A DNA stretch of 35,498 nucleotides from a virus. Position 1 is the first letter of the stretch, and every line of letters begins with the position of its first letter. The notes under the pieces were generated by a model. The model saw only the letters and a program-made list of their open reading frames with translations. It did no database searches and was not told the DNA's origin. The position numbers and the translations under genes are program-made. This document shows, one piece after another, positions 1 through 35,498 of the stretch. The stretch spans positions 1-35,498 of IMG/VR virus record IMGVR_UViG_3300032087_001262; one strand, 5' to 3'.

Positions 1-603
1 TTTAAACCATCTTGGTTTATTAATATGCCTGTTGATGATACAAATACTAATGAATACATTAAAAAATTAATACCTAATAACTTAACTGCAAAAATATGTC
101 CTAGTTTTTCTGAAATATTTAATGAAGGTTTTGTATTACCTTCGCCTTGTGATTTATGGATTAGGTTTGAAAAAGATGGTTCGTGGGCTTGGGAAGCATC
201 ATTAGGTGTAATTAAATTAACTGAACATAACGACAGACAATTTGTTAATCACACTTCTATGAATGTTAAAAAAATATTTAAAATTGAATATCCTTTTTAT
301 TGCATAACACCTAAAGGTTATAGTGTAAGACAAATACCTATGTTATATCATGGTAATACAGAATGGCAGATTGCTTATGGAACTATACAAACAGACAAAC
401 ATCATGCAATAAATCCACAGATATTAATTACAAGTGATAGTAATGAAATATATATTAAAAAAGGAGAACCATTAAATTACCTTGTACCTTATAAAAGAGA
501 AAAGTTTAAATTAGTTTTTAATGATTACGATAAATATGAAAATCAAATTAATGCAGCAGAATATAAAGCTAGATTAAAATTTAAAAATGGTTATGTAAAA
601 TGA
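1..603 (+). CDS. 5'-truncated hypothetical phage protein, paralogue of the next gene
   Basis: The reading frame is open from base 1, so the gene begins outside the window; the ATG at 25 is probably internal. Its last 200 residues resemble the next gene along most of their length. Shared features are a KxCPxxxxIxxxGFVxP segment (CPSFSEIFNEGFVLP here, CPAIQDILTTGFVIP there), a middle YPF/LPY...PxGY segment and a C-terminal YKREKF or YKREDKF. No membrane segment or catalytic motif is obvious. I do not recognise a function; a conserved marine phage family of unknown role fits. The stop overlaps the next ATG in an ATGA, so the two are translationally coupled. Confidence 0.75.
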   Translation, partial: FKPSWFINMPVDDTNTNEYIKKLIPNNLTAKICPSFSEIFNEGFVLPSPCDLWIRFEKDGSWAWEASLGVIKLTEHNDRQFVNHTSMNVKKIFKIEYPFYCITPKGYSVRQIPMLYHGNTEWQIAYGTIQTDKHHAINPQILITSDSNEIYIKKGEPLNYLVPYKREKFKLVFNDYDKYENQINAAEYKARLKFKNGYVK

Positions 604-1325
604 ATATAGAAATAATACCAACAGAAAAAAAATACGAACCTTTACTTGAATTATATCCACCAGTATTAGCAAATAAAATATTACCTGAATGGTATAAAGA
701 ACAACCTTTAGGTACAAAAATAAATACTAGAGTTAATACTAATAGACCTACTAAAGAACCTTTTGCAGCTAAAAAATGTCCTGCAATACAAGATATATTG
801 ACTACAGGTTTTGTAATACCTTTATGGGGGGAGTTAACTTTTAAAACTTTTTTTAATGATGAAGGTAAAGCGTATGATGAGTTTTTAGATTTTTCTGTAG
901 CTTCTGCTTATGGCGATAATATAGGTAGTCATATAAGTTATCACAATATTGAACAAACAAAAGGTATGGATATTAATAGAACATTAATTGGTAACACATT
1001 AAAGATATCTTTACCTTATAAAATTATTGTTCCTGAAGGTTATAATATAATGTATACAGACCCTTTTTATCATTTTAGAAAAGATATAAGATGTTTGTCA
1101 GGTATTGTTGAAGCAGACAAATGGGGATTTATTACATTTCCATTTGAAAATTTAAAATCAGAATATCTAATAGAAGCAGGTACACCTTTAGTACATTGTT
1201 TTATATATAAAAGAGAAGATAAGTTTAACTTAATAACTAGAAAAGGTACTGATGATGAGTACTATATAGCTAATAAAGAATTATTAGAAGTAAGTATTAG
1301 TAGAAAAAATTATAGAACTAAATAG
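600..1325 (+). CDS. Hypothetical phage protein, tandem paralogue of the preceding gene
   Basis: This 241-aa protein starts at an ATG that overlaps the previous stop (ATGA). The N-terminus has LYPPVLANKILPEWYKEQ, then the CPAIQDILTTGFVIPLWGEL segment shared with the upstream gene, and it ends with an IYKREDKFN motif plus a basic tail. The pair looks like an old gene duplication, with divergence in the central part. I cannot assign a function; membership of a DUF6065-like family is a guess from memory only. It is the last gene of its transcription unit: two hairpins and a T-run follow immediately. Confidence 0.8.
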   Translation: MNIEIIPTEKKYEPLLELYPPVLANKILPEWYKEQPLGTKINTRVNTNRPTKEPFAAKKCPAIQDILTTGFVIPLWGELTFKTFFNDEGKAYDEFLDFSVASAYGDNIGSHISYHNIEQTKGMDINRTLIGNTLKISLPYKIIVPEGYNIMYTDPFYHFRKDIRCLSGIVEADKWGFITFPFENLKSEYLIEAGTPLVHCFIYKREDKFNLITRKGTDDEYYIANKELLEVSISRKNYRTK

Positions 1326-1326
1326 T

Positions 1327-1346
1327 TTTCCTGCCACCACAGGAAA
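1327..1346 (+). other. Hairpin with CCACCA loop just after the stop codon
   Basis: TTTCCTG (1327-1333) pairs perfectly with CAGGAAA (1340-1346) around the loop CCACCA (1334-1339). It starts two bases after the stop codon of the preceding gene. The very next hairpin, the terminator at 1351-1378, has a different stem but exactly the same six-base loop. Confidence 0.75.
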
Positions 1347-1350
1347 TAAA

Positions 1351-1378
1351 AGAGGAGTGCCACCACACTCCTCTTTTT
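1351..1378 (+). terminator. Rho-independent terminator
   Basis: AGAGGAGTG (1351-1359) pairs with CACTCCTCT (1366-1374) around a CCACCA loop, and a T-run follows (1374-1378). This is a textbook intrinsic terminator. It separates the paralogue pair from the next unit, whose promoter begins 7 nt later. Confidence 0.9.
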
Positions 1379-1384
1379 GTATGT

Positions 1385-1390
1385 TATAAT
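1385..1390 (+). promoter_or_regulatory. -10 box (TATAAT) of a probable leaderless promoter
   Basis: A perfect TATAAT lies directly after the terminator and exactly 7 nt (CCTGTTT) before the ATG at 1398. Transcription would then start at or next to the A of the ATG, giving a leaderless mRNA. No convincing -35 box is seen. No Shine-Dalgarno sequence precedes this ATG, which agrees with leaderless initiation. Confidence 0.65.
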
Positions 1391-1397
1391 CCTGTTT

Positions 1398-1556
1398 ATG
1401 GATTTTATAATTGGGTTTTTACTAGGTATTTTTTTAAAAGATATTGGTAAACATCTTAAAAGATTAAGCACTTGGGATTGGGAAAATCGTAACTATTACG
1501 ATAAAGCCTACACTTGGAGTGATGATATCTATATGTCAGAGGACGACCTACCATAA
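1398..1556 (+). CDS. Small membrane protein with N-terminal transmembrane segment
   Basis: This is a 52-aa protein. Residues 2-13 (DFIIGFLLGIFL) are hydrophobic and followed by KDIGKHLKR, so it is probably a single N-terminal membrane anchor with the basic side in the cytoplasm. The C-terminal half is acidic and aromatic (DWENRNYYDKAYTW). It is the first gene of a cluster of four tiny membrane proteins ahead of a cell-wall-active gene, which suggests a role in lysis or at the envelope. No family was recognised. Its stop overlaps the next ATG by one base (TAATG). Confidence 0.6.
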   Translation: MDFIIGFLLGIFLKDIGKHLKRLSTWDWENRNYYDKAYTWSDDIYMSEDDLP

Positions 1557-1729
1557 TGCCTGACTATCTTGGTAATGGTTATACACAGAAGGAGATGTTA
1601 GATATGGTATTAAAACGCCTTGATGAAATTGATAGTAAACTAGATGCAAAACTAGACAAAGCAGAGTTTTATAAAGTATTAGGATTATTAGTAGCGGTAG
1701 GTGGTGTTATTGTCGCTGCATTAATGTAG
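1556..1729 (+). CDS. Small XhlA/holin-like protein (coiled coil plus C-terminal membrane segment)
   Basis: A 57-aa protein with an amphipathic, heptad-like helix at about residues 12-37 (KEMLDMVLKRLDEIDSKLDA), followed by a C-terminal hydrophobic stretch (residues 41-57, VLGLLVAVGGVIVAALM). This layout matches haemolysin XhlA-like and small accessory holin-like phage proteins. That is a resemblance of architecture, not of recognised sequence. One-base overlap with the gene before it. Confidence 0.6.
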   Translation: MPDYLGNGYTQKEMLDMVLKRLDEIDSKLDAKLDKAEFYKVLGLLVAVGGVIVAALM

Positions 1730-1736
1730 GGAAATA

Positions 1737-1940
1737 ATGACACAAATAAAAATAGACACAAAAACTTTAATACCAATCGTATTATCAGCATTAGTAGCAG
1801 TAATAGGTTGGTTATTTAATACAATAGAAGAACTACAAACAGCTCATTCAGCTATGATGGAACAACTACGCATACTAGAAAAAGATTTAGATATGCAAGA
1901 AAGTTTATTTAGTGAGCTATTATTTAAATTAAATGGATGA
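1737..1940 (+). CDS. Small membrane protein with coiled coil, possible lysis accessory
   Basis: A 67-aa protein. Residues 11-28 (LIPIVLSALVAVIGWLFN) form one transmembrane helix, followed by a helical, coiled-coil-like tail (IEELQTAHSAMMEQLRILEK). An N-terminal anchor with a long periplasmic or cytoplasmic helix is typical of i-spanins or of regulatory partners of holins. The evidence is architectural only. The stop overlaps the next start as ATGA. Confidence 0.6.
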   Translation: MTQIKIDTKTLIPIVLSALVAVIGWLFNTIEELQTAHSAMMEQLRILEKDLDMQESLFSELLFKLNG

Positions 1941-2068
1941 AACAATTATTCAAATATGTAACTGCCCTGATGGTAGTATTAATTGTTATTGCGAATAGCT
2001 TTACTGACGTAATATCGGTATACTTAGTACGTAAAGAAAACAGGAGATATAATGGCACACGAAACTAG
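1937..2068 (+). CDS. Small single-pass membrane protein
   Basis: A 43-aa protein starting at the ATG of an ATGA overlap with the previous stop. Residues about 5-20 (FKYVTALMVVLIVIAN) form a membrane segment preceded by a lysine, and the tail is basic (VRKENRRYNGTRN). The 3' end overlaps the next gene by 17 nt, and the AGGAG Shine-Dalgarno site of that gene lies within its codons. The position between a coiled-coil membrane protein and a cell-wall-active gene suggests a lysis accessory role, but this is inference. A 21-aa Cys-rich frame starting at 1933 is less likely. Confidence 0.5.
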   Translation: MKQLFKYVTALMVVLIVIANSFTDVISVYLVRKENRRYNGTRN

Positions 2069-2342
2069 GAAAAAAAACCTACTTAAAAAACACGGATTAA
2101 GTGGCGTTAATAAACCTAAACGTACACCTAAACATCCTACTAAGTCACACGTTGTATTAGCACAAGAAGGCCATCAACTTAAGTTAATTAGGTTTGGTCA
2201 ACAGGGTGTTAAAGGTGCAGGTAAGAATCCTAAATCAGCTAAAGAAAAAGCTAGACGTAAATCTTTTAAAGCAAGACACGCTAAAAATATTAAAAAAGGA
2301 AAAATGTCAGCAGCTTATTGGGCTGATAAAGCTAAGTGGTAA
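2052..2342 (+). CDS. DUF6321-like small basic phage protein
   Basis: A 96-aa, very lysine- and arginine-rich protein. Segments such as GVNKPKRTPKHPTKSHVV, IRFGQQGVKGAG and KARRKSFKARHAKNIKKG match, as I recall them, the conserved DUF6321 family of cyanophages and other marine phages. The charge suggests nucleic-acid binding, but the function is unknown. A good AGGAG Shine-Dalgarno site precedes the ATG. This gene is one reason to place the phage in an aquatic setting. Confidence 0.85.
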   Translation: MAHETRKKNLLKKHGLSGVNKPKRTPKHPTKSHVVLAQEGHQLKLIRFGQQGVKGAGKNPKSAKEKARRKSFKARHAKNIKKGKMSAAYWADKAKW

Positions 2343-2343
2343 T

Positions 2344-2472
2344 ATGGCTAGAACAGTAAGTTGGAAGTGGGGTGGCAAAACCTATAGAGGTACAGTTACT
2401 CGTGAAACTAAAAACTTTATATATGCTAAAACACATAACAATAAAATTAAAAAGATTCGCAAGAAAAAGTAA
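2344..2472 (+). CDS. Small basic SH3/KOW-like protein
   Basis: A 42-aa protein starting one base after the previous stop. The sequence RTVSWKWGGKTYRGTV...KNFIYAKTHNNKIKKI looks like a minimal beta barrel of the KOW/SH3-like type, with a strongly basic C-terminus (KKIRKKK). It may bind nucleic acid. An upstream extension to an ATG at 2194 exists but lies inside the preceding gene. Its stop overlaps the next ATG by one base. Confidence 0.6.
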   Translation: MARTVSWKWGGKTYRGTVTRETKNFIYAKTHNNKIKKIRKKK

Positions 2473-2645
2473 TGGCGTTACCTGGAGCATATGTTAACAG
2501 AAGTAATACAATTGGTCAGTATTGTAGTAATTGCGAATATTATTCTAATAACTATTGCGTTAAATTTCAGGAACAAGTAGCACCATATGGTTGGTGTGCA
2601 GTATGGGAACCAGTAGAAGATGAAATTAGAAGTACTGAGGTTTAG
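2472..2645 (+). CDS. 57-aa protein with a HiPIP-type iron-sulfur cysteine signature
   Basis: Cysteines at residues 18, 21, 29 and 42 form CxxC-x7-C-x12-C. The C-terminal part reads CVKFQEQVAPYGWCAVW, which fits the high-potential iron-sulfur protein signature C-x(6,9)-[LIVM]-x3-G-[YW]-C-x2-[FYW]. The protein is shorter than known HiPIPs, and the spacing before the third cysteine is shorter. It could bind an iron-sulfur cluster or instead zinc. No signal peptide is present. The start overlaps the previous stop by one base (TAATG); the end overlaps the next gene by 26 nt. Confidence 0.65.
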   Translation: MALPGAYVNRSNTIGQYCSNCEYYSNNYCVKFQEQVAPYGWCAVWEPVEDEIRSTEV

Positions 2646-3240
2646 TTCACAAGAAGATTCTACGTCTGGAATATTGTTTGATGTAGTTAATGGTAAAAGA
2701 AACTTTCTTTGTTATACATTAGAAGATGAACATCGTGACACTAAAGTGTGGGGTGAAACTAGAATACCTGCTGGTACTTACAAGTTAGAGTTTCGTACAG
2801 AAGGTGGCTTTCACAATCGTTATTTATCACGTTACGGTACACCATTTCATAAAGGTATGATATGGGTTAAAGACGTACCTGGCTTTGAATATATACTATG
2901 GCATAGCGGTAATACTGATGAAAACACTGCTGGTTGTTTATTATTAGGCAATACACAAACAAGTAACTTAATAGCTAAAGATGGTTTTGTAGGTAGTAGT
3001 CGTGATGCTTATGAACAAGTTTATCCTTACGTTGCAGCTGCTATAGAAAACGGAGATGTATACGTGACATATACTGATTATGATGGTGTTATTACTAATG
3101 ACATATCAGATGTAAATACTATTGACAATAAACAAAAAGAACATATGATATTAGCTGACTCAGTATATGAAAAACTACAAGAGATTAGTGGAGAAATCCA
3201 AATACTTTCTGCTAAGATGGATAAGAAAAAAATATTATGA
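2620..3240 (+). CDS. DUF5675 family protein (L,D-transpeptidase-like fold), probable cell-wall-active protein
   Basis: A 206-aa protein. Residues 1-130 carry the DUF5675 pattern: a YTLEDEHRDTKVWGETRIPAG segment split between two lines of the fold, then VPGFEYILWHSGNTDENTAGCLLLG with the conserved HxGN...TxGC. His and Cys are the catalytic residues of L,D-transpeptidase-like folds. The C-terminal 70 residues are an extra, partly helical tail. Such genes sit in phage lysis regions and may cut or modify peptidoglycan; the activity is inferred. It starts inside the 3' end of the previous gene, and its TGA overlaps the next ATG. Confidence 0.75.
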   Translation: MKLEVLRFSSQEDSTSGILFDVVNGKRNFLCYTLEDEHRDTKVWGETRIPAGTYKLEFRTEGGFHNRYLSRYGTPFHKGMIWVKDVPGFEYILWHSGNTDENTAGCLLLGNTQTSNLIAKDGFVGSSRDAYEQVYPYVAAAIENGDVYVTYTDYDGVITNDISDVNTIDNKQKEHMILADSVYEKLQEISGEIQILSAKMDKKKIL

Positions 3241-5249
3241 AAAACGTACCATTTCAAAGAAGTAAAAAATTTGGAGACACTGACATTCAACCTTGGAAAG
3301 ATGACCAAGGTGGTGCTAAATATTCTACAGGAGAAAAAAAAGCATTCTTAGAAACAGATATTAAAGCTGGTATGGATGTTGTTGGTGAAGATATTTTTAG
3401 TGGCCAAACACCTGTTGGTGGTTCTAGTAGCAAAGGATACAAACCACAAACTCCTGAAGCAGCTAAACAATTAATTAGAGAACGCGCTACATTTGACATT
3501 GATACTGACATTGAATTATATGAATCTATACATAAAGAATATCAAGGTCAAAAGATGTCTATTGATATACAAAACAAACCTGGTGTACAAGCTAAAGAAC
3601 TTAAAACAAACGTAGCTGAAACTGCTGCACCTGATTATACAACTACAAAAAGAATGGCTGGAGAACCTTCACAATTTAAAGTAACTTCTGAAGGTGTAAT
3701 TGAAGAATGGAGTACTAGACCTGTTGGTATTAAATCAAAAAAACCTATTGGTATTAAAGGTGTAGATTTAGCTACATCGCGTAAAGCATTTCAAACAGCA
3801 GAAAAATTAGCTTCTTTAAAATTAGAACGTGCAAATATTGTAAGAAATATTAATAAAGAATTATATGGTGTTGCTTATGATACAGATGTATTAACTGAAT
3901 CAGATTATAAAAAAGCAGAAGTGTTAGGTAAAGCACAAGGTATAACTACATCAGAAGCAATACCACAAGTTAAAGCTGCTAAGCCAGACTTAACTGCAAT
4001 TAAAGGCGACCCTTTTGAAGCTAAAGCAGAATATAAACAAACATCTGCTTATGATTATTCATCTATTGAAGAAGGTAATAAATACAGAGATTTACAAACA
4101 GAGATAGTAGAAAAACGTTTTGGTATGACAACTATGGATGAAAGAATAGCTGCTACAGGTACTGGTAAATTTAAAGAATATCCTAAAGGTGGTGGCAAAG
4201 GTGGAGTTACATATCCTGCATTACAAGAATCTGTAGGATTATCTGGTTCAGGTATGACAGGTGGAGGAGTTCAAGGTTTAGGATACAAACAAGCTGACTT
4301 ACTTAGCAAATCTATAGTTCCATTTAAAACTAGAACTGTAGATAATGTAGCTCAATTACCATTTGCTGTATCAGATTATGAACGTCAAGCAACAAGAATA
4401 TTAGGTAAAGCTAAAGCTAAACAACATATGAAAAATATTATAGACCCTGGTTTTCAAACACCTGCTGACCCTAAAGCACCTAGCGCTATTGTTAAAAGTC
4501 CTACTGTTCCTGACGTAAGAACTACACCTATAAGTAAAATACAAAGTGGACCTGCATACAATGAGTTAATGAGAGTTCACCAAAAAATAGAAGCAGCTGC
4601 TACAGAATACGCTGACATTAGAAAAGACATACAAGATACTATGGGTGGTACAAGTAAAGCTGACATTCAAGCATATTTTAAAGGTGAAAAAGTTACTAAG
4701 AAATTTAAATTAGAAGGTAGAGAAACTAAAGTTACTTATAATCCTGCGTCTGGAGTATTCCGTGATGTTCGTAGTGCAACAATTGCTGGTATAAATACTG
4801 AAGGATTAAACCTACCTGCTATTAGTGCTAAAAGAAGTGCTGAAATAGCTGGTAAATATGGCGATATAGACAATACAAGTTTTAAAACATTTCTTGGTCC
4901 TTACAAACAAGAAGGGCCTAAACCTACTATGAAAGAACAAGTAGTTGTACCTAATCCACAACCTGAATACACTAGACGTGCAACTGAATACAAAAAACGT
5001 GAGTTATCTTTAGAACAACGCGCACAAAAAATACTATCTACTCCTGGAGTAGGATTGTCAGATGTTGAAAGTGCTGTACAAAAAGAACTTAAGAAAGCAG
5101 CTAAGGCAGTTGGTAGTGTTGGTGCAATCAAAGGATTAAAAAATATAATGGGTCCTATTACAAAAACTAATCCAGCATTAGCTGGCTTGTCATTGTTGCC
5201 CAAGAATATTATTGATGATATAATTAAACCAAAGAAACCAGAGGCTTAA
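3237..5249 (+). CDS. Large hypothetical, probably structural protein (670 aa)
   Basis: No recognised domain. The protein is hydrophilic, rich in Lys, Ala, Thr and Gly, has no membrane segment, and I saw no cysteine in it. A glycine-rich stretch lies near the middle (YPKGGGKGG, GSGMTGGGVQG), and predicted helical, alanine-rich segments sit near the C-terminus (VESAVQKELKKAAKAVG). Size, composition and position next to lysis genes suggest a virion or tail-associated protein. The ATGA overlap with the preceding gene indicates coupled translation. A short DIQPWKD motif near the start resembles ADVKPWED in the gene at 5459, possibly a shared docking motif. Confidence 0.7.
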   Translation: MKNVPFQRSKKFGDTDIQPWKDDQGGAKYSTGEKKAFLETDIKAGMDVVGEDIFSGQTPVGGSSSKGYKPQTPEAAKQLIRERATFDIDTDIELYESIHKEYQGQKMSIDIQNKPGVQAKELKTNVAETAAPDYTTTKRMAGEPSQFKVTSEGVIEEWSTRPVGIKSKKPIGIKGVDLATSRKAFQTAEKLASLKLERANIVRNINKELYGVAYDTDVLTESDYKKAEVLGKAQGITTSEAIPQVKAAKPDLTAIKGDPFEAKAEYKQTSAYDYSSIEEGNKYRDLQTEIVEKRFGMTTMDERIAATGTGKFKEYPKGGGKGGVTYPALQESVGLSGSGMTGGGVQGLGYKQADLLSKSIVPFKTRTVDNVAQLPFAVSDYERQATRILGKAKAKQHMKNIIDPGFQTPADPKAPSAIVKSPTVPDVRTTPISKIQSGPAYNELMRVHQKIEAAATEYADIRKDIQDTMGGTSKADIQAYFKGEKVTKKFKLEGRETKVTYNPASGVFRDVRSATIAGINTEGLNLPAISAKRSAEIAGKYGDIDNTSFKTFLGPYKQEGPKPTMKEQVVVPNPQPEYTRRATEYKKRELSLEQRAQKILSTPGVGLSDVESAVQKELKKAAKAVGSVGAIKGLKNIMGPITKTNPALAGLSLLPKNIIDDIIKPKKPEA

Positions 5250-5459
5250 ATGAAACAAGAATATAAAGATATTATTGAAAAAACAATATGGACATTTGTT
5301 GAAGCTTTTATATCTGCATTGACAATTGCTCCGTTAGTAGGTGTTGACGCAGAAGCTATACAATTAGCTGCGTTATCAGGTGGTGCTGCAGCTTTAGTAG
5401 TAATCAAAGAGTTTGCTAAAAAACAATTAGTCAAACCTGTTAAGAAAGTGAGTAAGTAA
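5250..5459 (+). CDS. r1t-type phage holin
   Basis: A 69-aa protein that begins immediately after the previous stop. It has an amphipathic N-terminus (YKDIIEKTIWTFVEAFISAL), a short loop with VGVDAEAIQ, a second hydrophobic helix (LAALSGGAAALVVIKEFA) and a lysine-rich tail (KKQLVKPVKKVSK). The layout matches the r1t holin family, which makes inner-membrane lesions that time lysis. Together with the DUF5675 protein it would form the core lysis pair. Confidence 0.75.
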   Translation: MKQEYKDIIEKTIWTFVEAFISALTIAPLVGVDAEAIQLAALSGGAAALVVIKEFAKKQLVKPVKKVSK

Positions 5460-5704
5460 TGCCTAAACAAGTAAAACGTATTGAAGGTGGTACTAGCAAA
5501 CCTTATAGCGATTTAGAACCTACACAAACTTTTGAAAAAAACTTAGGTTTTATATCAAATACAAAGGTAACACATCTTGGTGGACCTATGACTTATAAAA
5601 AAATGCAAAAAGATTTTGTATTTTTAGCACCTATAGTTGCAGCTGATGTAAAACCTTGGGAAGATAGAAACATTAAAAATCGTGGAACAAAATTAAATCG
5701 ATAA
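5459..5704 (+). CDS. Hypothetical 81-aa protein
   Basis: Basic, hydrophilic protein with no membrane helix and no cysteine. The C-terminal ADVKPWEDRN echoes DIQPWKDD near the start of the 670-aa protein. It overlaps the holin stop by one base (TAATG) and the next gene in the same way. Function unknown; it is part of the late plus-strand unit. Confidence 0.6.
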   Translation: MPKQVKRIEGGTSKPYSDLEPTQTFEKNLGFISNTKVTHLGGPMTYKKMQKDFVFLAPIVAADVKPWEDRNIKNRGTKLNR

Positions 5705-6060
5705 TGAAAAAAAATCAACCTTTTGATTATACAACTCACGGTATGGGTGAACGTGAAATGAAAAAACGTATTGAATCACACGATGCAATGCGTAAAAAAT
5801 CATATGAAAAACATTTAGAATACAAAGTACCTGACGCATTCTTAAGTGATAGCTTTAAAATGTGGATGACAAATAATCCTGAAAGCCCTTGGTTAAAGTC
5901 TGGTGGTATGGATAAACTACAAAAGCAAGCTACTATATCTTTATCTGCTAAAGCTAGAGCTACTAAAAGAGGCGATACTGGTTATAAATTAAAGAAAGCT
6001 TTAGAAGTTAAACAAGCAGTCAAACTTAAAAAAGATTTAAATAAACTACTAGGTTACTAA
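5704..6060 (+). CDS. Hypothetical basic protein, 118 aa
   Basis: Lysine-rich and mostly helical (MREMKKRIESHDAMRKKSYE-type heptads near the start, KKALEVKQAVKLKKDLNK at the end). Function unknown. It is the last gene of the left plus-strand unit. Its stop (6058-6060) overlaps the stop of the convergent HNH gene (6057-6059), and there is no hairpin terminator between the two units. Confidence 0.6.
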   Translation: MKKNQPFDYTTHGMGEREMKKRIESHDAMRKKSYEKHLEYKVPDAFLSDSFKMWMTNNPESPWLKSGGMDKLQKQATISLSAKARATKRGDTGYKLKKALEVKQAVKLKKDLNKLLGY

Positions 6061-6335
6061 GTAGTTCTATATCTATTTAAATAAGCCTGTAATAAATCCC
6101 TATAATCTCTTTTAGCACCTGATACAGTCTTGCCGTCATATATGTCGTGATGTCTTTTACATAACATAGCTACATTATTTATGTCGTACTTACTTGCTTT
6201 ATCTCTGCCACCCATACCAATACCTAATATGTGTGCTAGTTCTAGCCAGCTAGTGTTGCCACAATTTGGCCACTCACACGCGTTTCTAGCTCTTTTAAGG
6301 GCCTGTTCTCTTAGTTCTGATAGATTGTCCATCAT
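6057..6335 (-). CDS. HNH nuclease domain protein
   Basis: A 92-aa protein with a complete HNH/treble-clef signature: zinc ligands CEWPNC (C20, C25), the catalytic LELAHI (H35), a central NN (53-54) and CKRHHDIYDG (C59, H62-H63). Such compact HNH proteins in phages can be packaging-associated nickases, homing endonucleases or recombination nucleases. This one sits far from the terminase and outside any intron, at the end of the early cluster. A GAGGAGG site in the last codons of the SET gene precedes the tandem ATG-ATG start, with an ATGA overlap. Confidence 0.85.
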   Translation of the reverse strand: MMDNLSELREQALKRARNACEWPNCGNTSWLELAHILGIGMGGRDKASKYDINNVAMLCKRHHDIYDGKTVSGAKRDYRDLLQAYLNRYRTT

Positions 6336-6634
6336 TCCTCCTCTGGATTATAAAGTTCGTATTTAAGTGTAATTTCCTCGCCTGTAATTATTTCTACTAA
6401 TGTTCTTAATAAAAAAACTTTATTACCTTTTATTAATTCACAATTAGGATATTGACTATGGTTTATAAATCCACCTAGTGGTGTACGAATTACACCGTGT
6501 TGAAACAAATCATCAACTACGTGAGTAATACCTAACACTTTACCCTTAGCGATAGGACGTGTACTAAAGAGGCCCAAGCCTTCCACTTTGGACCTCTTTA
6601 TAGTTAATGATTTAGGTAATGGTTTATATTTCAT
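6332..6634 (-). CDS. SET-domain protein (putative protein lysine methyltransferase)
   Basis: A 100-aa compact SET domain. An N-terminal VEGLGLFSTRPIAKG is followed by GFINHSQYPNC (residues 55-65, the SAM-binding NHSxxPNC motif) and GEEITLKY (85-92, with the C-terminal Tyr). SET proteins transfer methyl groups from SAM to lysines; the phage target is unknown. There is no post-SET cysteine cluster. The start at 6634 (ATG, within GATGAAATATAA) overlaps the previous gene by 11 nt; a longer start at 6742 would add a sequence with no SET similarity. It ends in EEE. Confidence 0.8.
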   Translation of the reverse strand: MKYKPLPKSLTIKRSKVEGLGLFSTRPIAKGKVLGITHVVDDLFQHGVIRTPLGGFINHSQYPNCELIKGNKVFLLRTLVEIITGEEITLKYELYNPEEE

Positions 6635-7241
6635 CAGGATAACTGTATACAGTTTCAGGATTGAAGTATGGGTCATACTCTGGAAAATCCCAAGCTCTAT
6701 ACAAATCTGCGTAACTAATATCTGTAGGGCCAGTACCACCACCTACATATATAGCGTGTGCTACTTTACTTAAAAAGAATTTAGTAACTTTCTTTTTATA
6801 AAAACCTTTATGATTTTTAGCGTCAGCTAAGTTTTTAAGACGCTGTAACCAATATAAAGTTTTCACCGTTACTTCACCACGTTGATGTGATATCTTTCTT
6901 GTAAGCTGGTCGTCTGTATCATATATTGTTTCGTTATGTTTATATGAGTAACGTTGGCCAGCAAACATAGAACCTTCCTGTAATAAGACTGATAAGTTAT
7001 GAGTAAAGTCTATTTTTAAATTACCGTCTTTATATACAGTGTAACTAGCAAATACCCTATTGCCCTTTGGCGTCAAGCCAAGAAATCTCTTTCCGCCAAA
7101 GCTATCTATTGTTTTAGCGTACTCCATCTTAGCTTTACGTTTCTTAATCTTACGTTTAGCTTGTTCTACTAATTGGTCATTAGATAAATCGTTGTAACCT
7201 TTAGGTGCAAATACGCTATTATTGGTCGCGTTATAAACCAC
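6624..7241 (-). CDS. Hypothetical protein, 205 aa (GTG start)
   Basis: The start is GTG at 7241, set by an AAGGAGG site and the TAGTG overlap with the upstream mini-gene. The N-terminal third is basic and helical (VEQAKRKIKKRKAKMEYAK), and the centre looks beta-rich (FGGKRFLGLTPKGNRVFASY). Towards the end are YVGGGTGPTD and an aromatic acidic tail (FPEYDPYFNPETVYSYPDEI). No family recognised. The mix of basic helix and SH3-like centre would fit a nucleic-acid-binding protein, but this is a guess. Confidence 0.65.
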   Translation of the reverse strand: MVYNATNNSVFAPKGYNDLSNDQLVEQAKRKIKKRKAKMEYAKTIDSFGGKRFLGLTPKGNRVFASYTVYKDGNLKIDFTHNLSVLLQEGSMFAGQRYSYKHNETIYDTDDQLTRKISHQRGEVTVKTLYWLQRLKNLADAKNHKGFYKKKVTKFFLSKVAHAIYVGGGTGPTDISYADLYRAWDFPEYDPYFNPETVYSYPDEI

Positions 7242-7327
7242 TATTCCTCCTTACACTTATGTACTTCTTCTAGTTGTACATTACATTCTTCACAATAATA
7301 TGACATACCTGGTATAGGATGTGACAT
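7241..7327 (-). CDS. 28-aa zinc-binding mini-protein
   Basis: Very short gene with all signs of translation: an ATG in a TAATG overlap with the upstream gene, and a Shine-Dalgarno site for the downstream gene in its last codons (AAGGAGG). The peptide MSHPIPGMSYYCEECNVQLE continues to EVHKCKEE, giving a CxxC...HxC zinc site. Function unknown; a probable zinc-knuckle regulator or adaptor. Confidence 0.55.
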   Translation of the reverse strand: MSHPIPGMSYYCEECNVQLEEVHKCKEE

Positions 7328-7512
7328 TATTCTTCTTCTCGTTTCTTTTGTTGTTCAAATTGGTAGTTATAATCTGATACAAATTGTGCTAACAATTTAT
7401 CAACTTCTTTTGTATTAGGTCCAGTCTGTGTAACTGGAGAACCTAATTGGTCTATTAAATTAACTGCCCACTTTCTTAGTTGCATAGGGCTGCTAAATAT
7501 ATTTTCTGCCAT
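7327..7512 (-). CDS. Hypothetical protein, 61 aa
   Basis: Starts at the ATG at 7512, in a TAATG overlap with the transglycosylase-like gene; an earlier ATG at 7557 lies deep within that gene. The peptide is amphipathic helical (MQLRKWAVNLIDQLG, then VDKLLAQFVSDYNYQFEQQ) and ends KKREEE. No family recognised. It could form a coiled-coil or helix-hairpin partner of a neighbour. Confidence 0.6.
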   Translation of the reverse strand: MAENIFSSPMQLRKWAVNLIDQLGSPVTQTGPNTKEVDKLLAQFVSDYNYQFEQQKKREEE

Positions 7513-7919
7513 TAAGTGTCCTTCCAACAATGTGCGCTTGGATTCCAATGGTGCCAACCGTCATTGTATATAAGCCAAGATGCTACTGCTGTAGCTGTCT
7601 CTGGGTCTGTCCTTTTCTTTTTGATTTTAAGTTTAGGTTTAAGCCAAGTCCAAGTATTGTCATTAAACTGCCATAAACCTATGTCGTATGTACCGTCTTT
7701 ATTAAGTCCTTTAGCGTATTTATTACCTCTACTTTCACAATAAATAATCTTTAACGCTTGTATTTTGTCATCTGTTGTGTCAAAATATTTGTCAACTAAT
7801 GGTTGCCATTCTTTAACATACTCAATCATATATACGTCATTACGACATTGGATATACTCAGTCAAGCTCTCCACGCTCACAGGCAATGTAACTGCGCAAC
7901 TGAGTAATATACCAATCAT
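7512..7919 (-). CDS. Secreted lysozyme/transglycosylase-like muralytic protein
   Basis: A 135-aa protein with a short N-terminal hydrophobic leader (MIGILLSCAVTLPVSVES; LLSC could also be a lipobox). A soluble lysozyme-like domain follows: IIYCESRGNKYAKG with the probable catalytic Glu62, then DIGLWQFNDNTW (residues 79-90) and a C-terminal WHHWNPSAHC. This matches SLT/Rpf-like lysozyme folds that cut the glycan strand. It lies in the presumably early minus-strand cluster, away from the holin, so it may act in entry or remodelling or be a second endolysin. Confidence 0.75.
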   Translation of the reverse strand: MIGILLSCAVTLPVSVESLTEYIQCRNDVYMIEYVKEWQPLVDKYFDTTDDKIQALKIIYCESRGNKYAKGLNKDGTYDIGLWQFNDNTWTWLKPKLKIKKKRTDPETATAVASWLIYNDGWHHWNPSAHCWKDT

Positions 7920-7921
7920 AA

Positions 7922-8230
7922 TTAGGCTTGTTGTCTAGTTTTATGTAGACGTTTGCTTTTAGCCATCTCTTTACGTGTATCGTTTGGTGTAGATATTACA
8001 TAGTATTTAAAATGACCACGCTCTTTAGCTGGCATAGTAACAATGTCATACCCTTCTTCCCTAAGGTTAAACAATGTTCCACCAAATCGTGTACATCTTA
8101 AGTCAAATACAAATTCACTATTACTAATAGGTTCATTGTATCTTTCTGTTTCTAGTACGTACCTAATTAAGTTCTCTTTAGACTTAATATAACTAGGGAT
8201 TTTCTTACCCCTAAATGATTTTACAATCAT
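7922..8230 (-). CDS. Winged helix-turn-helix protein
   Basis: A 102-aa protein, start at 8230 set by AAGGAGG five bases upstream. The centre reads PISNSEFVFDLRCTRFGGTL followed by FNLREEGYDIVTMPAKERGH, the pattern of phage winged-helix domains of the HTH_39 type (xxxIxxLRxxGYxI). It probably binds DNA as a small transcription factor or replication-associated protein. The C-terminus is basic (AKSKRLHKTRQQA). Confidence 0.65.
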   Translation of the reverse strand: MIVKSFRGKKIPSYIKSKENLIRYVLETERYNEPISNSEFVFDLRCTRFGGTLFNLREEGYDIVTMPAKERGHFKYYVISTPNDTRKEMAKSKRLHKTRQQA

Positions 8231-8238
8231 ATTCCTCC

Positions 8239-8784
8239 TTATAATTCGTTGGTTAGATTCCACTCATCTGGTAAATCAGAGTTGTCCATCCACCAACTTT
8301 TTCTCCACTTTCCACTATGTCCACCGCATATAGCAGGGTCATTTGTAGAGCATACAAAGTCAGGGCTTTTGTCTGACTTCTTATTGTTTCTGTTATCGTA
8401 AACCATTTGGCCACAATAAGGGCATTTCAAATCGTCACGATATGCTTTCTTTTCTTCCAATTTATTAACTACTTTCTCTACTACATTAGATATATCTGAT
8501 ACAGTAACAACATCAGCAGTTTCTAACGTTGTTATCTTGTCTTCCAAAGACATTTGGTCAAAGTCATTTGGTATCTTTGCCTCTAAAGTACCTGATAATT
8601 TTTCTAACATTCCAAGATATTTATCCAATTGCTCATCATTCCATTGTTCTTTATTGTTAGGGAACTTCTTAAGCTTGGCATAATCATTGGCTTTACCTAT
8701 AACGTTTCTACGTATGTCTGCATCTTTAATATGTTCAGTCATAGTAGCAACTGTTTGTGCTATGAATTGTATATCTTGTGCCAT
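8239..8784 (-). CDS. Zinc-finger protein next to the Rad52-like annealing protein
   Basis: A 181-aa protein. The N-terminal 120 residues are helical and charged. The C-terminus is a zinc ribbon: CPYCGQMVYD, then VCSTNDPAICGGHSGKWRKSWW. Zinc-ribbon proteins with this aromatic-basic tail often accompany phage recombination genes. The start overlaps the stop of the Rad52-like gene by one base, so the two are made together and probably work together on single-stranded DNA. The exact role is unknown. Confidence 0.65.
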   Translation of the reverse strand: MAQDIQFIAQTVATMTEHIKDADIRRNVIGKANDYAKLKKFPNNKEQWNDEQLDKYLGMLEKLSGTLEAKIPNDFDQMSLEDKITTLETADVVTVSDISNVVEKVVNKLEEKKAYRDDLKCPYCGQMVYDNRNNKKSDKSPDFVCSTNDPAICGGHSGKWRKSWWMDNSDLPDEWNLTNEL

Positions 8785-9389
8785 TAGAAAGGTGGCTCTT
8801 CTGTTTTAACCTCTGCTTTAGGTTCTTCAGTGTTACCACCATCAGCATTGAGTATGTCATCCATAATAGAGTTCATACGTTCAATGTCTTCTTTAGTAGG
8901 TTTGTTTTCTTTCTTACGCATATCAACTTTAGTAACCTCAACCATTGCGTCTTTCTCAGCCATCTCTTGTGTATAGCCATCAGGTGCAATAGTTGTAGCT
9001 TCTTCTTCTGATTGTACAGAACCAGACCATAGTTCTACACCTAAGCCAAACCTCATACAAGCTCTCTTGAATGCGTCTGACTCTGCGTCTTTAAGATTAC
9101 TTCCATCGTTAAACTTATCACTGTTTAACTTGAAAGTATCAACATCGCCAAAGCCAACGTAGCTACCCATATCTTCAATAGTTATGGTGCCTTTAGCTCC
9201 GACAATTCTTTTCTCTCCTTTGTGCATACCATATACAGGTTCACACTCCCAGGAATATGACACACCACTATCACGTAGTCTTTCTACATAGTTAGCGTGT
9301 GGTACATAATCCCCAAACTTTCCAGCTGGTGCTTTTCGCACTAAGTTTTCTGGAAATGGGGATAGCAATTTCTTGGTATCTTTTACCAT
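8784..9389 (-). CDS. Rad52/Rad22-like single-strand annealing recombinase
   Basis: The 201-aa protein (start at 9389 chosen because AAGGAG lies at proper distance; ATGs at 9392 and 9404 are too near or overlap it) carries the Rad52-fold signature. This includes YVERLRDSGVSYSWECEPVY, the GTITIEDMGSYVGFGDVD strand region and LKDAESDAFKRACMRFGLG near residue 115. Rad52-like proteins form rings that anneal complementary single strands in phage recombination. The C-terminus is acidic and ends in EEPPF, a tail type used elsewhere to contact single-strand binding proteins. Confidence 0.85.
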   Translation of the reverse strand: MVKDTKKLLSPFPENLVRKAPAGKFGDYVPHANYVERLRDSGVSYSWECEPVYGMHKGEKRIVGAKGTITIEDMGSYVGFGDVDTFKLNSDKFNDGSNLKDAESDAFKRACMRFGLGVELWSGSVQSEEEATTIAPDGYTQEMAEKDAMVEVTKVDMRKKENKPTKEDIERMNSIMDDILNADGGNTEEPKAEVKTEEPPF

Positions 9390-9414
9390 CATTCTCCTTT
9401 TCATATTCGTTGTA

Positions 9415-9444
9415 GGCCTTAATAACCCAAGAGGGGATAAGGCC
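9415..9444 (-). ncRNA. Intercistronic hairpin, family member H1
   Basis: On the minus strand the element is GGCCTTA-TC-CCC-TCTT-GGG-TTA-T-TAAGGCC. The outer 7-bp and inner 3-bp stems are perfect and are separated by an internal loop. It follows the stop of the small gene at 9451 after the bases GCAGAC and precedes the Shine-Dalgarno site of the Rad52-like gene. H1 deviates from the family core (TT...TTC) by one base on each side. Confidence 0.65.
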
Positions 9445-9450
9445 GTCTGC

Positions 9451-9609
9451 TTATTCTTTTGTTAAAACTTCTAATTGAGTTACGCCACGTTCGATAGGTA
9501 TAAACCTTATTCCTAGTTCGTCATTAATAACGAAGTAAGGTTGACTACCTATGCCAGCGTATTCAATTGCTATTGTCTTAACAGTAGAATTGACATTCTC
9601 TCTTGACAT
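9451..9609 (-). CDS. Hypothetical protein, 52 aa, probably leaderless
   Basis: A compact, beta-rich peptide (MSRENVNSTVKTIAIEYAGI, then PYFVINDELGIRFIPIERG). No Shine-Dalgarno site precedes it; instead a strong promoter-like sequence ends 9 nt before the ATG. It is followed by hairpin H1 and then the Rad52-like gene, so it heads that operon. No family recognised. Confidence 0.55.
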   Translation of the reverse strand: MSRENVNSTVKTIAIEYAGIGSQPYFVINDELGIRFIPIERGVTQLEVLTKE

Positions 9610-9618
9610 ATCTATCCA

Positions 9619-9647
9619 ATTATACTAGACATTATCTAAATTAACAA
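9619..9647 (-). promoter_or_regulatory. Promoter of the recombination operon
   Basis: Read on the minus strand: TTGTTA (9647-9642), 17 nt spacer, TATAAT (9624-9619), then 9 nt to the ATG at 9609. The expected start site lies 1-3 nt before the ATG, nearly leaderless. It overlaps the 3' end of the metallophosphoesterase gene. It is the best matching -35/-10 pair seen in the window. Confidence 0.65.
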
Positions 9648-10689
9648 GGTATTCAGCTGTTACTCCTGCACCATCTTTGCAAAATAACAACCATTGACAG
9701 GGTCTGCCCATACTTGCTAACTGTTCTAACGCATATGTGTTATAGCTTTCAGTACTTCCATTAACCCATAATCTAATACCATTAAGGTACATTGTTGTAG
9801 GTGTATGAAAATGTCCTGCTATAGCCATATCAAATGGCTCCATCATACCGTTAGCTGCTAATGTTTTCCAGCCTTGTAACTTTTTACCGAAACCATACCA
9901 GGGAAATCCATTAAATCCTCTGACATTATCTCCGTGCCATAATAGAAACTTACAATTATCTCCAAGGTCTGCAATATCAAACCAATGATTATCGTTAGAA
10001 CTATCAGGTATTGTCCATTTAATTCTTTTTTCGTCTCTATATATCATTGACATTATGCTTCCAAGCATTCTGTCTGCGTTACTATCTGGGTGATAATCTT
10101 TTCTTGACCTTCCTCCAAGATGTCCGTGATTACCAATAACCCAATGAACATCTACTTCTGCAAAGTTTGCTAATAAGATATCAAAGAATTGCGTCATTAT
10201 TCTAGGACCGTCTATCGTCACTTGTTTGTATAGTGAACTATCAATTAAGTGTGATTGTCCTGGAAATATTAATTCTCCTTCTATAATATCTCCTACTGCA
10301 AACACTGCACATTTGTTTACTGGGTGTGATTTACGTTGTAGATTTGCTAACTCAACTATTTTATGTGCGTATTCAATTACTCTTGCTTCAGCAATCTCTG
10401 AATTATATTCAGGTGTTACTTTAGCTAATTGTATATCAGATAAAACAGCTATTGCTATTTCTTCTTTCTTTGAACTTTTACTTAAGATAGGTTTAGGTAT
10501 TTTAGGTTTATCCCAAGTCCTTAAGTTAGTATCTACTGCTTGATATACTGCGTCTACCATATCTGCTTTTTTGTTTTTAGCTTTATCAAGTTGCTTTAAA
10601 AGATTTAGGTTATCTTTTTTTAGGTCTTGAATTTGCTTTGACTCAGCTTCAGCAAGCATATCTTCTATGTTTATTTTTTTATTTGGCAT
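9625..10689 (-). CDS. Calcineurin-like metallophosphoesterase
   Basis: A 354-aa protein. After a charged helical N-terminus (residues 1-60) come the metallophosphoesterase motifs: LSDIQ (D85, with Gln where His is usual), VGDIIEG (GD 133-134), IGNHGH (186-190), WHGD (251-254) and AGHFH (291-295). Together these bind two metal ions and cleave phosphodiesters or phosphomonoesters. Related phage enzymes are thought to process nucleic acids or nucleotides. The DxQ in motif I deserves attention. It overlaps the preceding small gene by 11 nt. Confidence 0.85.
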   Translation of the reverse strand: MPNKKINIEDMLAEAESKQIQDLKKDNLNLLKQLDKAKNKKADMVDAVYQAVDTNLRTWDKPKIPKPILSKSSKKEEIAIAVLSDIQLAKVTPEYNSEIAEARVIEYAHKIVELANLQRKSHPVNKCAVFAVGDIIEGELIFPGQSHLIDSSLYKQVTIDGPRIMTQFFDILLANFAEVDVHWVIGNHGHLGGRSRKDYHPDSNADRMLGSIMSMIYRDEKRIKWTIPDSSNDNHWFDIADLGDNCKFLLWHGDNVRGFNGFPWYGFGKKLQGWKTLAANGMMEPFDMAIAGHFHTPTTMYLNGIRLWVNGSTESYNTYALEQLASMGRPCQWLLFCKDGAGVTAEYLVNLDNV

Positions 10690-10918
10690 TATATAACTTT
10701 TCTAAATAGTTAGTCATTGCCGTGTCAGATATTCTAATATCAAAATTGTCTTTCAATATTCTTGTTAAAGTATATGATTTCATTTTGACATTATCTTCTG
10801 TGATTCTTTTTTTAACTGCTTCCCAAAACTCAGCGGCTTCAGGAGTAATTCTACTTTCTACGAAATTACCCCTGGAACCGTACTGTGCTTCGTCCAACAG
10901 TTTATTTATGTCTACCAT
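10679..10918 (-). CDS. Small putative HTH-like protein, leaderless
   Basis: A 79-aa protein: VDINKLLDEAQYGSRGNFVE, ITPEAAEFWEAVKKR, then SYTLTRILKDNFDIRISDTA and MTNYLEKLY. The last 35 residues look like a helix-turn-helix in which RISDTAMTNYL would be the recognition part. Similar small proteins accompany phage metallophosphoesterases. There is no Shine-Dalgarno site; a -10 box ends exactly 7 nt before the ATG. Confidence 0.65.
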   Translation of the reverse strand: MVDINKLLDEAQYGSRGNFVESRITPEAAEFWEAVKKRITEDNVKMKSYTLTRILKDNFDIRISDTAMTNYLEKLYNAK

Positions 10919-10925
10919 ACAAAGT

Positions 10926-10931
10926 AGTATA
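10926..10931 (-). promoter_or_regulatory. -10 box (TATACT) of a leaderless promoter
   Basis: On the minus strand TATACT is followed by ACTTTGT (7 nt) and the ATG at 10918, so the mRNA should start at the initiation codon. A weak TTGTAT-like -35 lies 15 nt upstream. The spacing equals that at 1385 and 19301. Confidence 0.55.
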
Positions 10932-10966
10932 GCAGAATATAAATTAATACAAATGAATTGAAGAGA

Positions 10967-11029
10967 AAGGTTGGCACTTACCCTGGGAAAGGAGGACCAG
11001 ACCAGTCGCTAAACTGTGATGCCAACCTT
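10967..11029 (-). ncRNA. Long structured element between the VWA gene and the metallophosphoesterase operon
   Basis: A perfect 10-bp outer stem, AAGGTTGGCA (10967-10976) with TGCCAACCTT (11020-11029), encloses 43 nt with smaller helices (for example CAGT/ACTG around CGCTAA). On the minus strand it contains TTTCCC-A-GGGT near the 3' side, reminiscent of the core of the H family but with a one-base loop. It lies 8 nt after the VWA stop and is followed by a U-rich TTTCTCTTC. It could therefore be a terminator, an attenuator or a divergent family member (H2). Confidence 0.6.
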
Positions 11030-11036
11030 GCCCTTA

Positions 11037-12542
11037 TTATAACTGATTAAGTTCTAAAGCAAATTTCTTTACTTCATCTATATCAGCTAATCTAGTAATG
11101 CCAGACTTCCTCATAATCTGGTTACATTCTTTTAATAAGTTTGCACTGCTTGTATTATCTGCACCAAATACATACATATCTGATACCCATATACGTTTAG
11201 GTGCTTGTTGAGATAACCAACGTAGTGCTGGACCATCTACTAAGTTACCTCCACCTGTCCACTTATCTAAATATTCTTGATTAACACGTTTACCTTTGTC
11301 ACCAATAATACGTAATGAACCTACATCATAGCTATATCTTCTTTGTGTTTTGTTATTAGTTGAGTTATACATAGCTATTTTTACAGCAGGTAACATCTGC
11401 ATTATTTCTAAGATGTCATCACCAGTAAAGTGCATAGAACCTGATGCGTCTATTAAGATAGTACCACCATAAGTACGTTGTCTTTGTTTAAAGACTTTTT
11501 TATCTACGCACCATCTATTCATATACTTAGGATTAACACCGTAATCCATAGGCCTATACTCTCTACCACCTTTGATTTTACCTTGAAGGTTTACAGATAA
11601 TTCTGGTGTGTATATTTCCATACGACCCCATCTACCTGTCATATCATTGATGTCTGGTTCATAATTCATATCTGAATCTGCTAATAATGCAGCCATATCA
11701 TACTTACTTTGAAGCATAGATTCTTCTAATGTTTTGTTATCAGAGTCACTTTCGCCTTCAGTTTGTAATTTACTAACATTGCGATTAGCAGATTGTTTTT
11801 GTTTAGCAGCTTCTTTAGCTTTACGTACTGATTCATAAACCTGTTCGTCTGTTGGACGTTCGCTAAAATCATCACGTAATTTGCTAAGTTCTTTTGCTAC
11901 TTTACGAACCTTACGATAACTAACCATAGTTGCGTAAGTATTTCTATTCTGTAGAATATTTCTATAGAATTTATTAGCTCTATTTAAAGCCCAATCTAAT
12001 TGTGCTTTTCTATAACCAGTTAATTCTCCAGAGTCTTGCACTTCTTTACATAGTTTTAAGAAGTTTTTATATTCTGGATTGTTAGGTTCACGATTCCAGT
12101 AGTAATGATTATCATCTGTTACGTGCCACATCTTAGACATAAGATAAGTAATAAGTTCATATTCTGAAAACTTGTATATAGCTTCATAATCTAAACGTGT
12201 TACTTTATCTGGACACATAACCCAGTCTTTTATCTCTAATCCTTTGCGACCTAGTAAATAATTAATTCTTACTTCTTCGCAAACTTCTACAGAGAATGAG
12301 TCTTCGTTTTCACCAAGTTTACCTACAGTCATTGGTGACCATTTGACGTGACCTAGTTCGTGTCGTCTGATATATTTTGAGTGATTAATGCCACATTCTG
12401 TACATTCATTGTCTAAAGGTACGTGCATTTCTTTAGACATATTAGATGTACGTGGCTGGTCAGCGTCTTCAAAGATACGCCAACCAGCTTTACCAGATAC
12501 TATCTCTGGGAATGGTGCATTAACGTGATTATTCTTCCTCAT
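11037..12542 (-). CDS. VWA-domain protein with HExxH motif, partner of the MoxR-type ATPase
   Basis: A 501-aa protein. Near the N-terminus C47 and C50 precede RRHELGHVKW, an HExxH zinc motif at residues 61-65, with glutamates at 86-90 (VEVCEEVRIN) as possible third ligands. The middle (about 200-290) is charged and helical. The C-terminal 140 residues form a VWA domain with the metal site ILIDASGSM (D365-S369), TGGGN and VSDMYVFG. MoxR-VWA pairs act as chaperone-like remodelers or metal inserters, and CobS-CobT is a close analogue. The metallopeptidase-like HExxH fits a CobT/VWA type but could be structural. It overlaps the ATPase gene by 14 nt. Confidence 0.8.
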   Translation of the reverse strand: MRKNNHVNAPFPEIVSGKAGWRIFEDADQPRTSNMSKEMHVPLDNECTECGINHSKYIRRHELGHVKWSPMTVGKLGENEDSFSVEVCEEVRINYLLGRKGLEIKDWVMCPDKVTRLDYEAIYKFSEYELITYLMSKMWHVTDDNHYYWNREPNNPEYKNFLKLCKEVQDSGELTGYRKAQLDWALNRANKFYRNILQNRNTYATMVSYRKVRKVAKELSKLRDDFSERPTDEQVYESVRKAKEAAKQKQSANRNVSKLQTEGESDSDNKTLEESMLQSKYDMAALLADSDMNYEPDINDMTGRWGRMEIYTPELSVNLQGKIKGGREYRPMDYGVNPKYMNRWCVDKKVFKQRQRTYGGTILIDASGSMHFTGDDILEIMQMLPAVKIAMYNSTNNKTQRRYSYDVGSLRIIGDKGKRVNQEYLDKWTGGGNLVDGPALRWLSQQAPKRIWVSDMYVFGADNTSSANLLKECNQIMRKSGITRLADIDEVKKFALELNQL

Positions 12543-13272
12543 TAAGCTTGCCTAAATCTTGTAGGTTTGCTTCATCTGATAATGTAATCGCGTCAAGAAG
12601 TTCTTCACCTCTTTCACCAAACACTAACTGAGCTGCAATGTTCTTGTCAACCTGTTTAGCGGTTAAGTCAAAGAACTCTTTCCAGCTACGTATAGATAGT
12701 CTTGTGTCCATATCTTCTGATAAAGATGTATCAGATACGACTTTATGCCAAGACTTAGGAAAGATAGACAGTGCTTTAGGGTGAATTGTATCAACCTTAA
12801 TCTTCACTGGAAACCTATCTTTCAATGCCATAGGCAAGCTATCTGGTTCTGAGTTGGTTGTTGCTATAACAGTAAAGCCTTCTTTAGGTCTTACTGTTTC
12901 TTTGTTGTCATTGTTAAGTGTCAACTGTGCAATTGCTTTGTCATCCATAATGGCGTGTAAGAATGTCATTGCGTCTGGTGATGCGTGGTCAATCTCGTTG
13001 ACTACCAATCTACCACCTGTACGCCACGCTTGTATTGCAATACCATCGTGCCATTCAAAGCCACCTGCATTGTTAGGTTTATAAAAACCTTCCAAGTTTG
13101 CACTAGCTGTATCTTCTGTCATTGTTATCTGATACACATTAGGTTCTCCGTCCATATTGTATCCGATTTTATTTGTTGCAGCTGCATATGTTTTACCTGT
13201 ACCTGGTGGCCCATATAACAATATTCTGTCTGCGTTACCAATAGCGTTAGCTACTAAGTTCCAACAATCCAT
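12529..13272 (-). CDS. MoxR/CobS-type AAA+ ATPase
   Basis: A 247-aa protein with Walker A GPPGTGKT (21-28), a Walker B-like GGRLVVNEIDHASPD (86-99) where Asn91 replaces the usual Asp before Glu92, sensor 1 VIATTN (134-139) and an arginine-finger-like ALKDRF. It is short, with a small lid domain. Such ATPases form hexamers and remodel targets delivered by a VWA partner, here the next gene. It is coupled to the upstream gene by a TAATG overlap. It ends in NEEE. Confidence 0.85.
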   Translation of the reverse strand: MDCWNLVANAIGNADRILLYGPPGTGKTYAAATNKIGYNMDGEPNVYQITMTEDTASANLEGFYKPNNAGGFEWHDGIAIQAWRTGGRLVVNEIDHASPDAMTFLHAIMDDKAIAQLTLNNDNKETVRPKEGFTVIATTNSEPDSLPMALKDRFPVKIKVDTIHPKALSIFPKSWHKVVSDTSLSEDMDTRLSIRSWKEFFDLTAKQVDKNIAAQLVFGERGEELLDAITLSDEANLQDLGKLNEEE

Positions 13273-13583
13273 TAGATTGTCTCCTTTCTGTTAGGGATAT
13301 ATCTACAATAAATGCCTACATATCCATTATCTTTTTTACGTTGTTTAATTTCGAACTGACCTTTGTCTTTCAAGTGTCTGATATTTGATTGTGTCATACT
13401 CTCAATATTCTTTTTAACACCTGATATCCACTTATCAGATTCGCCAATTAAATACCACACTTCTGGTGTGGATAGTAAAGTTTGTACCTTTGCATCTGTT
13501 AGTAGTGTTGGTTGTTTACCGCTTCTACTTAAACCAGCTGCTGGTGGTTCTTCTCTAGTAATGTCATTGTTAACAATACCCAT
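13272..13583 (-). CDS. Hypothetical protein, possible winged helix, 103 aa
   Basis: Disordered N-terminus (NNDITREEPPAAGLSRSGKQ), then a helical part and a C-terminal IRHLKDKGQFEIKQRKKD followed by GYVGIYCRYIP. The HLKDKGQFEI...GYVGIYCRY pattern resembles a helix plus wing of winged-helix DNA-binding domains. A GAGGAGG site ends within the previous gene, giving TAATG coupling. It probably acts with the AAA/VWA pair; no function is assigned. Confidence 0.6.
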   Translation of the reverse strand: MGIVNNDITREEPPAAGLSRSGKQPTLLTDAKVQTLLSTPEVWYLIGESDKWISGVKKNIESMTQSNIRHLKDKGQFEIKQRKKDNGYVGIYCRYIPNRKETI

Positions 13584-14092
13584 TACTCCTCCTCTTGATT
13601 AGCCCAATTAGCTACGTCAGATATAAATGCGTCTGACTTTTCAATGAATTGATTCTCCATATCTAGATGTATCATATCTTTGTTAGCTACTAACAAGCAA
13701 GATATTGTTGTAGGTTCAGTATTAAACCATTGTCCAAATTGATTTCTATCCATAAGAAAACCATACATATCTTCTAATAACTTAGGTGTTAATTCTTCAC
13801 CGTGTTCATCTTGCATATGCTCTGTAATGCTTGGCCAAGTAGCTGCTACTTCCATTTTACGTGTATCATCTAGTTGTTTTGCTTGTGCAATTGCATTAAT
13901 CATTGACACATCATTGACAATATAAGTAAATATAATTACATCATTATCTTCTAACTCAGCCCAAGCTAATACATTATCTTCACTTTGTTCAGCAGTTTTG
14001 TTATGTTTATCTGCTTTATGATATGACATAGTTACTTCGTATTTATGTTGCGCCAATTTAGGTGCTTTTTGTATGTAAGCATTTCTACTCAC
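13583..14092 (-). CDS. Hypothetical protein, 169 aa (GTG start)
   Basis: The start is GTG at 14092 in a GTGA overlap with the previous stop, with AAAGGAG upstream. It is a mixed alpha/beta, acidic protein (SEDNVLAWAELEDNDVIIFT, then TYIVNDVSMINAIAQAKQLD) ending NQEEE. No family recognised. It sits directly before the possible winged-helix gene and the AAA/VWA pair and may belong to the same functional group. Confidence 0.65.
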   Translation of the reverse strand: MSRNAYIQKAPKLAQHKYEVTMSYHKADKHNKTAEQSEDNVLAWAELEDNDVIIFTYIVNDVSMINAIAQAKQLDDTRKMEVAATWPSITEHMQDEHGEELTPKLLEDMYGFLMDRNQFGQWFNTEPTTISCLLVANKDMIHLDMENQFIEKSDAFISDVANWANQEEE

Positions 14093-14289
14093 TGTTCTTC
14101 TCCTTTCAAATTTTTATCATATGCTTTATTAACTTGATGCTCTACAGCTTCAACTAACATAGCACACCATCCTTTGACTTTTTCATCAAGTCCTGAATAA
14201 TTATTCGCAGCATTTTTTAAATCATTAACAGTCCAGTTAATAACTTGTATAAGTTGCGAATGTGTCAAGCTCTCTAATTTGTCTTGCAT
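14089..14289 (-). CDS. Hypothetical protein, 66 aa
   Basis: Mostly helical (LESLTHSQLIQVINWTVNDL, then GWCAMLVEAVEHQVNKAYDK). It has an AAGGAG site before the ATG and hairpin H3 just upstream of that site. No family recognised. Confidence 0.6.
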   Translation of the reverse strand: MQDKLESLTHSQLIQVINWTVNDLKNAANNYSGLDEKVKGWCAMLVEAVEHQVNKAYDKNLKGEEQ

Positions 14290-14308
14290 ATTCTCCTTTC
14301 AATTAGAA

Positions 14309-14342
14309 GGGCTGGTATGAACCCAGAAGGGAAAACCAGCCC
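14309..14342 (-). ncRNA. Intercistronic hairpin, family member H3
   Basis: Minus strand: outer stem GGGCTGGT/ACCAGCCC (8 bp), then T-A, then TT-CCC-TTCT-GGG-TTC, with a single bulged T on the 3' side. It begins 5 nt after the stop of the gene at 14348 and ends 9 nt before the AAAGGAG site of the next gene. It is the clearest copy of the consensus. Confidence 0.75.
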
Positions 14343-14347
14343 GACTG

Positions 14348-14584
14348 TTACTTGTTATTTTTGATACGTTGTTTGTAAACGCGTTCATCAATAACTACAT
14401 TGTCTGTATCTTTAAATGTCTTTTGCTTTGGTGCATTCGTATCCCCATACGTTATTACTGTTTTACCAAATGCTCTTGACACTGCTATTACAGGCAAACT
14501 TTTATGACCTATTGTAATTAGTTCATCATCTTCTGTTACATCTTTGGCATATCTAGATACACCGTGACTACAAGCTGCTTGCAT
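14348..14584 (-). CDS. Hypothetical protein, 78 aa
   Basis: A beta-rich, possibly SH3-like peptide (DDELITIGHKSLPVIAVSRA, then GKTVITYGDTNAPKQKTF). One-base overlap (TAATG) with the YubB-like gene, whose last codons GAAGAAGAA provide the Shine-Dalgarno-like purines. No family recognised. Confidence 0.6.
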   Translation of the reverse strand: MQAACSHGVSRYAKDVTEDDELITIGHKSLPVIAVSRAFGKTVITYGDTNAPKQKTFKDTDNVVIDERVYKQRIKNNK

Positions 14585-15174
14585 TATTCTTCTTCTTGTA
14601 TTATTTCAACAGCAGCTCTATCAATAGATACACGTTGGTCGTCTAATGATTTAGCCCAACTATTATCTAGTTCAGCACGTTGTAATATTGGCATTGGATA
14701 ATTACTTAACCCAGCATTATCAAACTCAACATCCCAAACATTTTTAATAGTTAAGTTATATTTATTTGCTATATCATCAAGCAATAAAAATGGTTCACCC
14801 CAAGCTGACTCAAAGTTAAGTACTAATGTTGTTTTAGTTTCTTTAAGAATTTCTGTATTACAGTCACCCCATTTAGTACCCCAGTTTTTATATTGCCAAT
14901 CAATGCTATCCATAGCACCTGTTAATTTAAGTATTTTTGAATACTCTTCTTCTGTTACACCTGTTGGGTTGCCTTCTTTATCTTCACGCCACAATTTATA
15001 TCTTTTACCATCAATAGTTCTTGAACCACTATGTATACCATTAAATATATCTGGTGTGTCATTAACATTTGTCAATGATATTGTGTCGTCTTCATTTGTA
15101 ATTACTTTACGTAGTTCTTTTAAAGCTTCAGAACTACCTGTAATTTCTACTGTATTGTCTGTCCAATTTGGCAT
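14584..15174 (-). CDS. YubB-like ferredoxin-fold protein (DUF1281/Api92 type)
   Basis: A 196-aa protein that starts MPNWTDNTVEITGSSEALKE, the typical MPNWxxNxxxIxG opening. The hallmark WGTKWGDCN (about residues 98-106) and FESAWGEPF (about 123-131) follow. The family has a ferredoxin-like fold, is common on plasmids and phages, and its function is unknown. A GAGGAG site precedes the ATG. Confidence 0.8.
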   Translation of the reverse strand: MPNWTDNTVEITGSSEALKELRKVITNEDDTISLTNVNDTPDIFNGIHSGSRTIDGKRYKLWREDKEGNPTGVTEEEYSKILKLTGAMDSIDWQYKNWGTKWGDCNTEILKETKTTLVLNFESAWGEPFLLLDDIANKYNLTIKNVWDVEFDNAGLSNYPMPILQRAELDNSWAKSLDDQRVSIDRAAVEIIQEEE

Positions 15175-15187
15175 ATATATCTCCTCT

Positions 15188-15403
15188 CTAAAATACCGTT
15201 ACGAACATATCACATTCCTTGCAGTAATATTCATTATTATTTGTATCATCTACAATTAATTTTTTACCACAATTTTCGTGAAAATAATCTTCCATCATAG
15301 GATTTAAATTAATATTTGTTTCAAGATTTCTTAAGTCTTGTTTAATTTTATAATCCCAATAGATATCTTTAACTTTCCATTTAAGATATTTAAATAATTT
15401 CAA
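15188..15403 (-). CDS. Small zinc-ribbon protein with TTG start
   Basis: A 71-aa protein. The codon at 15403 is TTG, preceded by AAAGGAGG with a 4-nt gap. Basic aromatic helix (LFKYLKWKVKDIYWDYKIKQ), then MMEDYFHENCGKK and YYCKECDMF, a one-sided zinc ribbon with C...CxxC plus His. The rare start codon and the long structured leader directly upstream suggest tight translational control. An internal ATG start in MMEDYF is an alternative. Confidence 0.6.
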   Translation of the reverse strand: MKLFKYLKWKVKDIYWDYKIKQDLRNLETNINLNPMMEDYFHENCGKKLIVDDTNNNEYYCKECDMFVTVF

Positions 15404-15416
15404 CCTACCTCCTTTC

Positions 15417-15562
15417 TATAGATAGCTTGTAACACACAATTTCTGTCGCTTCTATGAAGCTCTTTTCTTTTAACTGTTTCAGTATATTATGTGCTACAAG
15501 CTACCTACGTTCAGTCACTGGTGCAACAGGGCAGTTAAACCAGTTCTTAATAGTAAGTAGCT
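15417..15562 (-). ncRNA. Structured RNA, second (downstream) copy of a tandem pair
   Basis: Plus-strand coordinates: TAGCTTGTA (15423-15431) pairs with TACAAGCTA (15495-15503), and CTACCTAC (15501-15508) pairs with GTAAGTAG (15553-15560). Internal hairpins are ACTGGT/ACCAGT in one arm and GCTTC/GAAGC in the other. The helix words are shared with the first copy, while the internal hairpins have other sequences. It ends 5 nt before the Shine-Dalgarno site of the TTG-start gene. The minus-strand orientation is inferred from the promoter at 15714 and the gene direction. Confidence 0.65.
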
Positions 15563-15592
15563 TCATTCTTTTACTTTAGGCCATCTATATTT

Positions 15593-15708
15593 TATAGATA
15601 GCTTGCAACATACAAATGATGCGGGAGTAAGGACACATCATCAATATATTGCAAGCTACCTACAGTTGAATAAGGAAGTGTTGAGAGATAAACACTGCTG
15701 TAAGTAGC
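15593..15708 (-). ncRNA. Structured RNA, first (promoter-proximal) copy of a tandem pair
   Basis: Same frame as its neighbour: TAGCTTGCA pairs with TGCAAGCTA and CTACCTAC with GTAAGTAG (15701-15707 region). A long arm is closed by ATGATGCG/CGCATCAT-type pairing and the other arm by AGTGTT/AACACT. A link hairpin ATCTATA-TTT-TATAGAT (15583-15599) joins the two copies. On the minus strand the RNA would begin with GCTACTTAC right at the predicted start site of the promoter at 15714. Confidence 0.65.
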
Positions 15709-15713
15709 CTGTC

Positions 15714-15719
15714 ATTATA
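15714..15719 (-). promoter_or_regulatory. -10 box (TATAAT) for the tandem structured RNA
   Basis: Minus strand TATAAT followed by GACAGG and then GCTACTTAC, the first strand of the RNA helix. Transcription would start at about 15708-15706. No good -35 box is present; the region upstream is the end of the gene at 15735. Confidence 0.5.
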
Positions 15720-15734
15720 CTGGGCTGTATAATA

Positions 15735-16076
15735 TTATTCTTCTTCTAATTTTTGTTCCCATTCCTCTCTAGTAACACCAGTTAAAGCAATCTTTAATGA
15801 TTTAAATAATCCTAATATTTCATTAAAGTATTGGTCTTCAAGAGTGCTACTTCCTTTACCTTCAGTATAAAAGGTTACATCAAATAAGTCACCCCAATTA
15901 TGTATAATTGTAATACGCATATCTTCTTTGTGAAAATTTTTAAACTCTAAAGTTAAACCACCACGTTGATATTTTGCACCTTCTTGATGTTCAGTTATTT
16001 TGCATTGATTGTAATCAAAACCTACTTCTTCTGCATATGCTTTGATTGCGTCTGCACTATCTGTGTACATTCTCAT
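15735..16076 (-). CDS. Hypothetical protein, 113 aa
   Basis: Alpha/beta protein (SADAIKAYAEEVGFDYNQCK, then GGLTLEFKNFHKEDMRITII and GDLFDVTFYTEGKG) ending KLEEE. ATGA overlap with the upstream gene. No family recognised. It is the last gene before the tandem RNA. Confidence 0.6.
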   Translation of the reverse strand: MRMYTDSADAIKAYAEEVGFDYNQCKITEHQEGAKYQRGGLTLEFKNFHKEDMRITIIHNWGDLFDVTFYTEGKGSSTLEDQYFNEILGLFKSLKIALTGVTREEWEQKLEEE

Positions 16077-16297
16077 TCAAGTATCTCCTTTGCTAATTCA
16101 TTTATTTCCATCATCATTGTGACAACTTCATCTGGAACATCTTCATTTTCATTGACAAATTCAGTAAATCCTTTACGAATATGGTCATTAGCCATTGACA
16201 TAGCTAAAAATTTATTCATAAATCTATCATTATTTTTACTTAATTCATCAACAATAAGTGTTATCACTGATAATATATATTTAATTTGTTCTTCCAC
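16073..16297 (-). CDS. Hypothetical helical protein, 74 aa (GTG start)
   Basis: Starts with GTG at 16297 in a TAGTG overlap, with GAGGAGG in the last codons of the upstream gene. The sequence is helical and acidic (IKYILSVITLIVDELSKNND, then VPDEVVTMMMEINELAKEIL). No family recognised; it may be a partner of its neighbours. Confidence 0.6.
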   Translation of the reverse strand: MEEQIKYILSVITLIVDELSKNNDRFMNKFLAMSMANDHIRKGFTEFVNENEDVPDEVVTMMMEINELAKEILE

Positions 16298-16647
16298 TAT
16301 TCCTCCTCTATAGCAGTATCTAGTAAGTATTGTGTTAATTCATCAAATGTTTCGCTAAGACATTCTTCAGTAACTGTTTCTGTATAAGGTAATGTATCAC
16401 TACCTGAATACTCAACATACTCATCTTGAAATGGATAATCATATGTTATTTCATATCCATCTTCGCTTTTAATTACATCCCATTTCAATGAGATATTATC
16501 TAATGTCATTAAAAACTTAATACCGCCCAGTTTATTAACTTCCCCTGGTGTTTTAATAATTACATCAGATACTGCGTGGTTCTTTAATACATTAGGTATC
16601 ATATCTAATATATCTCCAGCCACTTCAGTTGTTATTTCACTACTCAT
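16297..16647 (-). CDS. Hypothetical acidic protein, 116 aa
   Basis: Start at 16647 (MSSEITTEV) chosen because AAAGGAG lies 5 nt upstream; an upstream ATG at 16677 would run through hairpin H4. The protein is beta-rich in the middle (LGGIKFLMTLDNISLKWDVI, then GYEITYDYPF) and ends AIEEE. No family recognised. Confidence 0.6.
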   Translation of the reverse strand: MSSEITTEVAGDILDMIPNVLKNHAVSDVIIKTPGEVNKLGGIKFLMTLDNISLKWDVIKSEDGYEITYDYPFQDEYVEYSGSDTLPYTETVTEECLSETFDELTQYLLDTAIEEE

Positions 16648-16670
16648 TATTCTCCTTTCAACGCGTAGTA

Positions 16671-16702
16671 GGCCCATTCGAACCCGTGTGGGAAGAAGGG
16701 CC
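16671..16702 (-). ncRNA. Intercistronic hairpin, family member H4
   Basis: Minus strand: GGCCC + TTC + TT + CCC-ACAC-GGG + TTC + GAA + bulged T + GGGCC. The TTC/GAA helix extends the outer stem. The element begins 8 nt after the stop of the gene at 16710, preceded by AGAC as in H1, and ends 12 nt before the AAAGGAG of the next gene. The GGGTTCGAAT stretch resembles a tRNA T-arm by chance. Confidence 0.75.
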
Positions 16703-16709
16703 GTCTAAA

Positions 16710-17126
16710 TTAGTTGAACTTAAACAAGTTCTTTATTATATTTTTATATGTCCATTTACTTTGTCTATCGTGTATATCTTTTTTAGATAGCCATAGTAAT
16801 TCTTGCCATTCATATTTAATTAATCTAGGATTTCTAAACAATATAATTAATAACGTTACAATGTTTACACGTTCCCAACGTGGATGTCCAAACCAAAAGC
16901 CTGGTTCTCTACCACTATGAGATGTTGAACCATAGTTGTTATATCCATAGATTAAATTAAATACTTTATGTGCGTGTTTATGACATAATATAATTTCATT
17001 ATCATTTTCATTTTCCATTGCTAAGTTGTCTTTAAAATCGCCATATGAACCGAACCATTGTAACCATAAGTTACCTTCATTATGTTCATCGGCTTCAACT
17101 TTACAATTTCTATAATTACACAACAT
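16710..17126 (-). CDS. Hypothetical protein with possible zinc site, 138 aa
   Basis: N-terminal LCNYRNCKVEADEH and LCHKHAHKVF (about residue 68) suggest a CC/CHH zinc site. The C-terminal half is aromatic and basic (PGFWFGHPRWERVNIVTLLI, then LRNP-like and WLSKKDIHDRQSKW). The IVTLLIILF stretch is short for a membrane helix. The start ATG lies in GGAGGAATATG inside the previous gene (11-nt overlap). No family recognised. Confidence 0.6.
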   Translation of the reverse strand: MLCNYRNCKVEADEHNEGNLWLQWFGSYGDFKDNLAMENENDNEIILCHKHAHKVFNLIYGYNNYGSTSHSGREPGFWFGHPRWERVNIVTLLIILFRNPRLIKYEWQELLWLSKKDIHDRQSKWTYKNIIKNLFKFN

Positions 17127-17349
17127 ATTCCTCCTCTATTTGTGATAGTTGATATTGTTCGCAAGATACGCATAACAATTTAGATAGTCTTGTTATACGT
17201 TCATTAAGCATTTCTATTTCACAATACTCTACAAATGTAGACTCTTTATGTCCACATCTAAAAGGTATATCAACCATTTGATAATGTTTATGTGTATGTA
17301 TATGATACTCACCATTGTATGGATTAAGTATTTGTTGTCTATTAGCCAT
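17116..17349 (-). CDS. Small CxxC/CGH zinc-binding protein
   Basis: A 77-aa protein: HIHTHKHYQ, then IPFRCGHKESTFVEYC and LLCVSCEQYQ, which together give a plausible zinc-binding treble clef. AAGGAG lies before the ATG. The last codons IEEEYVV contain the GAGGAGG site for the next gene. It is the first gene after the terminator at 17394, so a promoter must lie close by (TACAAT 22 nt upstream is a weak candidate). Confidence 0.6.
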   Translation of the reverse strand: MANRQQILNPYNGEYHIHTHKHYQMVDIPFRCGHKESTFVEYCEIEMLNERITRLSKLLCVSCEQYQLSQIEEEYVV

Positions 17350-17393
17350 ATCTCTCCTTCGTCTTTAATTGTAGCTAATCTATGCTTTGCAAT

Positions 17394-17440
17394 AAAAAAA
17401 AGGCTATAGAGTGCCATAAGGGGCTGACACTCTACAACCT
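17394..17440 (-). terminator. Rho-independent terminator (minus strand)
   Basis: Arms at 17401-17413 and 17428-17440 pair with two mismatches (AGGTTGTAGAGTG with CACTCTATAGCCT on the minus strand), followed by eight T on that strand (17401-17394). It lies 10 nt after the stop of the zinc-ribbon/OB-like gene. Confidence 0.85.
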
Positions 17441-17449
17441 AGTTAAGCT

Positions 17450-18001
17450 TTAGTAAGTAAAATCTCCTTCAGCTTTTGTTGGTGCATTCCATATATCTGT
17501 AATGACTAACTCATTTTGATATACAGTTTGTCCATTCTTTTGATAGTTATTAGCTTGAACTTTACATTCAACCATTAATCTACCAAATGGTCTTTGCTTA
17601 CCTTCAGTATGATTTGCTTCAAAGAACTGATTAATTTTCTCAACAAGTTCTTCTCCATAAGCTACTGCATTCAATGATGCTTGCTTATTATCTCTACCAT
17701 CAAAGATAAATTTAAGACCATTCATAAATTTATCTCCAGTTTTTGATGCAACTCCAACATTTGGACTTCCATCTTTTGTTAATGTAGTCAACGCACCAGT
17801 TGCTACGATTGTATTCACTTTGTCAAGTGAGTTTGGATAATTTGATAACACCGTATCTCCTTTCATTATATCCATTTTTTTATTGGCGTTCCAGCGAACC
17901 CAGGCGGGAAGCGGAACGTCAAAGCTTAAATCCCAGCACTCATTACATAAAGTACCGTTTAGTGTTTTAAATTTATGTTCCTTTTTACAATTTGGACACA
18001 T
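17450..18001 (-). CDS. Zinc-ribbon plus OB-like protein, possibly two proteins from one frame
   Basis: The 183-aa frame starts at an ATG after AAAGGAGATAAT. Residues 1-26 form a zinc ribbon (MCPNCKKEHK...LCNECWDL). After a linker (FDVPLPAWVRWNANKK) comes a beta-rich C-terminal part with NTIVATGALTTLTKDGSPNV and RLMVECKVQANNY, as in single-strand-binding or OB-fold proteins. In the linker lies hairpin H5, followed by TATAAT, AAAGGAG and a GTG at 17851. The C-terminal domain may thus also be made alone (17450-17851, 133 aa). The OB assignment is tentative. A terminator follows. Confidence 0.65.
   Translation of the reverse strand: MCPNCKKEHKFKTLNGTLCNECWDLSFDVPLPAWVRWNANKKMDIMKGDTVLSNYPNSLDKVNTIVATGALTTLTKDGSPNVGVASKTGDKFMNGLKFIFDGRDNKQASLNAVAYGEELVEKINQFFEANHTEGKQRPFGRLMVECKVQANNYQKNGQTVYQNELVITDIWNAPTKAEGDFTY
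17851..17863 (-). promoter_or_regulatory. Internal Shine-Dalgarno site and GTG start
   Basis: Minus strand: AAAGGAG (17863-17857), 5-nt spacer ATACG, GTG (17851-17849), in frame with the full gene. The same ATGAAAGGAGATA string precedes the full-length start at 18001, so the site is as strong as the primary one. Just upstream is GATATAATG, which also offers a -10-like TATAAT. Confidence 0.55.
17885..17920 (-). ncRNA. Hairpin family member H5, inside a coding frame
   Basis: Minus strand: GACGTTCC/GGAACGCC (8 bp with one G-U), then GC/GC, TT-CCC-GCCT-GGG-TTC and the bulged T. It is identical to the H3 and H4 core. Unlike the other copies it is translated if the full frame is used (linker residues VPLPAWVRW). 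It lies 21 nt before the internal AAAGGAG site. Confidence 0.7.
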
Positions 18002-18026
18002 ATTATCTCCTTTCATAAACACTTAT

Positions 18027-18086
18027 GAGAACTTGACACAACTTCAAAACCATAGCGTTATATGGTGTTGCTCCTTTCAAGTTCTC
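18027..18086 (-). promoter_or_regulatory. Structured leader of the zinc-ribbon/OB-like gene
   Basis: A perfect 10-bp stem, GAGAACTTGA (18027-18036) with TCAAGTTCTC (18077-18086), encloses CAAC/GTTG and ACCATA/TATGGT helices. On the minus strand an AAAGGAG sits just inside the outer stem, and a 16-codon frame (ATG at about 18052) follows and ends at the Shine-Dalgarno site of the zinc-ribbon gene. It could be a translational regulator or a small leader-peptide unit. Confidence 0.55.
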
Positions 18087-18099
18087 TTAACTATTTACA

Positions 18100-18294
18100 T
18101 TATTTATTTTGGTCGTCTAACTCTGCAAAATAACTAAAAGCGTCATTACGTAAAATCATTTGTTCTTTATTAATTAATTTATTTAAGCCGCCTTCACTAA
18201 TATCTTTAATTTGTTGTTCACTTATTACACCTAAACTTGCTAAATTATTAACTGCTTTGTGTAATATCTCTATTTTATCTAATAACTTTTCCAT
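18100..18294 (-). CDS. Hypothetical helical protein, 64 aa
   Basis: Helical (LLDKIEILHKAVNNLASLGV, then ISEQQIKDISEGGLNKLINK). The ATG overlaps the stop of the 51-aa gene by one base (TAATG). It may include a small HTH (GVISEQQIKDISEGGLNKLI), but this is uncertain. No family recognised. Confidence 0.6.
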   Translation of the reverse strand: MEKLLDKIEILHKAVNNLASLGVISEQQIKDISEGGLNKLINKEQMILRNDAFSYFAELDDQNK

Positions 18295-18449
18295 TAGTAA
18301 TTCCCTTCTGCTTTATCATTTAACATTAATTCGTTACAATATTTTGCCATTGATATATAATCTGTATTCATATCATCAAACTCTATGTTTAATGGATGAT
18401 AATAATTATCAAAAGCACTAATCATTTGTTTTAATTCATATACTTTCAT
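18294..18449 (-). CDS. Hypothetical protein, 51 aa
   Basis: The peptide begins MKVYELKQMISAFDNYYHPL and contains IEFDDMNTDYISMAKYCNEL. An AAGGAGG site lies 5 nt before the ATG. TAATG overlap with the next gene. Upstream lies a leader segment shared with the gene at 18621. No family recognised. Confidence 0.6.
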   Translation of the reverse strand: MKVYELKQMISAFDNYYHPLNIEFDDMNTDYISMAKYCNELMLNDKAEGNY

Positions 18450-18470
18450 TTATCCTCCTTAATAAATAAT

Positions 18471-18486
18471 ATATAAATAATCATAG
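18471..18486 (-). repeat. 16-bp leader repeat, copy 1
   Basis: ATATAAATAATCATAG occurs exactly here and at 18840-18855, each time shortly before a Shine-Dalgarno site and 13-14 nt after a GGGGG block that closes a C/G hairpin. On the minus strand it contains TATGAT followed by TATTTATAT. It is probably a duplicated promoter or leader unit. Confidence 0.6.
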
Positions 18487-18497
18487 TGGAAAGATAA

Positions 18498-18529
18498 TCC
18501 CCCAAAGGACCGAAAGGGGAAGTCGGGGA
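18498..18529 (-). ncRNA. Divergent hairpin, possible H-family member H6
   Basis: TCCCC (18498-18502) pairs with GGGGA (18525-18529). Inside, a CC-GAAA-GG apical stem lies at 18510-18517. On the minus strand the 5' side reads GAC-TT-CCCC, close to the family core, but the apical stem is only 2 bp and the bulged T is not clear. It lies between the gene at 18621 and the 51-aa gene. Confidence 0.45.
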
Positions 18530-18567
18530 AGACATCGTCTTTATTTTGCTACCAGTAATGCCAAGAT

Positions 18568-18607
18568 AAAAAAAACCTAAGGGCTAGCTATCTAACTAAC
18601 CCCTAGG
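18568..18607 (-). terminator. Rho-independent terminator (minus strand)
   Basis: Minus strand: CCTAGGGG-TTAG ... CTA-GCCCTTAGG followed by eight T (18575-18568). The stem has one mismatch. It lies 13 nt after the stop of the first minus-strand gene. Confidence 0.85.
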
Positions 18608-18620
18608 CTTCTTTATTATA

Positions 18621-18818
18621 TTAAACTAATGGTCTTAAACTTACTCCATTATTCTCAAGCAAATCTAATACACAATCTCTATGAACATTTAATGAACGAA
18701 AACTTGGGGAATAATCTCCATTATCATTCTTACTCCAGCTTTTAACAACTGGAAATCTACCCACTAATTTACCTTCATCATTCTTAGCTATCTCATTAGC
18801 ACATAATTGACAATTCAT
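18621..18818 (-). CDS. Small zinc-ribbon protein, first gene of the minus-strand cluster
   Basis: A 65-aa protein beginning MNCQLCANEIAKND and ending SFRSLNVHRDCVLDLLENNG: CxxC plus HxxC zinc ligands, as in small phage treble-clef proteins. Start at 18818 chosen from AAAGGAG 5 nt upstream; an ATG at 18875 would extend it through the leader repeat. It has its own terminator, so it may be expressed early and separately. Confidence 0.65.
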   Translation of the reverse strand: MNCQLCANEIAKNDEGKLVGRFPVVKSWSKNDNGDYSPSFRSLNVHRDCVLDLLENNGVSLRPLV

Positions 18819-18839
18819 ATTAACTCCTTTCATAACATA

Positions 18840-18855
18840 ATATAAATAATCATAG
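18840..18855 (-). repeat. 16-bp leader repeat, copy 2
   Basis: Second exact copy of the 16-mer at 18471-18486. Here the preceding hairpin is CCCC (18870-18873) with GGGG (18887-18890). The order hairpin, GGGGG, 13-14 nt, repeat, Shine-Dalgarno site is the same at both places. Confidence 0.6.
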
Positions 18856-18875
18856 ATAGATATATATACCCCCAT

Positions 18876-19313
18876 TTAAACAAACAGGGGATGTAAGCAA
18901 TGACATTTTTTTTTATTATATTTAATAACTGTTATCTGGAAGTAATCTAGTCCATATAACTTCATATTGTCTTACATTACTACATATGGACCTTTGACTA
19001 GCACATCTTAACTTAAGGTCCTTTTATTTTAAACGTATGTAGTAAAAAATATGTTGGTAATCTGTCTGGATACTGTATGGTGGCTATTTAGGGCGTAGCG
19101 GGCTATACAGAAATAGTCAATGTTTGATTGAAGTTTTTCTAAAGTTCTTGAGTACTCAGTTTGCGTTTCTACTGTACTGTATTACCAGTCCTGAGCTTTC
19201 TGCCTCCCGATGGCACCTTTACTTGTGACTATTTACTAACCTTCAATGTTTGTAATTTAACTTAATATATCATATAATTTAATCTATGCAACAATCTATG
19301 TATAATTAGTTTT
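18876..19313. other. Non-coding divergent region with many inverted repeats
   Basis: No gene is seen between the divergent clusters. A hairpin combines ACTACATA (18979-18986)/TATGTAGT (19036-19043) and GGACCTT (18988-18994)/AAGGTCC (19015-19021), the latter followed by TTTT. A second structured block has AAATAGTCA (19111-19119)/TGACTATTT (19226-19234) enclosing CTCAG/CTGAG (19155, 19191) and TGCC/GGCA (19201, 19212). TGGTAAT (19055)/ATTACCA (19181) and TTGAAG (19128)/CTTCAA (19241) cross it. The direct repeat TCAATGTTTG occurs at 19117 and 19243. Possible roles are a regulatory RNA, an origin or a packaging start site. Confidence 0.55.
19301..19306 (+). promoter_or_regulatory. -10 box (TATAAT) of a leaderless late promoter
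   Basis: Perfect TATAAT followed by exactly 7 nt (TAGTTTT) and the terminase ATG at 19314. No Shine-Dalgarno site is present. Same arrangement as at 1385. Confidence 0.65.
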
Positions 19314-21236
19314 ATGACCGAAAAAAAAGCAACCCGAATCATCTGTGCAGCAAAGGGATGTAGGAAACGTTTAAAGGGCAAACAACGAAGATTCTGCTCT
19401 ACTCAATGTAATAAAAGAACTTGGGCGCAAACGAAATCACACAACGACAAAATTACAGAAAAACCAATCAACAATCATTTAAAGCTAGACGATGGCGAAT
19501 TATCTATGGTCAGACGAGGCACACACTATGATTTATTCTGCGAAAAATACGCGGAAGACCTAGCAGACGGCACCCTCACTGCCAAAGAAGTAGCCATAGA
19601 CATAGGTACATCAGCAGCGCAAGTATCCAGAATGATGGCAGCATACAAAATAGATACAAAGAATGCAATTGCAGCAGAAGATTGGGAAGTAAACGAAGAA
19701 GCGTTAGCTGCATTAGAAAATTTTTCTAGCTTCCGCGATAAATACTTTCGTACAGAAACGGGGGAAAAGTACGAAACAGCAGACTTTCATATGAACTGGA
19801 TAAATAACATAATAGATTCAATTGAACACGGTAAAGAATTAATTATATTATCTCCACCGCGACACGGTAAAACAGAGTTATTAATACATTTTGCTGTATA
19901 TCAAATAATGAAAAACCCTAACATAAGAATTATGTGGGTAGGTGGTAACGAAGACATTGCAAAAAATGCTGTATCAGCGGTATTAGAACATCTAGATGAT
20001 AATGAAAGATTACAAGAAGATTTTTGTCCACCAGGTCAATCATTTAAACCAGGCAATAGGTCAGGAAAAATGTGGTCACAAAACCAGTTTACTGTAGGTA
20101 CTAGAACAGTACCAGGTATTAAATCACCTACTATGGTTGCTGTAGGTAAAGGTGGAAAGATTCTATCTCGTGACTGTGACTTAATAATTGCAGACGACAT
20201 TGAAGACCATCAAACTACTATGCAACCTGGTGCAAGAGAAAATACAAGACAGTGGTGGACTACAACATTATCATCACGTAAAGAGGAACATACTGCTGTA
20301 GTAGTAATTGGTTCTAGACAACATCACGATGATTTGTATCATCACTTACTTGCTAATGATTCTTTTGAACAGATAGTAGAAACTGCACACGATATTGAAT
20401 GTGGTATACCAGAACACTTACCAGAAGAACATATTAACTGTATGTTATGGCCAGGCAAAAGAACTTACAAATGGCTTAATACAAGAATGCAGGCAGCAGA
20501 AACTACAGGTGGTAGACAAATCTTTGAAATGGTTTATTACAATCAAGCATTTGTAGAAGGTACACAAATCTTTACTATGAATATGATTGACCAATGTATG
20601 CGACCAGATTTAATTATTGGGCAGGTACCTGGCAACTTACATTTAGTTGCAGGACTTGACCCAGCATCATCTGGTTATCAAGCTGCTGTACTATGGGGTA
20701 TTAATGCTGCTAGAGGAGAATTATATTTAGTTGACATAGAAAATAGACAAGGTGGTGGTGTTAAACACGCATTGCAAATAATGTCTGACTGGTTACACAA
20801 GTATGACTTAATGCACTGGATTATCGAAGAAAACGGATTCCAGACAGCTATTAGACAAGACGATAAGATAAAAGAATTTGTATTAAGAGCTGGTATTACT
20901 ATGCAAGGTCACATAACTGGAAATAATAAACACGACCCTATGTATGGTGTAGGTGCAATGGCTAACTTGTTTGAAAATCAAAAAATACATTTACCAGTTG
21001 GAAATTCTGAAAGTCAGAGTAAAGTTAATGCTTATAGACAGCAATTATTATATTTTGATGGAAAACCAGTTTCTAAGCGAAACAAGGAAAAAACTGATAT
21101 AGTTATGGCAGGGTGGTTTCCTATGAAAGTCTTTAGAAGGATGAACAAGGAACAACTCGCTGGTATGGGATTAGATTATAATCCTAGTTACACAGATTTT
21201 GGATATAGCGACTATAATGAGGCACCGTGGGGTTAG
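19314..21236 (+). CDS. terL: Terminase large subunit with N-terminal zinc finger and HTH
   Basis: A 640-aa protein, longer than usual. Residues 11-32 have a CX4C...CX3C zinc site (C11, C16, C28, C32). Residues about 87-112 (GTLTAKEVAIDIGTSAAQVS) look like a helix-turn-helix of small-terminase type. The ATPase carries SPPRHGKTE (Walker A, 180-188) and LIIADDIED (Walker B, 290-298). The RNase H-like nuclease has GLDPASS (D449), EENGF (about 518) and TDIVMAGW (about 600). It pumps DNA into the prohead and cuts concatemers. No separate small terminase gene is visible, so the N-terminus may supply DNA recognition. Confidence 0.95.
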   Translation: MTEKKATRIICAAKGCRKRLKGKQRRFCSTQCNKRTWAQTKSHNDKITEKPINNHLKLDDGELSMVRRGTHYDLFCEKYAEDLADGTLTAKEVAIDIGTSAAQVSRMMAAYKIDTKNAIAAEDWEVNEEALAALENFSSFRDKYFRTETGEKYETADFHMNWINNIIDSIEHGKELIILSPPRHGKTELLIHFAVYQIMKNPNIRIMWVGGNEDIAKNAVSAVLEHLDDNERLQEDFCPPGQSFKPGNRSGKMWSQNQFTVGTRTVPGIKSPTMVAVGKGGKILSRDCDLIIADDIEDHQTTMQPGARENTRQWWTTTLSSRKEEHTAVVVIGSRQHHDDLYHHLLANDSFEQIVETAHDIECGIPEHLPEEHINCMLWPGKRTYKWLNTRMQAAETTGGRQIFEMVYYNQAFVEGTQIFTMNMIDQCMRPDLIIGQVPGNLHLVAGLDPASSGYQAAVLWGINAARGELYLVDIENRQGGGVKHALQIMSDWLHKYDLMHWIIEENGFQTAIRQDDKIKEFVLRAGITMQGHITGNNKHDPMYGVGAMANLFENQKIHLPVGNSESQSKVNAYRQQLLYFDGKPVSKRNKEKTDIVMAGWFPMKVFRRMNKEQLAGMGLDYNPSYTDFGYSDYNEAPWG

Positions 21237-23017
21237 AAAATTTAGGAATTAAAAACTACAAAGAAATTGTAGACAACGCAACGTTCTTAGTTAATGGTAG
21301 ACCATCTAAGGAACGTCAAATACAAAAAGCAAGGATTAAGTCAATTTTAAATGGTGGTCCTGAAGGTATGAAAGCATTGTTAGGAAACAATATGGAAACT
21401 ACTGATGCTGACTTACTACCAGCACCTAATATGTTACAGTCAGGTATTGACCGACTTGCACAAAAGATTTCAGGAATACCACAAGTACGTGTAGATATTC
21501 TTAATCATAATACATCTGATAGAGCAAAGTTCCGTGCAGAAAAACTAGAAAGAATTGTTACAAGTTATGACGAGAAACAAAATCTTTCACTACAATTAGC
21601 ACAGGCAGCTAGATGGTTGCCAGGGTACGGTTACTGCGCTTGGATTATAACGACACGCACAGATAAAAATGGTTATATATACCCAACAGCAGAACTGCGT
21701 GACCCTTACGATACATTTCCAGGAAACTTTGGTCCTGACCAAAAACCACGTGAGTTAGCAGTATTAAGACGTGTACCTAGATATAAACTTGCACAACTCT
21801 ATCCAGAATTTGCTAAAGAGATTTTAAATCCAGAAGAAGAAGATACACAAGAAACTGCATATGGTGCAGGTGGATTAAGTGATACATATAACCATAGTTC
21901 AGATGATGCTGGTTGGGAAGATAACACAGGACAAGGTGTCAGAGTTATTGAATATTATGACGTAGGTGGTACATACATAATATTCCCAGAAAAGAAAATG
22001 ATTTTAGATTTTATTCCAAACTTCTTGAGTGGTCCTCCATTTATTTTTATGAAGAGATTAGCTTTTGATGAACTCAAAGGACAATATGACCACGTAATAG
22101 GTTTGATGGCTATGATGGCAAAAATAAACATTATGTCAGCTATAGCAATGGAAGACAGTGTGTTTACAGAAACAAACATATCTGGTGAGTTAGAGTCAGG
22201 TCAGTATCGTAAAGGTAGATTTGCAATTAACTATTTATCACCAGGTACACAAGTAAGTAAACCTGCTAATAACATTCCTTATCAATTATTTCAACAGGTT
22301 GACAGATTAGAACGTCAGCTACGTATGGTTGGTGGATATCCCGTAACTGACGATAGTCAAAGCCCTAACTCATTTGTAACTGGAGCTGGTCTGTCAGAAT
22401 TAAACAGCACTATGTCATTAATGATTAATGAATATAGAGAAATAATAAAACACGGTTTGCAAGATATGGACTCTTTAAGATTAGAGTTAGATACTTTGTT
22501 AGCTGTACAGTATCCGCAGCTATCTAAAAAACCTATACAAGGTTTTTATGCGGGTACTGCATTTTCTGAAAACTATGCACCTACACAAGATATAGCTGGT
22601 GAATATAGAACTAGACGTGTCTATGGTGTTATGGCTGGTTTTGACGAACCACAAAAGATTGTAACTGGATTGCAATTGCTACAAGCAGGTGTTATAGACA
22701 CAGAAACATTACAAGATAACATTGATGGTCTTGACAATATAGCTAAAGTACAAGAACGTATTAGAAAAAATAAAGCAGAGAATGTTTTATTTGAATCTGT
22801 ACTAGCTAGGTCAGCACAAGGTGATATGGCAGCTACACAAGCTGTAATTGCTATATATGAATATCCACAAGAAATGACAGAAATACTTAAGATGTTTTAT
22901 ACACCACAAGACCCACAAATGACACCTGAACAACAAATGATGATTGAACAGCAAATGATGCAACAACAGATGGCTGCAGGCCCTCCAAGTGTTGCTCAAG
23001 CATTAGGTGGTATATAA
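21227..23017 (+). CDS. Portal protein (GTG start)
   Basis: A 596-aa protein starting at GTG 21227 and overlapping the terminase by 10 nt. Position, length and motifs such as LPAPNMLQSGIDRLAQKISG, WLPGYGYCAWII and ELRDPYDTFPGNFG agree with SPP1/actinophage-type portals, which form the dodecameric DNA channel at the head vertex. The C-terminus is rich in Gln and Met (MTPEQQMMIEQQMMQQQMAA) and low in complexity. Its stop overlaps the next ATG (TAATG). Confidence 0.9.
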   Translation: MGLENLGIKNYKEIVDNATFLVNGRPSKERQIQKARIKSILNGGPEGMKALLGNNMETTDADLLPAPNMLQSGIDRLAQKISGIPQVRVDILNHNTSDRAKFRAEKLERIVTSYDEKQNLSLQLAQAARWLPGYGYCAWIITTRTDKNGYIYPTAELRDPYDTFPGNFGPDQKPRELAVLRRVPRYKLAQLYPEFAKEILNPEEEDTQETAYGAGGLSDTYNHSSDDAGWEDNTGQGVRVIEYYDVGGTYIIFPEKKMILDFIPNFLSGPPFIFMKRLAFDELKGQYDHVIGLMAMMAKINIMSAIAMEDSVFTETNISGELESGQYRKGRFAINYLSPGTQVSKPANNIPYQLFQQVDRLERQLRMVGGYPVTDDSQSPNSFVTGAGLSELNSTMSLMINEYREIIKHGLQDMDSLRLELDTLLAVQYPQLSKKPIQGFYAGTAFSENYAPTQDIAGEYRTRRVYGVMAGFDEPQKIVTGLQLLQAGVIDTETLQDNIDGLDNIAKVQERIRKNKAENVLFESVLARSAQGDMAATQAVIAIYEYPQEMTEILKMFYTPQDPQMTPEQQMMIEQQMMQQQMAAGPPSVAQALGGI

Positions 23018-23190
23018 TGGAAGAAAAAGCATTTTGGGATATTATTGAAAATAATTTTGGAATGTATGATGAGTTAGATGAAGATGAAGCAAATCTTTTT
23101 GAACCATACAAACAACAGAATTTTACAATAATAAATCCTACACCTGGCATAATAATAATGATAAAGGACGAATTTTATGGCGAAATCTAG
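23017..23190 (+). CDS. Small acidic protein after the portal, 57 aa
   Basis: Begins MEEKAFWDIIENNFGMYDEL and continues DEDEANLFEPYKQQ, ending IIIMIKDEFYGEI. Strongly acidic at first, hydrophobic near the end. TAATG overlap with the portal and 14-nt overlap with the next gene. No family recognised; probably a minor head protein or chaperone. Confidence 0.55.
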   Translation: MEEKAFWDIIENNFGMYDELDEDEANLFEPYKQQNFTIINPTPGIIIMIKDEFYGEI

Positions 23191-23608
23191 AAGAGGTGGA
23201 TACAGACAGCCTAGCAAACCAGCTGCAGTAAAAGCCACTGGACCTGGTGCAGGAGCAGGTGAAAATAGAACAGATGGTGGACCAGCTGATAATAAACAAC
23301 CTATACGTAGAATACCTGGTATGCCTTATGGTCAACAACAACAATTAACACTACAACAACAAGCTGCTCCATTAGCTGGAGGTGGACAATCTACACCTAT
23401 GCCACAACAACAGGCACAACCAGCTAGACCAGATGTATTTGCTCCAACAGAAAGACCAATGGAACCTATTACACAAGGTGCTGCATTTGGTCCTGGGAGT
23501 GGTCCTGCTGACCAATTAGAAGATGAAACTGATATTATTCTTGCTGCGTTGTATTCTGTAAACCCACATCCTGTTATAGCGGAGTTAATTAATACTAGGA
23601 GCGTATAA
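23177..23608 (+). CDS. Low-complexity Gln/Pro/Gly-rich protein, 143 aa
   Basis: The first 105 residues are disordered and rich in Q, P, G and A (PGAGAGENRTDGGPADN, MPYGQQQQLTLQQQAAPLAG). The last 35 are ordered and acidic (QLEDETDIILAALYSVNPHP). Such proteins follow the portal in several actinophage-like genomes. The function is unknown. An AAAGGA site precedes the ATG. Confidence 0.7.
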   Translation: MAKSRRGGYRQPSKPAAVKATGPGAGAGENRTDGGPADNKQPIRRIPGMPYGQQQQLTLQQQAAPLAGGGQSTPMPQQQAQPARPDVFAPTERPMEPITQGAAFGPGSGPADQLEDETDIILAALYSVNPHPVIAELINTRSV

Positions 23609-26600
23609 TGGGTTTTTTATTTCAGGACCCATTCCAAGAAAGAGATGCACTCTATGCTATCGATTCTTTAAATAAAAAATTTAAAGTATGGCAAGAAATA
23701 TTTAAAACACCTCAAGGTGAACAGATTGCTAATAATTTAATTGAAACTACTACTGCATATCCTGCATTACCTAAGACGTTAGCTAAAGATATTGCTTTTA
23801 CAGTTCCTGATGCTGCAAACAATAAAGAAGTACAAAACATTGTAGAGGAAGTATCTTTATCTCACGTTCAAGAACAAGCAGAGTTATGGGATAAATTAAC
23901 AGAAGAACATTACAAATTTGGTGGTGACTTCGAAACTAATATGATTATTAGACCTATTGATTTTTGGACACTTGGATTATCAAAAGGTGGAGCTAAACCA
24001 GGAGATATACAATATGGTGTGTGGGCTGCACAAGCTTATGACGGTTTATGGCAAAACTTTGGTTTAAGAGGTAAATGGGCTGGTGGTGTTGCTGGTTTTA
24101 TACCTGCATTATGGGGAGGTATGCCTGTAGGTAGGTCACAAGCATATTTAAGAGATTTAATACTTTATGACAAAAAGATTAGAGATGGTGCTACACCACA
24201 AGAAGCACAAGACGCATTAGCTATTGATGTAAGTTTTACACAAGTATCTGGTGTTGGTGAAAAACTAGATATGCGTGGAACATTAAACAAATATGTTGAT
24301 ATGTTTAAAGAAGCTCACAAAATGGGTGGTGAAACAATATTTAGAGCTATGTGGAATGAAATGTCTGCTGGTAGACCAATTAACTTTAACAGAGACCATT
24401 GGATGCGTATGGAAACTCTTAAACCAGAAAATGACCCAAGGTATCAAGAGTTAATTACTGAATACAATTACTCACCAGAAAAAGCAAAAGAATTGTTTTA
24501 TAAATACAATGGTAGACCATTAAAAGCTTATGATGAAAATGGTGAACAACATTATACAAGTTTAGATAATCCAGCAAGAATACATTTCTTCGCAGGTAGA
24601 AAATCACACGGTATAACAGGTAGTTATACAACAAATATGAAATATGCTAATGATGGTCTTAACTTTAAACTTAAATCTGTATATGATAACGAACCAGAAC
24701 AAAGAATATTATTTTCTCCTGGTAGATATCAAGCATCATTAGTTTCTAAACCAGGTTCTGGTGCATATAACTTTATATCTGGTGCTGTTGACTTTAGTGC
24801 TATGGCTATTGAAGAATTTGTAGGTGCTAAAGGTGTTTCACAAATAGGTAAAGCATTTAGAGGATTGAGACAAATTAATCCTTTATTAGATGAAACAACA
24901 AAAGTTATTGATGTTGCAAGAGCAGGTAAAGTTTCTAACAACTCACCTCTTGATGAAGCAAAAGCTGTACTTGATGATATTGGTCCTAAAATTGATGGTA
25001 CTAAAGCAGGAGACACTGCTGAAGGTATTAATGATAATTTAGGATTATGGAAAGGTTACAAATCAAGACGTAAAGCTAGTGCTGTTGAAAGGTCAACAAG
25101 AAAAAAATATTTAGCAAATAACATTATGCCTAAAGTCTTTAGAGAAACTAAAGATGAAATGCTAAACAGACCATTTATGTATCAAAACATATATGAACCT
25201 TTAGTAAAAGAAGTAGCAAAAGATAAAGATGTAGCTGCTGTATTAATGGATACAAACCCTGTATATAAAAATTTACAAAAAAGTACAAGACAAAAATTAA
25301 TACGTGTTGCTGAAAATAAAGGCGTTGAAGGTGTAAAAAATATATTTGGTCAATTAATTGATGAAGGTGTTTATGTAGGTGGAAAAATACCTAGAGATTA
25401 TTTACCAGGCAAAATGTTACCTAAAGGTGCTTCATTCTTAACAAACAAAATATTAATTGAAAATGCAAAGAAAGCTAAATACTACAAAGACTTACCAGAC
25501 CCATCAGTATTACAAAGACTTGCTGGTAAAACATATGCTGCAATAGGAAAAGAAGATGCTGCATTTAGAAGTCTAGGTAGCTTTTTAGGAAGTACATTAC
25601 AAACTCCTGCAAGAGTTACAGGTAGAACATTAGGATTAGGATTAGCTGGAATTAAAGCATTACCTGGCGCACCAATTAAAGCTTTAGGTGCAGTAAGAAC
25701 ATTTACTAAAGGTCAAGGTTTTAATAAAAAACAAATACGTTTAGTTAGACCTAAAAATGTTAATGAAACTATTATTGGACCACAATCACAAGTTGTTGAA
25801 AGAAAATTAATTAAAGACCAATTAATAGAAAAGTTTGGACTTAATGTACAAGCAGGACCTGAATTTGAAAAGTATTTAGGATTTTCATCTGCTTTTTATT
25901 CTAATGCTGACCCATACTTTAGACAGCTTATGTCATCTGTACCAGATTTTGGTATTAAAGGTTTAAATAAAAATGCAGCATATGACCAATTAGTTGCACA
26001 CTTACAAGTTACTGGATACTCAATTGAAGAAATGGCACCAATATTAAAAGAGTTTTGGAATGTAGATTTTAGAAAAAAACGTGCTGTAGCAAAATTTATG
26101 TTTGACCAAAATACAAGAGACGTTTCAAGAGTAAGAGTATTAGGTGGACAATGGGAACCAGTAATGAGAGCTTTTGCAAAAATGTACAATACAACAATGG
26201 AACAAGCTACTGCATACTTTGTATCTGGTTATGCAGATGAAGCTATATCTATGCCTCACGTAGGAAACAAATATACAAAAACAGAAAGAACTATTTGGCA
26301 AGACTACAAAGGTGAGACTTACGGTATTGATATAGGTTCAGCTCATTTGTTTTCTGAGTTTGCAGATAACTTACAACCATTTATTGATTACAGATTAATT
26401 AGACGAGCATACGGTAGTGCTTGGAAAGAATTAGACAATGCTAATACTGCAATGAAAACAGCTACAGAAAATTTTAAAGATGTAGGTAGATGGATAAAAT
26501 ATAATTATTATTTTTATGATGATGTAGATGCACCTAACCCATATGCAAATGGATTTATTGGTACAAGTAAACTTAATGAAGATGCGTTTACAATACTTGC

Positions 26601-29600
26601 TGATTACTACACAAGAAAGTTATTTAAACCATTTGTACTTTTAAGAGGTGCTTTTTTTACACGTGTATTTATGGAAGAACAAATGCGTGTAGTTGCTGCT
26701 GGTCTTGACGGTTTTTTTAATCACCCAATACATTACATACAATGGGTTACATCTGGTAAACAAGCTAGAAATGCTGCAAGAAATGCAGGCAATATGGATG
26801 AGTTGTTTAAATCAGGTGCGTTAAAGAAATGGATAGATAAAGGTTTAACAAAAGAAGAAGCATATTTGAAATGGTCTGATGAAAACGTAGATGCTATGCG
26901 TTTAATGGACTCATATGAATATTTAGAAGCTACACAAAAAACATTTAACTTAGCTGGTATGCAAGGTAGAGAGCAAAGACGTATTAAAGGTGCTAACTAC
27001 ATTATGCGTAAAAAAACTGAAACTAATACTAAAGATTATGTTGATGGTGTAAGAATGGAGTTACTACAATTACGTAACGATACTATAGCTAGAAAAGTTG
27101 CAGAGTATGGTTATGGTTCTCCTGAATTAGCTAATTGGATTATGTCTAAAGAAGGTGCATTAGCTAGAGCAGATTTACTTGAATGGGGTGGTGGTAGATG
27201 GAAAGGTATTACTAACGATACAGATTTTATTGACCAATACTTACAATCTGTTGAAGCACGTATCAGAATTAAAACTGGTGGTTTAGTATCAGAAGATAAT
27301 GGTCAAGTAATTAAAATAACTAACTTTCAAGAAGTAGATGGTGTAGTACTACCAGATACTAAATATAGATATAACATTGATGTATCAGCAGATAACTTAG
27401 GTAGTCAAGATTTAAGAAAGTTTATTTATGACGGAACTCTTTTTGACAAAGTAAAAGGTAAAGATATTTCATTTAGAGAAGCTGCGTTAACAAATACAAG
27501 AATGGAAAAACTATCTGATATCTTACAAGAGTCATACATAACAAAAGGTAAAAAAGGTTTAGGAGATGATTTAGATTTAGGATTTGTTAAAACAGTAGAT
27601 ACATCTGCTGATAATCCTACAAAAATGTTAGCTTCTTGGGATGCTTTTGTTGACACAGCATTTAACACATTAATGACAAAACCAATAGCATATCTAAACA
27701 GAGCAACCGTATTTAAACAATATCGTTATATGTACATAACAGATAACTGGGCAAACTTTAATAAAGATGCAAGAACTAGATTTATTAGAGAAGCTAAGTC
27801 ATTAAATATACCTAAAGCTGTTATTGATGAAATGGAACAATTAAATAAAACAATGCCTATTGCCAAAGGTGCTATGAGTTATGACGTAGCTAACAATACA
27901 TCTAAAGCATTTGGTTTAGCTGGTACAAAAGACTTATTGTATGATGCTTCTAAGAAACATCTTATATCTGACATAACAAGAAATATATTTCCATTCCCTG
28001 AGATTTGGTTTGAAGTTGCAAACACTTGGGGTAAGTTATTAGCAAACAAACCATATATGATGAGACAAGCACAAGTAGCTGTTAGAGGTGGAGAAACATT
28101 TAAACTTGGTGGATATGGTACAGAAGGTTGGATAACTAACAATCCACAAACTGGTAGAGAAAATGAAAAGATGTTTGTATACCCATTTGCACCTTTCTTA
28201 TCAAGATTAGTTTATGGTAAAGAAACATATGAAGATGAAAATGGTGTAGAGCGTAAAGTAGATATAGCTGCTAAAGCATACTTGTCTGGTATTAACTTAT
28301 TAGGACAAGGTTTTGTACCAGGACCTAACCCTGCTGTAGGATTTGCTATAGACAAAGTTATACCTATAGAAGGTTGGGAACCAGAACTTAAAGAGTTTTT
28401 ATTTGGAGGTTTCTTACCACCAGAAGAATTAAAACAATTAGTACCAGTATCTCCTTGGATAAAAAAATTAATTGCAGCTGTAGGACCAGATAAAAATGAT
28501 GATTTAAATATAGAAAAAAGTGAGTTTGCACAAATGAGAGCTGCTGCAACTATATCTGTATTTAGATACGGTACTGTAACTGGTGAACCAAGAAGATTAT
28601 ATGACGCTGGTAAATTAGATAAATATTTAAGTGAAGTTGACTCTAACTGGAAGTTATTAGAAAATGCACAAGAAGGTACACCACAATATTATCAATTATT
28701 AAGAACAATTGACCAAGCATATCTTGAATATTCTAAAAGAAAAGCTAAATGGTTATTCGGTGTACAAGCATTAGCACAGTTTATATTACCTACAGGATTT
28801 ACTCCTACATATTACGTTGAAGATAAAAATGGTTCTATGTGGAATGCACAAGTACTTGCAGATGAATATAGAAGTATTCTTAGAGAAAAAGAAGGTAATG
28901 ACGCTGAAGCTGCTATGGAGTTCTTAAACTTGTATGGTATGGAACACGGTTATTTAACTGCACCTGCAAAAGTATCTGATACAGGTAGACAAAACTATAC
29001 ACAGAAATCACTTAAGTTTAGATACGATAATGCTGATATATTAAAAGAAGCTAAACTATCTGCATTCTTAGTGTTACCTGATAACCCTGCTGGTGAAAGA
29101 GCTAGTTGGGATTTAGCACCAGAAAAAACACAATTAACTGCTGACCAGTTTAGAAGAAAAGTAAATGACACAGTAGGTTACTTTGCTTATACAAATTACA
29201 AAAAAATAATTGATTCTACAGAATTACCTACATTACAAAAAACAATGCTTAAAAGACAATTTAGAAATAACTTAATACTTGCTAAAGAAGGTTTCCAAGA
29301 AGATGATTGGGGATTACCTGGTTCTGTAAGTATTAAAGATATATTTAATGAAATGAGAAGAGTATGGCCAAACAATGAATTAATTATGTCAATGGATAGT
29401 GGCAAGGGTTTTGTCAAAATGTTAGAGCAATGGGAAGAGTTTGAAAAATACTCAGCTCAAATATCTCCAAGTAAAACTACTACTTGGTGGTTAGAGTCTG
29501 CTGAGCCAGAAGCTAGGTTTATGAGAATACTTATGAATCAAATAGCGCAAGACATTATAGCAGAACATCCTGATTTTTGGCACGTTTGGACGACTCTTAT

Positions 29601-29658
29601 GCTAAAGTTCTATAGAGACGATAAAGAATTACTAGCAGATATGTTTGATGAGGATTAA
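23608..29658 (+). CDS. Giant cysteine-free virion protein (2016 aa), possible internal or ejection protein
   Basis: A single 6-kb frame between portal and scaffold. No cysteine was seen in 2016 residues. The N-terminus starts MGFLFQDPFQERDALYAI. Hydrophobic, glycine-rich stretches appear at about 155-175 (GKWAGGVAGFIPALWGGMP) and about 665-695 (GRTLGLGLAGIKALPGAPIK), and the rest is alternating helical. The C-terminal 200 residues are acidic and aromatic (HPDFWHVW). No lysozyme motif was found. Size, lack of cysteine and place suggest an inner-core protein injected with the DNA; this is inference. Confidence 0.75.
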   Translation: MGFLFQDPFQERDALYAIDSLNKKFKVWQEIFKTPQGEQIANNLIETTTAYPALPKTLAKDIAFTVPDAANNKEVQNIVEEVSLSHVQEQAELWDKLTEEHYKFGGDFETNMIIRPIDFWTLGLSKGGAKPGDIQYGVWAAQAYDGLWQNFGLRGKWAGGVAGFIPALWGGMPVGRSQAYLRDLILYDKKIRDGATPQEAQDALAIDVSFTQVSGVGEKLDMRGTLNKYVDMFKEAHKMGGETIFRAMWNEMSAGRPINFNRDHWMRMETLKPENDPRYQELITEYNYSPEKAKELFYKYNGRPLKAYDENGEQHYTSLDNPARIHFFAGRKSHGITGSYTTNMKYANDGLNFKLKSVYDNEPEQRILFSPGRYQASLVSKPGSGAYNFISGAVDFSAMAIEEFVGAKGVSQIGKAFRGLRQINPLLDETTKVIDVARAGKVSNNSPLDEAKAVLDDIGPKIDGTKAGDTAEGINDNLGLWKGYKSRRKASAVERSTRKKYLANNIMPKVFRETKDEMLNRPFMYQNIYEPLVKEVAKDKDVAAVLMDTNPVYKNLQKSTRQKLIRVAENKGVEGVKNIFGQLIDEGVYVGGKIPRDYLPGKMLPKGASFLTNKILIENAKKAKYYKDLPDPSVLQRLAGKTYAAIGKEDAAFRSLGSFLGSTLQTPARVTGRTLGLGLAGIKALPGAPIKALGAVRTFTKGQGFNKKQIRLVRPKNVNETIIGPQSQVVERKLIKDQLIEKFGLNVQAGPEFEKYLGFSSAFYSNADPYFRQLMSSVPDFGIKGLNKNAAYDQLVAHLQVTGYSIEEMAPILKEFWNVDFRKKRAVAKFMFDQNTRDVSRVRVLGGQWEPVMRAFAKMYNTTMEQATAYFVSGYADEAISMPHVGNKYTKTERTIWQDYKGETYGIDIGSAHLFSEFADNLQPFIDYRLIRRAYGSAWKELDNANTAMKTATENFKDVGRWIKYNYYFYDDVDAPNPYANGFIGTSKLNEDAFTILADYYTRKLFKPFVLLRGAFFTRVFMEEQMRVVAAGLDGFFNHPIHYIQWVTSGKQARNAARNAGNMDELFKSGALKKWIDKGLTKEEAYLKWSDENVDAMRLMDSYEYLEATQKTFNLAGMQGREQRRIKGANYIMRKKTETNTKDYVDGVRMELLQLRNDTIARKVAEYGYGSPELANWIMSKEGALARADLLEWGGGRWKGITNDTDFIDQYLQSVEARIRIKTGGLVSEDNGQVIKITNFQEVDGVVLPDTKYRYNIDVSADNLGSQDLRKFIYDGTLFDKVKGKDISFREAALTNTRMEKLSDILQESYITKGKKGLGDDLDLGFVKTVDTSADNPTKMLASWDAFVDTAFNTLMTKPIAYLNRATVFKQYRYMYITDNWANFNKDARTRFIREAKSLNIPKAVIDEMEQLNKTMPIAKGAMSYDVANNTSKAFGLAGTKDLLYDASKKHLISDITRNIFPFPEIWFEVANTWGKLLANKPYMMRQAQVAVRGGETFKLGGYGTEGWITNNPQTGRENEKMFVYPFAPFLSRLVYGKETYEDENGVERKVDIAAKAYLSGINLLGQGFVPGPNPAVGFAIDKVIPIEGWEPELKEFLFGGFLPPEELKQLVPVSPWIKKLIAAVGPDKNDDLNIEKSEFAQMRAAATISVFRYGTVTGEPRRLYDAGKLDKYLSEVDSNWKLLENAQEGTPQYYQLLRTIDQAYLEYSKRKAKWLFGVQALAQFILPTGFTPTYYVEDKNGSMWNAQVLADEYRSILREKEGNDAEAAMEFLNLYGMEHGYLTAPAKVSDTGRQNYTQKSLKFRYDNADILKEAKLSAFLVLPDNPAGERASWDLAPEKTQLTADQFRRKVNDTVGYFAYTNYKKIIDSTELPTLQKTMLKRQFRNNLILAKEGFQEDDWGLPGSVSIKDIFNEMRRVWPNNELIMSMDSGKGFVKMLEQWEEFEKYSAQISPSKTTTWWLESAEPEARFMRILMNQIAQDIIAEHPDFWHVWTTLMLKFYRDDKELLADMFDED

Positions 29659-31010
29659 TGAGCGTAGAACCAATTGATACAAGTATAAGTCAAGATAACA
29701 TTTCGTTAGAAGACTTAGATGCGATAGTTAAAAAATATGCTTCATATTTAGGATTAGAATCAGCTTCAGGTGTTCAATTTATGGAATTACTTGCTGATAA
29801 TAATTTTAATGATGCTGGATTTAATAAATATAATTTAACTGAATCTGATATAAGACAGTTACAAGAAGCAGTAGATAGTAAAAAAGATGCTGATTATATA
29901 GATTTATTAATGAAAAATCTTCTTAATAAAAATCAACCAGGAATAGATACATCATCAATAAGTCAAGATGAATTTACAGGTTTACTACAACAATTTGCTA
30001 ACGGTGTTCCTTTAGCAGATATTCTTGCACAAGCAGGATATGATAATTTAGATAGAGATTATGAATCAAATGCTGGAAGAATGGTACCAGTATATGAAAA
30101 TGGTCAACCAGTAATGGAAAATGGTACACCTAAAATGAAACCATTTAAATCACATTTTTCAACAGACTTTCATTTTATTATTAACTCTTTATCAGAATAT
30201 GAAGAAATACTTGATTTTCAAAAATATTTAATTGAAAACAGAGTTGTATCTCCTGATACATTTATTGGTTCAGAAGGTGAATATAGTGCTGCATTAGAAG
30301 GTGCAATTGTAACTGTTATGTCATACTTAGACCAAGAACATTACATTGCTGAAGGTACTGACCAATTTAATCAAATTATGGGAATGGACCCAGTATTTTT
30401 TACACAACAACAATACGGTGATTACACATTAGATGCTAATGGTATTCCTGTACCTTCACCTGAAGGTTTAAAAAGAAGTCAAGATTTAAAATTATTTAAC
30501 TGGGCCGTACAAGAAATATCAAAAGATTATGAAAAGTTTGCATCATATAACGAAGCTATGGCTGATGAACAACTTATTAATCAACTTAAATCACAATATC
30601 AAGTACTTACACCATTACAAAGAGAAGATGAAGTAGAGTCTTGGTTTGAATTAAAACTTGGTAGAAAAGGTTCTAAAAAAGAAATAGAAGACTGGGCTAA
30701 CAATATAGCTCTTAATTATTCAAGTGTATTTAAAAAACTTGTAAAAGATATGCAAAATTTACAAGCAGATGTAGGCCTAAGAGATTGGGAAACAAATTAC
30801 TTAGCTTCATTTGGTGATAAAGATGCAGATGTAAAACGTAAATCATTTAATGAATTAACAGATTTATCTGCACAACTTGCACAAGAAGACCCATTGTTAC
30901 AAGCAGAATCACAGTTTGAACAACAGTATGCTGAACAAATGGAATCATATGAAATTGGTAAAAAATCTATACAAGAAGATATGGATATATTAAGGATGAT
31001 TTATGGATAA
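29658..31010 (+). CDS. Hypothetical cysteine-free virion-associated protein, 450 aa
   Basis: Acidic, Gln- and Asp-rich, mostly helical, no cysteine and no membrane segment. Contains YENGQPVMENGTPKMKPF and SYLDQEHYIAEGTDQFNQIM. TAATG overlap with the giant gene and an 8-nt overlap with the next, so it is in the same operon. Probably a minor head or ejection protein; no family recognised. Confidence 0.65.
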   Translation: MSVEPIDTSISQDNISLEDLDAIVKKYASYLGLESASGVQFMELLADNNFNDAGFNKYNLTESDIRQLQEAVDSKKDADYIDLLMKNLLNKNQPGIDTSSISQDEFTGLLQQFANGVPLADILAQAGYDNLDRDYESNAGRMVPVYENGQPVMENGTPKMKPFKSHFSTDFHFIINSLSEYEEILDFQKYLIENRVVSPDTFIGSEGEYSAALEGAIVTVMSYLDQEHYIAEGTDQFNQIMGMDPVFFTQQQYGDYTLDANGIPVPSPEGLKRSQDLKLFNWAVQEISKDYEKFASYNEAMADEQLINQLKSQYQVLTPLQREDEVESWFELKLGRKGSKKEIEDWANNIALNYSSVFKKLVKDMQNLQADVGLRDWETNYLASFGDKDADVKRKSFNELTDLSAQLAQEDPLLQAESQFEQQYAEQMESYEIGKKSIQEDMDILRMIYG

Positions 31011-32181
31011 AGAATCTTATAGAAAACAGTTTATAGAAGAACTTATGAAACTAAAAGAAAAATATAATCTTCCTGATATGGAAACTGATAAAGTTATTTT
31101 AGATTTTGATAATATTGGTCAATATATTGATGATGAAAAAGCATTAAAAGCATACAGTACTCAATTATTAGATATGACTGAATATCGTGCAAATGCAGGT
31201 GTAAGTCCTAATCCTTATGATGGTGAACCAAAACCAACACCAGGTCGTATATTAGAAGAAGGCGAAGAAACTGTTCAAGATTTAGCAGATTATCAATACG
31301 AAAAAGGATTAGACGAAGCAGAATATGATGCAGAACAAGAGCGTTTAAATGCTCAAGCTGAAGAACAGAAATTACGTGCTGAAGGTAATTTAGAATATGG
31401 TAACCCTGTAGATGATGATTTTGATGAAATAATAAATAATGAACGAAGTACTCATTGGTGGCGTTATGACGATTCTTATAGCGATGAAGCTAAAGATTAT
31501 ATGGAACGTTACACAACAGGTGATTTAACTGATGAAGAAATGCAAGAATTAATTGATGACCAAAAAACACAAAATGATATTGATAATAAAATTGCAGATG
31601 CTAAAGCTAGATATGATGCTGAAGTTGCAGAAACTGCTGGTAAGTTAGGTATAACAGATACAAAACTATTTAAGAATCTTGTACAAGCAGGAGCTAAACT
31701 TCTTAATGCTATTGATGAAGAACTTATATATAGTCCTTTATTGCTTGCAGAGAAGGGTTTAAAAGCTTTAGGCCTAACAGTGCCAGGAAAAGCAATAGGT
31801 GGCCTAGGAAGGGCTGCAATGGCCTATGAGGGGTATTTATTTCAAGCTCAGTTAGGTTTTGCTGCATTATCACAAAGTGCTATAGCTATGGCTGGACAAG
31901 CTAGTAGATTGCCTGGAGAAATAGCTAATGGTATATTAAACCTATATGGTGCTGGTATGCCAGAAGGTGTAGCTCCAGATGTAGAAACAGGTATATCTAA
32001 AGAAGAACAAGCTAAAAGACAAGAGATGATGTTTTATAATCAAATGTACCAGTACTCAAGATTGTCTCCATCATTAAGATTATTTACAGATGTTATAGGA
32101 CCTAAGACTGGTATATCTGACCCAATACAAGGATATAAAACAGGATTTGATAGATTTAGTAAAATGTTAGGTGGTGAATAA
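31003..32181 (+). CDS. Hypothetical cysteine-free protein with hydrophobic segment, 392 aa
   Basis: The first 215 residues are highly charged (EEGEETVQDLADYQYEKG, DEAEYDAEQERLNAQAEEQK). The second half holds an Ala/Gly/Leu-rich region (about 236-300: LLLAEKGLKALGLTVPGKAI, then GYLFQAQLGFAALSQSAIAM) that could insert into a membrane. This split resembles phage internal proteins that form a channel during DNA entry. Inference only. Codons with GGCC words around 31770-31830 are richer in G+C than the surroundings. Confidence 0.65.
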   Translation: MDKESYRKQFIEELMKLKEKYNLPDMETDKVILDFDNIGQYIDDEKALKAYSTQLLDMTEYRANAGVSPNPYDGEPKPTPGRILEEGEETVQDLADYQYEKGLDEAEYDAEQERLNAQAEEQKLRAEGNLEYGNPVDDDFDEIINNERSTHWWRYDDSYSDEAKDYMERYTTGDLTDEEMQELIDDQKTQNDIDNKIADAKARYDAEVAETAGKLGITDTKLFKNLVQAGAKLLNAIDEELIYSPLLLAEKGLKALGLTVPGKAIGGLGRAAMAYEGYLFQAQLGFAALSQSAIAMAGQASRLPGEIANGILNLYGAGMPEGVAPDVETGISKEEQAKRQEMMFYNQMYQYSRLSPSLRLFTDVIGPKTGISDPIQGYKTGFDRFSKMLGGE

Positions 32182-32184
32182 ATA

Positions 32185-33462
32185 ATGGAATATGACTTAA
32201 GATTAGACGAAGGTTCTTACATTGTTTATATAGAAGAAACTGGAGAAATGTATATTGCTTATGATGATGGTGATTATTCATTATTATTTGAAACAAATAA
32301 CAGTTTAGCTGGATTAACTTATTTTAAACCTAACACTGCACAACAATCAAAAGAAATAGAAGAAGGAATTACTATTGGTTCTACTCCTAGTGTTGAGTTG
32401 CAAGAAAAATCTTATATACAACAATTAGCTAATAAAGGTTTAGCTATGATAATTGACACTAAAGAAAACTTTTATACTGCTAAAGGTATTGGAGATTTAC
32501 AACCATTTGTTTTTGTTGATTATGCTTATTCACAATTAGATTCAGCTATTAGTCAACACGGTTCAAATGCTGTAGGAAGATTTATTAAAAATCTAGAACA
32601 AAAAGCAAATAACGCTCCTTGGTGGCAAGACGCTAACTACAGAGCAGAAGCTGCTAATTGGTATACAAAATATGGTTCTGAAGGTTATCAATTATGGCTT
32701 GATACTACACACGACCAATGGTTAGAAGATAATGGTTATGACCCTAGAACATATGAAGCTTGGAAAGAATATTCTAAATCAGAAACAAAATGGAATGATA
32801 AAGTTGCTGGATATAAATTACAATTAGAAGAAATTGTTGCAGCTAAAGGTGGTTCATTATCTGATTCTGCTTTAGAGTATGCTGCTAATGAGTGGGCTTG
32901 GGGTAGATGGGATTTTAGAAAAGCATCACAACAAGTTAAAAAAGCTGTTGATAGTGGAGAAGAAGGTTCATTAGATGCAGGCTTTATGTCATTCCTTGAA
33001 GGTACAGAAGTAGGACAAACACAATTACAAGAAAAAGAAGTTAAAGATGATTTAGATACTTGGTTACCTGAATCATTACACGGTGCATATACTAAAGATA
33101 TTAAAAATATTGCTGCTAAATATAGAAATGACCCTGGATATAGAAATAGTTTTATAGAACAATTAAAAGAAGATAGACTCGCTGCATATCCAAAGTATGA
33201 CAAAAACATATCTTGGAGTAGATTAGTACAAGGTAAAAAGTCAATTGCAGCTGGAGTATGGGGAGTAGATATAGATAGTATTGAACAACTTGACCCAGCA
33301 ATAGTACAAATGTTAGCTGAAAATGACCCTACAAAAGAAATGGAATTGTTAAGAAGTATTGGTATAGAAAGGGGTTATGCAAAACCAATGAATGATTTAG
33401 CAACTGCTATGGCTAGTAGTTATGGTACTGGTGTAGTTAGACAACAAGAATTTAGAGATTAA
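32185..33462 (+). CDS. Hypothetical cysteine-free protein, 425 aa
   Basis: Acidic N-terminus (MEYDLRLDEGSYIVYIEETG), then tryptophan-rich helical repeats (NNAPWWQDANYRAEAANWYT; LDTTHDQWLEDNGYDPRTYE; ALEYAANEWAWGRWDFRKAS). No known domain. It belongs to the operon between portal and scaffold, with only 3 nt to the previous gene. Confidence 0.65.
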   Translation: MEYDLRLDEGSYIVYIEETGEMYIAYDDGDYSLLFETNNSLAGLTYFKPNTAQQSKEIEEGITIGSTPSVELQEKSYIQQLANKGLAMIIDTKENFYTAKGIGDLQPFVFVDYAYSQLDSAISQHGSNAVGRFIKNLEQKANNAPWWQDANYRAEAANWYTKYGSEGYQLWLDTTHDQWLEDNGYDPRTYEAWKEYSKSETKWNDKVAGYKLQLEEIVAAKGGSLSDSALEYAANEWAWGRWDFRKASQQVKKAVDSGEEGSLDAGFMSFLEGTEVGQTQLQEKEVKDDLDTWLPESLHGAYTKDIKNIAAKYRNDPGYRNSFIEQLKEDRLAAYPKYDKNISWSRLVQGKKSIAAGVWGVDIDSIEQLDPAIVQMLAENDPTKEMELLRSIGIERGYAKPMNDLATAMASSYGTGVVRQQEFRD

Positions 33463-33464
33463 TT

Positions 33465-34430
33465 ATGGTAGAAGTTTATAGAAAAGATTTAGTAGGTTCA
33501 TACACAGTAGAAAATGATTATGTTACTGATGCTGAAGGTAATACAGAATTTAGAGATTTAGATTGGTATAAAGCTAGAGGTTATAGTACAGAAGAATTTA
33601 CTGGTACTACTACTCCTAGTGCTGATACAGGATTTAGTTATCAAAAAGGTTTAGAAACAGCAAAAGCTTTATACAGTTTTTTTCCAGAAGATGTAACAAA
33701 AGAGTTTGCAAAACAATGGGTTAAGTTTGGTAATGCAGATATTGCAGCTGCAGCTGTAAGACAAACTGGTGCTTGGAAAAAACATTTTGATTATTTAGAA
33801 AGAGAAGATGGAACTCTTATTATGACAGAGTTAGAAGCACTATCTACTTTAGCTACATTTAGACAAACATTAGGTGAAGTAGGTATAGGTGATACATCAG
33901 AATTTGAAAGTAAATTTAAACAAATGATTACATCTGGTGTATCTGGTGCAGAGTTTCAAGATAGAATTAACTTAGTTTATGAAGGTGTTAAAGACCAAAT
34001 ACCAGAAGTAGAAACATTATTTAGAGAAAGATATGGTATTGAATCTGATGGTGGAACTATATTTGCTGCGTTAATTGACCCTGATATAGAAGATAAATTA
34101 TTAAAAGGTGAAATAGCTACATTACAATTACAAGCTGAAGCATCATCTAGAGGATTTACAACTACATTTGCTAGATTTGATGAACTAAGAAAACGTGGAT
34201 TTACAGCACAACAAGCTAAAGGTTTATACGAACAAGCTAGTGGAGTCATACAACAAGCTGCTGGTATTGGTAGAGAACTTGACATAAAGACATTAGAAGA
34301 AGCCGCATTAGGTGACTTACAAGCTGGACAAAGACTTAAAAGAATTGAATCTGAATTAATGTCTACACAAGGCTTGACATTAGGTGCAGCAAAAGATGGT
34401 AAACAAATAACTGGACTTATTTCAGATTAG
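33465..34430 (+). CDS. Hypothetical cysteine-free protein, 321 aa
   Basis: Begins MVEVYRKDLVGSYTVENDYV. Helical, with Ala/Gln-rich parts (GFTAQQAKGLYEQASGVIQQ) and no cysteine. The short opening, with DLDWYKARGYSTEEF, resembles small repeat modules in virion proteins. It is the last gene before the structured leader of the scaffold gene, and a promoter starts 3 nt after its stop. Confidence 0.65.
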   Translation: MVEVYRKDLVGSYTVENDYVTDAEGNTEFRDLDWYKARGYSTEEFTGTTTPSADTGFSYQKGLETAKALYSFFPEDVTKEFAKQWVKFGNADIAAAAVRQTGAWKKHFDYLEREDGTLIMTELEALSTLATFRQTLGEVGIGDTSEFESKFKQMITSGVSGAEFQDRINLVYEGVKDQIPEVETLFRERYGIESDGGTIFAALIDPDIEDKLLKGEIATLQLQAEASSRGFTTTFARFDELRKRGFTAQQAKGLYEQASGVIQQAAGIGRELDIKTLEEAALGDLQAGQRLKRIESELMSTQGLTLGAAKDGKQITGLISD

Positions 34431-34432
34431 TG

Positions 34433-34438
34433 TATAAT
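34433..34438 (+). promoter_or_regulatory. -10 box (TATAAT) of the scaffold-capsid promoter
   Basis: Perfect TATAAT in the intergenic region directly after the stop at 34430. Transcription would begin at about 34445, giving a leader of nearly 195 nt before the scaffold ATG. No clear -35 box. It would boost capsid synthesis over the upstream large proteins. Confidence 0.6.
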
Positions 34439-34444
34439 ATACTT

Positions 34445-34638
34445 ATGCGTTGCGTGGTCCGCTGACAATAGACCTGCAAATCGGCTTTCAATGCCTGCGT
34501 GGAAAGCTTGTACAAAAACCGCAGAGTAATGGACTTATAGCTTGAAGCTACCAGAGATGTAAGTCAAGTGGTATAGGTAGCACCACGGCAAGATGCCTAT
34601 GGTCTTGTCTGAAGGTTAATACATAGTGGAGGTACTAA
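34445..34638 (+). ncRNA. Structured 5' leader of the scaffold-capsid transcript
   Basis: Visibly richer in G+C than the flanking genes and without a coding frame. Helices: GGTC (34456-34459)/GACC (34471-34474); CTGC..GG (34495-34502)/CC-GCAG (34519-34524); GACTTA (34532-34537)/TAAGTC (34560-34565) enclosing TAGCT-TGA-AGCTA (34538-34550); ATAGG (34573-34577)/CCTAT (34596-34600), or alternatively GGCA/TGCC (34587, 34594). GGAGG (34628-34632) is the Shine-Dalgarno site of the scaffold gene. I do not recognise a known riboswitch or ribozyme class. Confidence 0.65.
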
Positions 34639-35097
34639 ATGAGTGAATTTGAGGCACCAGAGAATGGTGTTAAACAGATGAGAGAAACTATTGATAGAAA
34701 AGATGACACTATCAAAAAGCTTGAGGCTGAGTTAGCTTCTTATAAAGATAAAGAAATTAACAATGTCTTTGGTAAGTTAGGGTTATCTACTGACAAAGGT
34801 TTCGGTAAAGCGTTGAAACAAGTGTATGACGGACCTGTTGATGCAGAGTCTATTGCACAGTTTGCTAAAGACGAGTATGGTTTTGAACCAACAGGACAAA
34901 TTCAAGATGAACCACAACCTGAAGTTGCACCAGTTGTTCAGGATGATGCTAGGTCTAGAGTAGCTGCACTTGATGCAAATTCTACAAGTGACGTACCAAG
35001 AAACGTTCTTGATGATTTACAACAGATAATTGCTAAGGGTACACCTAAAGATAGTATTCGTGCAAAGTTGAATTTATTAGAACAAGATAAAAAATAA
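34639..35097 (+). CDS. Scaffolding protein
   Basis: A 152-aa protein. N-terminal coiled coil (VKQMRETIDRKDDTIKKLEA), then a helical part with KLGLSTDKGFGKALKQVYDG and an acidic Pro/Gln-rich linker, and a basic helical C-terminus (DSIRAKLNLLEQDKK). It matches actinophage-type scaffolds, which direct capsid assembly and leave or are cleaved. It lies directly before the capsid gene. Confidence 0.85.
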   Translation: MSEFEAPENGVKQMRETIDRKDDTIKKLEAELASYKDKEINNVFGKLGLSTDKGFGKALKQVYDGPVDAESIAQFAKDEYGFEPTGQIQDEPQPEVAPVVQDDARSRVAALDANSTSDVPRNVLDDLQQIIAKGTPKDSIRAKLNLLEQDKK

Positions 35098-35134
35098 GTA
35101 CAAGTAATAATTAAATATACGGAGGTAATTTACT

Positions 35135-35498
35135 ATGGCGGAAATTTCGCTTACAGGTAATGCTATTTATTCCCAAAATGTGAATAACTTCACAGGGGAA
35201 TTATTCCGTGTAGGTGGTCAAAGAACTCCTTTCTTGTCAGCAACAGGAGGATTAAACGGAGGTAAGGTTTTACAATCTACTTTCTGGCAAATCCAAGCTG
35301 CTGATAGTCACACTGTTTCTTCTGAGCCAACAAAAGCTCAAGAAGGTAATCAACCAACAGAATATCTTGGAAGAGATAGAGTTGCTTACACAAACGTGAC
35401 ACAAGTCTTCCATAAAGGTGTAAAGATGACCTACACAGCTATGGCAACATATCAACATCAAAATCCATTTACATTATCAGCAGCTGCTGTTAATCAAT
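35135..35498 (+). CDS. Major capsid protein, SU10/DUF5309-like, 3'-truncated by the window
   Basis: The 121 visible residues start MAEISLTGNAIYSQNVNNFT and include RTPFLSATGGLNGGKVLQST and AYTNVTQVFHKGVKMTYTAM, the NVTQ-F-V-T-A pattern of HK97-fold SU10-like capsid proteins. GGAGG lies 9 nt before the ATG. Placed right after the scaffold. The rest lies beyond the window. Confidence 0.9.
   Translation, partial: MAEISLTGNAIYSQNVNNFTGELFRVGGQRTPFLSATGGLNGGKVLQSTFWQIQAADSHTVSSEPTKAQEGNQPTEYLGRDRVAYTNVTQVFHKGVKMTYTAMATYQHQNPFTLSAAAVNQ

Follow-up and report, generated by a model that had tools for sequence, protein, structure and literature searches.

The early gene cluster and its hairpins

The window, that is, the whole stretch of DNA analysed, is an IMG/VR virus record of 35,498 bases with 33.6% G+C. 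Its plus strand carries genes from about 19.3 to 35.1 kb, including that of the terminase (phrog_38, E=2e-64), and its minus strand, read from about 18.9 down to 6 kb, carries early genes that encode an SSB-like protein, an AAA ATPase, an exonuclease (phrog_284) and a single-strand annealing protein (SSAP). The four hairpins described here (e1 to e4, Table 1) are set in this early replication and recombination gene cluster of a little-known marine phage. Neither the window nor 12 of its relatives contains a tRNA recognized by ARAGORN, and annotated phages gave no match to the window by megablast or to its 501-aa protein by tblastn. The host is likely to be an actinobacterium, because a 54-kb contig with the same element set and an exonuclease of 93% protein identity (L297) is binned in 'Actinomycetota bacterium isolate RS345', which by itself is no proof, and because the annotated phages nearest by exonuclease infect actinobacteria.

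Table 1. Hairpins and neighbouring features of the early gene cluster; layouts are written 5' to 3' on the minus strand.
Feature	Position	Strand	Sequence or layout	Remarks
Hairpin e1	9415..9444	-	GGCCUUAUCCCCUCUUGGGUUAUUAAGGCC; 9444-9415: GGCCUU-A-UC-CCC-UCUU-GGG-UUA-U-(U)-AAGGCC	6 nt past stop of ORF 9609-9451; precedes SSAP gene
Shine-Dalgarno of SSAP gene	9394..9400	-	AAAGGAG	
Gene after e1, single-strand annealing protein	8784..9389	-		phrog_3290, E=1.8e-10; Rad52_Rad22, E=2.6e-4, slightly over the Pfam cut-off
Hairpin e2	14309..14342	-	GGGCUGGUUUUCCCUUCUGGGUUCAUACCAGCCC; 14342-14309: GGGCUGGU-U-UU-CCC-UUCU-GGG-UUC-A-(U)-ACCAGCCC	past stop of ORF 14584-14348
Gene after e2	14089..14289	-		66-aa protein without known function
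Hairpin e3	16671..16702	-	GGCCCUUCUUCCCACACGGGUUCGAAUGGGCC; 16702-16671: GGCCC-UUC-UU-CCC-ACAC-GGG-UUC-GAA-(U)-GGGCC	7-9 nt past stop of ORF 17126-16710
Gene after e3	16297..16647	-		116-aa protein without known function
Hairpin e4	17887..17918	-	CGUUCCGCUUCCCGCCUGGGUUCGCUGGAACG; 17918-17887: CGUUCC-GC-UU-CCC-GCCU-GGG-UUC-GC-(U)-GGAACG	within open frame 18001-17450
183-aa frame	17450..18001	-		CxxC...CxxC zinc-ribbon-like N-terminus, in frame into SSB-like domain (from 17851)
Internal Shine-Dalgarno after e4	17857..17863	-	AAAGGAG	GTG start at 17851-17849
Possible divergent member, marginal	18496..18531	-		R2 E=0.023 in window alone; E=0.39 in larger search

Direct reading and folding of the minus strand bear out the original prediction of four hairpins with one architecture: a UUCCC-N4-GGGUU(C/A) tip, a bulged U on the 3' strand and outer stems that are unrelated from copy to copy. 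The loops (UCUU, UUCU, ACAC and GCCU) are each closed by CCC/GGG. In e4 the outer stem has six uninterrupted pairs and an A.C mismatch rather than eight pairs. It had also been noted, correctly, that AAAGGAG lies shortly downstream of all four hairpins and that three of them directly follow a stop codon; e1, e2 and e3 start 6-9 nt past one, and in none of the window copies is the Shine-Dalgarno sequence part of the hairpin. On the complementary strand e1 and e3, unlike e2 and e4, have a GTAG-like foot. Two further stretches had been put forward as divergent members: 18498-18529 is a marginal match (E=0.02-0.39), and 10967-11029 is rejected, having a branched fold and no model match.

The placement of hairpins relative to genes was counted for the 31 elements whose downstream start is clear. 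The distance from the 3' end of the element to that start is 10-33 nt in 25 of the 31 and 49-68 nt in the other six, and many elements begin 0-9 nt past a stop codon. This placement fits a boundary between cistrons and is compatible with a role at either the 5' end or the 3' end of an mRNA.

Covariance searches and paired changes

Models were built only from A2 and A5, two alignments with hardly any gaps; the MAFFT alignments of all members (A1 and A4) misplaced the 3' arms. Alignment A2 holds seq­uences from the window (four) and from close relatives (three), seven in all, and is ungapped over 32 columns; the model R1 derived from it was run with cmsearch over both strands of 154 related viral loci, the window and contig L158 (2.18 Mb). 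All 45 matches listed at E<=5 lie on the transcribed strand, which is the minus strand in the window and in L158, and nearly all fall at the e1-e4 sites of close relatives (L001-L005, L010, L081-L088). Members outside the model were found at e4 of L010 (E=1.9e-6), at e3 of L010 (9.9e-6) and L005 (1.2e-5), and at e1 of L088 (2.1e-6) and L010 (6e-4). Weak matches occur at the e1 site of L014/L093, L024/L118 and L089, and one more in L158. Hairpins equivalent to e1 are present in L001, L084, L088, L010 and L089.

Changes on both sides of a pair affect seven of the eight outer pairs in A2, whose three apical pairs are invariant. In A5 they affect all eight outer pairs, with pairing counts and percentages that are inflated because its wider-clade members were partly selected for paired arms; only the R1 searches and the comparisons of equivalent sites are free of that selection. 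At the e1 site the outer helix changes from GGCCUU/AAGGCC to GGGCCC/GGGCCC in L089; at the e2 site, ahead of the 66-aa gene as in the window, the outer pairs GGGCUGGU/ACCAGCCC become GGGCUGUU/AACAGCCC in L278; and at the e4 site an inner G-C pair of the window is A-U in L005. The original prediction of a recurrent family with a constant core on covarying stems came with a proposal for a covariance search of related viral contigs, and R1 did recover further copies in equivalent gaps with compensatory changes.

Chance does not produce such numbers: a descriptor consisting of the tip and at least six outer pairs, counted alike in real and shuffled sequence, matched 68 times in 15 loci, versus a mean of 0.25 (maximum 3) in dinucleotide shuffles. 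The comparison with Rfam that had also been suggested was run and gave no family at the gathering threshold anywhere in the window, and chance matches only at 17300-19320. Two pattern scans of viral_contigs returned, outside this phage group, matches that on inspection were without the family architecture; the single contig added by the viral_contigs pattern scans was L158/L286. Constant tips, stems that change in matched pairs and the presence of the hairpins in relatives together indicate that e1-e4 are real RNA elements.

Hairpins in the wider clade and in sister lineages

A folded-motif scan of the broader clade shows that L008, L009, L012, L014, L016, L017, L024 and L158/L286 have this tip on different stems; the design there is an outer stem, UUUCCC-N3/4-GGGA and a longer 3' linker, often in three to five copies per genome. 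The core described originally as invariant is so within the closest relatives, but it is shifted to UCC/GGG in L005 and L010 and takes the UUUCCC-N3/4-GGGA form in the wider clade. The e1 hairpins of the relatives L009, L014 and L016 contain CUUCGG. A second model, R2, built from 16 sequences and run on 32 whole virus records, matches 11 of them at E<=0.2, on the early-gene strand throughout except for two palindromic echoes and with zero matches in late genes. Most related genomes have two to six R2 copies; among 21 sister-lineage genomes there is one marginal match (G030, E=0.058, one of the 11 records), and the remainder have none.

The sister lineages nevertheless have hairpins of their own at the same junctions. 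Just before the Shine-Dalgarno sequence of the annealing-protein gene a hairpin occurs in nearly all of 68 distinct relatives, with differing sequences; likewise, the e1 and e2 junctions are occupied by hairpins of unrelated sequence in nearly all relatives. One sister group (L095, L103, L106, L114/L115) has C(UAAC)G-tipped stems upstream of the annealing-protein gene, and another (L033, L035, L080) has, at the same junctions, stems about 20 bp long that are interrupted by a single central mismatch. Structure in the relatives is stronger at the e1, e2 and e3 junctions than at most others, the fraction at z<-2 being 0.64, 0.78 and 0.67 versus 0.15-0.47. Because hairpins are so widespread at the same junctions while their tips differ, junction hairpins are a trait of the whole phage group and the tip is specific to each lineage.

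A hairpin within an open frame

The hairpins were originally called intercistronic, which is true of e1, e2 and e3, whereas e4 lies inside a frame (18001-17450) that is open across it, with no stop, in the window, L002, L005 and L010. In all four, e4 is positioned in the linker between the zinc-ribbon-like and SSB-like parts of the protein. The SSB family (PF00436) is matched in four of seven homologues (best E=7.7e-4), and there is a match to phrog_44. Since an AAAGGAG sequence and an ATG or GTG follow e4 inside the frame, the SSB-like part may also arise as a separate product. T4 gene 32, whose product is the T4 SSB, offers a precedent, its mRNA being reported to be stabilized by an intergenic hairpin; e4 precedes an SSB-like gene here.

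Possible functions of the hairpins

The most likely role of the hairpins is in the stability or processing of mRNA, and a factor that recognizes tip and bulge may be involved. We give a probability of roughly 45% to the reading that the e1-e4 family are cis-acting hairpins of the early mRNA that would mark stability or processing boundaries. On this proposal a long polycistron would be transcribed, and a hairpin would fold between neighbouring genes, clear of the downstream ribosome-binding site; each copy would combine a variable GC-rich outer helix with a UU(C/U)CC-N4-GGG tip, with unpaired extras confined to the 3' strand (the bulged U and C/A of the window copies). The hairpin would then act as a boundary protecting the 5' end of the downstream mRNA, the 3' end of the upstream mRNA, or both, with the outcome that the SSB, the SSAP and other early genes could have separate mRNA lifetimes. 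The constancy of the tip and bulge suggests that these would be recognized by a protein or nuclease. Sequence comparison shows the hairpins, their conservation, paired changes, strand and place; from it we infer that they fold in the cell, influence stability or processing and are recognized by a factor. Against the boundary reading, a stability hairpin alone needs no conserved core or bulge, and e4 is translated, so that each ribosome passing along the upstream frame would unfold it. Pfam and PHROG scans gave no candidate RNA-binding protein among the early proteins, and no nuclease to read the hairpins was identified. The gene downstream of e3 was considered as a partner of the motif and rejected as not specific to it, because a lineage whose hairpins are of another sort has this gene too.

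Constancy of tip and bulge on entirely different stems would also suit translational operators, where a phage RNA-binding protein, possibly an uncharacterized small early protein or even the SSB-like one, would attach to the UUCCC-N4-GGG tip and 3' bulge and thereby tune translation of the next gene. The hairpins do lie just upstream of Shine-Dalgarno sites, and the sister lineages hold hairpins at the same junctions with their own tips, as if binding specificity drifts; this reading is possible but doubtful, given that Pfam and PHROGs show no RNA-binding domain in the early proteins, that the Shine-Dalgarno sequence is outside the hairpin and that some copies are 49-68 nt from any start. Processing of the type known from T7 early mRNA, in which host RNase III or another endonuclease would cut at the 3'-strand bulge and separate the cistrons, is unlikely: the elements are intercistronic, irregular, several per early operon and recurrently asymmetric on the 3' strand, and the longer stems of L033, L080 and L035, about 20 bp broken by a single central mismatch, would suit it, but the helices of the window are short, at about 12-14 pairs including U.U, which is at or below the usual minimum for RNase III, and a constant tip is no requirement of that enzyme.

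Passive insulation, by which any stable hairpin would block read-through or re-initiation and free the ribosome-binding site, with a tip shared by inheritance from duplicated copies, would explain why hairpins of one sequence or another stand at the e1 and e2 junctions in nearly all relatives, and why structure is enriched at e1, e2 and e3; it is distinctly unlikely, since stems have been fully replaced while the tip was kept, which simple inheritance would not explain unless the tip were under selection. Action at the level of DNA, as protein-binding inverted repeats or mobile REP-like palindromes, is very improbable. Intergenic inverted repeats can bind protein, as proposed for the ESAS of cluster K (PMC3203893), but the orientation of e1-e4 is strictly with transcription, the 3'-strand bulge is asymmetric, the arms vary by copy yet stay complementary, and the sites are conserved rather than mobile. 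A REP/BIME-type mobile palindrome is rejected in particular, the stems being unlike between copies and the places conserved among phages; no transposase was found among the early proteins scanned with Pfam and PHROGs. Intrinsic termination is rejected because none of e1-e4 is followed by a T-run, as the original prediction also held; true T-run hairpins lie close by at 18614-18568 and 17440-17400.

A broader and rather unlikely reading is a new RNA recognition code, in which the intercistronic hairpins of each sublineage, present in multiple copies, would bear a tip of their own and evolve together with a dedicated RNA-binding protein or nuclease through which the early operon as a whole is coordinated. 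The private tips would be UUCCC-N4-GGGUUC with a bulged U, UUUCCC-N4-GGGA, C(UAAC)G, and long stems with one central mismatch. Since sister lineages hold junction hairpins but change the tip, they offer a natural experiment on which part of the hairpin is read, and by what. The family provides a covariation-supported RNA element for an uncultured marine phage group.

Comparison with known phage elements

The RNase III signals of T7 early mRNA are irregular hairpins between early genes, and in this the hairpins of the window resemble them; the latter are shorter and have a constant apical core. A second comparison, the nearest by genomic setting, is with the SAS and ESAS of cluster K mycobacteriophages (PMC3203893), which have counterparts in Microbacterium phages of clusters EF and EG (PMC7302621). 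Shared features are multiple copies upstream of starts in the non-structural half of the genome, occurrence at the same genes across phages, a consensus that differs by subcluster, actinobacterial phages as carriers, and a function not established. The 13-bp SAS of cluster K, GGGATAGGAGCCC, was not found at the ribosome-binding sites of the window, which read GAAAAGGAGAATG, GAAAGGAGAATATG and GAAAGGAGAATAATG; nor were the 17-bp inverted repeats with a consensus that characterize the ESAS, the window copies sharing the tip only. The arms of the ESAS have a sequence consensus, and their pairing as RNA is unsupported according to the authors (PMC3203893), whereas the arms in the window pair without a consensus and it is the tip that is conserved.

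Phage hairpins that recur between genes and combine a constant tip with a variable stem are a kind already known, from which the present ones differ in tip and bulge; the nearest to them in form are the CUUCGG hairpins. As relayed in PMC8948821, citing Tuerk 1988, hairpins of the form (X)2-8 CUUCGG (Y)2-8 occur in multiple, mainly intergenic copies in T4 and other phages, and one of them is reported there to stabilize T4 gene 32 mRNA (citing Tuerk 1988 and Gorski 1985). The window hairpins are alike in having several copies per genome, mainly intergenic, with a constant apex on freely varying complementary stems. They are not members of the T4 type, because all window copies lack its defining C(UUCG)G loop and have instead the UU(C/U)CC-N4-GGG tip with a variable tetraloop; the conserved 3'-strand bulge is likewise a feature of the window hairpins. 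By analogy, they may work in the same way as the CUUCGG hairpins. Thus, the 'constant tip, free stem' intergenic hairpin of T4 is paralleled in these probably actinobacterial phages by one that bears another tip.

A second conserved RNA element near the zinc-ribbon and SSB-like genes

Besides the hairpin family e1-e4, the window and ten related viral loci (L-numbers; table) contain a second conserved RNA element, in which a covarying outer stem encloses ACACCA, a covarying hairpin and GGUnnnnAAG, and downstream of which lie the zinc-ribbon/SSB-side genes. It has no match in Rfam and is possibly a new structured RNA. The fused frame of a zinc-ribbon-like segment and an SSB-like (single-strand binding protein-like) domain contains an internal Shine-Dalgarno sequence and start, an arrangement kept in L002, L005 and L010; judged from its sequence, the frame may yield two products.

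Additional features of the window and related loci
Feature	Position	Strand	Remarks
Second RNA element	window 18026-18086	minus	also L002, L003, L004, L007, L008, L012, L014, L016, L018, L029
Zinc-ribbon-like segment and SSB-like domain, one frame	window 17450-18001	minus
Two strong hairpins	window 15500-15657	minus	-30.1 and -21.5 kcal/mol; in 331-nt gap
Branched hairpin	window 10967-11029	minus	outer helix GGUUGGCA.../...UGCCAACC
Hairpin then T-run	window 18568-18614	minus	inside early region
Hairpin then T-run	window 17400-17440	minus	inside early region
84-aa protein	window 6332-6586	minus	partial SET-domain match, PF00856, E=1.6e-9
C(UAAC)G-lineage hairpins	L095, following genes start at 2579, 3019, 3546, 11273
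Branched gap structures	L007, following genes start at 3984, 4628
tRNA-like 3' halves	L092 before 6544; L096 before 4776; L118 before 4958

Other features of the window

The two strong hairpins differ in architecture from e1-e4. The structure separating the 501-aa and 79-aa genes, originally suggested as a divergent family member, was rejected as such, being a branched hairpin. Both hairpins followed by T-runs are likely intrinsic terminators. The SET-domain match is unusual for a phage protein. A close relative, L297 (PBPX01000048.1), was assigned to the bin of isolate RS345, a MAG of the Actinomycetota, and this provides a lead toward the host.

Intercistronic structures in relatives

In a sister lineage (L095, L103, L106, L114, L115), intercistronic hairpins on wholly different stems have a common C(UAAC)G tip, present in at least three copies in L095. 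Both L007 structures contain GUCGUUCCGAC-N-AGGGC...GCCC. The tRNA-like 3' halves, of which CCTGGGTTCGATTCCCAGCACGTCCAC is one example, comprise a T-arm and an acceptor part and were not called as tRNAs by ARAGORN. The early-gene gaps of L033, L035 and L080 contain several intercistronic stems per genome, of approximately 20 bp and each with one central mismatch (pyrimidine or A.C), which look like RNase III substrates.
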